A DNA stretch of 64,000 nt from Hyphomicrobiales bacterium (lineage in GTDB: Bacteria > Pseudomonadota > Alphaproteobacteria > Rhizobiales > Rhizobiaceae), in NCBI GenBank assembly GCA_900468535.1, contig UBTY01000016.1, positions 186,001 to 250,000 on the forward strand. The letters are read 5' to 3'. Position 1 is the stretch's first letter; each line of letters begins with the position of its first letter. The notes under the pieces were generated by a model. The model did no database searches, was not told the origin of the DNA, and saw only the letters and a program-made list of their open reading frames with translations. This document shows positions 1 through 64,000 of the stretch, piece by piece. The position numbers and the translations under genes were made by a program.

Positions 1-545
1 TGAACGATATCCGTGAGGTTCAGCGACCCTACGCAGAGCAGGACGGTCACGATGACGAAGCCGATGGAGACTTCGTAAGAAACCATCTGCGCGGCGGAAC
101 GAAGCGCACCGAGGAACGGATACTTCGAGTTCGAAGCCCAGCCGCCCATGATGATGCCGTACACTTCAAGCGACGAGATCGCGAAGATGTAGAGAATGCC
201 GACGTTGATGTTGGCGATGACCCAGCCGTCCGCGAAGGGCACGACGGCCCAGGTGGAGAGAGCCAGAAGCACCGTTACCAGCGGGGCCAGAAGGAAGACC
301 GCCTTGTTGGCGCCGGCCGGAATGATCGGCTCCTTGAAGACGAACTTCAAAAGGTCGGCGAAGGACTGGAAAAGACCCCACGGACCCACCACATTCGGAC
401 CACGACGCAACTGCACCGCTGCCCAGATCTTACGGTCGGCCAGCAGGATGTAGGCGATGAAGACGAGAAGGCAGACGAGGACGAGAAGCGACTGACCGAC
501 CATCAGGAGGCCGGGCAAGACATAAGTTGAAACAAACGATTCCAT
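1..545 (-). CDS. nuoH: NADH-quinone oxidoreductase subunit H (partial, C-terminus outside window)
   Basis: Membrane subunit of respiratory complex I that forms much of the quinone-access channel next to NuoB/NuoD. The first 181 codons are present, starting at the ATG complementary to 543-545, with GGGGAC just upstream as ribosome site. Visible family landmarks are the first membrane helix ([20 protein letters not shown]), then the conserved [19 protein letters not shown] loop, [12 protein letters not shown], and the [22 protein letters not shown] stretch typical of NuoH/ND1. It lies 12 bases after nuoG in the same operon. The gene runs off the left edge, so nothing can be said about the C-terminal half or the genes after it. 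Confidence 0.96.
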
Positions 546-557
546 AGTCCCCTGCCC

Positions 558-2639
558 TTACTCTGCCGCGACTTTAAAGTTGTTGCGGGCCAATGCCGAG
601 CACTCTGCCATTACGGCCGAAGCGCGCGCGATCGGGTTCGTCAAATAGAAGTCTTTGACCGGCGACGCAAACCCGGATTTGTTCATCTTGCCGGCTTTTT
701 TCGCAACTGCGGCAATTTTGGCGCTGTCGCTTTCGGCGATCTCATCAAGTGCCGCGAAATGCGGGAATGCCGCATAGAGCTTGCCACGCAATTCGCCAAG
801 CGAATCAAACGGAAGCTTCTTGCCTAGCACGTCGGAAAGAGCACGGATGATAGCCCAGTCTTCGCGGGCGTCGCCAGGCGCAAAGCCTGCACGGTTGCCC
901 ATCTGAACGCGGCCTTCGGTGTTGACCCAGGTGCCGGACTTTTCGGTGTAGGCGGCGGCCGGCAGGATGACGTCGGCATTGTGCGCGCCGTTGTCACCGT
1001 GCGATCCGATGTAGACTGTCAGCTTTGCCTTCTTGGCTGCGAAATCGAGTTCGTCAGCGCCAAGCAGGAAGAGCACGTCCATCGAGGCCAGCATGTCCGC
1101 CGCATTGACGCCCTTTGCGCCCGGCACGAAGCCGAGGTCGAGGCCGCCGACGCGCGACGCCGCCGTGTGCAGAACGGCAAAGCCGTTCCAGCCTTCGACA
1201 ACCGCACCCACCGTGCCTGCGAGCTTTGCAGCACTTGCGAGAACGCCCGCGCCATCTGTGCGCGACAGGGCGCCCTGGCCGATAAGGATCATCGGCTTCT
1301 TGGCATCTGTCAGAACCTTTGCGAAGGCATGGTTGCCGTCGACGAGATCCTTCAGGGTATCCGGGCCAGCGCCGAGATATTCGTAGTCGTAGCGCAATTC
1401 GCCGGCTTCACCGATCACGCCGATCGGGAAGTTGCCACGACGCCAGCGCTTGCGGATGCGGGCGTTGAGGACGGCAGCTTCAAAGCGCGGGTTGGCGCCG
1501 ATGATCAGCAGAGCGTCTGCCTGCTCGATACCTTCGATCGTCGGGTTGAAGACGTAGCTTGCGCGACCGAGCGACGGATCGAGTGCCGTCCCATCCTGAC
1601 GACAGTCGAGGTTCTCGGAACCGAGCGACTTCACCAGCTCCGACAGAGCGTACATTTCTTCGACGGATGCGAGGTCGCCGGCAATCGCGCCGACCTTGTC
1701 GCCGCTCGTTGCCGAAACAGCGGCCTTGATGGCGCCGAAGGCTTCGCCCCAGGTCGCAGCCTGCAGACGGCCGTCCTTGCGGACGTACGGGCGGTCGAGA
1801 CGCTGCGTCTTCAGGCCATCCCAGATGAAGCGGCTCTTGTCGGAGATCCACTCTTCGTTGATCTGGTCGTTGACGCGCGGCAGAACGCGCATGACTTCGC
1901 GGCCACGCGTGTCGACGCGGATGGCGGAGCCGAGCGCGTCCATGACGTCGATCGATTCGGTCTTGTTCAGTTCCCACGGGCGAGCCGTGAAGGCGAAGGG
2001 CTTCGAGGTCAGGGCGCCAACCGGGCAAAGGTCAACAACGTTGCCCTGCAGCTCCGAGGTCATCGCCTGCTCGAGGTATGTCGTGATCTCGGCATCCTCG
2101 CCGCGGCCGATCAGGCCGAGTTCGGAAATGCCGGCCACTTCGGTCGTAAAACGAACGCAACGCGTGCAGTGAATGCAGCGGTTCATGACCGTCTTGACGA
2201 GCGGTCCGATGTACTTGTCTTCGACGGCGCGCTTGTCTTCCTGATAGCGCGACGAGTCGATACCGAAAGCCATCGCCTGGTCCTGCAGGTCGCATTCGCC
2301 GCCCTGGTCGCAGATCGGGCAATCCAGCGGATGGTTGATCAGCAGGAATTCCATCACGCCTTCGCGGGCCTTCTTGACCATCGGCGTGTTGGTGAAAACC
2401 TCGGGCAGTTCGCCGTTCGGGCCGCCGCGGATATCGCGAACGCCCATGGCGCAAGATGCCTGCGGCTTCGGCGGGCCGCCCTTCACCTCAACGAGGCACA
2501 TGCGGCAGTTGCCGGCAACCGAAAGGCGCTCATGGAAGCAGAAGCGCGGAACTTCAGCACCGGCTTCCTCGCACGCCTGCAGCAGCGTGAAATGATCCGG
2601 AACTTCGATCTCGTTGCCGTCAATCTTCAGTTTTGCCAT
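558..2639 (-). CDS. nuoG: NADH-quinone oxidoreductase subunit G (NuoG)
   Basis: Large iron-sulfur subunit of the complex I peripheral arm; it passes electrons from NuoF clusters towards NuoI/NuoB. From the ATG at 2639 it has 693 residues (a GTG two codons upstream is possible but less likely, since MAKLKIDGNE is the usual family start). N-terminal 2Fe-2S ligands are visible at about C34, C45, C48 and C63, followed by the HxxxCxxC-type motif around NHPLDCPICDQGGECDLQDQ and the 4Fe-4S group CIHCTRC with a later DLCPVGAL cysteine. The C-terminal two thirds is the molybdopterin-oxidoreductase-like fold that has lost its cofactor. It sits between the small helix-hairpin gene and nuoH. Confidence 0.97.
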   Translation of the reverse strand: MAKLKIDGNEIEVPDHFTLLQACEEAGAEVPRFCFHERLSVAGNCRMCLVEVKGGPPKPQASCAMGVRDIRGGPNGELPEVFTNTPMVKKAREGVMEFLLINHPLDCPICDQGGECDLQDQAMAFGIDSSRYQEDKRAVEDKYIGPLVKTVMNRCIHCTRCVRFTTEVAGISELGLIGRGEDAEITTYLEQAMTSELQGNVVDLCPVGALTSKPFAFTARPWELNKTESIDVMDALGSAIRVDTRGREVMRVLPRVNDQINEEWISDKSRFIWDGLKTQRLDRPYVRKDGRLQAATWGEAFGAIKAAVSATSGDKVGAIAGDLASVEEMYALSELVKSLGSENLDCRQDGTALDPSLGRASYVFNPTIEGIEQADALLIIGANPRFEAAVLNARIRKRWRRGNFPIGVIGEAGELRYDYEYLGAGPDTLKDLVDGNHAFAKVLTDAKKPMILIGQGALSRTDGAGVLASAAKLAGTVGAVVEGWNGFAVLHTAASRVGGLDLGFVPGAKGVNAADMLASMDVLFLLGADELDFAAKKAKLTVYIGSHGDNGAHNADVILPAAAYTEKSGTWVNTEGRVQMGNRAGFAPGDAREDWAIIRALSDVLGKKLPFDSLGELRGKLYAAFPHFAALDEIAESDSAKIAAVAKKAGKMNKSGFASPVKDFYLTNPIARASAVMAECSALARNNFKVAAE

Positions 2640-2855
2640 CGTCACTCAGTCCTGTTTCCCGTTTGCCGGATGGCGGCAAACAAACCCACTTTGCAACAGT
2701 TTCGCTGCCAGGCCGGATTCTGTCCCGTTGGCATCGGTGTCGCTCAAATTCTCCGCTCACCCCGAGATCCGGGATCAGCTTTCGGCCTCTGCGGTTCCGG
2801 GCCCCTGCCCTTCACTGTTCAGCCTTGATCTTGCTCCGGCCTTCCGGCCGAAAAA

Positions 2856-3488
2856 CTACTTCCGTTTGCGCCCCTTGGCAGCGAGCGCCTTTGCTTGCGC
2901 TACCCAGCCGTCACGAGCGATGCGACCATCAAAGCCAAGCTCGGCGTCGATGCGAGCCGCATCCTCTTCAGACCAGCCGGCGATGACGGAGAAGCTGCGA
3001 ATACCCTTGGCATTCAGCACCTGCTCGATCTTCGGGCCGACGCCGGAAATCTGCTTCAGATCGTCAGCCTTGCGGGCGCGCGATGCGGACCTTGTAACCA
3101 CGTCAGGCTTTACGACTGGTTGCTGAACCGGAACAACCGACAGCTTTACCTTGGAAGTCGCCTCGCTTGCGGGTGCCGGCCGAAGATTTTCCGGGCGGAC
3201 TTCGACTTCGGGCTTGCTTTCGTCGGGTGGCGTCTCATCGAGAACCGCCGCGAGCTTGCTGGTTGCATCCAGCGCACCCTGCAGGGCACCGAGAAATGCG
3301 CCCGCCATCTGCGTCGAAAACCCGAAGCCGATCGCCGTGGCAGCAGCCATTGCGGCAGCTGGGTTCACCATGACAGGCGGCACCGGAAGCGCGCGGGCGC
3401 TTTCCAGCATCTCGGCGGCAAGACGGCCGAAGTCGGCCGAGAAATCAGCCGCCCCTTCCTTGTCCGTGCCGTCGGATGCCTTCGTCAT
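2856..3488 (-). CDS. nuo-operon protein with C-terminal helix-hairpin (H3TH-like) domain
   Basis: A 210-residue protein encoded between nuoF (5-base gap) and nuoG. Residues 1-100 are Ala-rich and probably helical, with a glycine/alanine-rich stretch (about 45-75) that could be a weak membrane-contact or packing segment. The last about 65 residues carry DDLKQISGVGPKIE, a hairpin-type motif of the COG3743-like 'predicted flap-endonuclease H3TH' family, ending in a basic tail (KGRKRK). The same domain closes NuoE in this operon (see finding). No catalytic residues are apparent, and in this setting a role as an accessory or assembly protein of complex I is an inference, not shown. Conserved position in rhizobial nuo operons is from general knowledge. 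Confidence 0.75.
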   Translation of the reverse strand: MTKASDGTDKEGAADFSADFGRLAAEMLESARALPVPPVMVNPAAAMAAATAIGFGFSTQMAGAFLGALQGALDATSKLAAVLDETPPDESKPEVEVRPENLRPAPASEATSKVKLSVVPVQQPVVKPDVVTRSASRARKADDLKQISGVGPKIEQVLNAKGIRSFSVIAGWSEEDAARIDAELGFDGRIARDGWVAQAKALAAKGRKRK

Positions 3489-3493
3489 CGCCC

Positions 3494-4798
3494 TTACTCT
3501 GCAGCCTCGAGAACCGCACCGTGATCCAGCGCGCTCGCCGTGTACTGGTCGATGCGTGCTTCGATTTCCGGACGGAAGTTACGGATCAGACCCTGCACTG
3601 GCCATGCGGCAGCATCGCCGAGCGCACAGATGGTGTGGCCTTCGATCTGCTTGGTGACCTGGAACAGCATGTCGATTTCGCGCTTCTGGGCGTTGCCCTT
3701 GGCCATGCGCTCCATGACGCGCCACATCCAGCCGGTACCTTCACGGCACGGCGTGCACTGGCCGCAGCTCTCGTGCTTGAAGAAGGCCGAGATACGAGCG
3801 ATCGCCTTGATGACGTCGGTGGACTTGTCCATGACGATCGAAGCAGCCGTACCGAAGGAGGAGCCGACAGCGCGCAGGCCGTCGAAGTCCATCGGGCAGT
3901 CGATGATGTCCTTGGCCGGAACGATCGGGCAGGATGCGCCGCCCGGAATGACCGCCAGCAGGTTGTCCCAACCGCCGCGGATACCGCCGGCATGCTTGTC
4001 GACGAGCTCACGGAAGGTGATGCCCATTTCTTCTTCGACAGTGCATGGCTTGTTGACGTGACCGGACAGCATGAAAAGCTTGGTGCCGACATTGTTCGGA
4101 CGGCCGAGCGAGGAGAACCAGCCGGCGCCGCGACGCAGGATGGTCGGAGCAACGGCAATCGACTCGACGTTGTTGACGGTCGTCGGGCAGCCGTAGAGAC
4201 CCATGTTGGCCGGGAACGGTGGCTTCAGGCGCGGCTGGCCCTTCTTGCCTTCCAGGCTTTCGAGCAGCGCGGTTTCTTCGCCGCAGATATAGGCACCGGC
4301 ACCGTGATGGACGTAGATGTCGATCGGGTAGCCGAGCTTGTTGCTCTTGCCCAGCAGGCCGTAGTCGTAGCACTCGTCGATCGCGGCCTGGAGGGCTTCG
4401 CGCTCGCGGATATACTCACCACGGACATAGATGTAGGCAGCGTTCGCACCCATGGCGAAGCTGGCGATCACGCAGCCTTCGATCAGCGTATGCGGATCGT
4501 GGCGCATGATATCGCGGTCCTTGCAGGTACCCGGCTCCGACTCGTCGGCATTGACGACGAGGTAGTGCGGGCGACCGTCGGATTCCTTCGGCATGAAGGA
4601 CCACTTGAGACCGGTAGGGAAGCCTGCGCCGCCACGGCCGCGAAGACCGGAGGCCTTCATCTCGTTGATGATCCAGTCGCGCCCCTTCTCGAGGATCTGC
4701 TTGGTGCCGTCCCAGTGGCCGCGACTCATCGCGCCCTTCAGGGACTTGTCCTTGAGGCCGTAGATATTGGTAAAGATGCGGTCTTTATCTTGTAACAT
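3494..4798 (-). CDS. nuoF: NADH-quinone oxidoreductase subunit F (NuoF)
   Basis: Flavoprotein of complex I that binds NADH and FMN and holds a 4Fe-4S cluster. It has 434 residues, the usual length. The glycine-rich NADH site [16 protein letters not shown] is near residue 52, the FMN-binding region includes [13 protein letters not shown] and [19 protein letters not shown], and the cluster ligands are in [13 protein letters not shown] with a later cysteine in [14 protein letters not shown]. The gene follows nuoE by 10 bases and precedes the small helix-hairpin gene, so the NADH-oxidising module E-F-G is interrupted by one accessory gene. Confidence 0.97.
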
Positions 4799-4808
4799 GC
4801 TTCACCTC

Positions 4809-5933
4809 TTACCGCGGCTTCTTACCGAAGACCTTGATATATTCCGCTTCACCGCCCTTGGCGAGCGCCTTGGCCTGCTTGATCCAGTCGTCGCGCTCGA
4901 TGCGGCCCTTGAAATTCAGGTAGCCGTCGACCCATTCGCGCTCTGCCTTCTTCCAACCCGCGACCTGCGCGAAGGTGAAGATGCCGAGTTCATGGAGCGT
5001 GCCCTCGATCTTCGGACCGACGCCGGAGATCAGCTTCAGATCGTCGGGAGTGGCCGGCTTTTCGATGCCGGCAGGACGGTTCTTGTCGCTCAGCGAAGGC
5101 TTGCCGGCGTCAGTCGCAGGAGCGGCAACGGCCTGCTCTTCGACGGCCTTGACGTTCTTCGCAGCAGCCTTCGGCGCTGTCACAGGCGTCTTCAGCGCAG
5201 CATTGGTTTCAGCGTCGGTGCTCTTCGGACGCGCCGCTTCAGACGGGGGAACCGGAGCAGCGTCAACCTGGGCAGTTGCGGCTTCGGCAACGACCTTCTT
5301 GGCGGATGCCTTCTTCTTCGGTTCCTCGTCCGTCAGGGACGTCGGTCCACCCTCAGGCGAGGAGAAGTGACGATCGATCTGCGGGCCGGGCGTGATGCTC
5401 GCACCGTTGCCTGCATCAAACGTGTCAATGATCTCTTCGAGACGCTCAGGCGTCAGGTCTTCGTAGGTGTCCTTGCCGATCATGACCATGGGCGCGTTGA
5501 CGCACGCCCCAAGACATTCGACTTCTTCCCACGACAGCGTGCCTTCAGCGTTCCGCTCGAAGGGATGATGATGGATCTTGCTCTTGCAGACCGCCATCAG
5601 GTTTTCCGAGCCACGCAGCATGCAAGGCGTCGTGCCGCACACCTGGATGTGGGCGCGCGTGCCGACCGGGCCGAGCTGGAACTGCGTGTAGAAGGTCGCA
5701 ACTTCGAGAACACGGATGTAGGCCATGTCGAGCATGTCGGCGATCTTTTCGATCGCGGCTCGGGTGACCCAACCGTCCTGTTCCTGCGCACGCATCAACA
5801 GCGGGATGACCGCGGATTGCTGACGGCCTTCGGGATATTTCTGGATCGTCTTATCCGCCCAGGCTGCGTTCTCGTCATTGAAGGCGAACGCGGCTGGCTG
5901 GAATTGATCTTCGGCTAATCGACGAACGGACAT
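4809..5933 (-). CDS. nuoE: NADH-quinone oxidoreductase subunit E with long C-terminal extension
   Basis: 2Fe-2S subunit of the NADH-oxidising module. Residues 1 to about 165 are ordinary NuoE: thioredoxin-like fold with ligands in CGTTPCMLRG and VECLGACVNAP. The protein is 374 residues, roughly twice the 160-220 of most NuoE proteins. After the core comes a low-complexity Ala/Pro/Lys linker (about 195-290) and then a domain beginning DDLKLISGVGPKIEG that matches the end of the protein encoded between nuoF and nuoG. The added domain is of the helix-hairpin type often linked to DNA binding but here it presumably mediates protein contacts; that is inference. RBS GAGGAAG directly precedes the ATG. 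Confidence 0.95.
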   Translation of the reverse strand: MSVRRLAEDQFQPAAFAFNDENAAWADKTIQKYPEGRQQSAVIPLLMRAQEQDGWVTRAAIEKIADMLDMAYIRVLEVATFYTQFQLGPVGTRAHIQVCGTTPCMLRGSENLMAVCKSKIHHHPFERNAEGTLSWEEVECLGACVNAPMVMIGKDTYEDLTPERLEEIIDTFDAGNGASITPGPQIDRHFSSPEGGPTSLTDEEPKKKASAKKVVAEAATAQVDAAPVPPSEAARPKSTDAETNAALKTPVTAPKAAAKNVKAVEEQAVAAPATDAGKPSLSDKNRPAGIEKPATPDDLKLISGVGPKIEGTLHELGIFTFAQVAGWKKAEREWVDGYLNFKGRIERDDWIKQAKALAKGGEAEYIKVFGKKPR

Positions 5934-5949
5934 TCTTCCTCACGCCTTG

Positions 5950-6222
5950 TCAGTTTATGGTCCCGCACTGCGATGCCGTCAGAGACTTCATCTCGCATGC
6001 GTAGGCCGACTGGTCTTTTTGCAAAAACACAACGAACTTGCCGCCGTTCGGAACGGCGGCCTTGATTTCATAGCCCTTGGACAAGAGCTCACCCATGGAA
6101 GCCTTTGATGCCGGCGGCTGCACCTCGTCCTGACCCAATTTAGGGCCCATTCCGCCAACTTCCTGAGCGAAGGCTCCGGAAGCAGCAAAAAGGACGAGAG
6201 CGGCGAGCGGCAACAGCTTCAT
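5950..6222 (-). CDS. small secreted protein encoded inside the nuo operon
   Basis: A 90-residue protein with a clear Sec signal peptide ([20 protein letters not shown], cleavage probably after AFA). The mature part has about 70 residues, contains two cysteines (ACEMK and SQCGTIN) that could form a disulfide, and otherwise shows no motif I recognise. Its ATG shares one base with the nuoD stop (TAATG), so it is translationally coupled to nuoD, and nuoE follows 16 bases later. The periplasmic location is odd for a gene among cytoplasmic-arm subunits. Function unknown. Confidence 0.8.
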   Translation of the reverse strand: MKLLPLAALVLFAASGAFAQEVGGMGPKLGQDEVQPPASKASMGELLSKGYEIKAAVPNGGKFVVFLQKDQSAYACEMKSLTASQCGTIN

Positions 6223-7412
6223 TAGCGGTCCACCTCACCGAACACGATGTCGAGCGAACCGAGCACGGCCGTAACGTCAGCTAGCATGTGCCCCTTGCAG
6301 AGGAAGTCCATCGCCTGCAGGTGGGCATAGCCCGGGGCGCGGATCTTGCAACGGTAGGGCTTGTTGCTGCCATCGGCGACGACGTAGACGCCGAATTCGC
6401 CCTTCGGCGCTTCGACAGCTGCATAAACTTCGCCGGCGGGAACGTGGTAGCCTTCGGTGTAGAGCTTGAAGTGGTGGATCAGCGCTTCCATCGAACGCTT
6501 CATCTCGCCACGCTTCGGCGGAACAACCTTGCCGTCGATCGACGAGACCGGGCCCGTCTTGGCGCTGCCCATCAGGCGCTCGACGCACTGCTTCATGATG
6601 CGGACCGACTGGCGCATCTCGATCATGCGGATCAGGTAGCGGTCGTAGCAGTCGCCGTTCTTGCCGATCGGAATATCGAATTCCATATCGTTGTAGCACT
6701 CGTAGGGCTGCGAGCGACGCAGATCCCAGGCAGCACCCGAACCGCGAACCATGACGCCCGAGAAGCCCCAGGACCACGCATCTTCCAGCGATACGACGCC
6801 GATATCGACGTTACGCTGCTTGAAGATGCGGTTGTCGGTCAGGAGACCTTCGATATCGTCGAGGATCTTGAGGAACGGGTCGCACCACTTGCCGATATCC
6901 TCGACCAGTTCCGGCGGGATGTCCTGGTGGACGCCGCCCGGACGGAAGTAGGCAGAGTGCATACGGGCGCCACAGGCGCGCTCGTAGAACACCATCAGCT
7001 TTTCACGCTCCTCGAAGCCCCAGACCGGCGGTGTCATCGCGCCGACGTCCATGGCCTGTGTCGTCACGTTCATGATGTGCGACAGAATTCGGCCAATTTC
7101 GGAGTACAGAACTCGAATCAGCTGACCGCGAATCGGAATTTCGAGCTTCAGCATCTTTTCGACGGCGAGCGCGAAAGCGTGTTCCTGGTTCATCGGCGCG
7201 ACGTAGTCGAGGCGATCGAAATAAGGAACGGCCTGAAGATAGGTCTTCGTTTCGATCAGCTTTTCGGTGCCGCGGTGCAGCAGGCCGATATGCGGATCGA
7301 CGCGTTCGATGATTTCGCCATCGAGTTCGAGCACGAGACGCAGAACGCCGTGCGCGGACGGATGCTCCGGCCCGAAGTTGATCGTAAAGTTGCGAACGTT
7401 ATGTTCAGTCAT
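6222..7412 (-). CDS. nuoD: NADH-quinone oxidoreductase subunit D (NuoD)
   Basis: 49-kDa-type subunit of complex I, which with NuoB forms the quinone-reduction site. The ATG at 7412 ([14 protein letters not shown]) gives 396 residues, the usual length; an in-frame ATG ten codons upstream adds a non-family tail. Landmarks are GPEHPSAHG (commonly GPQHPAAHG in the family), [37 protein letters not shown] and the C-terminal [14 protein letters not shown]. The Q-to-E and A-to-S changes in the first motif are near the quinone-pocket His, which is kept. Between nuoC and the small secreted gene. Confidence 0.96.
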
Positions 7413-7485
7413 AGCGACGCGCTCCGCGCTGGCAATTGGCATGAGACGGCGAACAGAGAGGCTTCAAGAAATCCGAGCCTCATCT

Positions 7486-8088
7486 TCACTTCGCAGCCTT
7501 CTCGTCTCCCGGCAGCACGTAGTCGGTGCCTTCCCATGGGGACGTGAAATCGAAATTGCGGAATTCCTGCTTCAGTTCAACGGGTTCGTAGACGACGCGC
7601 TTGGCAGCATCGTCATAACGCACTTCGACGTAACCGGTTGTCGGGAAATCCTTGCGGAGCGGGTGACCTTCAAAGCCATAGTCCGTCAGCAGGCGACGCA
7701 GGTCGGCGTGACCGGAGAACGGAATGCCGTACATGTCCCAGGCTTCGCGCTCGAACCACTCGGCACCCTTGTAGACCGCAGTCGCCGATGGAACCGACTC
7801 GCCGTCAGCCACGGCCACCTTCACGCGGATGCGCAGGTTCTGCTTCGGCGACAGGAGATGATAGACGACATCGAAACGCTTTTCGCGCTGCGGCCAGTCG
7901 ACGCCGCAGATGTCGATCATGCTGATAAAGCCGCAACGTGCGTCGTCGCGCAGGAACGTCAGCAGCGCCAGAATCGTTTCCGGCGTAGCGGTTACGTTCA
8001 GCTCGTCGTAGCTGATGGATGCATCGAGAAAGAGATCGCCGCGCATCTCACGGAGATACGAGGACAGTTCGCTCAAGGCTTCACTCAT
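7486..8088 (-). CDS. nuoC: NADH-quinone oxidoreductase subunit C (NuoC)
   Basis: 30-kDa-type subunit of the complex I connecting arm, 200 residues. The signature region reads [37 protein letters not shown], matching the family consensus (ER E.wDmfGi.F.[25 protein letters not shown]), with one change (HAD for HPD). It is a separate gene rather than fused to nuoD, as usual in alphaproteobacteria. A 15-base gap separates it from nuoB and about 70 bases from nuoD. Confidence 0.96.
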
Positions 8089-8103
8089 GACAGTCCTCCG
8101 CCC

Positions 8104-8688
8104 TTAGCGCTCGATCGTTCCGGTTCGACGGATCTTCTTCTGCAGAAGCAGCACCCCGTAGAGCAGCGCTTCTGCCGTGGGGGGACAGCCCGGCACGTAG
8201 ATATCGACAGGAACGACACGGTCGCAACCACGCACGACCGAATAGGAATAGTGATAGTAGCCGCCGCCGTTTGCGCAGGAGCCCATCGAAATGACGTAAC
8301 GCGGCTCAGGCATCTGGTCGTAGACCTTGCGGAGCGCAGGCGCCATCTTGTTGGTCAGCGTGCCGGCAACGATCATGACGTCGGACTGGCGCGGCGAAGC
8401 GCGCGGAGCAACACCGAAGCGCTCCATGTCGTAACGCGGACCGGAGACCTGCATCAGGCCCTCAACGGCGCAGCAGGCAAGACCGAACTGCATCCACATC
8501 AGCGAACCCGTACGCGCCCAGGTGATCAGGTCGCGCGTGGACGTAACGAGAAAGCCCTTGTCGGCCAACTCGTCGTTGATCTCGCCGAAGAATGCACTGT
8601 CGCTGCCGATGGGCTTGCCCGTTGCCGGATCGATGATGCCCTTCGGGTGCGGCGCAACGAGCGCCTTGTCGCTTTGGGCTACTCCCAT
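8104..8688 (-). CDS. nuoB: NADH-quinone oxidoreductase subunit B (NuoB)
   Basis: Carries the terminal 4Fe-4S cluster N2 that reduces quinone. Start chosen at the ATG complementary to 8686-8688 ([13 protein letters not shown]), giving 194 residues and a 10-base overlap with the end of nuoA; a longer start at 8709 would lie deeper inside nuoA. Cluster ligands are seen in [21 protein letters not shown], and [12 protein letters not shown]. The stretch between CC and RFG is one residue longer than in human PSST or E. coli NuoB (see finding). Confidence 0.95.
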
Positions 8689-9044
8689 TCCAGGGCTCCC
8701 TTTTTCCATTCATAGATAAAGCCGATGGTCAGCACGCCAAGGAAGACCATCATGGACCAGAAGCCGAACCAACCGATCGCGCCGAAAGAAACGGCCCACG
8801 GGAACAGGAAGGCGACCTCGAGGTCGAAGATGATGAAGAGGATCGACACCAGATAGAAGCGGATATCGAACTTCATGCGGGCGTCGTCGAATGCGTTGAA
8901 GCCGCACTCGAAGGCCGACAGCTTTTCCGAATCAGGCGCCTTGTAGGCAACGGCGAACGGCGCAATGAGCAGCGACAGGCCGATTACAAGGGCGATACCA
9001 ATGAAAATAGCGATCGGAATATAGGAACTGAGCAGTCCAGTCAT
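8679..9044 (-). CDS. nuoA: NADH-quinone oxidoreductase subunit A (NuoA), first gene of the operon
   Basis: Small membrane subunit with three helices, 121 residues from the ATG at 9044 ([14 protein letters not shown]); an upstream in-frame ATG at 9092 would add a non-family leader. The cytoplasmic loop signature YECGF-type motif appears as [22 protein letters not shown], followed by [16 protein letters not shown], the classic NuoA/ND3 helix. AGGGAAGAAC lies just upstream as ribosome site. No co-directional gene lies upstream, so the operon promoter should be in 9045-9369. Confidence 0.96.
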
Positions 9045-9369
9045 CAGGTTCTTCCCTGCTTGCGGGCTGCGCCGGGAGGCGCAAGTGGGCAATTGCCCGG
9101 CAAGCGAACGTGCGTTGCAACAGAGCCGTGGTTAGCGCAGCCAGCGCCACGGCGCAAGACTTTTAGAGCACCAATTCGACTGTCGAGCCGCGACATTATC
9201 AAGCAGATGCAATGATGTCGCGACAAATCCACACAAGTTGATTCCGACTGCATGCCAGCCCATCGGATAATGCATGGCTCGCGGTAAATCGCAAAGACCG
9301 AGCCGGCCAGAAACAGCGCAAACGCGCATCGCAAAAACGACATAACGCAAAGAGGAGGAGAAGAAGAAA
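9045..9369. other. intergenic region upstream of nuoA
   Basis: Non-coding by appearance. It should hold the nuo operon promoter, but I could not pick a convincing -35/-10 pair by eye. An inverted repeat GCCGTGG (9125-9131) / CCACGGC (9147-9153) lies about 80-110 bases before the nuoA start and could form a leader hairpin. The two tRNA-Asp genes upstream are on the same strand, so read-through from them is possible. Confidence 0.4.
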
Positions 9370-9446
9370 TGGCGCGAGTGACGGGGCTCGAACCCGCGAC
9401 CTCCGGCGTGACAGGCCGGCACTCTAACCGACTGAGCTACACCCGC
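9370..9446 (-). tRNA. tRNA-Asp (GTC), copy 1
   Basis: Read on the minus strand this folds as a complete cloverleaf: acceptor GCGGGTG pairs with CACTCGC, D-arm GCTCAGTCGGTTAGAGT, anticodon arm CCGGC-CTGTCAC-GCCGG with anticodon GTC (Asp), T-arm GCGGGTTCGAGCCCCGT, discriminator G and an encoded CCA. 77 nt. A second copy identical over its whole length follows 52 bases away. Confidence 0.97.
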
Positions 9447-9498
9447 GCACTATGGACAGAAGGACCGGATCAAGCACCTTGCAGTGCCTATCTTGAAA

Positions 9499-9575
9499 TG
9501 GCGCGAGTGACGGGGCTCGAACCCGCGACCTCCGGCGTGACAGGCCGGCACTCTAACCGACTGAGCTACACCCGC
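9499..9575 (-). tRNA. tRNA-Asp (GTC), copy 2
   Basis: Same 77-nt sequence as the copy at 9370-9446, including anticodon GTC and encoded CCA, on the same strand. The duplication includes three bases 3' of the CCA (about 80 bp identical in all), so the two arose by tandem duplication and are probably cotranscribed. Confidence 0.97.
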
Positions 9576-9969
9576 ATTCTTTTCAAGCGATCCGGAAGCT
9601 TTCGCGTCCGGGTCAAAGCAGCGTTGCCGCTTCGATGAGCGGCTAACTAAGGGGTTCGCATTTCAGTGTCAAGCAGCTTCGGAGACAAAACGATGACAGT
9701 GTGCGAATTGTTTTTGGAGAACGTGAATCCATGGGCAAAATCAGGGCATTAATAACAACGTCCTTATAGAGACCTATGGAGCACCATTGTACCAAGCGGC
9801 CTCCCCTCGCCCATTCAAGTGTTTTCCACAACATGAAAAGCCCGGATAAAGGCATCGCGGGCGGGCCTGCGAAAAAAATCAAAAAATCTTCACAAACACT
9901 CTTGCGGTTTTTCCGCGATCCGCATAGATCACAGCCACCGACGCGGCGGACATGATCCGCACAGCGAGC
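9576..9969. other. intergenic region between tRNA-Asp and tRNA-Val genes
   Basis: About 390 bases without a credible gene. A possible promoter for tRNA-Val is TTGCGG (9902-9907) and ATAGAT (9924-9929), 16 bases apart and about 40 bases before the tRNA. A promoter for the divergent tRNA-Asp pair must also lie here. Otherwise I see nothing; the sequence is locally AT-richer (runs around 9870-9900) than its surroundings. Confidence 0.4.
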
Positions 9970-10045
9970 GGGCGATTAGCTCAGTTGGTAGAGCGCCTCG
10001 TTTACACCGAGGATGTCGGGAGTTCGAGTCTCTCATCGCCCACCA
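9970..10045 (+). tRNA. tRNA-Val (TAC)
   Basis: Full cloverleaf of 76 nt: acceptor GGGCGAT pairs with ATCGCCC, D-arm AGCTCAGTTGGTAGAGC, anticodon arm CCTCG-TTTACAC-CGAGG with anticodon TAC (Val), T-arm with GTTCGAGTC, discriminator A and encoded CCA. Opposite strand to the tRNA-Asp pair. Confidence 0.97.
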
Positions 10046-10254
10046 CTCTTTTCCCTTCGCAAACTTGAATGCTCTGAACCGCTAAGAGGCTTTCTCGGAT
10101 GATTCCGCAATAGAATTGCATTCTTTGCCGCTATCCGCGCGCTCACGCGCGATATCTTGAACGTTGGAAGGGTAGCCAAGCGCCAGACCGCCTCGCTATA
10201 TGCTCGGGAGCGCTCGTCGCTTCGAGCCCCGATCGAAACAGCAGAGATTAGAAC

Positions 10255-10860
10255 ATGAAGACACGCGAAGAACGGCAGGCGCAGCGTGCGGCCATGCCGC
10301 GCACGACACTCGCCGCTCACCATATGGAGAATGCCAGGCTTCTGCCGGATCGCGGCGAACTGCTTTATCGCATTCCGAACGGCGGTATCGGCGTCGAGGT
10401 CGGTGCGGCTTTCGGCGAGTATACCGCGGAGATTCTGGAGAAGAATCGTCCGTCGCAGCTCTATCTCATCGATCCCTGGAGCATGGATCGATACAGCTCC
10501 GGCCTCGATCGCATCCACACGCAATTCAAGAGCGAGATCGAGCGTGGCCAGTTGCATCTGATGCAGGGCACGTCGCTTGAAAAGCTCTCCGAGTTCGAGG
10601 ACGGATTTCTCGACTGGGCCTATATCGACACGGATCATTCGTTCGAGCTGACCTGGCAGGAGCTGCTGATCTGCGAGAAGAAGGTCAAGCGCACCGGCCG
10701 GATCGCCGGGCACGACTTCTGCACGGGCAATACGGTAAAGCCCATCGTTTACGGCGTCGTCGAAGCTGTCACCAAGTTCTGCAAGGACTATGGCTGGCAG
10801 TTCGAGTTTCTGACCGTCGAATCACACGCCCACTTTTCCTACTGCCTGAAGCGGCTCTGA
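10255..10860 (+). CDS. class I SAM-dependent methyltransferase (Methyltransf_24-like)
   Basis: 201-residue cytoplasmic protein. The SAM-binding motif I reads GVEVGAAFGEYTAEIL (about residues 43-58), followed by a post-I acidic loop (LYLIDPWSMD) and a motif IV-like region (LDWAYIDTDHSFE), matching the family whose members methylate small molecules or sugars; the substrate cannot be told. The sequence HSFELTWQELLICEKKVKRTGRIAGHDF is typical of Methyltransf_24. It stands alone: tRNA-Val lies upstream, and the convergent cupin gene ends 6 bases after it. Ribosome site is weak (GAGATTAGAAC). Confidence 0.8.
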   Translation: MKTREERQAQRAAMPRTTLAAHHMENARLLPDRGELLYRIPNGGIGVEVGAAFGEYTAEILEKNRPSQLYLIDPWSMDRYSSGLDRIHTQFKSEIERGQLHLMQGTSLEKLSEFEDGFLDWAYIDTDHSFELTWQELLICEKKVKRTGRIAGHDFCTGNTVKPIVYGVVEAVTKFCKDYGWQFEFLTVESHAHFSYCLKRL

Positions 10861-10866
10861 GCGACT

Positions 10867-11268
10867 TCAGGTCTTTCCCGCATATTCGTCGTCACTGACC
10901 TGCTCCATCCAATCGGCGGCCTTGCCGTCAAGTGCCTCGTGGATCGCGATATGGGTCATGGCGGTGTCGGGCGCGGCGCCGTGCCAGTGTTTTTCGTCAG
11001 GCGCAAACCAGACGGTATCACCGGCACGGATTTCGCGAATCGGCCCGCCGGCGGTTTGCGCCAGGCCCTTGCCTGAGGTGACGATCAGGGTTTGGCCGAG
11101 CGGATGGGTATGCCAGGCGGTTCTGGCGCCCGCCTCGAAGGTAACGCTGACCGCCCTCACCCGCGCCGGATCCGGCGCCTCCATCAATGGATCCTGGCGA
11201 ACCGAGCCGGTGAAATACTCCGCCGGCGCCTTCATCGAGGGTCGTGACCCGCAGGGTTTGATGTCCAT
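10867..11268 (-). CDS. cupin-domain protein
   Basis: 133 residues folding as a single small beta-barrel. Metal ligands are visible in cupin motif 1 as [17 protein letters not shown] (His, His, Gln) and motif 2 as [16 protein letters not shown] with His. The sequence resembles the small cupins annotated as (R)-mandelonitrile lyase-like or carboxymuconolactone-decarboxylase-associated proteins; the substrate is not predictable. Its end faces the methyltransferase gene and its start is separated by 234 bases from the divergent aldo/keto reductase, so the two may share a regulatory region. Confidence 0.8.
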
Positions 11269-11502
11269 CCGATTCCCTTTCGACTATCGCAAGCATCCCG
11301 GTCGATCGTAGGCCAAACACTGATTTCATCCAAGCGCTCGGTTGAAATCGTCACGCAGTTCACCGTATGTCACCTTCCGGCGACAATACGATCCAGGAAA
11401 CGGCGACTTAACGCGCGCTGCGCTCTATCTCCGTTGCGGGTGCTTGCCCGTTGCCTGAGCCACTGCTAGTGCCGAGGGCATTCGTTACGCGGAGGATTTT
11501 CC

Positions 11503-12489
11503 ATGAAACAGCATTCTTTCGGCCACCTGCCCCATACGGTCACCAATATCGGCTTTGGCGCCTGGCAAATTGGCGGCGCCTGGGGCGACATCAGCGAAGC
11601 CGATGGCCGCGACGCCTTGAACGCTGCACTCGATGCCGGCATCACCTTTATCGACACGGCCGACGTCTACGGCGACGGTCGCTCCGAGAAAATCATTGCG
11701 GATGTTCTCGCCAGCCGCAGCGGCGAGAAACCAATGGTCGCGACAAAGGCCGGGCGTCGGCTCGATCCTCATGTGGCCGAGGGCTACACGAAGGCCAATC
11801 TCGAGGCTTTCATTGATCGCAGCCTGAAGAACCTGCGCGCTGACAGCCTCGACCTCGTGCAACTGCACTGCCCGCCGACCGAGGTTCTCTACCGCCCCGA
11901 AGTGTTCGAAGGCCTGAACGAGCTGCAGAAGGCCGGCAAGATCATGGGCTACGGGGTCAGCGTCGAGAAGGTCGAGGAAGCGCTGAAAGCCATCGAATAT
12001 CCGGGTGTCGTCAGCATCCAGATCATCTACAACATCTTCCGCCAGCGGCCGGATCACCTGTTCTTCCAGGAAGCGCGCCGGAAAAATATCGCCGTGATCG
12101 CCCGCGTGCCGCTCGCAAGCGGGCTGCTCTCAGGCAAGATCACGCGCGAGACGACATTTGCGAGCGACGACCATCGCAATTTCAATCGCCATGGCGAGGC
12201 CTTCGACGTCGGCGAGACATTTGCGGGCGTGCCGCTCGAGGTTGGCCTGCAGGCGGTCGAGGAAGTACGGAAGCTCGTTCCAGCGGGCGCAACCATGGCC
12301 GCTTTCGCGCTGCGCTGGATCCTGATGAGCGATGCCGTCACCGTGGTCATTCCCGGGGCGCGCAACGCAGAACAGGCGCGCGCCAACGCAGCCGCAGCAA
12401 GCCTTGCGCCGCTCTCGCACGACGTCATGGACGCCACAAGGGAGATCTACGAAAGGCTCGTTGCCCCCTACGTCCACCAGCGCTGGTAA
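11503..12489 (+). CDS. aldo/keto reductase
   Basis: NADPH-dependent oxidoreductase of 328 residues with the TIM-barrel aldo/keto reductase fold. The catalytic tetrad is visible: Asp and Tyr in FIDTADVYGDGRSE, Lys in MVATKAGRR, His in DLVQLHCPP. The C-terminal cofactor loop includes VVIPGARNAEQARANA, typical of the YghZ/YajO-like group acting on aldehydes or sugars. Substrate unknown. Transcription is closed by the bidirectional hairpin at 12508-12533. Confidence 0.9.
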   Translation: MKQHSFGHLPHTVTNIGFGAWQIGGAWGDISEADGRDALNAALDAGITFIDTADVYGDGRSEKIIADVLASRSGEKPMVATKAGRRLDPHVAEGYTKANLEAFIDRSLKNLRADSLDLVQLHCPPTEVLYRPEVFEGLNELQKAGKIMGYGVSVEKVEEALKAIEYPGVVSIQIIYNIFRQRPDHLFFQEARRKNIAVIARVPLASGLLSGKITRETTFASDDHRNFNRHGEAFDVGETFAGVPLEVGLQAVEEVRKLVPAGATMAAFALRWILMSDAVTVVIPGARNAEQARANAAAASLAPLSHDVMDATREIYERLVAPYVHQRW

Positions 12490-12507
12490 GAGCAAGCAAT
12501 AACAAAA

Positions 12508-12533
12508 AATGGCCGGGCATAGACCCGGCCATT
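12508..12533. terminator. bidirectional Rho-independent terminator
   Basis: Ten-base-pair stem AATGGCCGGG / CCCGGCCATT with a six-base loop, flanked by an A-run on the left and CTTTT on the right. It separates the convergent aldo/keto reductase and phytase-like genes and fits termination in both directions. Confidence 0.85.
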
Positions 12534-12554
12534 CTTTTCACGACTCAGCCGATT

Positions 12555-14753
12555 TCAGTTCGTGCCGACGAGGTCGACCGGGAAGAACAGGGTTTCGCCC
12601 GAGGAATCATCCACGCCGTCATTGTCGGTGACCGCGTATGGTTTGCCTGAGGCATCGAAAGCAAAGCCTTCGAGCTTGTCGAGAACATAGCCATTGGTGG
12701 CTGCCTTCAGCTCCGCAAGGAAGTCGTGTGCTTCGATCTTCTTCACGACCGGCAGCTCGCCGCCGAGCTTGGCGGGCTTCAGATCGGATATCGCGACCTT
12801 GTAGAGCTTCTTCAGCTTGGCTGCGTCACCAACGAGATTGTCGCGCTCGATGATGTAGACGCTGTCGCCGTGAGCGGAGATTTCGGAAAGACCGACCCAG
12901 CCGGATTCGGACTTGTCCAGCGGATAGCGGACCGCGCCCCACTCCTTGCTCTTCGGATTGTAGGAGACGAGCTTGACGAAACCCTTATCGTCATCTTTCC
13001 ACTCGCGCTGAACGGCCATCCAGAGCGTCGCATCATCGCCCGAGCCGACGATCGTCACACCTTCGAAACCGTAGCGGATTTCGTTGGCGATCAGTTCCTT
13101 GGGAAGAGCGATTTCTTCCTTGATCTCACCCTTCGGGTTCACGTGATACAGCGCGTGCGGAACAAGCTTCTCGCTGTTACCTTCCGAGGCCAGCCAGAAC
13201 CAGCCCTTCGCGTCGACGGCGATACCTTCGATATCCAGCTTCTGCGCCGGCTGGCCATCCCGCTTTACGGTCAGCGTTTCAGTAATCACCGCCGGCTTTT
13301 TGGAAGCATCGATCGTGTGGATCGTCGGCTGCATGCCGAGAACGCTGTCGCTGACGGCGAACAGCTGACCCGGCTTTTCCGGGACCGCAGCAAGGCCCGA
13401 CAATGCGGCAAAGCCGACTGGATTGCCGTCCTTCTCGGCGGCAACGATCTGCGGATAAGCCATTTCGCCTTCGCCAAGCTGATAAAGCATCACATGAGAC
13501 CGCGGACCGCCATCCTTGCCGAGATCGACTTCGTTGGCCGTCGCGAGAAGTTTGCGGAACGGCACGGCGACCGCGCCCTCTGGTGAAACGCCGGACGGAA
13601 GGATCTGGAGGAGCTGAGGTTCAGCACCGGTATCCTTGTAGACCCCAACGACGGAGGCGCGTTCGGCGAGCAGGAATATGTATCGCTGTCCATCGATCGT
13701 TGCGACTTCCAGGCCCTCGGGCTCGACGCCCTTGGCGCCAGAGCGCTTGTCCGGATAGTGGCCAGTATTGGCAACCGCACGCTCGAAGGAAGCGCCCGAT
13801 TCGTAGAGCACCTTGCCGGTCTTGTCGAAGATCGTGAAGCCGCGCGAACCACCCTGGTAGTCACCCTCATTGGCAACAACAAGACGGTCATTGTCGAGCC
13901 ACTTCACCGCGTCCGGCTCGCGCGGGATGCCCTTGAGTTCGCCTGTGAACTTCAGTGCGCCATCGCGCTTGGTATCAATGCCGGCTAGATCGACGCTGCC
14001 GGCGGAGAAGTGTCCCTTCACCGCCGCGGTCGCCGCGTCGATGATCACGATCTCGTTGTTTTCCTGCAGCGTCAGGGCGATTTCGTTCTGATCGTTGAAG
14101 GAAACGAATTCCGGCTCCGGATCCTCCGGCGCGATGCCTGCAAGGCCGGTCAGCGTCACGTGCTTGATCGAACCGCAATCAACCGCGCCGTTTTTGACCT
14201 GGAATACCACCAGGTCGCCTGCCGGCATCTGCGGGATCTTGCCGTCGGTGACATCCTCGTCACGCTCGTTTTCGATCGCGATCGCGCCCAGCGTCTTGTC
14301 CTTGTTGAGCGCGATCGAATCCGGCTGCCCCCCGAGGTCGCAGGTGTTCTCGATTTTCTTGGTGGCGACGTCGACGATCGCGAGGCGGCCCGACGGCTTC
14401 ACCTTGCTCTCCGACGTGTTCACGGCAACCAGCGCCTTGCCGGCGGCTGATGTCACCGATGTCGGCTCCCCGTCCATCATCAGCGCGCCCCCGGCCTTCG
14501 GCGCCTTGATGTCGGAAATGTCGATGAATCCGATCGCACCGAGCGGGCTGTCGCTGTAGATCAGCGTCATGCCATCATCAGTGGCCGTGATGATTTCGGC
14601 CGACGTGGCCGAAAGCTTGTCCTTTCCCTCGGGCAGGTTGGATGCCACCGGAAAGGTTGCGATGCGGTTGAAAACAGGCTCCGCAGCGGCCGGAAACGCG
14701 GCCGTCGTCAGAAGCGCTGCAACGAGCACTGTCTTGCGCGATAGAGTTGTCAT
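12555..14753 (-). CDS. secreted esterase-like/phytase-family beta-propeller protein
   Basis: 732 residues from the ATG at 14753, chosen because GGGGGA lies just upstream and the N-terminus is a signal peptide (MTTLSRKTVLVAALLTTAAF, cleavage near AAA-EPVF). The reading frame is open far upstream, but that part is a shadow of ribN. The N-terminal half has YncE/propeller-like repeats (for example GRLAIVDVATKKIEN, NEIVIIDAATAAVKG); the C-terminal half matches the 'esterase-like activity of phytase' family (LDIEGIAVDAKGWFWLASEG, YGFEGVTIVGSGDD, LEGFAFDASGKPYAVTDNDGVDDSSGE). Likely periplasmic, perhaps releasing phosphate from organic esters; the exact substrate is not known. The Pho-box-like repeat at 14798-14818 supports control by phosphate. 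Confidence 0.85.
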   Translation of the reverse strand: MTTLSRKTVLVAALLTTAAFPAAAEPVFNRIATFPVASNLPEGKDKLSATSAEIITATDDGMTLIYSDSPLGAIGFIDISDIKAPKAGGALMMDGEPTSVTSAAGKALVAVNTSESKVKPSGRLAIVDVATKKIENTCDLGGQPDSIALNKDKTLGAIAIENERDEDVTDGKIPQMPAGDLVVFQVKNGAVDCGSIKHVTLTGLAGIAPEDPEPEFVSFNDQNEIALTLQENNEIVIIDAATAAVKGHFSAGSVDLAGIDTKRDGALKFTGELKGIPREPDAVKWLDNDRLVVANEGDYQGGSRGFTIFDKTGKVLYESGASFERAVANTGHYPDKRSGAKGVEPEGLEVATIDGQRYIFLLAERASVVGVYKDTGAEPQLLQILPSGVSPEGAVAVPFRKLLATANEVDLGKDGGPRSHVMLYQLGEGEMAYPQIVAAEKDGNPVGFAALSGLAAVPEKPGQLFAVSDSVLGMQPTIHTIDASKKPAVITETLTVKRDGQPAQKLDIEGIAVDAKGWFWLASEGNSEKLVPHALYHVNPKGEIKEEIALPKELIANEIRYGFEGVTIVGSGDDATLWMAVQREWKDDDKGFVKLVSYNPKSKEWGAVRYPLDKSESGWVGLSEISAHGDSVYIIERDNLVGDAAKLKKLYKVAISDLKPAKLGGELPVVKKIEAHDFLAELKAATNGYVLDKLEGFAFDASGKPYAVTDNDGVDDSSGETLFFPVDLVGTN

Positions 14754-14797
14754 GAAATCCCCCATGAATTCAAACAAGGGGGTTTTGCGGGACGGGC

Positions 14798-14824
14798 ATG
14801 ACACCGGAATGACACCGGTGTCAT
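14798..14824 (-). promoter_or_regulatory. Pho-box-like tandem repeat upstream of the phytase-like gene
   Basis: Two copies of ATGACACCGG on the plus strand (14798-14807 and 14809-14818), i.e. TGTCAT-N5-TGTCAT on the coding strand of the downstream gene. The 11-base period and the TGTCAT core match the PhoB box (CTGTCAT-N4-CTGTCAT). The second copy also belongs to a perfect palindrome ATGACACCGGTGTCAT (14809-14824). It lies about 45-70 bases before the ATG, the right place for an activator. Confidence 0.65.
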
Positions 14825-14836
14825 ATTCTGACGGCC

Positions 14837-15736
14837 TCAGGTGGCTCCCTGCTCCTTCTTCATTTCGTTTCGCATGATGAAGAGAGATGCACCGAGAATC
14901 AGCAACGCGCCGAGCCAGAGATAGCCGCTCGGGGCATAGCCGAAGACAAGCCAGCCGGCGAAGACGTTGAGCGGCAGCTTCAGGTCGTCGAACGGCTGAA
15001 CATAGGCGGCATCGGCGGTCGTGTAGGCAAGCGTCAGGAAATACTGAGCCATCACGGTCGACACGCCGGCTGCGACGAGCAGGAAGAGAACCGAGCCGGT
15101 CGGCACAGTGAAGCCCGCAGCAAGCGCCACGGCGCCATTGAAGGGTGTCAGCAGCGCAAGCAGCCAGACGGTGATGGTTTCTGGCCGTTCGACGCCGGTC
15201 AGGCTTTTGGTGATCAGCGATGACGCGCCCCACAGAAGCGCCGACAGGATCGGCAGCAGGGCCGCCCACGTAAAGCTGTCCGACCACGGCTGCAGGATGA
15301 TCATCGCGCCGACAAAGCCGACGCCGGTGGCGGCCCAGCGCGATACGCCCACATACTCGCCGAGAAAGATGCGGGCCCCCATGATGATGAAGAACGGCGA
15401 GGTCATCACCAGCGCGATGGCCTGCCAGATCGGCACCGACGCTAGGCCGGCGACCCAGGTCATCACGCCAGCGGCGGCAAACGCGACACGGACGATGTGG
15501 CGCCAGGGGTAACTCGTTCGCATTGCCCGTAGTCCGGCGCGGCGAAGGAATGGCAAGGAGAAGACCAGCGCGAAGGCATATTGCCAGAAGGCGGTTGCGG
15601 CCGATGGAAAGCCGAGCTTCATCGTCAGCCACTGCGTGACGACGTTGAGGATCGAGAAGGCGATGCCGGCGGCGATCATCCAGGCGGCACCCGCGAGCGC
15701 GCGGGAAGAGGAAAATACGGGGGAAGTCTGATTCAT
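14837..15736 (-). CDS. ribN: riboflavin importer of the EamA/DMT family (RibN)
   Basis: About 299 residues with ten hydrophobic helices in two EamA halves. Start set at ATG 15736 (MNQTSPVFSSSR); ATG 15745 three codons earlier is equally possible, and more upstream ATGs fall next to the riboswitch. Motifs include LALVMTSPFFIIMGARIFLGEYVG and WGASSLITKSLTGVERPETIT. EamA proteins have many substrates, but an FMN riboswitch (15820-15957) directly precedes this gene, and RibN riboflavin transporters of Rhizobium leguminosarum and relatives are FMN-riboswitch-controlled EamA proteins. Riboflavin uptake is therefore a well-supported inference. The end faces the Pho-box region of the next gene. Confidence 0.85.
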   Translation of the reverse strand: MNQTSPVFSSSRALAGAAWMIAAGIAFSILNVVTQWLTMKLGFPSAATAFWQYAFALVFSLPFLRRAGLRAMRTSYPWRHIVRVAFAAAGVMTWVAGLASVPIWQAIALVMTSPFFIIMGARIFLGEYVGVSRWAATGVGFVGAMIILQPWSDSFTWAALLPILSALLWGASSLITKSLTGVERPETITVWLLALLTPFNGAVALAAGFTVPTGSVLFLLVAAGVSTVMAQYFLTLAYTTADAAYVQPFDDLKLPLNVFAGWLVFGYAPSGYLWLGALLILGASLFIMRNEMKKEQGAT

Positions 15737-15819
15737 GTCTTTCATCCGAAGTGAACACAAATCAGGACGCATGAGCGCAACGCCACGGCCAGGGCTTGCG
15801 CCCCTCACCTGCTCCGCTC

Positions 15820-15957
15820 ATTCTCTTTCATCCGGACTTTAACCGTCGGCTCCGGAATTGCACCGGATCTGCTGACCCTCCCGGCAAGCCGGCAGGCGCT
15901 CGCGGGCTCGAGCCGAAGCTCTTACCGCCGGTGGGGACTTTCACCCCGCCCTGAGAA
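15820..15957 (-). promoter_or_regulatory. FMN riboswitch (RFN element) of ribN
   Basis: On the minus strand the conserved blocks occur in order: CTCAGGGCGGGGTG, AGTCCCCACCGGCGGTAA, GAGCCCGCGAGCG, a variable arm (CTGCCGGCTTGCCGGGAGGG), GATCCGGTGCAATTCCGGAGCCGACGGTTAAAGTCCGGATG and AAAGAGA. This is the complete six-helix FMN aptamer. It ends about 75-85 bases before the ribN start, which leaves room for a translational or termination switch. FMN binding is expected to shut ribN off. Confidence 0.95.
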
Positions 15958-16005
15958 CAGCCATTTCGTATGGCAAACCGTCGGTGCCGACAAGTCTCAG
16001 CCATG

Positions 16006-16034
16006 AAAAAAGGGTTCGGCTTTCACCGAACCCT
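16006..16034 (-). terminator. Rho-independent terminator of hupB
   Basis: Nine-base-pair stem AGGGTTCGG / CCGAACCCT with a six-base loop (16011-16034), followed on the minus strand by a T-run (16010-16006). Positioned about 50 bases after the hupB stop. Confidence 0.88.
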
Positions 16035-16082
16035 CGAATGCCCGGCGCCGGTCTCGTTACCCGGCTGCCATGCAAATTCGTA

Positions 16083-16358
16083 TCAGCCGTTGACGGCGTC
16101 CTTCAGGCCCTTGCCGGGCGTGAACTTCGGCACGTTGCGAGCCGGGATATCGACTTCAGCGCCGGTGGACGGATTGCGGCCCTTGGTGGCAGCGCGATGG
16201 GAAACGGTGAAGCTACCGAAACCAGCGAGGCGAACGTCGCCCTTGCCCTTCAGTTCAGCCTGGACAACTTCGAAAACTGCGTCAACTGCGGAAGCAGCAT
16301 CGGTCTTCGAGAGTCCTGCCTTTTCGGCAACTGCGGACACGAGTTCATTCTTGTTCAT
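16083..16358 (-). CDS. hupB: HU family DNA-binding protein
   Basis: 91-residue nucleoid protein that binds and bends DNA as a dimer. The sequence begins MNKNELVSAVAEKAGLSK, contains the HU signature GFGSFTVSHRAATKGRNPSTG with the DNA-inserting proline (RNP) and ends in GKGLKDAVNG. It has its own terminator, and the upstream gene lon ends with one as well, so hupB is a separate unit with a promoter in 16359-16490. The lon-hupB order is common across proteobacteria. Confidence 0.96.
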   Translation of the reverse strand: MNKNELVSAVAEKAGLSKTDAASAVDAVFEVVQAELKGKGDVRLAGFGSFTVSHRAATKGRNPSTGAEVDIPARNVPKFTPGKGLKDAVNG

Positions 16359-16492
16359 GTTTCCACCCCTTTCTAAATGGTTCGAAACGACTCAAATCTA
16401 TAAGCTAGGCGCAGAATAGAGTTCATCAGGCCCGCCGCACCCCAAAGACCCTGCAAATCAAGGAAATGCAAGCGTCTACACATGGTTTTCAC

Positions 16493-16521
16493 AAAAAAAG
16501 GCTGGCGAAAACGCCAGCCTT
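16493..16521 (-). terminator. Rho-independent terminator of lon
   Basis: Ten-base-pair stem AAGGCTGGCG / CGCCAGCCTT (16498-16521) around a four-base loop, followed on the minus strand by seven T (complement of 16499-16493). It lies 45 bases past the lon stop. Confidence 0.9.
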
Positions 16522-16565
16522 TTCAGGGTTTTTAAGCAATAGGGCACGAATGTGGCAAACAAGGC

Positions 16566-18980
16566 TCAATGAGCTATGGTTGCGCCCGTTTCGTCGAGCC
16601 CTTCGACCGTTGCGATGACCGGCGTTTCCACCGTTCCATCCCACTCGATCGGCTCCGGTCTGCGGACCAGAGCATGCTTGATCACCTCGCCCATGCGGGA
16701 TACCGGGATGATCTCCATGTTGTTCTTCACGTTATCCGGAATCTCCGCCAGATCCTTGGCGTTTTCTTCCGGGATCAGCACCTTCTTGATGCCGCCGCGA
16801 AGCGCTGCAAGCAGCTTTTCCTTCAGGCCACCGATCGGCAGGACGCGACCGCGCAGGGTGATTTCACCCGTCATCGCCACATTCTTGTCGACCGGAATAC
16901 CGGTCATGATCGAGACGATCGCGGTTGCCATGGCTACGCCGGCCGACGGACCATCCTTCGGGGTCGCACCTTCAGGCACGTGGACGTGGATGTCCGACTT
17001 GTCGAAGCGCGGAGGCTCGATGCCGAAATCGACGGCTCTGCTGCGGACATAGGATGCCGCCGCCGAGATCGATTCCTTCATGACTTCCTTCAGGTTGCCG
17101 GTCACGGTCATACGACCCTTGCCCGGCATCATGACGCCTTCGATCGTCAGCAGTTCGCCGCCGACTTCCGTCCATGCCAGACCGGTTACAACGCCGACCT
17201 GATCCTCACGCTCGGCTTCGCCGTGGCGGAAGCGCGGAACGCCCAGATAGTCATGGATGTTCTCGGCCGTGACATGCACCGACTTCGTCTTGCCCTTGAT
17301 GATCTCGGTGACCGCCTTGCGGGCGAGCTTCATCAATTCGCGTTCGAACGAGCGAACACCGGCTTCACGGGTGTACTGCTGGCTGATCGCCATCAGGGCG
17401 TCGTCGCTGACCGAGAATTCATTCGGCTGCAGCGCATGTTCTTTGATGGCCTTCGGCAGCAGGTGCCGCTTGGCGATTTCGCGCTTTTCGTCTTCGGTGT
17501 AGCCGGCGATACGGATGACTTCCATGCGGTCCATCAGAGGCGCAGGGATGTTCAGCGTATTCGCCGTCGTGATGAACATCACGTCCGACAGATCGTATTC
17601 GACCTCAAGGTAGTGATCCATGAAGGTCGAGTTCTGTGCCGGATCCAGCACCTCGAGCAGAGCCGACGACGGATCACCACGGAAGTCCTGGCCCATCTTG
17701 TCGATTTCGTCGAGCAGGAAGAGCGGGTTGGACTTCTTCGCCTTCTTCATCGACTGGATGACCTTACCGGGCATCGAACCGATGTAGGTGCGGCGGTGGC
17801 CGCGGATTTCGGCTTCGTCACGAACGCCACCCAGCGCCATGCGGACATACTCACGGCCGGTCGCCTTGGCGATCGACTGGGCGAGCGAGGTCTTGCCGAC
17901 GCCCGGAGGGCCGACGAGGCACAGGATCGGACCCTTGATCTTGGTCGCGCGGGCCTGGACCGCCAGGTACTCGACGATCCGCTCCTTGACCTTGTCGAGA
18001 CCGAAGTGATCGGCTTCGAGGATCTTTTCGGCGTTGTTGAGGTCCGACTTGATCTTCGACTTCTTGCCCCACGGAATGCCGAGCAGCCAATCGAGATAGT
18101 TGCGGACAACGGTCGCCTCAGCAGACATCGGGCTCATCTGCCGCAGCTTCTTCAGCTCGGCATCGGCCTTTTCGCGGGCTTCCTTCGACAGCTTGGTCTT
18201 GGAGATGCGCTCTTCCAGTTCGGCCATCTCGTCGCGGCCTTCCTCGCCGTCGCCAAGCTCCTTCTGGATCGCCTTCATCTGTTCGTTCAGGTAGTACTCG
18301 CGCTGGGTCTTCTCCATCTGGCGCTTGACGCGCGAGCGGATACGCTTCTCGACCTGAAGGACCGAGATCTCACCTTCCATGAAGCCGAGCGCCTTTTCGA
18401 GGCGCGCCTTGACGCTGGTGGTTTCCAGCATCTCCTGCTTCTCGGTGATCTTGATCGACAGGTGCGAGGCAACCGTATCGGCCAGCTTCGAATAGTCGTC
18501 GATCTGGCTGGCGGCGCCAACGACCTCTGGAGAGATCTTTTTGTTGAGTTTTACGTAGCTTTCGAATTCCGAGACGACAGAACGGCTCAGAGCTTCGAGC
18601 TCGACCGGATCGTCATGCGGCTCTTCGAGGACGTGACCGAGGGCTTCGTAGAAATCCTCGCGGTCCGTATAGGCATCGATCTCGGCGCGCGCACGGCCTT
18701 CGACCAGCACCTTGACGGTACCGTCGGGCAGCTTCAGCAGCTGCAGCACGTTGGCGACCGTACCGACATTGTGGATAGCAGACGGTTCCGGATCGTCATC
18801 GCTCGCATTGATCTGCGTAACGAGCATGATTTGCTTGTCCGATCCCATCACCTCTTCAAGCGCACGGATCGACTTCTCGCGGCCGACAAACAGCGGCACG
18901 ATCATGTGCGGGAAGACGACGATGTCGCGCAGGGGCAAAACCGGATATGCGATGCTCGCAACTGACGTTTTCTTCGTCAT
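16566..18980 (-). CDS. lon: ATP-dependent Lon protease
   Basis: Cytoplasmic AAA+ serine protease of 804 residues, the standard length. The N-terminal substrate-binding domain ([19 protein letters not shown]) is followed by a coiled-coil region, an AAA+ module with Walker [14 protein letters not shown] and Walker [10 protein letters not shown], and the protease domain with catalytic serine in [10 protein letters not shown] and lysine further on ([12 protein letters not shown] precedes the end). AAAGGAAATAAA precedes the ATG. A strong inverted repeat lies 64-87 bases upstream (19044-19067). Downstream of clpX and clpP on the same strand, but separate terminators suggest separate transcripts. 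Confidence 0.97.
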
Positions 18981-19043
18981 TTTATTTCCTTTCCATCGTC
19001 CCGTTTCCGGGCTCTTCTGGCGCGGCCACTAGAACCGGCCGCA

Positions 19044-19067
19044 CTCCACTTGAAACAACAAGTGGAG
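19044..19067 (-). repeat. inverted repeat in the lon leader
   Basis: CTCCACTTG (19044-19052) and CAAGTGGAG (19059-19067), nine pairs around a six-base loop AAACAA. Not followed by a T-run, so not a terminator. Could be an operator or an RNA leader hairpin. Confidence 0.5.
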
Positions 19068-19331
19068 GTTCTGACTATGCTTTTCAAGCTGCACCATGGC
19101 CGGTGTCCCCCTGGACATGACAGCTATGCGACAACGGAACACCTTCACTTTGGAGCGCCGTGCCAAATCGGCGGCAACCACTTCCGAAGCGGCTAAAACA
19201 CAAGCCCGAAACACACCAACGGAATCATTCCATAATTGCCAAGGGCGGGGGAATCCGCAACGGCAACAGAGGCGGTTTCCGACCTCTTTAGCAAGATTTA
19301 TCAGGGTCGTGCACTGGTTTTGAAATAGAAA

Positions 19332-19355
19332 GGGGGCCGCCAACGGCAACCCCCC
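19332..19355 (-). terminator. probable terminator of clpX
   Basis: Stem GGGGG / CCCCC with inner GCC-AAC-GGC hairpin and a small symmetric internal loop, followed on the minus strand by TTTCTATTTC. It starts 40 bases after the clpX stop. Imperfect but in the right place. Confidence 0.55.
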
Positions 19356-19394
19356 TCAATTCACGGTTCTTATCGTAAAGATATCTCTAAGGCG

Positions 19395-20672
19395 TCACGC
19401 CGAAGCGTTGGCCTTTTCGTCCTGACGATCGGCGTAGATGTAGAGCGGGCGGGCGGAGCCGCGCGCCACTTCCTCGGAGATGACGACTTCGCGGACGCCT
19501 TCGAGCGCCGGCAGTTCGAACATCGTGTCGAGCAGGATCTTTTCCATGATCGAGCGCAGACCACGAGCACCAGTCTTGCGGACGATCGCCTTGCGAGCGA
19601 TTTCGCGCAGAGCATCCTCGTGGAAGGTCAGCTCGACGTCTTCCATCTCGAACAGGCGCTGGTACTGCTTGATCAGCGCGTTCTTCGGCTCGGACAGGAT
19701 CTGGATCAGCGCATCCTCGTCGAGGTCTTCGAGCGTTGCCAGAACCGGCAGACGACCGATGAACTCGGGGATGAGGCCGAACTTGACCAGATCTTCCGGC
19801 TCGAGTTCGCGCAGCACTTCGCCAACGCGGCGGTCGTCCTGGGCCTTCACGGTCGCGCCGAAACCGATCGACGTCTTCTCGCCACGGGCGGAGATGATCT
19901 TGTCGAGGCCGGCAAATGCACCGCCGCAGATGAACAGGATGTTCGTCGTGTCGACCTGGAGGAATTCCTGCTGAGGATGCTTGCGGCCGCCCTGCGGCGG
20001 TACGGAAGCAACCGTGCCTTCCATGATCTTCAGAAGCGCCTGCTGAACGCCCTCGCCCGACACGTCGCGGGTAATCGACGGGTTGTCGGACTTGCGGGAG
20101 ATCTTGTCCACTTCGTCGATATAGACGATGCCGCGCTGAGCGCGCTCGACATTGTAGTCGGCAGCCTGCAGCAGCTTCAGGATGATGTTTTCGACGTCTT
20201 CACCGACATAACCGGCCTCGGTCAGCGTCGTCGCGTCAGCCATCGTGAAGGGAACGTCGATGATGCGAGCGAGCGTCTGGGCAAGATAGGTCTTGCCGCA
20301 ACCGGTCGGGCCGACCAGCATGATGTTCGACTTCGCCAATTCGACATCGCCGTTCTTCGAGGCGTGCGCCAGGCGCTTGTAGTGGTTGTGAACGGCCACG
20401 GACAGGATCTTTTTCGCCTGTTTCTGGCCGATGACGTATTCGTCGAGAACCTTGATGATGTCCTGGGGCGTGGGAACGCCGTCACGGGACTTGACCATCG
20501 AGGATTTGTTTTCCTCGCGGATGATGTCCATGCACAATTCGACGCATTCATCGCAGATGAAAACTGTCGGTCCGGCAATCAGCTTGCGGACCTCGTGCTG
20601 GCTCTTTCCGCAGAAGGAGCAGTACAGGGTGTTTTTAGAGTCGCCGCCGTTGCTGCCGCTGACTTTGCTCAT
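19395..20672 (-). CDS. clpX: ATP-dependent Clp protease ATP-binding subunit ClpX
   Basis: Unfoldase that feeds proteins to ClpP, 425 residues as usual. N-terminal zinc-binding domain with [11 protein letters not shown] and [10 protein letters not shown], Walker [14 protein letters not shown], Walker B YIDEVDKI, and the pore-loop region around [11 protein letters not shown]. In alphaproteobacteria it helps drive cell-cycle proteolysis. GGAAGGAAA precedes the ATG. clpP lies upstream on the same strand with a 293-base gap that includes a nine-base inverted repeat (20837-20866). Confidence 0.97.
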
Positions 20673-20836
20673 ATCACTTTCCTTCCAGCACGCCGCATTT
20701 CAAGGTGAAAGTGCGGTCCACTCATTGGCCTGCTCCGATCGGGAGCACCAGCCGGGCCAAGGCCTTTAAGGGGTACGAACCGGCACAAACTATGTTGTTC
20801 TCGTTCCGGCGGCAACGGTTTCCCCTTTGAATGCCG

Positions 20837-20866
20837 ATGCTATGTCATAAAAATTCAACATAGCAT
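20837..20866. repeat. inverted repeat between clpP and clpX
   Basis: ATGCTATGT (20837-20845) and ACATAGCAT (20858-20866), nine pairs separated by twelve AT-rich bases. Located 165-195 bases before clpX and about 100 bases after the clpP stop. It could be an operator or part of the clpX promoter; no T-run on the clpP side makes a terminator unlikely. Confidence 0.4.
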
Positions 20867-20965
20867 TAATACTTGAGATTGCCGCACCCGCCACAGGGTT
20901 TCTTTCCTTGTTCGATCACAAATGAGATAGAACTGTGGCGGATAAAACACCATCCCTACTTCTTA

Positions 20966-21595
20966 CTAGGCTGCATCGCCTTCGATCTCGACGCGAGACG
21001 TCAGGACCTTGTCGATCACACCCCAGCTCTGCGCTTCGTCCGCATCCATGAAGTGGTCGCGATCGAGTGTCTTTTCGACTTCCTCGTAGCTGCGGCCCGT
21101 GTGCTTCACGTAAACCTCGTTGAGGCGGCGCTTCATTTTCAGGATGTCGCGAGCGTGGCGCTCGATATCCGATGCCTGCCCCTGGAAACCGCCCGAGGGC
21201 TGGTGAACCATGATGCGGGCGTTCGGGGTTGCGAAGCGCATATCCTTGTGGCCGGCGGCCAGAAGCAACGAACCCATCGACGCAGCCTGACCGATGCAGA
21301 GCGTCGATACGGCCGGCTTGATGAACTGCATCGTGTCGTAGATCGCCATGCCGGCGGTGACCACGCCACCCGGAGAATTGATGTAGAGCGCGATTTCCTT
21401 CTTCGGGTTCTCGGCTTCAAGGAAGAGGAGCTGGGCGCAAACGAGTGTCGCCATATGATCCTCGACCGGGCCCGTCAGGAAGATGATGCGTTCCTTGAGA
21501 AGGCGGGAATAGATGTCGTAGGAGCGTTCACCGCGGTTGGTCTGTTCCACAACCATCGGCACGAGGGCCATAGCGGTATCGACTGGGTTTCTCAT
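20966..21595 (-). CDS. clpP: ATP-dependent Clp protease proteolytic subunit ClpP
   Basis: Serine peptidase of 209 residues that forms the tetradecameric chamber. Catalytic serine is in [16 protein letters not shown], histidine in [11 protein letters not shown], and aspartate in the downstream conserved region (ERDHFMDA-type, here [19 protein letters not shown]). The opening [19 protein letters not shown] is typical. A heat-shock-like promoter is visible at 21659-21688. Gene order clpP-clpX-lon-hupB is conserved. Confidence 0.97.
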
Positions 21596-21977
21596 GTGCG
21601 TCCTTTGTCAACGTCTTGCCGGCCCGACGCCGGGAATCAAAGAAAATGCCTTATCCCTACATAGAGCTTCCCTACCCTCCTCTTCAAGACACGCCTGGGT
21701 ATAACGTTAAGAGGCGGGCGGGTTACCGAACGATGTGGTCTCGTCTACCGCCTATTGTTCGAAACGCGCGTTAATCGCGACCGGACAATTCGGACCCCCA
21801 CAGTTTTTCTCTCCAGCAAGATGAAGGAATACTGAATCGTCCGCAAACCCGTTCCGCGTTTACCGGACGGAAAGCCTATCGGCAGATATGTGTCGGCAGA
21901 CCCGGATAGAACAGGCGCCGGTTAAGCAACTCGCCAATCTCTTCTGGGAATGATGCTGGCAACGAAGGGGTATTGCC
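21596..21977. other. intergenic region between clpP and the GGDEF gene
   Basis: Divergent promoter region. Contains the heat-shock-like promoter of clpP (21659-21688). On the plus strand, the ribosome site AAGGGG precedes the GTG of the GGDEF gene. No further gene seen. Confidence 0.45.
21659..21688 (-). promoter_or_regulatory. candidate sigma-32 (RpoH) promoter of clpP
   Basis: On the minus strand: CTTGAA (21688-21683), 18 bases, then CTATGT (21664-21659) followed by AGG. This fits the alphaproteobacterial heat-shock consensus CTTG-N17/18-CYTATNTNNG in nearly all positions. The start of transcription would fall about 60 bases before the clpP ATG. By-eye match only. Confidence 0.45.
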
Positions 21978-23225
21978 GTGTTCAGCGTTACAACGGGACT
22001 GACCATCTGGTGCTCCGAGGCGATAACGCTTGCCTTGGTGGCGTTCTCGGCCTGGCGCCATGACGTTCGCAACAAGACCTATCTGTACTGGACGTTCGGA
22101 TTTCTGCTGAGCGCGATCGGATTTGCGATGGTCGTTCTGCGCGGACATATCCCCAACTTCTTCTCCATCGAAGTCGGCAATACCGTCGCACTGGTAGGTC
22201 AGAGCGCCTGGATCGCGGGCTACCTGGCGCTCGACAAACGGAAGATGGAGTGGTGGGTCGCTTTGCCGCCTCTCGTCTGGCTGTCGGGAATCTTTCTGCC
22301 GTGGGTCAACGACGACTACGCTAACCGCGTCATTCTCTATAATCTTGCGTCAGCCACCGGGGCGACCGGGCTGGCGATGGCCGTCATCTCGCCGGGCATG
22401 CGGACAGAACCGAGCCGCACAAGGCTTGCGGTAGTCTTCCTGTTTCAAAGCTGCGTGTGCTTCGGCGCCGCGCTTGCCATTGCCCTGACATCCCCGACGC
22501 CCGCCGAAGCCGCCAATTATGCGGGGATCGCTGCCTTGGGAACTGCCTTCCCCCTGACCCTGGCCTGTGCGCTCACCTGCCGCCTGATCATGGAACGATC
22601 GGAGCGACAGCTGCGGCTTCTCAGCATAACCGACACTCTGACCGGCGTGCTCAACCGTCGCGGTCTCTTCGCACAGTTCGCGAATATTCAGATCAGGGCG
22701 CATGACGAGGCGCGGCAGGTAGCCGTCCTGCTCTTCGACCTCGACAACTTCAAGCGGATCAACGACCGGTTCGGACATCACGCCGGCGATGTCGTGCTCA
22801 GCGTTTTTGCCCGGATGGCTCGCCAGTACACCCCAGCCGGCGCATTCGGGCGAATGGGTGGCGAAGAGTTTGCTGCCTTCGTCAGCGTTGCCGACCAGAC
22901 CGAAGCCGAAGCGCTTGCCGAATCGATCCGGGCCGAACTCTGCCGCGCGCCGATCAATACCGGCGATGCGCTCGTCCCGGCGACCGTCAGCACCGGCGTT
23001 GCACTCGCCTCCCCGATCGAAGCCAACATGGACAGGCTCGTTTCGGCGGCCGACCGTGCGCTCTATGCAGCCAAGGCGGCAGGCCGCAACTGCACCGTCA
23101 TCTTCGGCGAGGCAGAGGCAGCAGCCCCGCCACCGGCGGCGCCTGACGAACGCAGCGGCGAACTCGTTCCGACGCTCGACGACCAGATTCATGCGCTCCG
23201 CCGCGTCGGATCGCTGGGACGCTAG
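21978..23225 (+). CDS. membrane-bound diguanylate cyclase (GGDEF domain)
   Basis: 415 residues starting at GTG 21978, with AAGGGG nine bases upstream. The first about 200 residues form six or so membrane helices; a GGDEF domain follows from LLSITDTLTGVLNRRGLF. The catalytic loop reads RMGGEEF, so it is of the active GG(D/E)EF type, and VLLFDLDNFKRINDRFGHHAGD holds the metal/GTP residues. No RxxD inhibitory site is present at the usual place before the loop. It should make cyclic di-GMP in response to a membrane signal. A 40-residue Pro/Ala-rich tail follows the domain. No partner gene adjoins it. Confidence 0.88.
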   Translation: MFSVTTGLTIWCSEAITLALVAFSAWRHDVRNKTYLYWTFGFLLSAIGFAMVVLRGHIPNFFSIEVGNTVALVGQSAWIAGYLALDKRKMEWWVALPPLVWLSGIFLPWVNDDYANRVILYNLASATGATGLAMAVISPGMRTEPSRTRLAVVFLFQSCVCFGAALAIALTSPTPAEAANYAGIAALGTAFPLTLACALTCRLIMERSERQLRLLSITDTLTGVLNRRGLFAQFANIQIRAHDEARQVAVLLFDLDNFKRINDRFGHHAGDVVLSVFARMARQYTPAGAFGRMGGEEFAAFVSVADQTEAEALAESIRAELCRAPINTGDALVPATVSTGVALASPIEANMDRLVSAADRALYAAKAAGRNCTVIFGEAEAAAPPPAAPDERSGELVPTLDDQIHALRRVGSLGR

Positions 23226-23311
23226 GCACTGTATCGATCATCGATAAAGATTGAGGCCGACACGGGTGCATGTGGCTTTCCGGCTTGCGACAAATCCGCT
23301 AAGCCGGAGGC

Positions 23312-24556
23312 ATGATGATACCGTCGTTTCTCTCCATAGACACCGCCACCCGGCACGTCTCGCTGGATGCCAGCAACCCCGAATTCTACAACAATCCCAA
23401 CGCCGCCTATGCGGCGCTGCACGCCCATTGTCCCACTTTCTACTGGGAGCAGCAGAAGCAGTGGTTCTTCACCGGCTATGACCATGTGAACGCGCTCCTG
23501 AGAGATCGTCGTTTCGGCCGCCAGATCCTGCATATTGCCTCGCGAGAGGAACTTGGGCTTCCAGAGCCCGACCAGCACGTCGCGAACTTCGATCTCGCTG
23601 AACGTTACTCGCTGCTCGAACTCGAGCCGCCCGAGCACACGCGCCTTCGCACACTCGTCAACCGGGCCTTCGTCTCTCGCCATGTCGAAAAAATGAAGCC
23701 GGAGCTTACCGAACTCGCCACCAGGCTCATCGACGACTTCGAGAAGAAGGGCGAGGTCGAACTGCTGTCCGCCTTCGCCGACATCATCCCCGTGACGATG
23801 ATCGCACGCATGATCGGCATCCCGGAGGAGATGGGGCCGCAACTGCTCAAGTGGTCGCACGCCTATATCCGCATGTACCTCTTCGGCCGCACGCGAGAAG
23901 ACGAGGACGGCGCCGATAAGGCCTCGAAGGAATTCTCGGATTACGTCAAGGGCATGATCGCCGAACGCCGCGCCAATCCGCGCGACGACCTGCTGACCCA
24001 CATGATCCATACGGAGCACAAGGGGCAGTACCTGACCGAAGACGAGCTCGTATCGACGACGATCGTTCTATTGAACGCCGGACACGAGGCGACCGTCCAC
24101 CAGATCGGCAACTCGGTGCGTGTCATCCTGGAGAGCGACTACAACCCGGCAGAGCTTTTCAAGGACGAGGCGACGACCGAGCGGACAATCGAAGAGACTC
24201 TGCGGATCTGCGCGCCTGTTCATATCTTCCAGCGTTGGGCGCTGGAGGACGTGGAGGTCGACGGCATCTCCTTCAAGCGTGGCGACAAGGTCAGCCTGAT
24301 CCTCGCCGCCGCCAATCTTGATCCCGCAAAGTTCAGCGATCCCCTGGTATTCAAGCCAGCCCGAAGCGAAGCCGCCAATCTTTCTTTCGGTGCCGGCATT
24401 CACTTCTGCATCGGCGCACCGCTGGCACGTCTGGAGCTCAATGTCGTGCTTCCGATCCTGTTCGAACGGTTGCCGGGACTGAAGATCGCTGGGACGCCTG
24501 CGATCAAGGACGTCTACCATTTCCATGGCTTGGACCGGCTCGACCTCCGCTGGTAA
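23312..24556 (+). CDS. cytochrome P450
   Basis: 414-residue soluble bacterial P450. I-helix oxygen-activation motif NAGHEAT at about 255-261, K-helix ExxR in EETLR (about 294-298), and heme loop FGAGIHFCIG with the thiolate Cys near 366. The start may be the first or second of two adjacent ATGs. It resembles class I bacterial P450s that need a ferredoxin and ferredoxin reductase, and none is encoded nearby. Substrate unknown. Stands between the GGDEF gene (86-base gap) and convergent dctA. Confidence 0.92.
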   Translation: MMIPSFLSIDTATRHVSLDASNPEFYNNPNAAYAALHAHCPTFYWEQQKQWFFTGYDHVNALLRDRRFGRQILHIASREELGLPEPDQHVANFDLAERYSLLELEPPEHTRLRTLVNRAFVSRHVEKMKPELTELATRLIDDFEKKGEVELLSAFADIIPVTMIARMIGIPEEMGPQLLKWSHAYIRMYLFGRTREDEDGADKASKEFSDYVKGMIAERRANPRDDLLTHMIHTEHKGQYLTEDELVSTTIVLLNAGHEATVHQIGNSVRVILESDYNPAELFKDEATTERTIEETLRICAPVHIFQRWALEDVEVDGISFKRGDKVSLILAAANLDPAKFSDPLVFKPARSEAANLSFGAGIHFCIGAPLARLELNVVLPILFERLPGLKIAGTPAIKDVYHFHGLDRLDLRW

Positions 24557-24557
24557 C

Positions 24558-24589
24558 AAAAAATCCGCGCCTCTTCGGGAAGCGCGGAT
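24558..24589 (-). terminator. Rho-independent terminator of dctA
   Basis: Stem ATCCGCGC / GCGCGGAT (24563-24589) around an 11-base region that itself contains TTCGGGAA, followed on the minus strand by six T. A second hairpin GGACGCCG / CGGCGTCC (24607-24628) lies between it and the dctA stop; it has a weak T-run on the plus side and could serve the P450 gene. Confidence 0.8.
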
Positions 24590-24638
24590 ATCAATTCAGA
24601 CGAAGTGGACGCCGGACATGCGGCGTCCTTGTTATGAT

Positions 24639-25973
24639 TTATTCAGCGGCCTGCAGGACGGGCGCAGCCAATTCCTGCTCGGGCGGCAACTGACCGGCCA
24701 TTGCCGCGGCGAACTGCTCCTGATCGAGCTCATTTTCCCAACGCGCGACGACAACCGTTGCAACGGCATTGCCGACGAAGTTCGTCAGAGCCCGGCATTC
24801 GGACATGAACCTGTCAATGCCGAGGATGAGCGCCATGCCGGCGACCGGAACGGACGGGACGACCGACAGCGTCGCTGCTAGGGTGATGAAACCGGCACCG
24901 GTGATCCCGGCAGCGCCCTTGGAGCTCAGCATCGCGACAGCAAGAAGCAGGATCTGATCTGCCAGTGACAACGGGGTATCCGTTGCCTGAGCGATGAACA
25001 GTGCCGCCAGCGTCATGTAGATGTTCGTGCCGTCGAGGTTAAACGAGTAGCCGGTCGGAATGACCAGGCCCACGACCGAGCGCTTGCAGCCGGCACGTTC
25101 CATCTTGGCCATCAGGCCCGGGAGAGCCGCTTCCGAAGAAGACGTGCCGAGTACCAGCAGCAGCTCTTCCTTGATGTAGCGGATCAGGGAAAGGATCGAG
25201 AAGCCGTTGTAGCGGGCGACAGCACCAAGAACGACCAGCACGAAGATCAGAGACGTCAGGTAGAAAGTTCCGATCAGCATGGCGAGATTGGCGATCGAGC
25301 CGATGCCATACTTGCCGATGGTGAAGGCCATGGCGCCGAATGCGCCGATCGGGGCAGCCTTCATCAAAACGGCGACCAGCTTGAAGACCGGGGACGTCAA
25401 CGCCTGCAGGAAATCCACCACGGGACGTCCGCGATCGCCGACCATCGCCAGCGCGATGCCGAACAGCACCGAGAAGAACAGGACCTGAAGGATATCCCCG
25501 TCAGCAAAAGCGCCGACAATCGTGTTGGGGATGATGTTCATCAGGAAGCCGGTGATCGTCGCATCGTGCGCCTTCTCGGCATAGCTCGCGACAGCCTTGG
25601 CGTCGAGCGTTGCGGGATCGATGTGCATGCCGGCGCCCGGCTGGATGACATTCGCGACGACGAGACCCACGGCCAGCGCCAGTGTCGAAAACACCAGAAA
25701 ATAGATCATCGCCTTGCCGGCAACGCGGCCGACCTTCTGCAGGTCGGACATTCCGGCGATACCGGTGGCAACCGTAAGGAAGATGACCGGCGCGATAATC
25801 ATCTTCACCAGCTTGATGAAGGCGTCGCCGAGCGGCTTCAGCGCCGTTCCGATCTCGGGATAGAAATGGCCGAGCAGGATGCCGGCCGCGATTGCCGCCA
25901 GAACCTGCACATAGAGATGCCGATAAAAGGGTAGTTTGCCACGCGCTGGGGTGGCGGGGAGTGCAATGTCCAT
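24639..25973 (-). CDS. dctA: C4-dicarboxylate transport protein DctA
   Basis: Inner-membrane proton/sodium symporter for succinate, malate and fumarate, 444 residues. Start set at ATG 25973 because GGAGG lies five bases upstream; adjacent ATGs at 25976 and 25988 are too close to or overlap it. Family landmarks are [23 protein letters not shown], the serine-rich loop [35 protein letters not shown], and [19 protein letters not shown]. Expression is sigma-54 dependent through DctBD, as the promoter at 26062-26077 and the divergent dctBD show. In rhizobia this uptake feeds bacteroids during nitrogen fixation. Confidence 0.97.
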
Positions 25974-26061
25974 CATGTCCTCCATCGAGCCCCAAACCAG
26001 ACCGGCCTCCCGGGGCGAATGCGTTAGTCGAATTGCAGCCAGGCAACTGCAGTCCGAGCTC

Positions 26062-26077
26062 TGCAACATCCGTGCCA
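26062..26077 (-). promoter_or_regulatory. sigma-54 (-24/-12) promoter of dctA
   Basis: On the minus strand TGGCACG-N4-TTGCA, an exact match to the RpoN consensus. It lies about 90 bases before the dctA ATG, in the known configuration of rhizobial dctA promoters. Confidence 0.92.
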
Positions 26078-26152
26078 GAACATTCGCGACCATCTATCGA
26101 TTTGATATCTATTCGTATTCCTCTCACGGCTTGGCCTCATAAACGCCGGGAT

Positions 26153-26201
26153 GAGCGGATTTCCGCACAAATCCATTTGACGAAAGTGCGAAATTGCGCA
26201 C
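26153..26201. promoter_or_regulatory. tandem DctD-type upstream activator sites
   Basis: Two imperfect palindromes lie 75-140 bases upstream of the sigma-54 promoter: GAGCGGATTTCCGCACAA (26153-26170) and GTGCGAAATTGCGCAC (26186-26201). Both share the GTGCG/CGCAC half-sites of the DctD enhancer sites known from Rhizobium and Sinorhizobium. The right-hand site ends 8 bases before the first dctB ATG, so DctD binding may also affect dctBD. Confidence 0.75.
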
Positions 26202-26208
26202 ATGATCC

Positions 26209-28071
26209 ATGATGCTCGATAGGATGGCTCAAACAGCGAAAGCGACCCGAAGCACGGCAGCAAACGGCCGGCGAGGATGGGGTATATTCGCGGCGATCGC
26301 GGTTACTCTCCTGGCTTTGGGCTTTGTTGCCGCGGGCTCCTACGCCAGACGCTCGTCGATCGAAGCGCTCGAAAGCCAGAGCCGTACAGACGCCAATCTG
26401 AAGGTCGCCCTTCTGACAGCCGTGATGGAGCGGCCGAGAGCATTGCCACTGCTGCTTGCCGAGGATCAGCAGGTGATAGACGCGCTGCTCTCCCCCCGCA
26501 GCAGCGCGGTCGACATCCTGAACCGGAAGCTGGAACGCCTGGTTACCGGCACGCAGGCGGCGGTCCTTTACGTCATCGGCAAAGACGGCATCGCGATTTC
26601 CTCGAGCAATTGGCGCGAGCCGATCAGCTTCGTCGGCAATGACTATACGTTTCGCGCTTATTTCCAGCGTGCGATGACCGAGGAAACGGCTGAGCATTTT
26701 GCCCTCGGCAGCGTCAGCAAGCGCCCCGGTCTCTACATCGCCAGGCGCGTCGGCAGTGCCGCGGCGCCGCTTGGAGTAGTCGTGGTAAAGCTCGAATTCA
26801 ACCGCCTGGAGGCCGATTGGAGGGACGCGCGGCGCCCCGTCTACGTGACCGATGACCAGGGCGTCGTACTGATCACCAGCATTCCCTCATGGCGCTTCAT
26901 GACAGCGGAGCCGGTACCCGAGAAAGATCTCTCCGCCATCCGTGCCAGCCTGCAATTCGGCGATGCTCCGTTGACGCCGCTGCCAATCATGCGTCCGAAG
27001 ACAATCGATCCCGAAGCGTCGCTCGTCGCCGCCGTGCTGCCCGGCGGCGGCGAAGCAGAATATTTGCGTCTGCGGACCGCCGTTCCAACGACGCCGTGGC
27101 GGCTGGAATATCTCGTACCCACCGAAGCAGCCGTCGCCGCCTCCGTCCGCGAAGTTCGCCTTCTCGTGCTTGCGGCCCTCGTTCCGATCCTGGCGGTCGT
27201 CGCCTTTCTCATCCGGCGCCGTCATGTCGCGGCGGCCAGAATCGCGGCCGAACAATCGATGCGCGAGGAGCTTGAGCGCCGCGTGGTCGAGCGGACCGAG
27301 GATCTCAGCCGCGCGCGTGACCGTCTGCAGGCCGAGATCTCGGATCACAAGGAAACCGAGGCGCAGTTGCAGGTCGTTCAGCAGGAACTCGTCCAGGCAA
27401 ACCGTCTCGCGATCCTCGGCCAGGTCGCGGCCGGCGTCGCGCACGAGATCAACCAGCCGGTTGCCACGATACGCGCCTATGCCGACAACGCCCGCGTGTT
27501 TCTCGACAGGCAGCAAATACGACCCGTCGAGGAAAACCTCGGAGCCATCGCTTCGCTGACGGAGCGCATCGGGACGATCACCGAGGAACTGAAGGCGTTC
27601 GGCCGGAAAGGACGCGCCGCTCCCGAGCCGGTCGACCTTCGCAGCATCATAGAAGGCGCCGTCGTGCTGTTGCGAAGCAGATTCGCGGGCCGGCTGGATG
27701 CGCTGGATATCAGCCTTCCGCCCGCCGACGTCAGGGTGATGGGCAATCGCGTCCGGCTTGAGCAGGTGCTGATCAATCTTTTCCAGAATGCTCTCGAGGC
27801 GCTGGAAGGCAGGCCCGATGCGAAGGTTGAGGTCTCAGTTACGGACACGACCGATATCGTGACCATACGCGTGGCAGACAATGGGCCTGGCATATCGGAA
27901 ACGATCCTGAAGTCGCTGTTTACGCCGTTCAACACATCGAAAGAAAAGGGACTGGGGCTCGGACTGGTGATCTCGAAGGATATCGTCGCCGATTACGGAG
28001 GGCAGATCGACGTCACCAGCAGCGCCGCTGGCACCTGTTTCACCGTCCAACTTCCGAAAGCAAAGACATGA
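26209..28071 (+). CDS. dctB: C4-dicarboxylate sensor histidine kinase DctB
   Basis: Membrane sensor of 620 residues. A first helix (about 25-45) and a second (about 310-330) flank a periplasmic sensor domain of double-Cache type that binds dicarboxylate. Cytoplasmic part: coiled coil with [19 protein letters not shown]-box [19 protein letters not shown] with the phosphorylated His, N-box [14 protein letters not shown]1 VADNGPGIS and G2 [13 protein letters not shown]. The start could be ATG 26209, 26212 or 26224; no good ribosome site separates them. Ends by overlapping dctD (ATGA at 28068-28071). It phosphorylates DctD when substrate is present. Confidence 0.95.
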
Positions 28072-29432
28072 GCGACGCACCTGCCATCTTTCTCATCGAT
28101 GACGACAAGGATCTCTTGCGCGCGACAAGCCAGACGTTGGAGCTCGCCGGCTTTTCAGTCTCCGCATTTTCCACCGCAAGCGAGGCTCTTTCCAACCTGA
28201 CGCCGGATTTCCCCGGCGTGATCGTGTCGGATATTCGGATGCCACAGATCGACGGACTGCAGCTATTCGACCGCGTGCGCAAACTTGATATCGACCTGCC
28301 CGTAATACTTATCACCGGTCACGGCGACATACCGATGGCGGTGAAGGCCATCCAGGATGGCGTCTATGATTTCATCACCAAGCCTTTTGCGGCAGATCGC
28401 CTCGTCCAGAGCGTCCGGCGCGCTGTCGAAAAACGGCGGCTTGTCATGGAAAACCGGGCACTGCGGCGAGCGGGCGAAGAAGCGCGCGACGATCTCCCCC
28501 TGATCGGCCAGACACCGGCGATGGAACGTCTGCGTCGTACGTTGCGACAGATCGCGGACACCGACGTCGACGTGCTCGTGACCGGCGAAACCGGCAGCGG
28601 CAAGGAAGTTGTCGCCAGCCTCCTGCATCAGTGGAGCCGCCGCTCTTCGGGCAATTTCGTGGCGCTCAACTGCGGTGCTCTGCCCGAGACGGTCATCGAA
28701 AGCGAACTTTTTGGGCACGAGCCGGGTGCCTTTACCGGCGCGCAGAAGAAACGCATCGGTCGCATCGAGCATGCAAGCGGCGGCACGCTCTTTCTCGACG
28801 AGATCGAAAGCATGCCGCCGTCGACACAGGTCCAGATGCTGAGAGTGCTGGAAATGCGCGAGGTGACGCCGCTCGGCATCAACGAGGTCAGGCCCGTCGA
28901 TCTCAGGGTGGTTGCGGCTGCGAAGGTCGATCTCAGCGACCCCGGCCAGCGCGGGGAGTTTCGAGAGGATCTGTATTACCGGCTGAATGTCGTGACGATC
29001 TCGATTCCGCCATTGCGGGACAGGCGAGACGATATTCCGCTGCTTTTTGGATATTTCGCGGAACGCGCCGCCAAGCGTTTCAAGCGGGATGTTCCGACAA
29101 TGAGCGCAGGCGCTCATCAGCACCTTGTAACCCATGACTGGCCGGGCAACGTTCGCGAGCTGTCGCATTTTGCGGAGCGTTTCGTTCTTGGGGTCGAGCA
29201 GCCATTGGCTTCCGGAGAAAGCAAGCGTGTCGAAACGGAAGGCGATCTGCCCCTGCCCGATCAGCTGGAACGGTATGAAGCCAGCGTCATTCGCGAGGCA
29301 CTCGACCGGAACGAGGGCGATGTCAAACGAACGATTGCCGCGCTCGGCATCCCGCGCAAGACCTTTTACGACAAACTGCAGAGGCACCGCATCGTCAGGA
29401 GCGATTTCGAACCGGCAGGCAGGAAGAGCTGA
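28068..29432 (+). CDS. dctD: sigma-54-dependent response regulator DctD
   Basis: NtrC-type activator of 454 residues. Receiver domain at 1-120 with acidic pair IDDDKDLL and phospho-acceptor Asp55 in [14 protein letters not shown]+ domain with Walker [11 protein letters not shown], sigma-54 contact loop GAFTGA, Walker [12 protein letters not shown] and arginine-finger region; Fis-type helix-turn-helix at the end ([22 protein letters not shown]). Translation is coupled to dctB by the four-base overlap. It should bind the sites at 26153-26201 and open the dctA promoter. A ten-pair hairpin without T-run (29437-29462) lies right after the stop. Confidence 0.96.
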
Positions 29433-29436
29433 AAGG

Positions 29437-29462
29437 CCCGCTCCGCGGCGTGGCGGAGCGGG
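29437..29462. repeat. hairpin after dctD
   Basis: CCCGCTCCGC / GCGGAGCGGG, ten perfect pairs, loop of six. No T-run follows, so it may stabilise the 3' end or be a weak or Rho-assisted terminator of dctBD. Confidence 0.5.
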
Positions 29463-29587
29463 AAGGTGACTTACCAGCATGAGGGCCGACCGCCGCCGCT
29501 CCCTCATATGATCAATCTAGCAACGCCGCAGAGCTGCGCTTTGATTTGAATCATTGCGCCTGTACGAGGCGTCGCCGGCGATAAAAA

Positions 29588-30391
29588 TCAGCCGACGTTG
29601 ACGCCGTAGCGGGCAGCCGGCTTGCTATGCGAAAGATTGGGGCCAAGTGCCAGGCGCGCTGTCGTCAGTTGTGCCAGATCGCTTTCATTCGGTAGTGATG
29701 GGATCGTGACCAGCTCACCCTTGTCGAAGCCAGCCAACGAGGCATCGACCATATCGTTGACATCCATCACCATCGACGCGGGAAGATTGTCGACGGAGCC
29801 CCCTGCGCGTTCGAATATTTCGGTCCGGGTCAGGCCAGGCAGCACGGCCTGCACCTTGACACCCTGCTCGGCCACTTCCGCATGGATTCCCTGTGTAAGG
29901 TTAAGCACGAAGGCCTTTGTGGCGCTATATGTGGCGTTGAACCGCTCCGGTATGAATACCACCACAGAGGCGATATTGACGATCGCGCCCCTGCCCCGCT
30001 TGGCGAATGCCTGTGCCGCAGCGACTGCGAGGCGGTTTACCGCGACGACGTTGAGTTCGATCATGTTTTCCAGATAGTCGGCGTCGTCGTCGAGCATCTT
30101 CCCCTTAGGTCCAATGCCCGCATTGTTGACCAGCATCGTGATCGCCGCATCGTCACGCAGCCGTTGTTCGACGACGCGAACATCCGCCCGGTTCGTCAGA
30201 TCTGCCACCAGCACTTCCACCTCAACGCCCTGCTCGGCCTTCAGGCGCTTGGCCAAAGCCGAGAGACGCTTGCCGTCGCGGGCGACAAGAAGGAGATTGT
30301 AGCGGCGCTTTGCCAAGCGATCTGCGTAAGCGGCGCCGATCCCCGAGGAGGCACCGGTGACCACAGCAGTCCCAGGATTGAAAGCAGACAT
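29588..30391 (-). CDS. short-chain dehydrogenase/reductase
   Basis: 267 residues from the ATG at 30391 (MSAFNPGTAVVTGAS), which has GGAATG upstream; a longer frame starts at 30427. NAD(P)-binding motif TGASSGIGAAYADRLA near residue 11, NNAGIG, catalytic serine in NIASVVV and YSATKAF for Tyr/Lys. It resembles the DltE/YdfG-like reductases acting on small carbonyl compounds. Divergent from a MarR regulator 150 bases away with a palindrome between (30422-30433), a common arrangement for self-controlled regulator and target gene. Confidence 0.88.
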   Translation of the reverse strand: MSAFNPGTAVVTGASSGIGAAYADRLAKRRYNLLLVARDGKRLSALAKRLKAEQGVEVEVLVADLTNRADVRVVEQRLRDDAAITMLVNNAGIGPKGKMLDDDADYLENMIELNVVAVNRLAVAAAQAFAKRGRGAIVNIASVVVFIPERFNATYSATKAFVLNLTQGIHAEVAEQGVKVQAVLPGLTRTEIFERAGGSVDNLPASMVMDVNDMVDASLAGFDKGELVTIPSLPNESDLAQLTTARLALGPNLSHSKPAARYGVNVG

Positions 30392-30421
30392 GATGGCATT
30401 CCTTTCCAATTTTAATTTTAC

Positions 30422-30433
30422 TGGCATATGCCA
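30422..30433. promoter_or_regulatory. candidate MarR operator
   Basis: Perfect 12-base palindrome TGGCATATGCCA, in the AT-rich divergent region between SDR (start 30391) and marR-like (start 30545) genes. MarR proteins bind short palindromes in such regions. By-eye inference. Confidence 0.45.
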
Positions 30434-30544
30434 CTATATTTGTACTATCGTCCCGAAGGCGCAAGGGGAGAGAAGGAAAAATTTCAGTTCGGGAGCATTG
30501 ACTGACCGTCAACGATCGGAAGACATCGAGACCGGAGAGCGATC

Positions 30545-31027
30545 ATGAGTGACAAGACCGAAGCACCAGGCAGCTGGGACTACTGCAACAACAGCGCACT
30601 GAAACGCGCCTCGCGCCAGCTTGGCCAACTCTATGAGGATATCATGGCGCAGAGCGGGCTGAGGGCGACGCAGTATGCGCTGCTCACCCAGATCAAGCTC
30701 GGCGGCGCGACACCTCTGAAGGCGCTCGCCGAGGCCATGGTGATGGATCTTTCCGCGCTTGGGCACACGTTGAAGCCGCTCTTGAGGGATGGCCTAGTCG
30801 ACCTAGTACCCGACGAGAAGGATCGTCGCGTAAAGCGCGTTCGGCTGACGGCGTCAGGAGAGGCAAAATGGGCGGAGGCCCAGCTCTTATGGAGAGATGC
30901 ACAGGGCCGGTTCGATCGCGCCTTCGGCAAGGACGCTGCCGATGCCTTGCGACAAACGATGAACCTGATTTCATCAGGCGGTTTCGCGGAGGCCTTCGCC
31001 GCGACGAAAGGCGACGTCACCGAATAG
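30545..31027 (+). CDS. MarR family transcriptional regulator
   Basis: 160 residues with the MarR winged-helix arrangement: helices leading into ATQYALLTQIKLGGATPLKALAEAMVMDLSALGHTLKPLL (helix-turn-helix) and the wing DLVPDEKDRRVKRVRLTASGE. MarR proteins usually repress and respond to phenolic or oxidising ligands. A single Cys at residue 24 (DYCNNSAL) sits near the N-terminal position used by OhrR/MarR-type redox sensors, which is suggestive only. Likely controls the divergent SDR. The next gene is convergent. Confidence 0.88.
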   Translation: MSDKTEAPGSWDYCNNSALKRASRQLGQLYEDIMAQSGLRATQYALLTQIKLGGATPLKALAEAMVMDLSALGHTLKPLLRDGLVDLVPDEKDRRVKRVRLTASGEAKWAEAQLLWRDAQGRFDRAFGKDAADALRQTMNLISSGGFAEAFAATKGDVTE

Positions 31028-31061
31028 AGACAAGCACTCTTGCGCAAGCCAGGCGGCCCGA

Positions 31062-31406
31062 TCAAACGCGAATGACGTAATCCTTGCGAGTCGTCTCAAT
31101 GACTTCCCAGGTTCCTTTGAAGCCCGGCTTCAAGATCATCCTGTCCCCGGCACGCAGATGAAAAGGCTCTCCACCGTCCTCCGTGACGATGGAGTAACCG
31201 GCCAGTACATTGAAATACTCCCACTCATCATAGACGATGCGCCACTTTCCCGGCGTCGCTTCCCATATGCCGGAATAGATACCGCCATCGGCTTCGTCGA
31301 AATTCCAGGTCCGGAACTGAGGATCACCAGCGATAATCCGGTCGGCGGCTGGAGCGCCAAACTCCGGTTCGACGTTGCTTTCTTCGAAATTGATAGATTT
31401 CGCCAT
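31062..31406 (-). CDS. cupin-3 (DUF861-type) protein
   Basis: 114 residues from the ATG at 31406 (MAKSINFEESNVEP) with GAGAGAC upstream. The pattern DGGIYSGIWEATPGKWRIVYDEWEYFNVLAGYSIVTEDGGEPFHLRAGDRMILKPGFKGTWEV is that of the small DUF861/cupin_3 proteins related to the ureidoglycolate-hydrolase-like and (S)-ureidoglycine aminohydrolase barrel. No convincing full set of metal ligands. Function unknown; may be an aminotransferase- or opine-linked accessory in relatives, but no such gene adjoins here. Confidence 0.72.
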   Translation of the reverse strand: MAKSINFEESNVEPEFGAPAADRIIAGDPQFRTWNFDEADGGIYSGIWEATPGKWRIVYDEWEYFNVLAGYSIVTEDGGEPFHLRAGDRMILKPGFKGTWEVIETTRKDYVIRV

Positions 31407-31604
31407 CGGTCTCTCAGCTTGTTCCGCAGCGCACACTCGTAGAATTGCTGCTGAAATCATTCAACAAATTCAGCCGCCATTGCAACACACCTTCGTTCAG
31501 GTCGCAACAGGTGTGTTCAGAGCAGACGCTTGAGTGGCATCGGAAAGGTGGATGTGTTTTGGGGGAACACAGGGACGGAATGCCAACAGGCGATCACCAG
31601 TGCC

Positions 31605-34457
31605 TTACTGCTGCAGGTGCGAGAGCAGTTCTTCGGCGCGTCTGAGGTCCGGGGTATCCCGTCCCTCCGTCAATCTTTCATAGATGGGCCGAAGAAGCTC
31701 GTCCGCCTCGTTGATACGGCCCTGCGCAAACTGGATAGACGCCAGGTCGGTGGCTGCCCTTAGTTCCCAGAACGAAGCCCCCTGCTCTCGGCTCACCGCA
31801 ACGGACTCTCTCAGATAGTCTGCGGCATCCCTGTCGCTCAGCGCAGGTACGGCCGAAACAATGCTGCCCCGCAGGCGCAACAATTCTGGGAGATGAGAGT
31901 AGTACCCCTTCTCCTCAATTATCCCGGCCGTGTCCTCGGCCAGTGACCACGCTTCCGCAGCTCGGCCGCTTGTCACCAGTCCGGCGATGATCACGAAGTG
32001 GAATCGCACGGTGAACAGGTCGAAGCGTGCGAGGTGAAGGTCGGTGAGCTGCCTCCGCAGCGCCTCCACCCCCGCTTCGACCTCGCCTCGTCTGATCGCA
32101 ATCTCGGCTCTGTAGGCGTGCCCCATCGACAGGTAGGGCGCAAACGCGTCGGTTTCGGCGCGAGCCATGAACGGAATCAGGTGTTCCTCGGCGAGATCGA
32201 ATTCACCCATCCACAGCAGTGTCGCAATCGAGCTCAGCGCGATCGCGAACGAAACCGGATGGCGCATGCTCTCTGCGTCCTTGAACGCCTGACGGATCAC
32301 GGAGCGCGCCTGATCGGGATACCCCTGGAGCCAGAGATTCGTCGACCAGCCTATCGCCGCCCAGGTGTTGTGATCGAAACCATAGTGTATCTGCCTGCTC
32401 TCGAGGGACCGTCCGGGATGGAGTACGGGCGCCAGCGTCGTGTGTGCTTCTTTCAAACGCCCGACGAGGCAGTAGGACAGACCAAGCAGGGTGCGCGACA
32501 GAGCCTCAACCGAGGGATCCTGCAATCTGCCGGCAATCTCGGCGCAGCGTTCGGCATATTGCAGGCATTGCCTGAACTCGCCGCTGCGAAGATTGAAGAA
32601 GTGCAGTGGGCCGAGCAAGCGGGCCGCATTGAGAAGATCTCCGCGGGCCTCCGCCAGTTCCAGGCTCCTGACGAGCGCCGTGGCAGACTTTTCGTCGTGC
32701 CCGCGCGCAAACATCAGTGTCACGCCGAGCGATGCCTGAAGCTGCATTTCCTCTCGGCTACCGCGTGTCGTTTCGTCGAGGGATTGTAGCGCGCGCTCCG
32801 TCCAGCGGTGAGACTCGGGGAGCAAGCCCATTGCCCGGAAGACCGGTGAGACTGCAGCCACAACTGCGATCCCGAGCGGTGCGTCTCCAGTATCGCTGAA
32901 ACACCACTCAAGCGCTTCCCGCACATTGTTCAGCGCGTTGAAATGCGGCGCTCGCTCGAGCGCTGTTGAAAGAGAAGACCACTCGCTGCCGTTCTGCTCG
33001 AACCAAAGCCGGCAAAAGGTCGCGTGTCGACGCGATAGATCCGCGCGCTCGGCGTCGCTGCTGAGAGCGATCACATAGGCCCGCGTGGTGTCGAGCAAAC
33101 GATATCGCATCATCGCCCCAACCGGACGCGCGGCAACCATCGATTTCTCGACGAGATTGTCTATTGCCGCGAACACCGCGGCACGATCGAGGGTGTCGTC
33201 CGTCACCACCTCGAGCGCGGCATCGAGAGGAAAATTGCCAACAAATACGGCCAGCCGGCGCAAGACGGTGCGCTCTGTCTCCGAGAGGAGACCATAGCTC
33301 CAATCGAGGGTTGCCTGCAGGGTCTGGTGGCGTGGGGGCGCAGTTCGCAAACCCTGCCAAAGGTGCGTCAATCTCTGGTCCAGCAGCGCGGCTGTCTGCT
33401 CCAGGCCGTACGCCTCGACACGTCTGGCGGCAAGCTCGATGGCAAGCGCGACGCCGTCGAGCTTGCGGCATATGTCGCAGACGATGGCGGCTTCCGCCTC
33501 GTTCACGTCAAGACGCGCACCACTGGCGACGGCGCGTTCGACGAACAGCTGCGCTGCAGGATATTGCTGGACCGCAGCGGCAGCAAACTCCGGAACCTCG
33601 GGCGGACACGCCAATGCATCCAATCGATAGATCCGTTCGCCTTCGATGCGCAGCGCCTCGCGACTGGTCGCGATGACGTGAACCCGCGGCGCGGCACCCA
33701 AAATCGCCGCCACCATCGGCGCAACGGCATCGATCAGATGCTCGCAAGTATCGAGAACCAGAAGGAGACGCTTGTCCCGGATAAAGCGGATGATGCCCGG
33801 CGTCGCGTCTTCGGCCTGGACCGACAAGCCCAGCAGGGTCGCCAGGGTGGCCGAAGCAAGTCGAGGATCGCCGACGACACCGAAATCGACGAACAGCACC
33901 TGACCGCCGAATTCGCCGGCAACCTGATGCGCGGCCGCGATCGCGACCGTCGTCTTGCCGACGCCGCCCGGTCCGACGACCGTCAGGAGCCGACTATCGG
34001 TCGCCTGCGCGGCAAGCTTGAGCACATCGACATCACGCCCGACAATCCGGCTCAGGCGCGGAGGAAGATTGGCGTGCGGGAAAGGCTCGGCTTCTGTTTG
34101 CAGTTCGTTGTCACCGTGCGTTGACTTTTCGACGGGAGCAACAAAGCAGTAGCCCCGCCCTGCCACGGTGGTGATGTAACGCGCACCATGCTGGCCATCC
34201 CCCAGAGCCTTGCGCAAACCTGTCATATGGAAGCGAAGGCTTCCCTCTTCGACAACGGCGTCGGGCCAGACGTGGTGCATCAGATCTTTCTTGCTGATGA
34301 TCTCGTTGGGCGCGGTGACAAGCGTGATCAGGATATCGAGCGCACGTCCACCGAGATCGACAGGCACCCCCTCCCTCGTCAAGAGCCGCTCGCCGATGGC
34401 CAATCTGAACGGCCCGAAGCGAACGCCCGTGTAGTCCTCGCCTGCTGTAATCGCCAT
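31605..34457 (-). CDS. winged-helix / P-loop ATPase / TPR transcriptional regulator
   Basis: A 950-residue signal-integrating regulator. Residues 10-108 form an OmpR/PhoB-type winged helix (RALDILITLVTAPNEIISKKDLMHHVWP then RKALGD and YITTVAGRGYCFV). A P-loop ATPase follows, with Walker A VGPGGVGKTTVA (about 161-172) and Walker B LLLVLDTCEH (about 231-240), then an NB-ARC-like winged region and, from about 480, helical TPR-like repeats. This layout matches the transcriptional ATPases that sense a small molecule through TPRs and open the DNA-binding head on ATP binding. It diverges from the epoxide-hydrolase run at 34710 with tandem CTAACAAC repeats between, and probably controls it. Confidence 0.85.
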   Translation of the reverse strand: MAITAGEDYTGVRFGPFRLAIGERLLTREGVPVDLGGRALDILITLVTAPNEIISKKDLMHHVWPDAVVEEGSLRFHMTGLRKALGDGQHGARYITTVAGRGYCFVAPVEKSTHGDNELQTEAEPFPHANLPPRLSRIVGRDVDVLKLAAQATDSRLLTVVGPGGVGKTTVAIAAAHQVAGEFGGQVLFVDFGVVGDPRLASATLATLLGLSVQAEDATPGIIRFIRDKRLLLVLDTCEHLIDAVAPMVAAILGAAPRVHVIATSREALRIEGERIYRLDALACPPEVPEFAAAAVQQYPAAQLFVERAVASGARLDVNEAEAAIVCDICRKLDGVALAIELAARRVEAYGLEQTAALLDQRLTHLWQGLRTAPPRHQTLQATLDWSYGLLSETERTVLRRLAVFVGNFPLDAALEVVTDDTLDRAAVFAAIDNLVEKSMVAARPVGAMMRYRLLDTTRAYVIALSSDAERADLSRRHATFCRLWFEQNGSEWSSLSTALERAPHFNALNNVREALEWCFSDTGDAPLGIAVVAAVSPVFRAMGLLPESHRWTERALQSLDETTRGSREEMQLQASLGVTLMFARGHDEKSATALVRSLELAEARGDLLNAARLLGPLHFFNLRSGEFRQCLQYAERCAEIAGRLQDPSVEALSRTLLGLSYCLVGRLKEAHTTLAPVLHPGRSLESRQIHYGFDHNTWAAIGWSTNLWLQGYPDQARSVIRQAFKDAESMRHPVSFAIALSSIATLLWMGEFDLAEEHLIPFMARAETDAFAPYLSMGHAYRAEIAIRRGEVEAGVEALRRQLTDLHLARFDLFTVRFHFVIIAGLVTSGRAAEAWSLAEDTAGIIEEKGYYSHLPELLRLRGSIVSAVPALSDRDAADYLRESVAVSREQGASFWELRAATDLASIQFAQGRINEADELLRPIYERLTEGRDTPDLRRAEELLSHLQQ

Positions 34458-34579
34458 GGCTCCATCTTCCCGGCCGACGTCCCTACGGGCCGGACATTAG
34501 TTCAAGGTCCCGCCCCACGCCACTGAGCTAAGGTATTGGGTTTCGATGAAACTTGGGCGCCCAAGCGACTGCGATGGAC

Positions 34580-34623
34580 GTTGTTAGAGAGCTGTGTCTG
34601 CGGCCCTAACAACACCTAACAAC
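34580..34623. promoter_or_regulatory. candidate operator: repeated CTAACAAC
   Basis: CTAACAAC occurs at 34606-34613 and again at 34616-34623 (10-base period), and once inverted as GTTGTTAG at 34580-34587. Two direct repeats one helical turn apart are what OmpR-type winged helices bind. It lies in the divergent region between the regulator (start 34457) and the epoxide hydrolase (start 34710). Confidence 0.5.
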
Positions 34624-34709
34624 GCATAACGAGCGCTATGCCGCCTGCGGTCGTACGGTTCAGTCAGCACAAAGGTGCGACCGAAACGGACACGACCGAG
34701 GAGACGACA

Positions 34710-36029
34710 ATGCCTACGAACGTTATCGATGATGTCGATCATGATCGCCGAATGCTTTTGGGTGCGGCAGCGCTTGGCGTGGCTGCCATGAGTACGATCT
34801 GCCTTCTACCTTCACCGCTGGCCGCTGCGCCGGCTGCCGACGCAATCACGCCGTTCCGCGTTCACTTCAAGAATGATGCGCTGAGCGATCTGCGCCATCG
34901 CGTGGCAGCAACCCGCTGGCCGGACCGCGAAACGGTAACCGACCACTCGCAGGGCGTCCAGCTGGCCACCATCAAGGCGCTCGCCAAGCACTGGGCGACG
35001 GACTACGACTGGCGCAAGATCGAGGCGAAGCTGAACTCCTATCCGCAATTCACCACGAAGATCGACGGCCTGGACATTCATTTCATTCACGTCCGCTCCA
35101 AGCATGAAAATGCCTTGCCGATCATCGTTACCCACGGGTGGCCGGGCTCTATCATCGAGCAGTTGAAGATCATCGGGCCGTTGACCGATCCGACCGCGCA
35201 CGGTGGCAACGCCGAAGATGCCTTCCACGTCGTCATCCCCTCGCTTCCGGGCTACGGCTTCTCCGGCAAGCCGACCGAACCGGGCTGGAACCCGCCGCGC
35301 ATCGCCAAGGCGTGGGCGGAGCTGATGCAGCGTCTCGGCTATACCAAGTACGTCGCCCAGGGCGGCGACTGGGGCAATGCCGTGACCGAACTGATGGCGG
35401 TACAGGAGCCTGCCGGGCTGATCGGCATCCACACCAACATGGCGGCGACCGTTCCAGCCGAAATCTCGAAAGCTCTCTCCGCCGGTACCCCGCCCGTTGA
35501 TCTGACGGCTGACGAAAAGCGCGCATGGGACCAGCTCGACGACTTCTACAAGAACGGTCTCGGCTACGCGATCGAAATGAACAACCGGCCCCAGACACTC
35601 TACGGCATCGTCGACTCACCTGTTGGCCTGGCGGCCTGGATGCTCGATCATGACATCCGCAGCTACGACATGATCACTCGCGTTTTCGACGGCAAGACGG
35701 AAGGCCTGACGAAGGACGACATCCTCGACAACGTCACGCTCTACTGGCTAACCAATACGGCGATATCGTCGGCGCGACTCTACTGGGACAACGCTCACTT
35801 CCCGTCGGGCGGCTTCTTCGACCCACGCGGCATCAAGCTCCCGGTCGCCGTCAGTGCCTTCCCGGACGAGATCTATCAGGCGCCACAGAGCTGGGCCGAG
35901 AAGGCCTATCCAAAGCTGATCTTTTACAACCGGCCAGCGAAGGGCGGACACTTCGCCGCCTGGGAGCAACCGACGCTTCTGACAGCGGATCTGAGGGCCG
36001 CCTTCAAGCCGCTCCGCAAAGCGATCTGA
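34710..36029 (+). CDS. epoxide hydrolase (EHN-type) with Tat-like leader
   Basis: 439 residues from ATG 34710, chosen for GAGGAG six bases upstream; an earlier in-frame ATG (34638) lacks a site. The N-terminus DHDRRMLLGAAALGVAAM looks like a twin-arginine leader with a cleavage site near AAAPAA, so export to the periplasm is likely. The EHN domain (FRVHFKNDALSDLRHRVAATRWPD) is followed by the alpha/beta-hydrolase core: oxyanion loop THGWPGSIIEQ, nucleophile Asp in GGDWGNAV and catalytic His in KGGHFAAWEQP. It would hydrate epoxides to diols. First gene of the plus-strand run, diverging from the ATPase regulator. Confidence 0.88.
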   Translation: MPTNVIDDVDHDRRMLLGAAALGVAAMSTICLLPSPLAAAPAADAITPFRVHFKNDALSDLRHRVAATRWPDRETVTDHSQGVQLATIKALAKHWATDYDWRKIEAKLNSYPQFTTKIDGLDIHFIHVRSKHENALPIIVTHGWPGSIIEQLKIIGPLTDPTAHGGNAEDAFHVVIPSLPGYGFSGKPTEPGWNPPRIAKAWAELMQRLGYTKYVAQGGDWGNAVTELMAVQEPAGLIGIHTNMAATVPAEISKALSAGTPPVDLTADEKRAWDQLDDFYKNGLGYAIEMNNRPQTLYGIVDSPVGLAAWMLDHDIRSYDMITRVFDGKTEGLTKDDILDNVTLYWLTNTAISSARLYWDNAHFPSGGFFDPRGIKLPVAVSAFPDEIYQAPQSWAEKAYPKLIFYNRPAKGGHFAAWEQPTLLTADLRAAFKPLRKAI

Positions 36030-36035
36030 GCTTAC

Positions 36036-36058
36036 GCGGCGCGCAATCGTCGCGCCGC
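36036..36058. repeat. hairpin between epoxide hydrolase and next gene
   Basis: GCGGCGCG / CGCGCCGC with seven-base loop, no T-run. Within a same-strand run, so it may tune or separate expression rather than fully terminate. Confidence 0.45.
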
Positions 36059-36097
36059 CTCTCCCCATTCATCCACCTCTACGCAAGGAGAAAGACA

Positions 36098-36640
36098 ATG
36101 ACCGAGAACCAGATCGTCGATTCCAGCTTCAGCGCCATCATCAATGCTCCGATCGAGAAGATCGATATTCCCACGTGGTGCTTCACGCTGCCCGAAAAGG
36201 AATATCAGGGCTGCTCGCCGGCCCATATCGCGGCGGGCTTCACGACGGCACCGGATGGGAAGCGCATGTCTATCAACGTCGAGACGATCGGCGGCAGCCT
36301 TATGGTCCAGCACTATGTCGAAACGCTCGGCAAGAAGGATCATCTGATCCTCGATTCCGACTCTGACGTGTTCACACCGACCGGCCGCGTCACAATTCAC
36401 GTGACCTGGGAGCTGAGCGTCAAGGCGATCGACAAGGACCGGTGCGAATTCACCAATCGCGTTCAATCCTTCGCCACCAAGGAAATGATGGCGTCCCTCG
36501 ACCGTCAGGGCATCCCCTTTGAAATCTTCCGCACGCAGCGCCAGCCGATGTCGATTGCTCACAACAAGGGTGAAACGCCGCTTTTTGCCGCCAGCATCGA
36601 GCGAGCCGCGCTTCGCGGCGGACAATCGAAAGCTGCCTGA
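36098..36640 (+). CDS. SRPBCC-like protein of unknown function
   Basis: 180-residue soluble protein, ribosome site GGAGAAAG just upstream. The pattern of strand-rich sequence (MSINVETIGGSLMVQHYVETLG, HLILDSDSDVFTPTGRVTIHVTWELSVKAI) with a final long helix suggests a START/SRPBCC (Bet v 1) ligand-binding barrel, but this is only a fold guess. The gene is 68 bases after the epoxide hydrolase and 17 before the isochorismatase gene, so it is probably cotranscribed and might bind a hydrophobic substrate handled by its neighbours. Confidence 0.55.
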   Translation: MTENQIVDSSFSAIINAPIEKIDIPTWCFTLPEKEYQGCSPAHIAAGFTTAPDGKRMSINVETIGGSLMVQHYVETLGKKDHLILDSDSDVFTPTGRVTIHVTWELSVKAIDKDRCEFTNRVQSFATKEMMASLDRQGIPFEIFRTQRQPMSIAHNKGETPLFAASIERAALRGGQSKAA

Positions 36641-36657
36641 GGCGCAAGGAGAGAACA

Positions 36658-37305
36658 ATGACCGAATTGTCTTATGAGCGCAGCATCACAGGCCTTCTGG
36701 TGGTCGACCCCTACAACGATTTCATCTCCGAGGGCGGCAAGATCTGGCCTCGCATCAAGGAAGTTGCCGAAACCAACAACTGCGTGCCGCACATGGAGCA
36801 GATCCTGAAGACGGCCCGCCAGGTGGGAGTGCCTGTGTTCTTCGCCATGCACCATCGGTACCAGCCGGGTGACTACGAAAACTGGAAGTATGTCGCACCG
36901 ATCCAACGCATGGCCTGGCATCGCAAGAGCTTCGAGTTCGGCACCTGGGGCGGAGAATTCAAGGCCGAATTCGTTCCCGTCTCCGGCGAGGTCGTCGCCT
37001 CCGAGCACTGGTGCTCGAGCGGTTTTGCGAACACCGATCTCGATCTGCAGCTCAAGCGACAGGGCATACAGAGGCTGATCGTGATCGGCCTCGTCGCCCA
37101 CACCTGCATCGAGGCAACCGTCCGCTTCGCCGCCGAGCTTGGCTACGACGTAACCGTCGTCAAGGATGCCGTGGCGGACTACTCCGCCGAGATGATGCAC
37201 GCCGCCCTCGAGATCAACCTGCCCAGCTACGCCAGCGCGATCGTGACAACGAAGGAAATCGTCACTGCCCTGACGGAGATGGAGGCAGTGGCACCGGCTG
37301 CGTAA
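36658..37305 (+). CDS. isochorismatase-family cysteine hydrolase
   Basis: 215 residues with the Rossmann-like isochorismatase fold. Catalytic Asp lies in LLVVDPYNDF (about residues 13-22) and the nucleophilic Cys150 in IGLVAHTCIEATVRFAAELGYDVTVVKDAVAD, a typical family segment. Such enzymes hydrolyse isochorismate, nicotinamide, biuret or carbamoyl compounds; the true substrate is open. GGAGAG lies before the ATG. Sits between SRPBCC-like and Ohr genes in the same run. Confidence 0.85.
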   Translation: MTELSYERSITGLLVVDPYNDFISEGGKIWPRIKEVAETNNCVPHMEQILKTARQVGVPVFFAMHHRYQPGDYENWKYVAPIQRMAWHRKSFEFGTWGGEFKAEFVPVSGEVVASEHWCSSGFANTDLDLQLKRQGIQRLIVIGLVAHTCIEATVRFAAELGYDVTVVKDAVADYSAEMMHAALEINLPSYASAIVTTKEIVTALTEMEAVAPAA

Positions 37306-37427
37306 GCGAAGCAAGAAAAATCGCGGCAGCTCTGCTGTAACAGCCCGAAGCGCGACCTCCGAGATGACATTCGGCAGAAGAACCCCGCCAACCCGAGCCC
37401 CACAACCACTGACAAGAGGAACTCATC

Positions 37428-37856
37428 ATGGACCAGATGCCGAATTCAAAAGTCCTTTACACGGCAAAGACACACACCAGCGGCGGCCGCGAACACGGCG
37501 TCGCGCGCAGCTCCGACGGACGTCTCGATGTCCGTCTCGGGCTGCCTGGCACGGCACGGATCGGCACCAACCCCGAGCAGCTGTTCGCCGCCGGATGGTC
37601 GGCCTGCTTCGAAAGTGCGATCGGGCTGATCGTCCAAAAGAAACGCGCCACCCTTTCCGGCGACGTGACGATCGATGCCGAGGTCGACCTGAACCTGTCG
37701 CCGACCGATGGCTATTCGCTGACTGCTCGCCTGAACGTCACCATTCCCGGCGTCGACGCTGACGTTGCCCAAGCCATCGTCGAGGAGGCGCATCAGATCT
37801 GCCCGTACTCGAAGGCGACCCGCGGCAACATCGACGTAACGATCAGACTGGTCTGA
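37428..37856 (+). CDS. ohr: organic hydroperoxide resistance protein (Ohr/OsmC family)
   Basis: 142-residue thiol peroxidase with two catalytic cysteines: Cys60 in AAGWSACFESAI and Cys125 in HQICPYSKATRGNI, both in the Ohr (not OsmC) context. Reduces organic hydroperoxides using lipoyl partners. The gene is 122 bases after the isochorismatase gene in the same direction. Ohr genes are usually paired with an OhrR (MarR) regulator; none adjoins it here, which fits control by the cluster's ATPase regulator instead. Confidence 0.9.
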   Translation: MDQMPNSKVLYTAKTHTSGGREHGVARSSDGRLDVRLGLPGTARIGTNPEQLFAAGWSACFESAIGLIVQKKRATLSGDVTIDAEVDLNLSPTDGYSLTARLNVTIPGVDADVAQAIVEEAHQICPYSKATRGNIDVTIRLV

Positions 37857-37911
37857 CGGGACGCCTCAAATAGGCAGCCCGATCCGTCCGATGCCAGGAA
37901 GGAATAGTGAA

Positions 37912-38109
37912 ATGATGTCTTCATTGGGAACTGCGCTGGTCACTGGCGCATCTTCTGGCATCGGCGCAATATATGCCGAAAGGCTCGCGCGCCGGGAATA
38001 CGACCCGATTCTCCAGAGCGCGGTGGAAAAGGTGGCTATCGAGATCACCAATGCGACCGGACGGAGCGTGACTTCCGCTGGGCGAACCTCGACAATGCGG
38101 AGGATCTGA
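37912..38109 (+). pseudogene. truncated SDR remnant
   Basis: A good ribosome site (AGGAAGGA) precedes ATG 37912. Residues 3-30 (GTALVTGASSGIGAIYAERLARREYD) match the start of the full SDR at 29588-30391, then the sequence departs and stops after 66 codons (65 residues), losing the NAD-binding remainder and the Ser/Tyr/Lys centre. From about 38010 a different frame, up to the TAA near 38203, reads as plausible protein (PERGGKGGYRDH, RWANLDNAEDLRQVEARKHAF, RYLKAAHA). So this is a deletion fusion or decayed gene rather than a working one. Confidence 0.6.
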
Positions 38110-38224
38110 GACAGGTGGAAGCGAGGAAGCACGCCTTCCGCTTGTTCCGGAGATTTCCTAATCCGCCCCCGCCGCGCTATCTCAAAGCGGCGCATGCCTA
38201 AATCGAGCCCGAAAGGAAGCAGCG

Positions 38225-39238
38225 ATGAAGTCGTCATCGATTGTTCTGGCCAGCCGCCCGACTGGCGTTCCAACCTCGGATAATTTCCGCGCGGTTGAAA
38301 GCGACATCAGGCAACCCGAGCAGGGCGAAGTCGCGCTCCGCGTCCTCTTTCTGTCCCTGGATCCCTATATGCGCGGCCGCATGAGCGAGGCGAAATCCTA
38401 TGCCAAGCCCGTTCCAGTCGGAGGGATCATGGAGGGCGAGACAGTTTGCGAGGTAACGCTGTCGCGACATCCGGATTTCCAAACTGGCGACATTGTCCGC
38501 GCGATGACCGGATGGTGCACGCACGCCACCCTGGACGCGCAGCGGGTCCGGCGAGTCAACACACACGGGGCGCCGGTTTCCACAGCCCTTGGCGTCCTCG
38601 GCATGCCCGGCTTCACCGCTTATAGCGGCATGAAGGTGATCGGCCAGCCGAGGAAGGGCGAGACGGTCGTCGTCGCCGCGGCGTCCGGTCCGGTGGGATC
38701 CCTCGTCGGACAGCTCGCAAAACTCGCCGGCGCGCGGGCAGTCGGGATCGCCGGCGGCAGCGACAAGTGCGCTTATGTGAAGAACGAACTCGGCTTCGAT
38801 GCCGTCGTCGATCATCGATCACAGAACTTCGCGTCTGAACTTGAAGGCGTTTGCACGAAGGGAATCGACGTCTATTTCGAGAACGTCGGCGGCCATGTCT
38901 GGGACGCAGTGCTGCCACTGCTGAATCAATATGCCCGCGTGCCCGTCTGCGGACTTATCGCCCAGTATAATGGACCTGGCCAATCGGATCATGACCGGCT
39001 GCCGGCGACCATGTCCGCCGTCCTGCGTCGCAGCCTTCTTCTGAGAGGCTTCATCAATACGGAATTCCTTGGTGCGCATTATGAAAGCTTTCAGCAAGAG
39101 ATTGGCCCGCTCGTCGCGTCAGGCGAGATCAAGTTTCGCGAAGACATCGTTGACGGTCTTCGGAACGCCCCGGAGGCGTTCATTGGAATGCTCTCGGGCA
39201 GCAATTTTGGAAAGCTCCTCATCCGTGTCGCGGAATAG
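38225..39238 (+). CDS. NADP-dependent oxidoreductase, CurA-type zinc-independent MDR
   Basis: 337 residues of the medium-chain reductase superfamily without zinc ligands. Typical family parts are LFLSLDPYMRGRMS, LGMPGFTAYSGMKVIGQPRKGETVVVAAASGPVGSLVGQLAKLAGARAVGIAGG (NADP-binding Rossmann region) and the C-terminal GKLLIRV. CurA/prostaglandin-reductase-like proteins saturate alpha,beta-unsaturated ketones and aldehydes. Last gene of the plus-strand run; a perfect hairpin follows at 39239-39278. Confidence 0.9.
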   Translation: MKSSSIVLASRPTGVPTSDNFRAVESDIRQPEQGEVALRVLFLSLDPYMRGRMSEAKSYAKPVPVGGIMEGETVCEVTLSRHPDFQTGDIVRAMTGWCTHATLDAQRVRRVNTHGAPVSTALGVLGMPGFTAYSGMKVIGQPRKGETVVVAAASGPVGSLVGQLAKLAGARAVGIAGGSDKCAYVKNELGFDAVVDHRSQNFASELEGVCTKGIDVYFENVGGHVWDAVLPLLNQYARVPVCGLIAQYNGPGQSDHDRLPATMSAVLRRSLLLRGFINTEFLGAHYESFQQEIGPLVASGEIKFREDIVDGLRNAPEAFIGMLSGSNFGKLLIRVAE

Positions 39239-39278
39239 CACGGCGTCGCAATCGGTATGAACCGATTGCGACGCCGTG
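39239..39278. terminator. long perfect hairpin between convergent genes
   Basis: CACGGCGTCGCAATCGGT pairs with its exact complement over 18 bases around the four-base loop ATGA. It starts right after the CurA-type stop and lies 46 bases from the end of the convergent ribosomal-protection gene. No T-run is present, so termination would be by structure only; it also may be a regulatory or repeat element. Confidence 0.55.
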
Positions 39279-39323
39279 ACATTTGCGGCGCCCCGGTGCG
39301 AAAGTGCGGCCGCCAACCGTTCC

Positions 39324-41261
39324 CTACCTGATCTGCCGCAGGTATTCCGCTCGGTCGAAGGGATTGGTTCCCAGGCGCAGGCGTGCGGGCTGAGCCCCTG
39401 AAATAGGGGCGTAGCGCTCGAACGAGTGCTCCAGCACGCCGGTGCCACCCGTCAACCCCGGCAACTGCCGCTGAATGGCGGGGATCTTGCCCGAGGTAAT
39501 GCTTCCTTCCAGTCTTGCGGCGCCGTGGGCGATTTTCGAGCTCGAGATCATCGCACCGGATTTCGCAAGCTGGGTGTGTATTGCATTCAGGGATGTAGCC
39601 GGTACGTCAAGGAGGAAGCGATCGACCGGTTCGCAAACGACTGTCTTCGCCGAGGAGAGCGCCGATGCCAGCACCAACGGGCTCAGATTTCGGAAGTCCG
39701 CAGCTGTGCTGGATGGCGAACTTTGTCCGGCTGCGATCATGGCGACCCGACAATCGATGATCTGCCAGCCATAAATGCCAGACTTCAGCGTCTCGAACAC
39801 CGTATCCTCGACCGCCCGATAGAAGCTCGCGGGCATCTGACCGACATCGACTTCGAGGGAGAAGACGTTGCCGCTACCCTCCGGCCGCGGCTCTACCTGT
39901 AATCCGACCGTTGCCAGAAAAGGATTGGGGGCCTTGAATATGACCTCAAGACCGCTTGCCGTGCCTTGCAACCTTTCGGCACAAATGATCGTGCTCTCCT
40001 CGAACAAAGCGTCAAGACTGAAGTCGTTCAGCAAGGTGGCTTGGATGATTTCCTTCTGCACCTCGCCGTAGAGGGAAACATATACCTCGTTGGCATCGTC
40101 GTTGGTGCGCAGGTTGATCAGTGGGTCCTGCTCCGACAGCTGCTGCAGGGCCAGCCAGAGCTTCGCGCTCTCCGAAGGCCGCCGGGACAATATTCTGGTT
40201 TCCAGGGTTGGCGGCGGGAAATGAAAGTCGCCTGTCGACTTGTTTTGCTCTCCCAGCTGGTCGCCGATCCTGGCCTCGGCCAATCCGCCGATCTTGGCGA
40301 TTTGACCGGCGTGGAGATCGCGAACGCTCTCTACATTCCCTTGCGAGAAGAGCTGGATGCTTGTCACCCTCGCCGACCCTCGGGGCAAATCGACATATCC
40401 GCGCGTCGCGACAGTGCCTGACGTGAGATTGACATAGGCAATCTTCTCGCCACCCCATCCACGCTCGATCTTGAAAACGCTTCCTTCAAGAGGACCATTC
40501 GCATCGGGGGTTCGACCGGGCAGCAAGGTTTCGACAGCCTCAATCAACTCCCCGACACCGAGACCGGTCATCGCCACCCCGCAATATGACGGATGCAAAA
40601 GTCCGCTGGCCACCTGATCAATCAGGGCGAGCTTCAATCTTTCAATACCAATCCGATCGGGCGCCAGGACATAGTCCTCCAGGAGAGCATCGTCGTTGGC
40701 GGCAAGCGCTTCGCAGACTGTCGAAAAAAAGGGCTCCCGCGCAATCTCGGACTTGTGGACCGTGGCATGCCGGTACCCGGAATCCACCACATCCATCATC
40801 GCGACAGGCCGAACCGACAATCGTGTCGCCATCTCGTCCAGCAGCTCGTGATACCGCGTACCCATGCGGTCCATCTTGTTGATAAAGAAGATGAACGGGA
40901 TACTGAGACGCTGCAGCGCCCTGACGAGAACATATGTCTGCGCCTGCACGCCCTCGACCGCCGAGACCACGACCACTGCCGCGTCAAGCAGTTGGAGTAT
41001 ACGCTCCACTTCCGCGATGAAATCCGGATGCCCGGGAGTATCGATCAGGTTGACGACGAGGTCGCCGATGGTGAACGACACCACCGCAGACGCTATGGTG
41101 ATGCCGCGTTGCCGTTCCAGTTCGAGGCTATCGGTGTGGGTATTGCCGTCATCGACACCGCCCAGCTTGGCGATTGTGCCTGTGTCAAAGAGGATTCGTT
41201 CAGTGAGGCTGGTCTTTCCAGCATCCACATGGGCCAGGATGCCCAGATTCAATGTGCGCAT
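39324..41261 (-). CDS. OtrA/TetM-like tetracycline resistance ribosomal protection protein
   Basis: 645-residue EF-G-like GTPase. G1 is AHVDAGKTSLTERIL, G2 region TDSLELERQRGITI, G3 DTPGHPDF, G4 NKMD. Further landmarks LYGEVQKEI and SGIYGWQIIDCRV are shared by TetM and OtrA. The whole reads closest to OtrA of Streptomyces (for example SAVEGVQAQT, KIERGWGGEKIAYVNLTSGT). Such proteins remove tetracycline from the ribosome. Whether it gives resistance here is unknown. Start ATG 41261 with the possible SD GAGAAG ten bases upstream but buried in a hairpin. Probably horizontally acquired. Confidence 0.85.
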   Translation of the reverse strand: MRTLNLGILAHVDAGKTSLTERILFDTGTIAKLGGVDDGNTHTDSLELERQRGITIASAVVSFTIGDLVVNLIDTPGHPDFIAEVERILQLLDAAVVVVSAVEGVQAQTYVLVRALQRLSIPFIFFINKMDRMGTRYHELLDEMATRLSVRPVAMMDVVDSGYRHATVHKSEIAREPFFSTVCEALAANDDALLEDYVLAPDRIGIERLKLALIDQVASGLLHPSYCGVAMTGLGVGELIEAVETLLPGRTPDANGPLEGSVFKIERGWGGEKIAYVNLTSGTVATRGYVDLPRGSARVTSIQLFSQGNVESVRDLHAGQIAKIGGLAEARIGDQLGEQNKSTGDFHFPPPTLETRILSRRPSESAKLWLALQQLSEQDPLINLRTNDDANEVYVSLYGEVQKEIIQATLLNDFSLDALFEESTIICAERLQGTASGLEVIFKAPNPFLATVGLQVEPRPEGSGNVFSLEVDVGQMPASFYRAVEDTVFETLKSGIYGWQIIDCRVAMIAAGQSSPSSTAADFRNLSPLVLASALSSAKTVVCEPVDRFLLDVPATSLNAIHTQLAKSGAMISSSKIAHGAARLEGSITSGKIPAIQRQLPGLTGGTGVLEHSFERYAPISGAQPARLRLGTNPFDRAEYLRQIR

Positions 41262-41267
41262 AATTCA

Positions 41268-41363
41268 TCAACTTCTCAAAATTTCGGGTGTGAACGTGTT
41301 GAGAAGTGACTCGGCGCATTGGGACCTCCGGTCGTCGCTGTTGGACCTCGCAGCTCTCTGCAT
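41268..41363 (-). CDS. possible leader peptide of the ribosomal-protection gene
   Basis: A 31-codon frame from ATG 41363, ending with TGA at 41270-41268, six bases before the resistance gene start. Longer in-frame ATGs exist at 41456 (with AGGCGAG before it), 41504 and 41555. The last codons overlap both arms of the hairpin 41271-41307. It has no known family and codon evidence is lacking, so it may be chance. Confidence 0.3.
   Translation of the reverse strand: MQRAARSNSDDRRSQCAESLLNTFTPEILRS
41271..41307 (-). promoter_or_regulatory. hairpin sequestering the SD of the ribosomal-protection gene
   Basis: ACTTCTCAA (41307-41299 on the minus strand) pairs with TTGAGAAGT (41279-41271), 19-base loop. 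The second arm contains GAGAAG, the only SD-like sequence before ATG 41261. Confidence 0.45.
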
Positions 41364-41562
41364 CAGAAAGTGCGCCAGGAATTTGTAGATAGGAATACCC
41401 CAGACCGTCAAGCGCACCGGTTTGATCGGCTGCTGGCGACACTGTGGCGATAGCATCTCGCCTGGCTTTTGGGTCGAGGGTCGCGCCAATGAAATTCGCC
41501 GCATGAGAGCTTCATTGCCCGGCGCTGGGTGCGAAGTCGCCCGCGATATCGCCAAAACAGTT

Positions 41563-41593
41563 CAGCGCCGGACTCCATTGGAATCCGGCGCTG
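41563..41593 (-). terminator. probable terminator of metY
   Basis: CAGCGCCGGA / TCCGGCGCTG, ten pairs around an 11-base loop, 28 bases past the metY stop. The following T-run is poor (AACTGTTTTGG on the minus strand). Confidence 0.55.
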
Positions 41594-41621
41594 ACGCTAT
41601 TGCGATAATCCGACGAGCCGA

Positions 41622-42905
41622 TCAGACCTTAGCGAGCGACTGTTCGAGGTCGGCGATGATGTCCTTCACATCCTCGATGCCGATCGACAGGCGGACCACA
41701 TCGGGGCCGGCACCGGCGGCGATCTTCTGCTCGTCGGTCAGCTGACGGTGGGTGGTCGATGCCGGATGAATGATCAGCGATCGGGTGTCGCCGATGTTGG
41801 CGAGGTGCGAGAACAGCTGCAGCCCTTCGACCAGAGACTTGCCCGCTTCGTAGCCGCCCTTGACGCCGAAGGTGAAGACGGAGCCTGCCCCCTTTGGTGA
41901 ATAGCGTTTCTGCAAGGCATGGTTCGGGTCGTCCTCGAGGCCGGCATAGTTGACCCAGGCGACCTTGCTATGCGCCTTCAGCCATTTCGCTACGGCAGCG
42001 GCGTTCTCGCTGTGGCGCTGCATGCGCAGCGGCAGCGTCTCGATCCCCGTCAGGATCAGGAAGGCGTTGAAGGGCGAGATCGCCGGGCCGAGGTCGCGCA
42101 GACCGAGAACGCGGCAGGCGATCGCGAAGGCGAAGTTGCCGAAAGTGGAATGGAGAACGACGCCGTTATATTCCGGCCGCGGGCTCGAGAGCATCGGATA
42201 GTTGCCGGACTTCGACCAGTCGAACGTGCCGCCGTCGACGATGATGCCGCCCATGGAGTTGCCGTGGCCGCCGAGGAACTTGGTCAGCGAGTGGACGACG
42301 ATATCGGCGCCGTGTTCGATCGGGCGAATGAGATAGGGGCTGGCCATGGTATTGTCGACGATGAGCGGCAGTCCGTGCTTGTGTGCGACTTCCGCGATCG
42401 CGGCGATATCGACGAAGGTGCCGCCCGGATTGGCGAGGCTCTCGATGAAGATCGCGCGGGTCTTTTCGTCGATCTGGCTCTCAAAGCTCGAGGGATCGCC
42501 TGAATCTGCCCAACGAACCTGCCAGCCGAAATTATCGAAAGCGTGGCCGAACTGGTTGATAGAGCCGCCGTAAAGGCGCTTCGCTGCTACGAAATTCTCG
42601 CCCGGTCGAAGGATCGTGTGGAACACGATCATCTGCGCGGCGTGGCCCGAGGCAACGGCCAGCGCCGCCGTGCCGCCTTCGAGAGCCGCGACACGTTCTT
42701 CGAGAACGGCCTGGGTCGGGTTCATGATGCGGGTATAGATGTTCCCGAACTGCTGCAAACCGAAGAGAGCGGCTGCATGATCAGCGTCGTTGAAGACGTA
42801 AGCTGTGGTCTGATAGATCGGCGTGGCGCGCGCGCCGGTCGCCGGATCGGGCTTGGCGCCGGCATGGACGGCCAACGTGTTGAATCCCGGATCATTATTA
42901 CTCAT
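41622..42905 (-). CDS. metY: O-acetylhomoserine sulfhydrylase (aminocarboxypropyltransferase)
   Basis: PLP enzyme of the Cys/Met metabolism family, 427 residues; it makes homocysteine from O-acetylhomoserine and sulfide. The PLP Lys is in [17 protein letters not shown]; other landmarks are [24 protein letters not shown], the Tyr/Arg pair for the phosphate, and the C-terminal [10 protein letters not shown]. Start [16 protein letters not shown] with GGGAGG just upstream. I looked for a SAM riboswitch in 42906-43017 and did not see one. Confidence 0.93.
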
Positions 42906-43017
42906 GAAAATTCCTCCCGTTTTTACAATTTGACGCGGCGGAGCATAGCCGACACGCCGTAAAAGGTAATCGCCAATCTATTTCAACCGAGGCGCGTTTA
43001 AAGAAAAAAACGTCCCA

Positions 43018-43446
43018 TCAGGCGATCAGGCGCGGATACTCGATTGCCGGGCAGCGATTCATGACGACCTTCAATCCGGCGCTCTCGGCAATCCGCGCGG
43101 ACGCATCATCACGAACGCCAAGCTGCGACCAGATGACCTTGGGACGAGGCTCCATCTGCAGCGCCTCCTCCACCACCTCCGGCAGGTATTCGGACGCCCT
43201 GAAGACATCGACCATATCGACTGCGGTGGGGATGTCGGCAAGCCGGGCATAGACGAGTTGCCCATGGATCAGCTTGCCTGCCTGGCCGGGATTGACGGGG
43301 ATGACCTGATAGCCGCGTGCCAGCAAGAACGCCATGACACCGTTGCTGGGTCGCGCCGGATTTGGCGAGGCGCCCGTCAGAGCTATCGTCTTCACCGAGC
43401 GCAGGATATCAATGATATAGTCGTCGTCATATCGGTCGTGATTCAT
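43018..43446 (-). CDS. CoA-binding domain protein (YccU-like)
   Basis: 142 residues from ATG 43446 (MNHDRYDDDYIIDILR) with GAGG six bases upstream. The Rossmann-type CoA-binding domain is visible as TIALTGASPNPARPSNGVMAFLLARGYQVIPVNPG and VWSQLGVRDD-like VIWSQLGVRDDASARIAESAGLKVVMNRC. YccU-type proteins bind CoA; their cellular role is unclear. Next to metY on the same strand with a 110-base gap. Confidence 0.88.
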   Translation of the reverse strand: MNHDRYDDDYIIDILRSVKTIALTGASPNPARPSNGVMAFLLARGYQVIPVNPGQAGKLIHGQLVYARLADIPTAVDMVDVFRASEYLPEVVEEALQMEPRPKVIWSQLGVRDDASARIAESAGLKVVMNRCPAIEYPRLIA

Positions 43447-43548
43447 GCGTGCCTCTTTGCCACCAAGCCATGATTTCCGCGCCGAATTTTGAAACCGACG
43501 CCTCGCTTTTATCGTATATAGGTAGTGCCAAGCCACAGGAGGATCCCC

Positions 43549-43878
43549 ATGAAAAAGACGGCCCTTTTGCTTTCCTTTGCATTGGTCGCGTCGCCGGCCA
43601 TGGCAATCTCCCGATACAACTCACAGAGCATGACCTGCCAGAGCGCCCGCGCCGCCATTCACAACGAGGGCGCGGTGATTTTCCGCTACCCGTCCAAGCG
43701 CGTTCCCGGGATGCCGCTCTACGACCGCTATGTCCGCAACAGCCGCTTCTGCGACGGCAACAAATATGCTGAATGGACGCGTATTCCGACGAAGGATGAT
43801 CCCGGCTGCCGGGTTCTGAATTGTCAGAATATTGACAACCTAGACGGGATGTTTCTTGTTCCAGACTATTCGCTCTGA
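43549..43878 (+). CDS. secreted cysteine-containing small protein
   Basis: 109 residues from ATG 43549 (GGAGG spaced seven bases). Signal peptide MKKTALLLSFALVASPAMA, mature part with four cysteines (TCQSAR, FCDGNK, GCRVLNCQN), suggesting disulfides and a periplasmic home. The pattern resembles short uncharacterised rhizobial secreted proteins; no domain I can name. Promoter is likely in the 100 bases before it, shared with the divergent CoA-binding gene. Confidence 0.75.
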   Translation: MKKTALLLSFALVASPAMAISRYNSQSMTCQSARAAIHNEGAVIFRYPSKRVPGMPLYDRYVRNSRFCDGNKYAEWTRIPTKDDPGCRVLNCQNIDNLDGMFLVPDYSL

Positions 43879-44280
43879 GGCGATCACAAGACATCTGCGC
43901 TGCTCTCGTTCAGCTTGCTGAAACACAACTTCTCCGGCCTGTCGAAACGGGTGAATTGTGACAACGTGTGTCATTCACGCATCACGCTTAAAAATTGCGA
44001 GAGCCGGCGAGGCTCGTGTTCTATGTATATCCTGTATATGAACACCATATGTTCCCGCATATGTTAGAAACACCTCATAGTTGAATGAGGCGAATCGATT
44101 GAACGCAGTTGGCGTACGTACATCTTGGTGACACCGCCAGCCGACAATCTGTGATTGTTAACGCATTCGTCACGGCCAAGTGTCGAGATCGCACGACGCA
44201 AAGCCATGTTGGCATTTTGCCTTCGACGGCGTAACAAGGGCCCCGGATCCGCCCGTCAATACACCGCTCGGTAGTTTTTC
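43879..44280. other. 402-base gap upstream of the EamA gene
   Basis: No protein gene is supported. Visible structure: repeated CATATGTT (about 44046 and 44058) and a six-pair hairpin CCTCAT/ATGAGG (44073-44090). AT-richer than its flanks near 43990-44060. It could hold a promoter or small RNA; I cannot name one. Confidence 0.35.
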
Positions 44281-45117
44281 TTGTCGCTCACAGTCATCCT
44301 GCTGGTTCTTCTAGGCGCGCTGCTGCACGCAATCTGGAACGCGCTCATCAAGGCGGGCACGGACAAGTCGCTTGACGCCAGCCTCATCTCGGCAGGTGGT
44401 GCGGTTACGGCCCTGCCTTTCCTGTTTTTCCTGCCGCTGCCCGATGCCTCGGCCTGGCCCTACATCGGTGCTTCGGCGATCCTTCAGTTCCTCTATTTCC
44501 AGCTTGTCGCCGGCGCCTATCGCGCAGGTGACATCGGCCTGGTCTATCCGATCATGAGAGGGTGCGCGCCGCTGCTGGTCGCCGCGACAAGCGGTTTCAT
44601 CCTGAACGAGAGCCTGTCGCCTGGAGCGATGCTTGGCACCGCGACGATCTGCGCAGGCATTCTGACTTTGGCGCTCGAGGCGCGACGCGGCAGCGGCCAT
44701 GCGATCCGCCTGGCGCTCGCCAACGCTTGCGTCATCGCGACCTATACCTATGTCGACGGCATCGGCGCGCGGGTATCCGGCAACGCGGTATCCTATACAC
44801 TGTGGATGTCGCTGCTGCCGCCGATCCTGCTGCTGACCTGGGCCGTCTCGAAGCGAGGAGCGGTGGCGGTTGCCGTGCATGTCCGCTACAATTGGTGGCG
44901 CGGATTGATCGGCGGCGGCGGATCGATTGCCTCCTACGGCCTCGCGCTCTGGGCAATGACAAAAGCGCCGGTCGCAACCGTCGCTGCGCTGCGCGAGACG
45001 TCGATCCTGTTTGCGCTGCTGATTTCCGTGATCGTGCTCAAGGAAAAGGCCAGTCCGTGGCGCTATCTCGCCGGCGCGATCATCGCGCTTGGCGGCCTGA
45101 TCCTCAAGCTCGCCTAA
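44281..45117 (+). CDS. EamA/DMT family transporter
   Basis: 278 residues from TTG 44281, ten predicted helices in two repeats. N-terminal LLGALLHAIWNALIKAGTDK and C-terminal GLALWAMTKAPVATVAALRETSILFALLISVIVLKEK are typical of the EamA group that exports amino acids or small metabolites. Substrate unknown. TTG is used because it is the first start that gives a complete first helix. It ends one base before the convergent enoyl-CoA hydratase gene. Confidence 0.85.
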   Translation: MSLTVILLVLLGALLHAIWNALIKAGTDKSLDASLISAGGAVTALPFLFFLPLPDASAWPYIGASAILQFLYFQLVAGAYRAGDIGLVYPIMRGCAPLLVAATSGFILNESLSPGAMLGTATICAGILTLALEARRGSGHAIRLALANACVIATYTYVDGIGARVSGNAVSYTLWMSLLPPILLLTWAVSKRGAVAVAVHVRYNWWRGLIGGGGSIASYGLALWAMTKAPVATVAALRETSILFALLISVIVLKEKASPWRYLAGAIIALGGLILKLA

Positions 45118-45118
45118 G

Positions 45119-45952
45119 CTATTCGCCAGTCCACTGCGGCGTGCGCTTGGAGAGGAAAGCCCCGATCCCTTCCTCGGCATCGGCCGTCATCATGTTGTCG
45201 ACCATTACCTGCGCCGCATAGCTGTAGGCTTCCTCGACCGGCATTTCGAGCTGGCGATAGAACGCTTCCTTGCCGAACTTCAGCGTCAGCGGCGATTTGC
45301 TCGCAATCACGGATGCATATTTGGTAACGACCTGTGTCAGGTACTGTTTCGGCACGATGCGGTTCACGAGGCCGAAATCCTTGGCCGTTGAGGCGTCGAT
45401 CGTCTCGCCCGTCAGCAGCATCTCCATCGCCTGCTTGCGATGGGCAGCCCGCGTCACAGCCACCATCGGCGTCGAGCAGAACAGGCCGATATTGACGCCC
45501 GGCGTGCAAAAGGTTGCCGTATCGGTGCAGATTGCAAGATCGCAGGAAGCGACAAGCTGGCAGCCGGCAGCGGTCGCAAGACCATCGATCTCAGCAATGA
45601 CAGGCTTCGGGAGGCGGGTGATTTCGAGCATGAGGTCGGCAGCCAGCGCGAAGGTCTCCTCGAAGAATGCCTCGCCGCCATCTTCGTCGGCGCGATGCGC
45701 CGTCAATTCCTTGAGGTCGTGGCCGGCGGAAAAGACATTGCCCGTGGAGGCGATGATGACCACGCGGACGGCAGCGTCTTCGGCAGCGCTCTGCAGCTCG
45801 CCGATCAGCGTTTCCATGACCGCAATGGAAAGCGCGTTGGCAGGCGGATTGCTGAGCGTCAGCCGCAGGACGCCGTCGCTCAACTGCGGAATGACAAGCG
45901 CACCCTCGCCCGCTTTGCTCGGGTCTTTCCGAAAGGATACGACTTCGGCCAT
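45119..45952 (-). CDS. enoyl-CoA hydratase/isomerase family protein
   Basis: 277-residue crotonase-fold protein. The CoA/oxyanion segment reads VFSAGHDLKELTAHRADEDGG and PVIAEIDGLATAAGCQLVASCDLAI; the C-terminal VDNMMTADAEEGIGAFLSKRTPQWTG is typical of enoyl-CoA hydratases. The second oxyanion glycine (GLATAAG) is kept, but usual Glu pair positions cannot be set by eye, so the exact acyl-CoA reaction is open. It is divergent from the thioesterase gene 73 bases away, and both likely act on acyl-CoA. Confidence 0.88.
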   Translation of the reverse strand: MAEVVSFRKDPSKAGEGALVIPQLSDGVLRLTLSNPPANALSIAVMETLIGELQSAAEDAAVRVVIIASTGNVFSAGHDLKELTAHRADEDGGEAFFEETFALAADLMLEITRLPKPVIAEIDGLATAAGCQLVASCDLAICTDTATFCTPGVNIGLFCSTPMVAVTRAAHRKQAMEMLLTGETIDASTAKDFGLVNRIVPKQYLTQVVTKYASVIASKSPLTLKFGKEAFYRQLEMPVEEAYSYAAQVMVDNMMTADAEEGIGAFLSKRTPQWTGE

Positions 45953-46025
45953 GGTCTAACTCCCTGCATTGCCATTTCGTGCTAATTGTTCTGCCACAGG
46001 CGACAAGCAATTTCGAGGCAAACTC

Positions 46026-46457
46026 ATGCAGCCGGTCATGACGATCGACGAGCTCCACCGTTTTCTGGACACGGACTTCCCCCAGATCCACACGGACGGT
46101 CGGGTCTTCACCGTCACCGAAATCCACCCCGGCAGCGTCTCGATGCGTCTCGACCCAAACGAGAGGCACTTACGCCCCGGTGGCACCGTATCAGGCCCCG
46201 CGCTTTTCACCCTGGCGGATGTCACGGCCTATGCGGCGGTGCTCGCGCATATCGGGCCTGTCGCGCTTGCGGTTACCACCAGTCTCAATATCAATTTCCT
46301 GCGGCTACCGAAGCTCCGGCCAACGACCTGCACCTGCAGAATTCTCAAGCTCGGCAAGCGCCTCGCGGTCATCGAGGCGTCGATTTTCCAGGAGAATGAG
46401 GACGAGCTGATCGCCCACGCAACGGCGACTTACTCAATTCCGCCACGCGAAATATGA
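46026..46457 (+). CDS. PaaI-type thioesterase (hotdog fold)
   Basis: 143 residues from ATG 46026 with GAGG eight bases upstream (a second ATG lies four codons on). The hotdog core and active-site segment LRPGGTVSGPALFTLADVTAYAAVLA and TTSLNINFLRLPKLRPT match the PaaI/YigI-like acyl-CoA thioesterases. Substrate unknown. Divergent from enoyl-CoA hydratase, so probably linked to acyl-CoA turnover. Confidence 0.85.
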   Translation: MQPVMTIDELHRFLDTDFPQIHTDGRVFTVTEIHPGSVSMRLDPNERHLRPGGTVSGPALFTLADVTAYAAVLAHIGPVALAVTTSLNINFLRLPKLRPTTCTCRILKLGKRLAVIEASIFQENEDELIAHATATYSIPPREI

Positions 46458-46571
46458 GGTATTAAAATACCACATATCTAAGCGGTTGATTTTGCTTACA
46501 TGTTTTTATGAGCTAGCAACCCAACATCGTTGACCAAGCACGTCTTTGCCTTTATACACACCGCCAGAAAT

Positions 46572-46597
46572 GCAGCCTTCCGGGGCTGCTTTCTTTT
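46572..46597 (+). terminator. terminator-like hairpin in the rplM leader
   Basis: GCAGCC (46572-46577) pairs with GGCTGC (46584-46589) around TTCCGG, followed by TTTCTTTTT. It ends about 85 bases before the rplM start. It may be the terminator of the thioesterase gene or an attenuator in the ribosomal protein leader. Confidence 0.6.
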
Positions 46598-46681
46598 TGG
46601 TGCGTCTCCGGACGTCCAAACCAAGCAACAAGAAACGCCCTTCGCCTTCGGGCACAAGGGATCCAAAAGAGAGTAACTACT

Positions 46682-47146
46682 ATGGCAACTTTCTCCCAGA
46701 AGCCTGCAGAGGTGGAGAAGAAGTGGGTCATCATCGACGCCGAAGGGCTGGTCGTTGGTCGTCTCGCTTCCGTCATCGCTATGCGTCTGCGCGGCAAGCA
46801 CAAGGCAACCTTCACGCCCCACGTTGACGACGGCGACAACGTCATCGTCATCAATGCCGACAAGGTCGTATTCACCGGCAAGAAGTACTCCGACAAGGTT
46901 TACTACTGGCACACGGGTTACGCTGGCGGCATCAAGGAGCGTACCGCTCGCCAGATCATCGAAGGCCGCTTCCCGGAGCGCGTTCTCGAGAAGGCCGTTG
47001 AGCGCATGGTTCCTCGTGGCCCGCTCGGCCGTCGTCAGATGAAGAACCTCCGCGTTTACGCTGGTTCCAACCATCCCCACGAAGCACAGCAGCCGACCGT
47101 CCTCGACGTCTCCAAGCTGAACAAGAAGAACGTAAGGAGCGCCTAA
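46682..47146 (+). CDS. rplM: 50S ribosomal protein L13
   Basis: 154 residues, standard length. Typical parts are [50 protein letters not shown] and [26 protein letters not shown]. First gene of the rplM-rpsI pair; rpsI begins two bases after the stop, so they are cotranscribed. Confidence 0.98.
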
Positions 47147-47148
47147 GA

Positions 47149-47616
47149 ATGGCTGACCTCTCCTCCCTGAAGGATCTCGGCACGTCCGCTGAAGCTGCTG
47201 CTCCGGCTCACGTCCGCAAGGTCGACTCGCTTGGCCGTTCCTACGCGACCGGCAAGCGTAAGGACGCTGTAGCCCGCGTTTGGGTCAAGGCCGGCTCCGG
47301 CAAGATCATCGTCAACGGCAAGGACTTCACGGCATACTTCGCCCGTCCGGTTCTGCAGATGATCCTGCGTCAGCCGATCGTCGCTGCTGCCCGTGACGGC
47401 CAGTTCGACATCATCGCAACGGTTGCAGGCGGCGGTCTCTCCGGCCAGGCCGGTGCAGTTCGTCACGGTCTGTCCAAGGCTCTCACCTACTTCGAGCCGG
47501 GCCTGCGCTCGGTCCTGAAGAAGGGTGGCTTCCTGACCCGCGACAGCCGCGTTGTTGAACGTAAGAAGTACGGTAAGGCCAAGGCTCGCCGTTCGTTCCA
47601 GTTCTCCAAGCGCTAA
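47149..47616 (+). CDS. rpsI: 30S ribosomal protein S9
   Basis: 155 residues with the S9 core ([49 protein letters not shown]) and the C-terminal extended tail ending in SFQFSKR that reaches the decoding site. The first about 25 residues are an alphaproteobacterial extension. Transcription ends at the strong hairpin that follows. Confidence 0.98.
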
Positions 47617-47639
47617 TCGCTTCGAACTATCGAAATGCG

Positions 47640-47666
47640 AAGGCCGGGCTCTGCCCGGCCTTTTTT
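47640..47666 (+). terminator. Rho-independent terminator of rplM-rpsI
   Basis: AAGGCCGGGC / GCCCGGCCTT, ten pairs with a three-base loop, then TTTT. The T-run touches the stop of the convergent VOC gene. Confidence 0.92.
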
Positions 47667-48042
47667 ATTCCGGCTTACGGAAGAAAGCTTCGAGCCTATA
47701 ACCGTCGGGATCGATCACGAAGGCCGCGTAGTAGAACTGGCTGTATTCTGGGCGGATGCCGGGCGGGCCATTGTCTTCGCCGCCATTGGCAAGACCCGCG
47801 GCATAGAAGGAATTGACCGCTTCCTCGCTTGTCGCCGTAAAGCAGAAATGCAATCCCGATCCACGGTCCGCCGGGACCGGATGTTCGGCCTCCATGACCC
47901 AGAAGGCCGGCTTTTCGGCACCGTATCCGACGGTGTTGCCAAAACTGGACAGCCGCTCATAACCGAGCGCTCCGAGTGCCGCGTCGTAGAACGCTCCCGA
48001 TCTTTCAATGTTCTTTACGCCGATCGATATGTGATCGAACAT
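47665..48042 (-). CDS. VOC (glyoxalase/bleomycin-resistance) family protein
   Basis: 125 residues, single-domain vicinal-oxygen-chelate fold: MFDHISIGVKNIERSGAFYDAALGALGYERL opens the first beta-alpha module, and GLHFCFTA / FYYAAFVIDPDGYRLEAFF the second. Such proteins are metal-dependent lyases or dioxygenases or binding proteins. Substrate not known. It ends against the rpsI terminator. Confidence 0.85.
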   Translation of the reverse strand: MFDHISIGVKNIERSGAFYDAALGALGYERLSSFGNTVGYGAEKPAFWVMEAEHPVPADRGSGLHFCFTATSEEAVNSFYAAGLANGGEDNGPPGIRPEYSQFYYAAFVIDPDGYRLEAFFRKPE

Positions 48043-48166
48043 GGGTATCAGCTCCTTCGCTCATCGCTGGCTGCAGGTTCTCCGACACCGGGAGCGAAGT
48101 CAACGACGCGCTTCGATCCCGAACCAACATCGGCAGCTTCAGAGCCTGCCATCGGCGGCCACACCG

Positions 48167-49852
48167 CTAGGCCGCCGGCCCCAGAGCCCCGAGAAGTGTC
48201 GCAAGTGCATCCTCGCTCTGGTAGGGAAACACCAATCGCAGCAGTTCCGGGCCAAGTCTCGGCTGAAGCCGACGCGCTTCGACCTCGCAGTGCGCGCGCC
48301 GTACCTCGTCTCCGCGCAGGGCATGGGCAGCCGCAAGCAAGATGAGTGTTCGCCACGACTTCGCCGGTACATTCTCAAATTCCTCCGCGGCATCATCGCC
48401 ACGGCCTTGCTGAAGCCGAATGATGCCGCTGATCGCCCAGAACCACACCGGCGGATGCGTCGATCGTCGAAAGCATTCCTCGATTTCGGCAGCGGCGGCT
48501 TCCAGATCACCGACATAGTGGAGCAATTCGGCGAAATCGGCGCGGATCTCGATATCGCTTGGCGCGAGGTCGCGCGCCTTGCGGTAGTGGGATTTCGCGC
48601 CCTCATAGTTTCGCATCATCAACTGAACCAGCGCCGCAGAGTACTGCGCAAAGGCGTCGTTGTTGTCGAGGCGCAATGCGATGCGCGAGACGTCCCCGGC
48701 GCGTTGCAGACGCTCAGGCGTGCCCTCCATGCTGAAGGTGTGCGTCAGTGCAATGGCGTGCATGGTGTGAGCTTCGATAAGACCAGGGTCGAGCTGCGCG
48801 GCTCTCTCGAAAAAGCGCTCGGCCTCCCACAGCAGATGTTTGGCATCGAGCATCCTGCCGTAAAGAAAGTTCTCGTAGGCGGACCAGGAGGATTCGGGTT
48901 TAGTGGCGACGGCCTTGGATGACACTTGGAGGACCTTGTCCACCACAAGCGACACGATCTCCGCTGCGACGGATTCGATTGCATCCATTTGACAATCCGC
49001 CGGAAGATCGAAAGCCCGAGACCACAAGATCGATGTGCCCGTCGTGGACGCGAACCTAACGCTCAGCCGGAACGGGCCTGTTCCATGAACGACGATGCTC
49101 ACTGTGTAATCGTGAGCGCGGATGCTCATTTCCGAAGCCGAGGTCGGAGCGACGTCGATCCAGCGGCGTTCGGAGAGAAACTGCTCGATGCTCGAGCTTG
49201 CTAACCCTGCAATACCCTGCCCGCCGGCAAGGGATGAGGAGCTGGATGCAACTCGCACGAGGACTTTTTCCGCGCTCCGCGACGACGTCGTTTCGTCAGC
49301 CAGCGAGTGTGCAGCGGGGATCGGGCCAGTCCGGCGCGGTTGCCAGTGCCAGACGCGGACTGGTCGCTCGATGTTCTTCAGGCGTTTTTCGCCGCCCGCG
49401 ACGAACTCGGCCCCAAGTCGCGTCGCGATCTGGTGATAGACCCCATCGGTCACGCATATGCCACCCGGCAACGCGTTTGCTTCAATACGAGAGGCAACGT
49501 TGACCCCATCCCCGAACAAGTCGGAGCCGTCCACCAGAACGTCCGCAAGGTTGATGCCAATCCTGATCGCCGGGCGCGCGCCCTCACCTGTTCCGTCCGC
49601 CAACTCGCCCTGGATCGCCATCGCGCATTCGACTGCGCCAGTCACCGAGTCGAATACGGACAGCGTTCCGTCGCCGATCAACTTGAAGACCCGGCCGCCG
49701 TTGCGCTCGATGTTCGGCTCCGCAACATCGCTGTGTATCGCCTTGACCAGCGCAAGCGTCGTCTCTTCGTCTCTTTCCATGAGGCGGGAATAGCCGACAA
49801 CGTCCGTCGCCATGATCGCTGCCAGCCGTCGCTTGAGAGGCACGCTCGGCAT
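48167..49852 (-). CDS. class III adenylate/guanylate cyclase with TPR-like C-terminus
   Basis: 561 residues from the ATG at 49852 (MPSVPLKRRLAAIMATD), the usual start of rhizobial cyclases. The cyclase domain (about 1-175) shows metal Asp in ATDVVGYSRLMERDEE, GGRVFKLIGDGTLSVF with the second Asp, and GDGVNVASRIEANALPGGICVTDGVY. A middle segment of about 120 residues follows, then TPR-like helices (SYRKARDLAPSDIEIRADFAELLHYVGDLEAAAAEIEECF-type). No transmembrane helix. It should make cAMP or cGMP in response to protein partners bound by the repeats. Downstream gene is none; upstream the agmatinase gene is divergent. Confidence 0.85.
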   Translation of the reverse strand: MPSVPLKRRLAAIMATDVVGYSRLMERDEETTLALVKAIHSDVAEPNIERNGGRVFKLIGDGTLSVFDSVTGAVECAMAIQGELADGTGEGARPAIRIGINLADVLVDGSDLFGDGVNVASRIEANALPGGICVTDGVYHQIATRLGAEFVAGGEKRLKNIERPVRVWHWQPRRTGPIPAAHSLADETTSSRSAEKVLVRVASSSSSLAGGQGIAGLASSSIEQFLSERRWIDVAPTSASEMSIRAHDYTVSIVVHGTGPFRLSVRFASTTGTSILWSRAFDLPADCQMDAIESVAAEIVSLVVDKVLQVSSKAVATKPESSWSAYENFLYGRMLDAKHLLWEAERFFERAAQLDPGLIEAHTMHAIALTHTFSMEGTPERLQRAGDVSRIALRLDNNDAFAQYSAALVQLMMRNYEGAKSHYRKARDLAPSDIEIRADFAELLHYVGDLEAAAAEIEECFRRSTHPPVWFWAISGIIRLQQGRGDDAAEEFENVPAKSWRTLILLAAAHALRGDEVRRAHCEVEARRLQPRLGPELLRLVFPYQSEDALATLLGALGPAA

Positions 49853-50029
49853 AAGCCCTCCGAGAACCGTTTCACTCAGCATCAACAACGACGGGTAGAG
49901 TAGCACAGAACGATCGGTGGGATCATCGTCTCCGCGATCCTGCGTGTGCCTTGCATTCTATCGTCCTGTCGCTTACCCCTTCTGCCGGCAGGCATATGCC
50001 TGCGTTAGATCGAAGTCAGGATTACCCTC

Positions 50030-50989
50030 GTGGCAAAGAAGACCATAGATCACGCCTTCACGGCAACCAGCCTCACCTCTTCAGCCAGCGACCCGACCTT
50101 TGCCGGCGCGCTGTCATTCATGCGTCGCCGCTTCACCAAGGATCTCACCGGGGCGGACGCCGTTGTCTGGGGCATTCCCTTTGATGCTGCGACCTCAAAT
50201 CGCCCCGGCACGCGGTTCGGTCCACAGGCGATCCGCCGCGCTTCCGCGATTTTCGACAACGACCCGCAATACCCCTTCAATCGCGACCTGTTCGCCGAGA
50301 TGGCGGTCATCGACTATGGCGACTGCCTGCTCGATTACGGCAATCACCACGAGACGCCCAAGGCGATCGAGCAGCAGGCACGGACGATCGTCGACAGCGG
50401 CGCCTTCATGCTGACCCTTGGCGGCGATCATTTCGTCACCTGGCCGATCCTCAAGGCGCATGCCGCCAAGCATGGACCGCTGGCGCTCGTCCAGTTCGAC
50501 GCCCACCAGGACACCTGGTTCGACGACAACAAGCGTATCGACCACGGTTCCTTCGTGGCGCGGGCAGCGCGAGACGGCATCATCGATCCGGATCGGTCGA
50601 TCCAGATCGGCATCCGGACGCATGCGCCCGAGGATTTCGGCATTCACATTCTCTATGGCCATCAGCTCGAGGATATGAGCGCCGGCGATATCGCCTCGAC
50701 GATCATCTCGCACACCCGCGGGGCGCCGTCCTACCTGACCTTCGACATCGATTGCCTCGACCCTGCCTTTGCGCCCGGCACCGGTACGCCCGTATCGGGC
50801 GGCCCCTCCAGCGCCAAGATTCTCTCAGTGCTGCAGCGCCTGCACCAGCTGGACATCAGGGGCGCCGACGTCGTGGAGGTGTCACCGCCCTATGACCATG
50901 CCGATATTACCGCCATTGCGGGGGCGACGGTCGCGATGTATATGCTTGGCCTGCATGCCGAACGCCGCGCAAGCGCGTCACACGGCTGA
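50030..50989 (+). CDS. speB: agmatinase (ureohydrolase)
   Basis: 319 residues starting at GTG. The binuclear manganese ligands are present: GGDHFVTWPI, QFDAHQDTW and DIDCLDPAFAPGTGTP. Converts agmatine to putrescine and urea; some homologues act on other guanidines, so the assignment is to the family with agmatine the likely substrate. It is followed, after 63 bases, by argC in the same direction, as in other Rhizobiaceae, placing it near arginine and polyamine metabolism. Confidence 0.9.
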   Translation: MAKKTIDHAFTATSLTSSASDPTFAGALSFMRRRFTKDLTGADAVVWGIPFDAATSNRPGTRFGPQAIRRASAIFDNDPQYPFNRDLFAEMAVIDYGDCLLDYGNHHETPKAIEQQARTIVDSGAFMLTLGGDHFVTWPILKAHAAKHGPLALVQFDAHQDTWFDDNKRIDHGSFVARAARDGIIDPDRSIQIGIRTHAPEDFGIHILYGHQLEDMSAGDIASTIISHTRGAPSYLTFDIDCLDPAFAPGTGTPVSGGPSSAKILSVLQRLHQLDIRGADVVEVSPPYDHADITAIAGATVAMYMLGLHAERRASASHG

Positions 50990-51052
50990 CTCATCTCTCT
51001 TACAAAATGATTCCGGACTTCTTTCTAACCTATTGAAAGTGTGAGCAAGACA

Positions 51053-51985
51053 ATGGCACCGAAGATCTTCATCGATGGCGAACACGGCACGACGGGCTTG
51101 CAGATCCGCACGCGCATGGCCGGCCGTCGCGATGTCGAGCTGTTGTCGATCCCGGAAGCCGAGCGTCGCAACGCGGCGATGCGCGAGGATATGCTCAATA
51201 ACGCCGACATCGCGATCCTCTGCCTGCCCGACGATGCTTCGAAGGAGGCCGTGCAGATGGTCTCCGGCAATAACAACGTGCGCGTCATCGACACCTCCAC
51301 TGCCTTCCGCGTCAACCCGACCTGGGCTTACGGTTTCGCGGAGATGGACAAGGAACAGGCCGAGAAGATCAAGGCTTCTCGCTTCGTCGCCAATCCCGGC
51401 TGCTACCCCACCGGTGCCATCGGCCTCATTCGGCCGTTGCGTGCTGCCGGCATCCTGCCCGACGGCTATCCGGTCACCGTCAATGCGGTTTCGGGCTACA
51501 CCGGCGGCGGCAAGCAGATGATCGCGCAGATCGAAGACCAGAGCCGCGACGATGCGATTACCGCGCCACACTTCCTCTACGGCCTGACGCTGAACCACAA
51601 GCACGTTCCGGAGATGAAGATTCATGGGCTGCTCGATCGCGCGCCGATCTTCTCGCCGTCGGTCGGGAAGTTCGCGCAGGGCATGATCGTTCAGGTGCCG
51701 CTGCATCTCGATGATCTCGCCGAAGGCACGACGCTCGAAAGCATCCATTCCGCCCTCGTCGCTCACTACGCCGGCCAGGATATCGTAACTGTCGTGCCGC
51801 TGGAGCAGAGCAGCAAGCTGCCGCGTATCGATGCTGTCGAACTCGCCGGCAAAGACACGATGAAGCTCTTCGTTTTCGGCACGCCAGGCGCCTCGCAGGT
51901 CAATCTCGTGGCGCTGCTCGACAACCTCGGCAAGGGCGCTTCGGGCGCGGCCGTCCAGAACATGGATCTGATGCTCGCCTCCTGA
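51053..51985 (+). CDS. argC: N-acetyl-gamma-glutamyl-phosphate reductase (type 2)
   Basis: 310 residues from ATG 51053 ([15 protein letters not shown]); an in-frame GTG at 51041 is possible. Catalytic Cys is in [15 protein letters not shown]-binding [14 protein letters not shown] near the start. The short type-2 ArgC form common in alphaproteobacteria. Third reductive step of arginine synthesis. Confidence 0.95.
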
Positions 51986-52000
51986 TCCGGGAGCCTGTCG

Positions 52001-52792
52001 ATGTCGCTTGATGCGCTGCTGGCAGACACGGGCGCGTGGTTTACCACGGCCCTGCCGGATCATGGCGTGCTATCGCTTATCGTCATCGCCTTCATTGCGG
52101 GGCTGGCACGGGGCTTTTCCGGATTCGGTGCGGCTTTGATCTTCATTCCGCTCGGCGGTGCGATCATCGGCCCAAAGCTGATATCGCCCGCCCTGCTTGT
52201 CATCGACGGCCTGGCAACGCTCGGAATGATCCCGCCGGCCTGGCGCAGCGCCAACCGGCGCGAAGTCTTCACGATGGCCGCAGGCGCCATCCTCGGCGTT
52301 CCCGCCGGTACCGCGGCGCTGGCGTTGATGGATCCGCTTACGCTGCGCTGGGCGATCACGGCCGTTGCGATCTGCCTGCTCGCATTGCTTGTCTCCGGCT
52401 GGCGCTATCATGGCGAACCGCGGGCGCCGCTGACCTCCCTGACCGGCCTCATCGCCGGGCTTTTCAGCGGTGCAGCGCAACTCGGCGGGCCGCCTGTCGT
52501 CGCCTACTGGCTCGGTGGAAAGAGCGATTTTGCCCGGGTGCGCGCGAATGTCGTCCTCTACTTCGCGGTTTCGACCTGCTTCAGCGTCGCAAGCTACTAT
52601 TTCGGTGGCCTGTTCGTGCCGGCGGTTTTCGCTCTCACGGTTGTCATCCTGCCAATCTATGCGGCCGGTCTCTATGGTGGCTCCCTGTTGTTTGGCCTCG
52701 CCAAGGAAAGCACCTTCCGGCTGATCTGCTATCTCTTGATCGGCGCATCGGCCGTCATGGGGATGCCCGCTCTCGACGGCATTCTCCGCTAG
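52001..52792 (+). CDS. sulfite exporter TauE/SafE family protein
   Basis: 263 residues, about eight membrane helices. Family features are the repeated motif GLARGFSGFGAALIFIPLGGAIIGPK near the start and GLIAGLFSGAAQLGGPPVVAYWL in the second half. Members export sulfonates, sulfite or related anions. It starts 15 bases after argC but there is no functional link I can see. ATG 52001 follows GGAGCC weakly. Confidence 0.85.
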   Translation: MSLDALLADTGAWFTTALPDHGVLSLIVIAFIAGLARGFSGFGAALIFIPLGGAIIGPKLISPALLVIDGLATLGMIPPAWRSANRREVFTMAAGAILGVPAGTAALALMDPLTLRWAITAVAICLLALLVSGWRYHGEPRAPLTSLTGLIAGLFSGAAQLGGPPVVAYWLGGKSDFARVRANVVLYFAVSTCFSVASYYFGGLFVPAVFALTVVILPIYAAGLYGGSLLFGLAKESTFRLICYLLIGASAVMGMPALDGILR

Positions 52793-52903
52793 CACCGCCC
52801 GACACGCCCTCCCCAAAACGGCTGACCGGCGCGCGTGATCGCGTTCGTTGATCATGCACGCGCCTGCGAATACAGTCTGGCCACGAGTGAGCGGGAGATC
52901 CTC

Positions 52904-53677
52904 ATGGGCAGCGTCATCCTCTTCGGCATTGCATTCATCGGCGGCACGGTCGTCGTTACGCTGGCTTTCTATTTCCTGATGCGCTTCATCATGGGGACCG
53001 ACCCGACCGGAAAGGACCGGGAGCTGGCCGGCGCAGTGGTCATGCGCATATCCTCCCTCCACGCGCTCATCCTGGCGCTGGTCTTCGCGCAAGAGATGAT
53101 CGAATACCAGCAACTGAAATTCGAGAGCGTGACCGAGGCGAACGCCGTCGCCAACGTCTATTTCGACGCGGAACGCTACGGCGCCAATGAAAAGCCGCCG
53201 ATCCAGCAGGCCCTGTTCGAATATGTCCAGATCGTCGTTGATGAGGAATGGCGCAGCCTGGGCACCACGGGGCAGCTTTCAGCCACCGCATGGGCCAAGT
53301 GGGATAATGTCTATCAGCGAGTGCTGGATCTGACCCCAACCAATGTTCGGCAGCAGAGCATCCGCGATCACATGCTCACCAATGTGCACGCCATCTCCGA
53401 CTCCCGAGACAAGCGCGAAAACAGCGGCACGGACTCCGTCAGCAAGATCTTCTGGTTCGCCGCGATCTCCGGCGTCATCTTCATGGCGCTCGGCTACTAT
53501 CCTTACCCGCCCGACGCACGAAATCTGCTGCTGCTGTCCGTTCTCGGTGCCTTCACCGGCATCATACTCTTCTTCATCTACGCGTTCTCGGACCCCTACA
53601 ATCCGCCGGCCACGCTGAAGCCGACGGCGTTCGAGCGGCTGCTGGAGGAACTGGCAAGCCCGCCGCCGTCGGGATAG
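52904..53677 (+). CDS. DUF4239-type membrane protein
   Basis: 257 residues from ATG 52904 (MGSVILFGIAF) with GGGAG upstream; a longer frame begins at 52835. Helices at about 3-25, 50-70 and two more near 190-235, with a large soluble middle. GRELAGAVVMRISSLHALILALVFAQ and FAAISGVIFMALGYYPYPP place it in the DUF4239/bestrophin-like group, whose members may be ion channels. Function unknown. Confidence 0.7.
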   Translation: MGSVILFGIAFIGGTVVVTLAFYFLMRFIMGTDPTGKDRELAGAVVMRISSLHALILALVFAQEMIEYQQLKFESVTEANAVANVYFDAERYGANEKPPIQQALFEYVQIVVDEEWRSLGTTGQLSATAWAKWDNVYQRVLDLTPTNVRQQSIRDHMLTNVHAISDSRDKRENSGTDSVSKIFWFAAISGVIFMALGYYPYPPDARNLLLLSVLGAFTGIILFFIYAFSDPYNPPATLKPTAFERLLEELASPPPSG

Positions 53678-53689
53678 CTCGTTCCTCGG

Positions 53690-54097
53690 TCAGCGAGCTG
53701 CCAGAAGCGTCCGGGTGCGGAGCGCGAGTGTTTCGCCCGGGCCATGGACTGCGGCGAACAGCAGACCGGCAAAGAAGGTGAAGTGATCGATGAAGAAGCC
53801 GAATTCGGCCTGGTTTCCCGTCCACCGCCCCGGCCCATGGAATGAGAAGGCCAGGAAGAGAACGTATAGGCCGGCAAGCAGCGCTGCTTCGGAGAAGAAT
53901 GCGCCGGTCAGCAGGGCGAAAGCGAGTGCGAGTTCGAAGAATGCCGCAACCCACGCGAGGAACAACGGCATCGGAAAACCGGCAGCCGCGATGAAATCTG
54001 CCGTCGACTGCATGTCCAGGAATTTCAGCGTCGATGCCATGATGAACACCGCCGCGAAGATGAGCCGCGCGACGAGAATAGCAATTGTCTTACCCAT
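53690..54097 (-). CDS. DoxX family protein
   Basis: 135 residues from ATG 54097 (MGKTIAILVARLIFAAVFI) with GGGAG upstream. Four helices; FIMASTLKFLDMQSTADFIAAAGFP and WVAAFFELALAFALLTG are DoxX signatures. Such proteins are small membrane components of unclear, possibly redox-related, function. Convergent with the DUF4239 gene. Confidence 0.85.
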   Translation of the reverse strand: MGKTIAILVARLIFAAVFIMASTLKFLDMQSTADFIAAAGFPMPLFLAWVAAFFELALAFALLTGAFFSEAALLAGLYVLFLAFSFHGPGRWTGNQAEFGFFIDHFTFFAGLLFAAVHGPGETLALRTRTLLAAR

Positions 54098-54452
54098 GAT
54101 GTTGTTCTCCCTGCCCGTAAAGGCCACCCGTTTGATCTCTGGCAGATGATGCCTGTTGCGTCTTCCGTACAAGGACGAACTGCCGGGCGCCTTGCCGACA
54201 GGCCTACAATCTTTTTCGCAGGTGCCGTGAAATGAAGCCTCGAGGCTAGGCTCGCAGGACGTTCGCAGTTTGATTCAAGTCGTTCATCTATCGATTCCGG
54301 AAACAGCCTGAACCCGTTGATCTCGGAGTCCTTTGGCGCGGCGAGGCCCGCATCGGCGTTTATGCGATTTCTATTTTCCGCGGCGCGCAGCGGAATGGAT
54401 TCCCTACGGCCGTCAGTTGTAGCCTTTCCTCATGATGCACGAGGTGAACGTC
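54098..54452. other. intergenic region before the small membrane gene
   Basis: About 355 bases with no supported gene. Presumably holds the promoter for 54453-55504 and that of doxX. I see no clear repeat or operator. Confidence 0.35.
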
Positions 54453-54608
54453 ATGAGAGATTTCATTTCTTCGAGCCTGCACATCGCACGATCGGACAGG
54501 CGCAATCCAAAACGGCAAATGCGCGAGAGGCGGACGGCTCAGGCTCTGATCATCTTCGGCGTCGTCCTGGCAGCGATAGAACTCTATGTGATCCTGGCCG
54601 GGTTCTGA
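54453..54608 (+). CDS. small membrane protein (51 residues)
   Basis: ATG 54453 with GAGGTG spaced six bases. The peptide begins MRDFISSSLHIARSDRR, is basic in the middle (RRNPKRQMRERRTAQ) and has one hydrophobic helix ALIIFGVVLAAIELYVILAG before the stop. Topology would be cytoplasmic basic N-terminus and C-terminal membrane anchor. It ends five bases before the DapA-like gene, so the two are probably one unit. Not a family I know; its size makes it easy to miss. Confidence 0.6.
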   Translation: MRDFISSSLHIARSDRRNPKRQMRERRTAQALIIFGVVLAAIELYVILAGF

Positions 54609-54613
54609 AGCCA

Positions 54614-55504
54614 ATGAGACAGAACAGCCTCCTTCGTCTTGGTGCCGTCACGACGGCGTTGGTAACGCCATTCCGGGGCGACGCCGTCGATCTTTCCACG
54701 CTTGAAAAGCTCGCCATCAGGCAAGTGCTATCAGGTGTCGGCGGCATCGCTGTCTGCACAGTGACGGGCGAAGGGCCGACCCTCTCAATGCTCGAGCGCT
54801 CGGCCGTCCTTCAGTGCTGCGTGAGAGCGGCCGACCGCCGCGTTCCGGTACTCGCCGCGACCGGCACCAACTGCACGCTCGAAACGATAAGGCTCACGCA
54901 GCAGGCCGAAGCCCTCGGCGCGGCGGCAGCGATCGTGACCGTTCCTTACTATTCGAAGCCCGGACAACGGGGTATTCTCCACCATTTCGAGACGCTCGCC
55001 GCGGAGACGAGTATCCCTCTTATTGTGGACGACAATCCGGCACGCTCGGCAAGCAGCCTTTCGCCCCACACGTTGGAAGCGCTGGCGGCAATCCCCTCGA
55101 TCGCCGGCGTGATCGGACATGGAATACAGCCTCCCTCGCCTGCATTGCGCGAGCGCTTCCTTTTCCTTTCCGACAGAGACGACACCTCGCTCGCCTTTCT
55201 AAGCGGCTACGGCATCGGCATCATCTCGTCCGGCGCCAACGTCCATCCGCGATTGTTCAACTCGCTCCACAATGCCGCCCTCGCCGGCAACATTCCCGGC
55301 GCTTTGGCCCTCGAACGGCGGCTGCATCCCCTGACGCACATATTGGGCGATCAGGCACCGGCTCAGATCAAGTATGCGCTGCGGCTTCTCCTCGATGTCG
55401 ATGCGACGGTTCGGCTGCCGATGGTAGAGCTCGATGCCGACGAAAGAGCCGCGATCTTCGACGCACTCACCTCCGCTGCGGAAACCCGCCCTCTCGCATC
55501 TTGA
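54614..55504 (+). CDS. DapA-fold protein lacking the catalytic Lys and Tyr (likely pseudoenzyme)
   Basis: 296 residues, clearly a dihydrodipicolinate synthase/N-acetylneuraminate lyase TIM barrel (GAVTTALVTPFRGDAVDL, AAAAIVTVPYYSKPGQRGILHHFETLA, AALAGNIPGALALERRLHPL). But at the Schiff-base position (IGIKEA in DapA) it reads AGVIGHG (about residue 167), and the catalytic Tyr region (LYNVPSR) reads VDDNPAR (about 139). It may therefore bind but not turn over a pyruvate-type ligand, or use other chemistry. Follows the small membrane protein by five bases. Confidence 0.75.
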   Translation: MRQNSLLRLGAVTTALVTPFRGDAVDLSTLEKLAIRQVLSGVGGIAVCTVTGEGPTLSMLERSAVLQCCVRAADRRVPVLAATGTNCTLETIRLTQQAEALGAAAAIVTVPYYSKPGQRGILHHFETLAAETSIPLIVDDNPARSASSLSPHTLEALAAIPSIAGVIGHGIQPPSPALRERFLFLSDRDDTSLAFLSGYGIGIISSGANVHPRLFNSLHNAALAGNIPGALALERRLHPLTHILGDQAPAQIKYALRLLLDVDATVRLPMVELDADERAAIFDALTSAAETRPLAS

Positions 55505-55547
55505 TGCGACTGCATCCCCCTGCATCCACACCATGAAAGGAACCGAA

Positions 55548-55808
55548 ATGCCCCTCCACCATCATGCTCGCCGTTTCGCCGCAGCCAGCCCGAAAGCGCT
55601 GCCGCGTTTCACGATCGGCAGCAACAGCGCCGGGCGCTGGGTCGTCAACGATCGGGAGGGGCGCGTCGGCGGGATATTCGTCAGCCGGGATGCGGCGCTG
55701 CATTTCGCCGTCGAAGAATGCGACCACGATCTCAGCCAAATATCTTTCGCGCTGGGCGAAACGACGCTCCGCCTCATCACGGGTGGCGAGGATCCGATCG
55801 TCCATTAG
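55548..55808 (+). CDS. hypothetical protein (86 residues)
   Basis: ATG 55548 with AAAGGA before it. Sequence has His-rich start (MPLHHHARRF) and FTIGSNSAGRWVVNDREGRVGGIFVSRDAALHFAVEECD; the pattern suggests a small alpha/beta protein. No family known to me. 43 bases after the DapA-like gene, possibly cotranscribed. Confidence 0.6.
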   Translation: MPLHHHARRFAAASPKALPRFTIGSNSAGRWVVNDREGRVGGIFVSRDAALHFAVEECDHDLSQISFALGETTLRLITGGEDPIVH

Positions 55809-55903
55809 CGCTTCCGCAGAAAAGCAGACGGAAGCCTCAAAGACCAACTCTTCCTTAACCGAAGATTGCTAGCGTTTGTCGTAATAGACGACGGACGCCC
55901 CCA

Positions 55904-56209
55904 ATGCCGAAACCCAACTTTCGCTTCACCCACTATGACCTCAAGGAACAGCGAGCCGGGACGATCATCGAGGTGACGCTGTCGGCCGTAGCGAATGTTC
56001 GATTGATGACGGCACCGAACTACCAGCGTTTTACCGAAGTGCTCGACTTCAAATATGTGGGCGGGGTCGCGCGCAAATCGCCGGTGAAGCTGTCGATCCC
56101 GGAGAGCGGCCACTGGCATCTGGTGGTCGACATGGAAGGTCATCATGGCCTGGCGGAGTCTGCCGTGAAGTTGATCGCTGGCCCTGGCGGCCAGATGCGG
56201 GCCTCCTGA
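55904..56209 (+). CDS. DUF1883 domain protein
   Basis: 101 residues. The region HYDLKEQRAGTIIEVTLSAVANVRLMTAPNYQRFTEVLDFKYVGGVARKSPVKLSIPESGHWHLVVDMEG is a good match to the DUF1883 pattern found in alphaproteobacterial proteins (often fused to TIR in other species). Function unknown. Ends directly beside the end of the convergent rarA. Confidence 0.75.
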   Translation: MPKPNFRFTHYDLKEQRAGTIIEVTLSAVANVRLMTAPNYQRFTEVLDFKYVGGVARKSPVKLSIPESGHWHLVVDMEGHHGLAESAVKLIAGPGGQMRAS

Positions 56210-57526
56210 TCAGCGCTGATTGCGCTCCTTGCGAAGCTTCGCCCACCAATCCAGACGCTTCCTGATATCCCGCTCGAAACCGCGTTCCGGCGGGTCGTAG
56301 AAGGTCTGGCGCCCCATCTTCTCCGGAAAATAGTCCTGACCTGAAAAGGCATCCGGCTCGTCGTGATCGTAGCGATAGCCTTCGTTGTAACCTTCATCCT
56401 TCATCAGCTTCGTTGGCGCGTTCAGAATGTGCTTCGGTGGCAGAAGCGAACCATTTTGCTTGGCAGCCATGGTTGCGGCCTTGAAGGCGGTGTAGACGGC
56501 GTTCGATTTCGGGGCCGTGGCGAGATAGACGCAAGCCTGTGCGAGCGCCAGTTCCCCCTCTGGAGAGCCGAGATAGTCGTAGGCATCCTTGGCGGCATTG
56601 CAGATAACCAGCGCCTGGGGATCGGCAAGGCCGATGTCCTCCACGGCCATGCGTACCAACCGACGCCCGAGATATAGCGGATCCTCGCCGGCGTCGAACA
56701 TACGCGCGAGATAATAGAGCGCGGCATCCGGATCGGACCCGCGGACCGACTTATGCAGCGCGGAAATCAGATTGTAATGCCCGTCCTGCGCCTTGTCGTA
56801 AACAGGCGCACGGCGCTGGACGATCCGCGTCAGACCTTCGGTGTCGAAGATCTCGCCCTGCCGAACGGCACGCCAGACCTCTTCGGCCAGCGTCAGCACC
56901 GCACGGCCATCGCCGTCGGCCATACGAAGCAGGCTGATCCTCGCCTCCGGCGTCAGAGGCAGGGATTTCTGCTCGGTTGCCTCGGCCCGCTTCAGCAGCT
57001 CCTCAAGGCTCGTATCATCATGCGACTTGAAAGTAAGGACACGGGCGCGCGACAAGAGAGCAGCATTGAGCTCGAACGACGGGTTCTCGGTCGTGGCACC
57101 GACGAGGATGACGGTACCGTCTTCCATGACCGGCAGGAAGCTATCCTGCTGCGCGCGATTGAAGCGATGGATCTCATCGACGAAGAGCAGCGTCTGGCGC
57201 CCGTCCATGCGGCGCAGCCGTGCTGACTCGAACACCTTCTTGAGATCCGCGACACCGGAAAAGATCGCGGAAATCTGCTCAAAAGCGAGACCCGCCTCGC
57301 CGGACAGCAACCGCGCAACGGTGGTCTTGCCGGTCCCTGGCGGACCCCAGAAAATCATCGATCCCAACGAGCCGCTTTCGATCATCCGCCTGAGAACGCC
57401 GTCGTTACCGGTCAGGTGTTCCTGACCGGTAACTTCACCAAGCGTCTGCGGGCGAAGCCTGTCTGCAAGCGGTCGCCGGTTGGCGACCTCCTGCGGAATA
57501 CGCGGCGCGAAGAGATCGTTGCTCAT
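56210..57526 (-). CDS. rarA: replication-associated recombination protein RarA (MgsA/WRNIP1 family)
   Basis: AAA+ ATPase of 438 residues acting at stalled forks. Walker A GPPGTGKTTVARLL, Walker B LLFVDEIHRFNRAQQDSFLPVMEDG, sensor ATTENPSFELNAALLSRARV, then the MgsA C-terminal domain with SGSDPDAALYYLARMFDAGEDPLYLGRRL-type helices. Translation overlaps the end of the protease gene by four bases (57523-57526). Confidence 0.93.
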   Translation of the reverse strand: MSNDLFAPRIPQEVANRRPLADRLRPQTLGEVTGQEHLTGNDGVLRRMIESGSLGSMIFWGPPGTGKTTVARLLSGEAGLAFEQISAIFSGVADLKKVFESARLRRMDGRQTLLFVDEIHRFNRAQQDSFLPVMEDGTVILVGATTENPSFELNAALLSRARVLTFKSHDDTSLEELLKRAEATEQKSLPLTPEARISLLRMADGDGRAVLTLAEEVWRAVRQGEIFDTEGLTRIVQRRAPVYDKAQDGHYNLISALHKSVRGSDPDAALYYLARMFDAGEDPLYLGRRLVRMAVEDIGLADPQALVICNAAKDAYDYLGSPEGELALAQACVYLATAPKSNAVYTAFKAATMAAKQNGSLLPPKHILNAPTKLMKDEGYNEGYRYDHDEPDAFSGQDYFPEKMGRQTFYDPPERGFERDIRKRLDWWAKLRKERNQR

Positions 57527-58926
57527 CGGAAGAACTGCCGAATACGCTGGCCGTCGCGCTCGATCTCGACACGCCAGAAATTCGGCTCCTGATTGGCGAC
57601 CGTCTCCAGTTCCTTCGTGGTTTTCACCTCGGAACCGTTGACGGAGACGATGATGTCCTTCGGTTCGAAACCGAGGCTTGCGGCAACCGATCCATCCTTG
57701 ACCTCGGCAACGACGACACCGTTGGCCTCCGACGACATCCGCAGCTCGTCAGCGACGCGCGGCGAGAGGTTTTCGACAACAGCGCCGGTGAAGGGGGAAT
57801 GGCCACCGATGGTCCGCTGGTCGCGAGGTGCGGTTTCGGGAGCGCGTCCAAGCGCGAGCTCGACCTGCTTCTCCTTGCCGTTGTCGACTACGGTCAGCTT
57901 GGCCGAATTGCCGAGGCCCGCAGTCGTCAGGCGATAGAACAGCGCGTCCGGGTGTTCGACGGTGACGCCGTCGACGGCCGTGATCACCTGCCCTGGCTTC
58001 AGGCCAGCCTTGGCGGCGGGACCACCTTCGGTAACCTTGACGACGATTGCGCCGCGCGCCTTGGCGAGCCCGAGGGCATCGGCAACCTCGGAGGTGACGG
58101 CGTCGAACGAGGCTCCCACATAGGGGCGCTCGAAGGCCTTTACACCAGCATCGGCGGAAGCAAGAAACACCTTCACCAGATTGGCCGGGATGGCAAAGCC
58201 AATGCCGTTCGAGCCACCACCGCGCGAGAAGATCGCGGTATTGATGCCGATCAGTTCGCCCTTCATGTTCATCAAGGCGCCGCCGGAATTGCCGGGATTG
58301 ATCGAGGCGTCGGTCTGGATGAAGAAGCCGAACTCGTTCTTCACGACCTGATTGCGGGCCAGCGCCGAAACGATACCCGATGTCACCGTCTGGCCGACAC
58401 CGAAGGGATTGCCGATCGCAAGGACGAGATCGCCAACCTCAACGCCGTCGGAGTTGGCGATTGGCAGTGTCGGGAAGGTTTCCTTGGTGTCGATCTTCAA
58501 CACGGCGAGATCGACCCGGTCATCCTTCAGTACGACCTTGCAGGGAAATTCCCGACCGTCGGACAGCGCGACCTTGATGTCATCGGCGCCGTCAACGACG
58601 TGATTGTTCGTCACGATCGTTCCGTTCGCCTCGACGATGACGCCGGAGCCCAGCGAAGACTGCTTCTCGCTGCGGTTCGGCATCTGCTGGCCGAAGAACT
58701 GCTCGAAGAAGGGGTCGCCGGCAAAGGGTGACTGCCTGCGCACCGTCTTTTCTGCATAGACATTGACGACGGCGCCGGCGGTCTGCTTGACGAGCGGCGC
58801 AAAGGAGAGCTGCATCTCCAACTGACTCTGCGGCACGGTCTTGGCGGTCTGCGCAGTGGCGGCAACCGGCAGCGCGAGCATCAAAGCCACGAGAGGCAGG
58901 GCTGCGCGCTTTAGCAAGTCTGGCAT
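57523..58926 (-). CDS. DegP/DegQ-type periplasmic serine endoprotease
   Basis: 467 residues: signal peptide (ALPLVALMLALPVAATAQ), trypsin-like domain with His109 (TNNHVVDG), Asp139 (DLAVLKID) and Ser214 (INPGNSGGAL), then two PDZ domains (about 260-350 and 380-467). Protease and chaperone for damaged periplasmic proteins. The gene name degP or degQ cannot be fixed by eye. It is the first gene of a pair with rarA. The N-terminal Q-linker is short. Confidence 0.93.
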   Translation of the reverse strand: MPDLLKRAALPLVALMLALPVAATAQTAKTVPQSQLEMQLSFAPLVKQTAGAVVNVYAEKTVRRQSPFAGDPFFEQFFGQQMPNRSEKQSSLGSGVIVEANGTIVTNNHVVDGADDIKVALSDGREFPCKVVLKDDRVDLAVLKIDTKETFPTLPIANSDGVEVGDLVLAIGNPFGVGQTVTSGIVSALARNQVVKNEFGFFIQTDASINPGNSGGALMNMKGELIGINTAIFSRGGGSNGIGFAIPANLVKVFLASADAGVKAFERPYVGASFDAVTSEVADALGLAKARGAIVVKVTEGGPAAKAGLKPGQVITAVDGVTVEHPDALFYRLTTAGLGNSAKLTVVDNGKEKQVELALGRAPETAPRDQRTIGGHSPFTGAVVENLSPRVADELRMSSEANGVVVAEVKDGSVAASLGFEPKDIIVSVNGSEVKTTKELETVANQEPNFWRVEIERDGQRIRQFFR

Positions 58927-59063
58927 GGGAAGTCCTTTTGAAATTCTCTTGTGAAGACGTTGTAGCGCCGGACGCTAGAAAGGAAAGAGGGCGGAAGCAT
59001 GGAAGAATGTGGCAAGGCGGGTCGACGAAGAGCGCTTATGAAACTGAGTCAAAGACGATTGGT

Positions 59064-59453
59064 ATGCATCTGATAACAAAGATCAAAGCATGGGCGAAGT
59101 CACTCAAGCGTGACATCGTGACACTGTGGCTGGCGGCGCGCGATAGCCGTGTCCCCTGGCACGCAAAGGTGGTCGCCGGCGCTGTTGCTGCCTATGCCCT
59201 TTCGCCTGTCGACCTCATCCCGGATTTCATTCCGGTGCTTGGCTATCTCGACGATCTCCTGATCGTCCCTCTCGGGATCATGCTGGCCATCCGCCTCATT
59301 CCTCCTCAGGTCATAGCGGATCTGCGTACGCAGGCGGCAGTGCGGATCGAGCGTCCCTCCGGCCTGTTAGGCATGATCTTCATCCTTGCCCTCTGGCTAA
59401 CCTGCATCATTTACGCGGTGTGGGCCTTTGTCGGCTCGATCATCAGCAAGTAG
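59064..59453 (+). CDS. YkvA/DUF1232 small membrane protein
   Basis: 129 residues from ATG 59064 (MHLITKIKAWAKSLKRD). The DUF1232 signature VPWHAKVVAGAVAAYALSPVDLIPDFIPVLGYLDDLLIVPLGI is complete, with a C-terminal helix LLGMIFILALWLTCIIYAVWAF. Function unknown. Upstream the region to 58927 diverges from the protease gene. Weak ribosome site. Confidence 0.85.
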   Translation: MHLITKIKAWAKSLKRDIVTLWLAARDSRVPWHAKVVAGAVAAYALSPVDLIPDFIPVLGYLDDLLIVPLGIMLAIRLIPPQVIADLRTQAAVRIERPSGLLGMIFILALWLTCIIYAVWAFVGSIISK

Positions 59454-59462
59454 GAAAACGGC

Positions 59463-59816
59463 ATGACGCAATACCGCACGCTTCTCTTCATGATCCCCTT
59501 CGCCCTTACCCTGCCGGTTTCCGGCATTTCAGCGGCCGCGAGCTTCGATTGCGACGCCAAGGCATTGAAACCGGACGAGAAGGTGATCTGCGAGAACCGG
59601 GCGCTGAACGATGCCGACGTGAAGATGGTCACCACCTTCGACCTGCTGTCAGGCCTGATGGCAATGGGTTCGCGCGGAGCGCTACAGGACGAACAGACCG
59701 CCTGGCTGAAGAAGCGGCAGGAATGTGCTGCGGACGCGGCCTGCATCAAGACCGCCTATGACGAACGGCTGAAGCAGCTCGACGAGACCTACAAGAAAAT
59801 AAACCGGCCGCTTTAA
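59463..59816 (+). CDS. secreted LprI-like protein
   Basis: 117 residues, signal peptide (MTQYRTLLFMIPFALTLPVSGISA), mature domain with SFDCDAKALKPDEKVICENRALNDADVKMVTTF and EQTAWLKKRQECAADAACIKTAYDERLKQLD, four cysteines in the LprI (DUF1311) spacing. LprI of Mycobacterium inhibits lysozyme; the activity here is an inference. Nine bases after the YkvA gene. Confidence 0.8.
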   Translation: MTQYRTLLFMIPFALTLPVSGISAAASFDCDAKALKPDEKVICENRALNDADVKMVTTFDLLSGLMAMGSRGALQDEQTAWLKKRQECAADAACIKTAYDERLKQLDETYKKINRPL

Positions 59817-59869
59817 GGCGACCGGTCCATATGAGCAGCTGACTCTAATCAGCGTATCGAAATTGCCGC

Positions 59870-61708
59870 TTAGCGGCTGCCGAGGTCACGCACAGCGCCA
59901 CGGTCGGCGCTGGTTGCGAAGGCGGCGTAAGCCTTCAGCGCGGTCGTGACGTTGCGCTTGCGATGCTCGGCCGGATGCCAACCCTTCTCCTCCTGCTCGG
60001 CGCGGCGGTTTGCCAGCTCCTTGTCGTCGACACGCAGATTGATCGTGCGGTTCGGGATGTCGATATCGATCATGTCGCCTTCGCGCACGAGACCGATGGT
60101 GCCGCCATTGGCTGCTTCCGGAGAGGCATGGCCGATCGACAGACCGGAGGTGCCGCCGGAGAAGCGACCGTCGGTGATCAGCGCGCAAGCCTTGCCGAGG
60201 CCCTTCGACTTCAGGTAGCTCGTCGGATAGAGCATTTCCTGCATGCCCGGGCCACCCTTCGGGCCTTCGTAGCGGATGACCACGACGTCGCCAGCAACCA
60301 CTTCGTTCGACAGGATCGCCTTTACGGCCGCGTCCTGGCTTTCATAGACCTTCGCCGGGCCGGAGAATTTCAGGATCGATTCATCGACGCCTGCTGTCTT
60401 CACGATGCATCCGTCGAGCGCGAGGTTACCCTTCAGAACGGCCAGGCCGCCATCCTTGGAGAAGGGATGTTCGACGGAGCGGATGACGCCTTTTTCGCGG
60501 TCGGTGTCGAGTTCGTCCCAACGCGCTTCCTGGCTGAAGGCAACCTGGGTCGGGATGCCGCCGGGGGCCGCGCGGTAGAACTTGCGGACAGTCTCGCTGT
60601 TGGTGCGGGTGATGTCCCAGCGGTCAATCGCATCGCCCAGCGTTTCGGCGTGGACGGTCGGGCAATCGCGGTTCAAGAGGCCGCCCTTATCGAGTTCGCC
60701 AAGGATCGACATGATGCCGCCGGCGCGGTGAACGTCTTCCATGTGGACGTCGTTCTTTGCGGGCGCGACCTTGGAGAGGCACGGGACGCGACGCGACAGC
60801 GCATCGATATCCGCCATCGTGAAATCGATCTCGCCTTCATGCGCGGCGGCGAGGATATGCAGAACAGTGTTGGTCGAGCCGCCCATGGCGATATCGAGCG
60901 CCATGGCGTTCTCGAAGGCCTGCTTCGAGGCGATGGTGCGCGGCAGAGCCTTGGCGTCGTCCTGCTCGTAGTAACGGCGAGCAAGATCGACGATCAGGTG
61001 ACCGGCTTCGACGAAAAGGCGCTTGCGGTCGGCGTGGGTGGCCAGCGTCGATCCGTTGCCGGGCAGCGACAGGCCGAGCGCTTCGGTCAGGCAGTTCATG
61101 GAATTGGCGGTGAACATGCCGGAGCACGAACCGCAGGTCGGACAGGCGGAGCGTTCGATAACCTTGACATCCTCGTCACTGACCTTGTCGTCGGCAGCAG
61201 CAACCATGGCATCGACGAGGTCGAGCGCGTGGGTCTTGCCGTTCAGCACGACCTTGCCGGCTTCCATAGGGCCACCCGAGACGAAGACCGTCGGGATGTT
61301 GAGGCGCAGCGAGGCCATCAGCATGCCGGGCGTGATCTTGTCGCAGTTCGAGATGCAGACCATGGCGTCGGCGCAGTGGGCGTTGACCATGTATTCGACG
61401 CTGTCGGCGATCAGTTCGCGCGAAGGCAATGAGTAGAGCATGCCGTCATGGCCCATAGCGATGCCGTCGTCGACGGCGATCGTGTTGAACTCCTTGGCGA
61501 CACCGCCGGCAGCCTCGATCTCGCGGGCGACAAGCTGGCCGAGATCCTTCAGGTGGACGTGGCCGGGCACGAACTGGGTAAAGGAGTTCACCACCGCAAT
61601 AATCGGCTTGCCGAAATCAGAATCCTTCATGCCCGTTGCGCGCCAAAGGCCGCGCGCACCCGCCATATTGCGGCCGTGGGTCGTGGTTCTGGAACGATAG
61701 GCTGGCAT
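59870..61708 (-). CDS. ilvD: dihydroxy-acid dehydratase
   Basis: 612 residues from ATG 61708 ([14 protein letters not shown]), preferred because AAGGA lies eight bases upstream; ATG 61714 would be only two bases from it. Iron-sulfur ligands in [10 protein letters not shown] and [16 protein letters not shown], and substrate loop [20 protein letters not shown]. Third enzyme of branched-chain amino acid synthesis. Single gene unit. Confidence 0.96.
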
Positions 61709-62035
61709 TGGCATATTCCTTACGTGTCGGAAACTGTCGGCGACGCGGGGCGCAGTGCTAGGAGCGGCCAGGCTATCGCCGTATTTTGGAATTGTCCTAA
61801 TCCAAACGGCCTTGGCTGTCACTACCGCGAAGGCCGAAACCGGTACGCCTGGCTTCGCCGGGCGCATCGGCCATATACGATGGCGACCGTGGTTTTGTTA
61901 CAGACTATCCATCAAACAGCGTACACAAAAAGTTGGCTTTCCGCAGCCATGCCACCGGGCATAAACAATGATCCAACGACGCGATTGATGCGTTGAAAGG
62001 TTTATACCGAGCTCCCAATGCTCAGGAGGTTTCCG
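61709..62035. other. divergent promoter region between ilvD and msrP
   Basis: About 330 bases. Presumed promoters of both genes. AGGAGG seven bases before msrP. No attenuator leader or riboswitch for ilvD was recognised. Confidence 0.4.
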
Positions 62036-62983
62036 ATGCCAGCCTATCGCCCGCCCAAGATCGCATCTTCGGAGATCACCCCGCAGCAGGTTTATCTCAA
62101 GCGCCGCGAGTTTCTCGGCGCCGCCACGCTGGGCGCCATGGCGCTCTACGGAGCGGGCAAGGCCAGTGCTGCGGCTCTCTCCGTCATCGAAAGCAAATAC
62201 AAGGTCGACGAGAAGGCGACGTCGCTGAAGGACATCACGACCTACAACAACTTCTACGAATTCGGGCTCGACAAGGGCGACCCGGCCGCGCTGTCTGGCG
62301 ATTTCAAGCCCCTGCCCTGGACGATCAAGGTCGACGGCATGGTCAACAAGCCGGGCACGTTCGATGTGGAAGCACTGATGAAGGAATTCCCGATCGAGAA
62401 CCGTACCTACCGCATGCGGTGCGTCGAGGCGTGGTCGATGGTCATTCCGTGGGACGGCTTTCCGCTCGCCTCCCTGCTCGACAAGGTGGAGCCGCTTGGG
62501 AGCGCGAAATACGTCGCATTCGAAACGGTCGTGCGGCCGGACGAGATGCCGGGGCAGAAAGGCATCTTCCAGTCGCTCGACTGGCCCTATGTCGAAGGCC
62601 TGCGGCTCGACGAAGCCCGTCATCCGCTGACGCTGCTTGCCGTCGGCCTCTATGGCCAGACCCTTCCCAATCAGAACGGTGCGCCGATCCGGCTTGTCGT
62701 GCCGTGGAAGTACGGCTTCAAGGGCATCAAGTCGATCGTGCGCATGACGCTGACCGACAAGGAGCCCAAGAACACCTGGCAGGTGACCAACCCGCAGGAA
62801 TACGGCTTCTACGCCAACGTCAACCCGGAGGTCGACCACCCCCGGTGGAGCCAGGCGAGCGAGCGGCGTATCGGCGAAGGCGGCTTCTTCGGCGCCGGCC
62901 GTCATCCGACCCTGCCGTTCAACGGTTACGCCGACGAGGTCGCCAGCCTCTATAGCGGCATGGATCTGCGGAAGAACTTCTGA
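62036..62983 (+). CDS. msrP: protein-methionine-sulfoxide reductase catalytic subunit MsrP
   Basis: 315 residues from ATG 62036 (AGGAGG upstream). Tat leader with [18 protein letters not shown], periplasmic molybdopterin enzyme; the Mo-binding Cys is in [13 protein letters not shown]. Repairs oxidised methionine in envelope proteins with electrons from MsrQ. Overlaps msrQ by one base (TGATG). Confidence 0.95.
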
Positions 62984-63633
62984 TGGCTGGTCTATCGCTC
63001 AGCCTCCCGAAGCGCTGGCAATCCGCCTCCGTGTGGGCGCTCTATGCGGTCGGGCTGCTGCCTGCCGTCTGGACGTTCTATCTCGGCGCCACCGATCAGC
63101 TCGGCGCAGACCCCGTGAAAACCTTCGAGCTGTTCCTGGGCATCTGGACGATCCGCTTCCTCATCCTGACGCTGGCCGTTTCCCCCGCCCGCGATCTCTT
63201 CGGCTGGAACTATCTCCGGTATCGCCGCGCACTCGGGCTGCTGACTTTCTACTACGCCCTGATGCACTTTACGGTCTACATGGTGCTCGACCAGGCGCTC
63301 GATCTCTCCGCAGTGCTTGATGACGTGCTGAAGCGCCCTTTCATCATGTTCGGCATGGGCGCTCTGGCCCTTCTCGTGCCGCTTGCGGTCACCTCGAACA
63401 ATTTCTCGATCCGCAGGCTTGGGCCAAACTGGGTGCGGCTGCATCGCCTCGTCTATATCGTGGCGGCGGCCGGCGCGGTGCACTTCGCACTGTCGACTAA
63501 GATCCTCGACCTCGAGCAATATATCTATGTCGGCCTGATCATCCTGTTGATCCTCTACCGTTCATGGCGCCCGATCGCTCGGAGCAGGAAGCGCGGGCAA
63601 GGCAGGCAGCGCAGCGCCACGGCGTCGGTTTGA
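62983..63633 (+). CDS. msrQ: heme membrane subunit MsrQ
   Basis: 216 residues, five or six helices of ferric-reductase-like type with heme-ligand histidines (ALMHFTVYMVL, RLHRLVYIVAAAGAVHFAL). Passes electrons from the quinone pool to MsrP. Ends with a basic tail. Confidence 0.93.
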   Translation: MAGLSLSLPKRWQSASVWALYAVGLLPAVWTFYLGATDQLGADPVKTFELFLGIWTIRFLILTLAVSPARDLFGWNYLRYRRALGLLTFYYALMHFTVYMVLDQALDLSAVLDDVLKRPFIMFGMGALALLVPLAVTSNNFSIRRLGPNWVRLHRLVYIVAAAGAVHFALSTKILDLEQYIYVGLIILLILYRSWRPIARSRKRGQGRQRSATASV

Positions 63634-63641
63634 TCCTACAG

Positions 63642-64000
63642 CTATCCGAACGATCGCCGCTTTCGAAGAGCTTCAAAGAGGCAGGCCGCCGATATCCCGG
63701 CGGCGTAGGCGACAATGTTCCAGACAGAGAATACGCGTCCGAGAAGCAAAGCTCCTGCCGTGGTCAAGCGGAAGGCGTCCAGGGCTGGCGTGTGATGGAG
63801 GCGTGAGAGTTCGACGACCACCGCAGCAGCTACCGCGACCAAAGCCGTGAGGTGCAGTCGTGTCCGTGGCGCCACCAGGCGGCATATCAGGTAGACCATT
63901 GCTCCCCAAAGCACCGAGCCACCATACTTGACCACGAGAAATGGCAAGCCGATATCGTAACCGAACCGTCGCAACGCCAAGCCCGCCGCAATCACCGACA
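63642..64000 (-). CDS. DUF2809 membrane protein (N-terminus outside window)
   Basis: At least 117 residues with about four helices. GLPFLVVKYGGSVLWGAMVYLICRLV and VVVELSRLHHTPALDAFRLTTAGALLLGRVFSVWNIVAYAAGISAA match DUF2809. Probably only a few N-terminal residues are missing beyond the right edge. Ends eight bases from msrQ, convergent. Confidence 0.75.
   Translation of the reverse strand, partial: SVIAAGLALRRFGYDIGLPFLVVKYGGSVLWGAMVYLICRLVAPRTRLHLTALVAVAAAVVVELSRLHHTPALDAFRLTTAGALLLGRVFSVWNIVAYAAGISAACLFEALRKRRSFG

What the first reader, a model, noticed from the sequence alone, without database searches (positions are those of the whole stretch)
31605..39238. Regulated electrophile/peroxide module under a winged-helix ATPase-TPR regulator
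Seen: a 950-residue regulator (OmpR-type head, P-loop ATPase, TPR-like tail) diverges from epoxide hydrolase (exported), SRPBCC-like protein, isochorismatase-type hydrolase, Ohr peroxidase, an SDR remnant and a CurA-type NADPH reductase, all on one strand, with CTAACAAC repeats 10 bases apart between. Known: each enzyme family acts on reactive epoxides, hydroperoxides, unsaturated carbonyls or carbamoyl compounds. Inferred: one pathway that detects and clears a specific natural toxin, perhaps plant-derived, with the TPRs sensing it. I know of no described system with this set.
Basis: partly seen in the sequence, partly recalled or inferred. Interest (0 to 1): 0.6.

Follow-up and report, generated by a model that had tools for sequence, protein, structure and literature searches.

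The report
STAND-regulated peroxide and epoxide defence module
A large ATP-binding gene switch sits beside genes for enzymes that destroy organic peroxides and epoxides, and the same switch, enzymes and three-part DNA control element recur together in many soil and root bacteria, which points to a shared chemical-defence circuit that still needs testing at the bench.

Summary
A 950-residue regulator (OmpR-type winged helix, STAND ATPase, TPR tail) diverges from EH, SRPBCC-like, isochorismatase, Ohr, SDR-remnant and CurA genes. The two CTAACAAC copies belong to three direct repeats with a 10-bp period; the relaxed pattern occurs once in the 6.18-Mb genome. Of 80 loci fetched by regulator homology alone, 74 have Ohr, 73 an epoxide-hydrolase-type enzyme, and 77 the repeat by a matrix trained on other groups, against 1 of 80 reversed controls; a TA outside the matrix lies at exactly +47 in 91 of 113 sites. 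Of 16 fetched loci with regulators below 47% identity, none has Ohr or a strong site; a seventeenth, L044, left out of that count, has sites. Best reading: an activator working like AfsR/MalT, without the SARP BTA domain, that switches on Ohr plus probably exported epoxide hydrolases. The SRPBCC, isochorismatase and CurA genes are lineage add-ons. A specific toxin, plant origin and TPR sensing are untested. Parts are of known kinds; ten paper searches listed no description of the circuit.

The parts
31605..34457 (-). Regulator: OmpR-type winged helix (about residues 12-106), STAND/NB-ARC ATPase (about 142-280) with a further winged-helix-like region, TPR superhelix (about 457-949)
   Evidence: AF2 pLDDT 84.9; Foldseek best 6mfv STAND-TPR, then Apaf-1/CED-4/NLRs
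34580..34587 (-). Inverted half-site GTTGTTAG facing the regulator gene; similar inverted sequences stand near this place in some Rhizobium relatives
   Evidence: seen by eye rows L108-L110
34606..34633 (+). Operator: three direct repeats, period 10 bp: CTAACAAC / CTAACAAC / ATAACGAG
34654..34659 (+). Probable -10 element TACGGT, 47 nt after the T of the first repeat
   Evidence: (TA at +47 in 91 of 113 sites)
34710..36029 (+). EHN-family epoxide hydrolase, 439 aa from the likely true start, Tat-like signal; the ORF extends up to 34638
36098..36640 (+). SRPBCC-like protein, 180 aa
   Evidence: (no sequence hit)
36658..37305 (+). Isochorismatase-family cysteine hydrolase, 215 aa
37428..37856 (+). 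Ohr-family organic hydroperoxide peroxidase, 142 aa, Cys60 and Cys125
37912..38173 (+). Decayed SDR gene: pieces in two frames, middle missing
38225..39238 (+). CurA-type NADPH-dependent curcumin/dihydrocurcumin reductase family, 337 aa
   Evidence: NF058644, above cut-off

Best explanation
The regulator is a STAND-type transcription activator for an organic-peroxide/epoxide defence module. Inferred mechanism: in the resting state the ATPase is held inactive by its TPR sensor. An inducer (a lipophilic peroxide or epoxide, or something that accompanies it) releases it, ATP binding lets subunits assemble, and three winged-helix heads occupy three tandem half-sites about 59 to 32 bases upstream of the start. 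The third site lies over the place of the missing -35 element, so the bound heads recruit RNA polymerase to a promoter whose conserved core part is a -10 beginning with TA. This switches on Ohr (reduces organic hydroperoxides) and one or two probably exported epoxide-hydrolase-type enzymes (EHN type, soluble-EH type, or both). In this Rhizobium lineage an SRPBCC protein, an isochorismatase-type hydrolase and a CurA reductase (takes enones) are added. Peroxide, epoxide and enone are three reactive classes that arise from oxidised unsaturated lipids, so oxidised lipids (oxylipins) are my best guess for the target. Shown by sequence: the gene linkage, the repeat, its fixed distance to the TA, and the signal-like N-termini. 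Inferred: binding, activation, inducer, export and substrates.
For: Linkage: of 80 loci brought in by regulator homology alone, 74 have Ohr and 42 EH, 48 a soluble-EH-type hydrolase, 38 of them with it directly after Ohr (best PDB match of the L131 copy 5bov, a putative epoxide hydrolase, E 3e-132); EH or this hydrolase in 73, and Ohr + either hydrolase + site in 71. Comparison inside the genus, fetched loci: regulator identity >=47%: Ohr in 17 of 17, EH 15, site 16; <47%: Ohr 0 of 16, EH 1, strong site 0. Operator: held-out-group matrix, 77 of 80 loci against 1 of 80 reversed; the site keeps its place when gene order changes (two opposed copies between ohr and an EH-ohr-regulator operon). Promoter: TA at +47 in 91 of 113 sites, at most 12 at any other offset from +28 to +69. 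Specificity: own genome 1 site; 60 genus genomes: 15 sites, 10 at such modules; 385 class genomes: 2 sites, both at one module. Third helix of the head: residue 76 is Phe in 80 of 80 module regulators aligned (window + 79 loci); in 18 paralogues Val 15, Ala 2, Phe 1. Export: a loose twin-arginine pattern in 39 of 47 EH frames (37 with a stricter one) and in 44 of 48 soluble-EH-type frames. Precedents: AfsR and PimR bind tandem direct repeats (PMC10936776, PMC5930380, passages). Ohr and a putative epoxide hydrolase are both H2O2-induced in B. japonicum (PMC3420878, passages); I could not show that these genes are module members.
Against: No binding, expression or enzyme data. Positions relative to the start site are inferred from the TA. 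The putative -10 is off-consensus in Rhizobium (TACGGT, TAGGTT). L044 (Bradyrhizobium sp. 195 plasmid; regulator only 40%, no Ohr or EH in the stretch) carries three operator-like sites; my script's locus range left it out of the comparison. L129 (Nitrospirillum, 59% regulator) has neither Ohr, EH nor site, though its contig ends about 3 kb upstream; L168 and L186 also lack a site but are cut by contig ends. Of the 77 loci with a site, L151, L154 and L165 score only 16-17 bits, and L154 has neither Ohr nor EH. The genus pattern found the module site in 10 of the 15 genomes that have such a regulator, and 4 of its 15 sites (plus 1 of 4 in the order, L208) lie at no module. The class pattern misses the window's own site and the Bradyrhizobium form. 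The 80 loci are not independent (27 Bradyrhizobium; several are the same genomes as in the genus sample), and the matrix was seeded from the same 80 loci, though the tested group was always left out. The strict rule 'top hit beats 5 shuffles and lies upstream of a called module ORF' gave only 60 of 80; some failures look like wrongly called ORF starts, but I did not recount. Three further Ohr homologues of the own genome (66%, 58%, 42%) have no site nearby. The oxylipin idea rests on family chemistry only.
Confidence: 0.72

Rival explanations
1. The triple repeat is the site of another, unlinked factor (or of a general stress activator), and the STAND regulator is a neighbour that controls something else.
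For: No binding data; the L044 locus, with a regulator of only 40%, carries the same kind of site.
Against: Sites are found mostly where the regulator subfamily is, were not found beside three other Ohr genes of the own genome, and have the tandem layout expected for an OmpR-type head.
Confidence: 0.12
2. The regulator represses: bound repeats overlap the -35 region and block RNA polymerase until an inducer is present, as OhrR does at ohr.
For: The third repeat would overlap the -35 position; the known Ohr switch OhrR is a repressor (PMC7141136, abstract and passages).
Against: I see no -35 motif to block, the distance to the TA is rigid, and STAND/OmpR-type relatives with tandem repeats (AfsR, PimR) are activators.
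Confidence: 0.12
3. A catabolic rather than defensive module: the enzymes take apart one specific compound as food, and the regulator senses it.
For: Isochorismatase/SRPBCC/SDR genes; related clusters in R. etli and R. leguminosarum sit with RidA, enoyl-CoA hydratase, aldehyde dehydrogenase and a transporter.
Against: The part shared most widely is Ohr, a peroxidase, and epoxide-hydrolase-type enzymes; among the 25 of 51 Pfam families shown for 73 downstream proteins (of 131 listed), none matched by two or more members is an uptake or ring-cleavage family.
Confidence: 0.2
4. Chance neighbourhood: ordinary enzyme genes beside one of many paralogous regulators.
For: Genomes of the genus can hold many related regulators (up to 15 matches at E <= 0.001, some to the head alone).
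Confidence: 0.02

Closest known systems
AfsR (large SARP, Streptomyces)
   Same: OmpR-type head + STAND ATPase (NOD) + TPR; tandem direct repeats overlapping the -35 region, where the protein also engages sigma region 4 (PMC10936776, passages)
   Different: AfsR has a BTA domain after the head, not found here; two 11-bp repeats reaching into the -35/-10 spacer instead of three 10-bp repeats ending near -32; other targets
PimR and other SARP-LAL regulators
   Same: Operator of three direct repeats beside the regulator gene (PMC5930380, passages)
   Different: 11-bp period, operator upstream of the -35 (class I activation proposed there), other C-terminal half, antibiotic genes
MalT and GutR
   Same: STAND activators that need inducer and ATP (as described in PMC10936776, passage)
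   Different: Other DNA-binding domains (recalled) and sugar-use genes
OhrR-ohr
   Same: Dedicated switch for an Ohr peroxidase
   Different: OhrR is a small MarR-family Cys-based repressor on inverted repeats (PMC7141136, passages; family name from listing); this is a 950-aa ATPase with direct repeats
PhoB/OmpR response regulators
   Same: Winged-helix head and tandem direct repeats (repeats recalled)
   Different: No receiver domain found; ATPase-TPR body instead

Membership tests
STAND transcription regulators | P-loop NTPase of NB-ARC/STAND kind | tested here: met
   GPGGVGKTT at 162-170, NB-ARC E 3.6e-4 and nSTAND E 1.1e-4 (both below Pfam cut-off); fold match 6mfv and Apaf-1
STAND transcription regulators | C-terminal superstructure-forming repeat sensor | tested here: met
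   TPR_12; helical repeats 457-949 in the model; that it senses is not tested
STAND transcription regulators | Inducer- and ATP-dependent oligomerisation | not testable with these tools
   -
SARP / AfsR family | OmpR-type DNA-binding domain | tested here: met
   PF00486 E 2.8e-15; model residues 12-106
SARP / AfsR family | BTA domain next to the head | tested here: not met
   no such Pfam match; ATPase begins about 35 residues after the head
LAL (LuxR) regulators | C-terminal LuxR-type HTH | tested here: not met
   no such Pfam match; tail is helical repeats to the end
OmpR/PhoB response regulators | Receiver domain | tested here: not met
   no such Pfam match
OhrR | MarR fold, reactive Cys | tested here: not met
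   no MarR match in the regulator; the MarR gene 30545-31027 is a separate gene, not found in the six closest loci
Ohr peroxidases | Family model and two catalytic Cys | tested here: met
   TIGR03561 159 bits, cut-off 89; Cys60, Cys125; catalytic role recalled
EHN epoxide hydrolases | EHN domain and alpha/beta-hydrolase core with Asp/His/Glu motifs | tested here: met
   PF06441; HGWPGS 142, GGDWG 218, GGHFAAWEQP 412, aligned to 5f4z; residue roles recalled
CurA reductases | NF058644 equivalog cut-off | tested here: met
   500 bits, cut-off 440
SRPBCC superfamily | Fold | tested here: inconclusive
   Z 12.1, rmsd 3.6, 148 aligned to 6rp3, but model pLDDT 62

The most novel reading that the evidence does not exclude
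An NLR-like chemical sensor of alphaproteobacteria: a STAND ATPase whose TPR arm reads oxidised lipids (for instance plant oxylipins at the root) and which, by three heads on three 10-bp repeats, fires a periplasm-facing peroxide/epoxide defence. The related regulators that many of these genomes hold (up to 15 matches at E <= 0.001 in one genome, some to the head alone) would each be a sensor for another compound with its own variant of the triple repeat; three loci of more distant regulators (L044, L057, L100) already show such repeats.
Probability: 0.25. Interest if true: 0.82.

Novelty: new variant of a known kind. Interest (0 to 1): 0.62.

Why it matters
The switch for Ohr peroxidases in the papers I saw is the small Cys-based repressor OhrR. 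Here an unrelated ATP-driven regulator appears to hold that role in a good number of rhizobia and soil alphaproteobacteria, coupled to probably exported epoxide hydrolases, with a sharply defined operator. It gives a ready DNA element to test and to predict targets, a candidate inducible promoter for biosensors, and a handle on what the many orphan wHTH-STAND-TPR regulators of rhizobia sense.

Tried and rejected
Tested and dropped: (1) a 5'-terminal RNA hairpin (CAGCAC-N4-GTGCAG) seen after the -10 in Rhizobium: over 66 site rows the mean folding z was -0.34 and only 10 were below -1.5, so it is not a general part. (2) A period-10 repeat of any sequence beside 18 more distant regulators in 17 loci: above the shuffle maximum only at L057, so not shown to be general. 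(3) The flanking MarR 30545-31027 and cupin 31062-31460 as members: not found in the six closest loci; in the 80 loci one cupin hit and no MarR hit above 45%. The flanking SDR 29588-30427 could not be judged in that way, because most of its hits there (44-50%) lie by the module's own SDR place. (4) The whole enzyme set as the unit: not supported. (5) Literature: ten searches. Judged by the titles and abstract beginnings listed, none is about a STAND regulator of ohr or this operator; searches matched 586 and 84 papers, of which 20 each were listed. Papers were seen as passages only (PMC10936776, PMC5930380, PMC3420878, PMC7141136, PMC3788728). (6) Whether B. japonicum bll4012/bll3418 belong to the module could not be decided.
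Full report
WHAT IS THERE. The window lies in a 6.18-Mb genome of the genus Rhizobium as the collection groups it: a same-genus genome, G049, has a contig of the length of an R. grahamii plasmid, and the closest named regulators are from Rhizobium. By eye, Shine-Dalgarno-like stretches stand before all five intact enzyme genes. The EH reading frame starts at 34638 by the mechanical rule, but relatives start at the ATG equal to 34710, which gives MPTNVIDDVDHDRRMLLGAAALGVAAM..., a twin-arginine-like export signal. In the 80 named loci, 39 of 47 EH frames match a loose twin-arginine pattern (37 a stricter one); three second copies (L115, L117, L118) have a Sec-like N-terminus instead. No signal predictor was run. 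The SDR between Ohr and CurA is decayed here; an open frame stands at that place in L108 and L110.

THE OPERATOR. CTAACAAC stands at 34606 and 34616 and nowhere else in the window. Relatives show that the unit is three direct repeats with a 10-bp period, of general form cTMACAnc-nn-cTMACAac-nn-MTAACGGGCG. In the own genome TAAC-N6-TAAC-N6-TAAC and the more relaxed TMAY-N6-TMAY-N6-HAACGDGY each occur once, at this place; reversed controls 0. In 60 genomes of the genus a relaxed pattern gives 15 sites in 12 genomes: 10 at a regulator-Ohr/EH module (of 15 genomes that have such a regulator), 1 beside a more distant regulator (G048:C8), 4 elsewhere; reversed control 3. In 385 genomes of the class a stricter pattern, which misses the window's own site and the Bradyrhizobium form, gives 2 sites, both in one genome and both at its module, reversed control 0; by the spacing of its sites that genome is probably the same as L130, so it is not a new case. 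In 297 genomes of the order, a form that admits the Bradyrhizobium variant gives 4 sites: 2 between Ohr and regulator, 1 near a contig end beside an alpha/beta-hydrolase-like gene, 1 unexplained (L208); reversed control 1. The module is patchy: at E <= 1e-180 only 5 of the 385 class genomes, the own one included, have a regulator match, 3 of them at 47% or more.

CONSERVATION. One scan of named genomes with a regulator alignment returned 80 loci, the best of 575: Rhizobium, Mesorhizobium, Bradyrhizobium, Afipia, Ensifer, Phyllobacterium, Mycoplana, Skermanella, Inquilinus, Reyranella, Vineibacter, Desertibaculum and others. Ohr lies in the stretch (up to 9 kb each side) in 74 of 80, EH in 42, isochorismatase in 7, the SRPBCC-like gene in 6, CurA in 3. 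A second hydrolase, whose L131 copy has a putative epoxide hydrolase (5bov) as best solved relative, is in 48 of 80, directly follows Ohr in 38, and matches a twin-arginine pattern in 44 of 48. EH or this hydrolase is in 73 of 80; Ohr, one of the two hydrolases and a site are together in 71. A Pfam count of 73 further genes downstream of sites (of 131 listed) found alpha/beta hydrolases in 17, SDRs in 8, cytochrome P460 in 6. So the core is regulator + Ohr + epoxide-hydrolase-type enzyme, and the window's SRPBCC, isochorismatase and CurA genes are a local extension: EH, SRPBCC, isochorismatase and Ohr stand in this order beside the regulator in L068-L072 and L088 (with the second hydrolase inserted in L070 and L088), with CurA in four of these six. 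Comparison inside the genus: fetched loci with a regulator of >=47% identity have Ohr in 17 of 17, EH in 15 and a site in 16 (the miss, L079, is near a contig end); loci with regulators below 47% have Ohr in 0 of 16, EH in 1, and no site above 20 bits. That script began at L048 and so left out L044 (40%, no Ohr or EH found in the stretch, three operator-like sites), which goes against a clean split. Some of these genomes are also among the 80 (for example L068 and L108), so the two sets overlap.

PROMOTER GEOMETRY. With a 32-bp matrix trained only on other taxonomic groups, 77 of 80 loci have a site above 15 bits, against 1 of 80 reversed sequences; misses are L129, L168, L186, and L151, L154 and L165 are weak (16-17 bits). 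A stricter count that also required the top hit to beat five shuffles and lie upstream of a called module ORF gave 60 of 80. The matrix ends about 30 bases after the first repeat, yet a TA dinucleotide stands at exactly +47 in 91 of 113 sites; no other offset from +28 to +69 exceeds 12, and the background rate is 0.8%. Taken as the first two bases of the -10, this puts the three repeats at about -59, -49 and -39, the last over the -35 position. Such rigid spacing, on one face of the helix, and no -35 motif that I can see, fit an activator that touches RNA polymerase. When gene order differs, the element moves with the promoters: where ohr diverges from an EH-ohr-regulator operon, several loci have two opposed copies between them.

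THE REGULATOR. The model (pLDDT 84.9) shows an OmpR-type winged helix, a STAND ATPase and a long TPR superhelix; the best structural match is a STAND-TPR protein (6mfv), then Apaf-1, CED-4 and plant NLRs. In the third helix of the head residue 76 is Phe in all 80 module regulators aligned (window and 79 loci; L109, whose gene is split, was left out), while 18 more distant regulators have Val (15), Ala (2) or Phe (1). This agrees with a clade-specific operator but does not prove contact; the L044 regulator carries Val although similar operators stand beside it.

FUNCTION. Ohr reduces organic hydroperoxides; EHN enzymes open epoxides; CurA-type enzymes reduce enones (family knowledge). Together these are reactive classes made when unsaturated lipids oxidise, which is why I favour oxidised lipids, of the cell or of a plant host, as the target. 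This is inference. In B. japonicum two Ohr genes and a putative epoxide hydrolase are induced by H2O2 (PMC3420878, passages), and one of those Ohr genes 2.3-fold by indole-acetic acid (PMC3788728, passage); I could not link these locus tags to the module. In Azorhizobium, OhrR represses ohr, and loss of Ohr lowers nodule number and nitrogenase activity (PMC7141136, abstract and passages).

COMPARISON. AfsR has the same head, ATPase and TPR plan and binds two 11-bp direct repeats over the -35 region, but has a BTA domain that was not found here (PMC10936776, passages). PimR uses three repeats with an 11-bp period upstream of the -35 (PMC5930380, passages). So it works like these, but is not a SARP. 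I filed it as a new variant of a known kind: known parts, a new regulator class for Ohr and epoxide hydrolases, and a new operator. Ten searches of the open-access library listed no description (see Tried and rejected); most subscription papers are not covered.

LIMITS. Everything is sequence evidence. The 80 loci are related to each other, and 27 are Bradyrhizobium by my grouping. Activation, inducer, oligomer, export and substrates are untested.

Noticed in passing
window 39324-41261 (-): EF-G-like GTPase that matches models of tetracycline ribosomal protection proteins, those listed all below their cut-offs (642 bits against 775 for the general model); probably a distant member.
   Followed up: no
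window 24639-29432: By eye: a dicarboxylate/cation symporter gene beside a sensor kinase and a sigma-54-type response regulator, a likely dicarboxylate uptake and control set.
   Followed up: no
L042, L043, L089, L090, L092 (rhizobial plasmids): SRPBCC-like + isochorismatase pair at about 81-88% identity without the triple repeat; where annotated (L042, L043, L089) it lies in larger clusters with SDR, RidA, enoyl-CoA hydratase, VOC and EH genes: a related enzyme set under other regulators.
   Followed up: partly
L045, L046: Distant SRPBCC-like homologues beside a quinone oxidoreductase gene and a LysR regulator (Agrobacterium, Ancylobacter).
   Followed up: no
L199 (own genome C83), around 6341-8113: A second Ohr (58%) beside a Tat-like 349-aa protein, with neither this regulator nor the operator seen in the stretch.
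   Followed up: partly
L044 (Bradyrhizobium sp. 195 plasmid p195_1) 1438, 8738, 8819: Three operator-like sites in a stretch with a 40% regulator, facing a hypothetical gene, xanthine-dehydrogenase-type genes and the SRPBCC-isochorismatase pair.
   Followed up: partly
L057 at 8087 (-) and L100 (G059:C3:255258): Triple-repeat-like sites beside more distant regulators (about 36-38% identity), a hint that such regulators use variants of the same operator plan.
   Followed up: partly
L208 (G971:C2:946803): A good operator match with no module gene within about 1.5 kb.
   Followed up: no
L109 9001-11850: The regulator gene is split into two frames in this genome although operator and enzymes are kept.
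   Followed up: no
L170: Record titled Mycobacterium sp. KBS0706 carries a promoter region nearly like those of Inquilinus (L184, L185); the label is probably wrong.
   Followed up: no
window 34660-34690 and Rhizobium relatives: Inverted repeat of the form CAGCAC-N4-GTGC(AG) just after the -10, shared by EH and ohr promoters in Rhizobium but not general elsewhere.
   Followed up: yes
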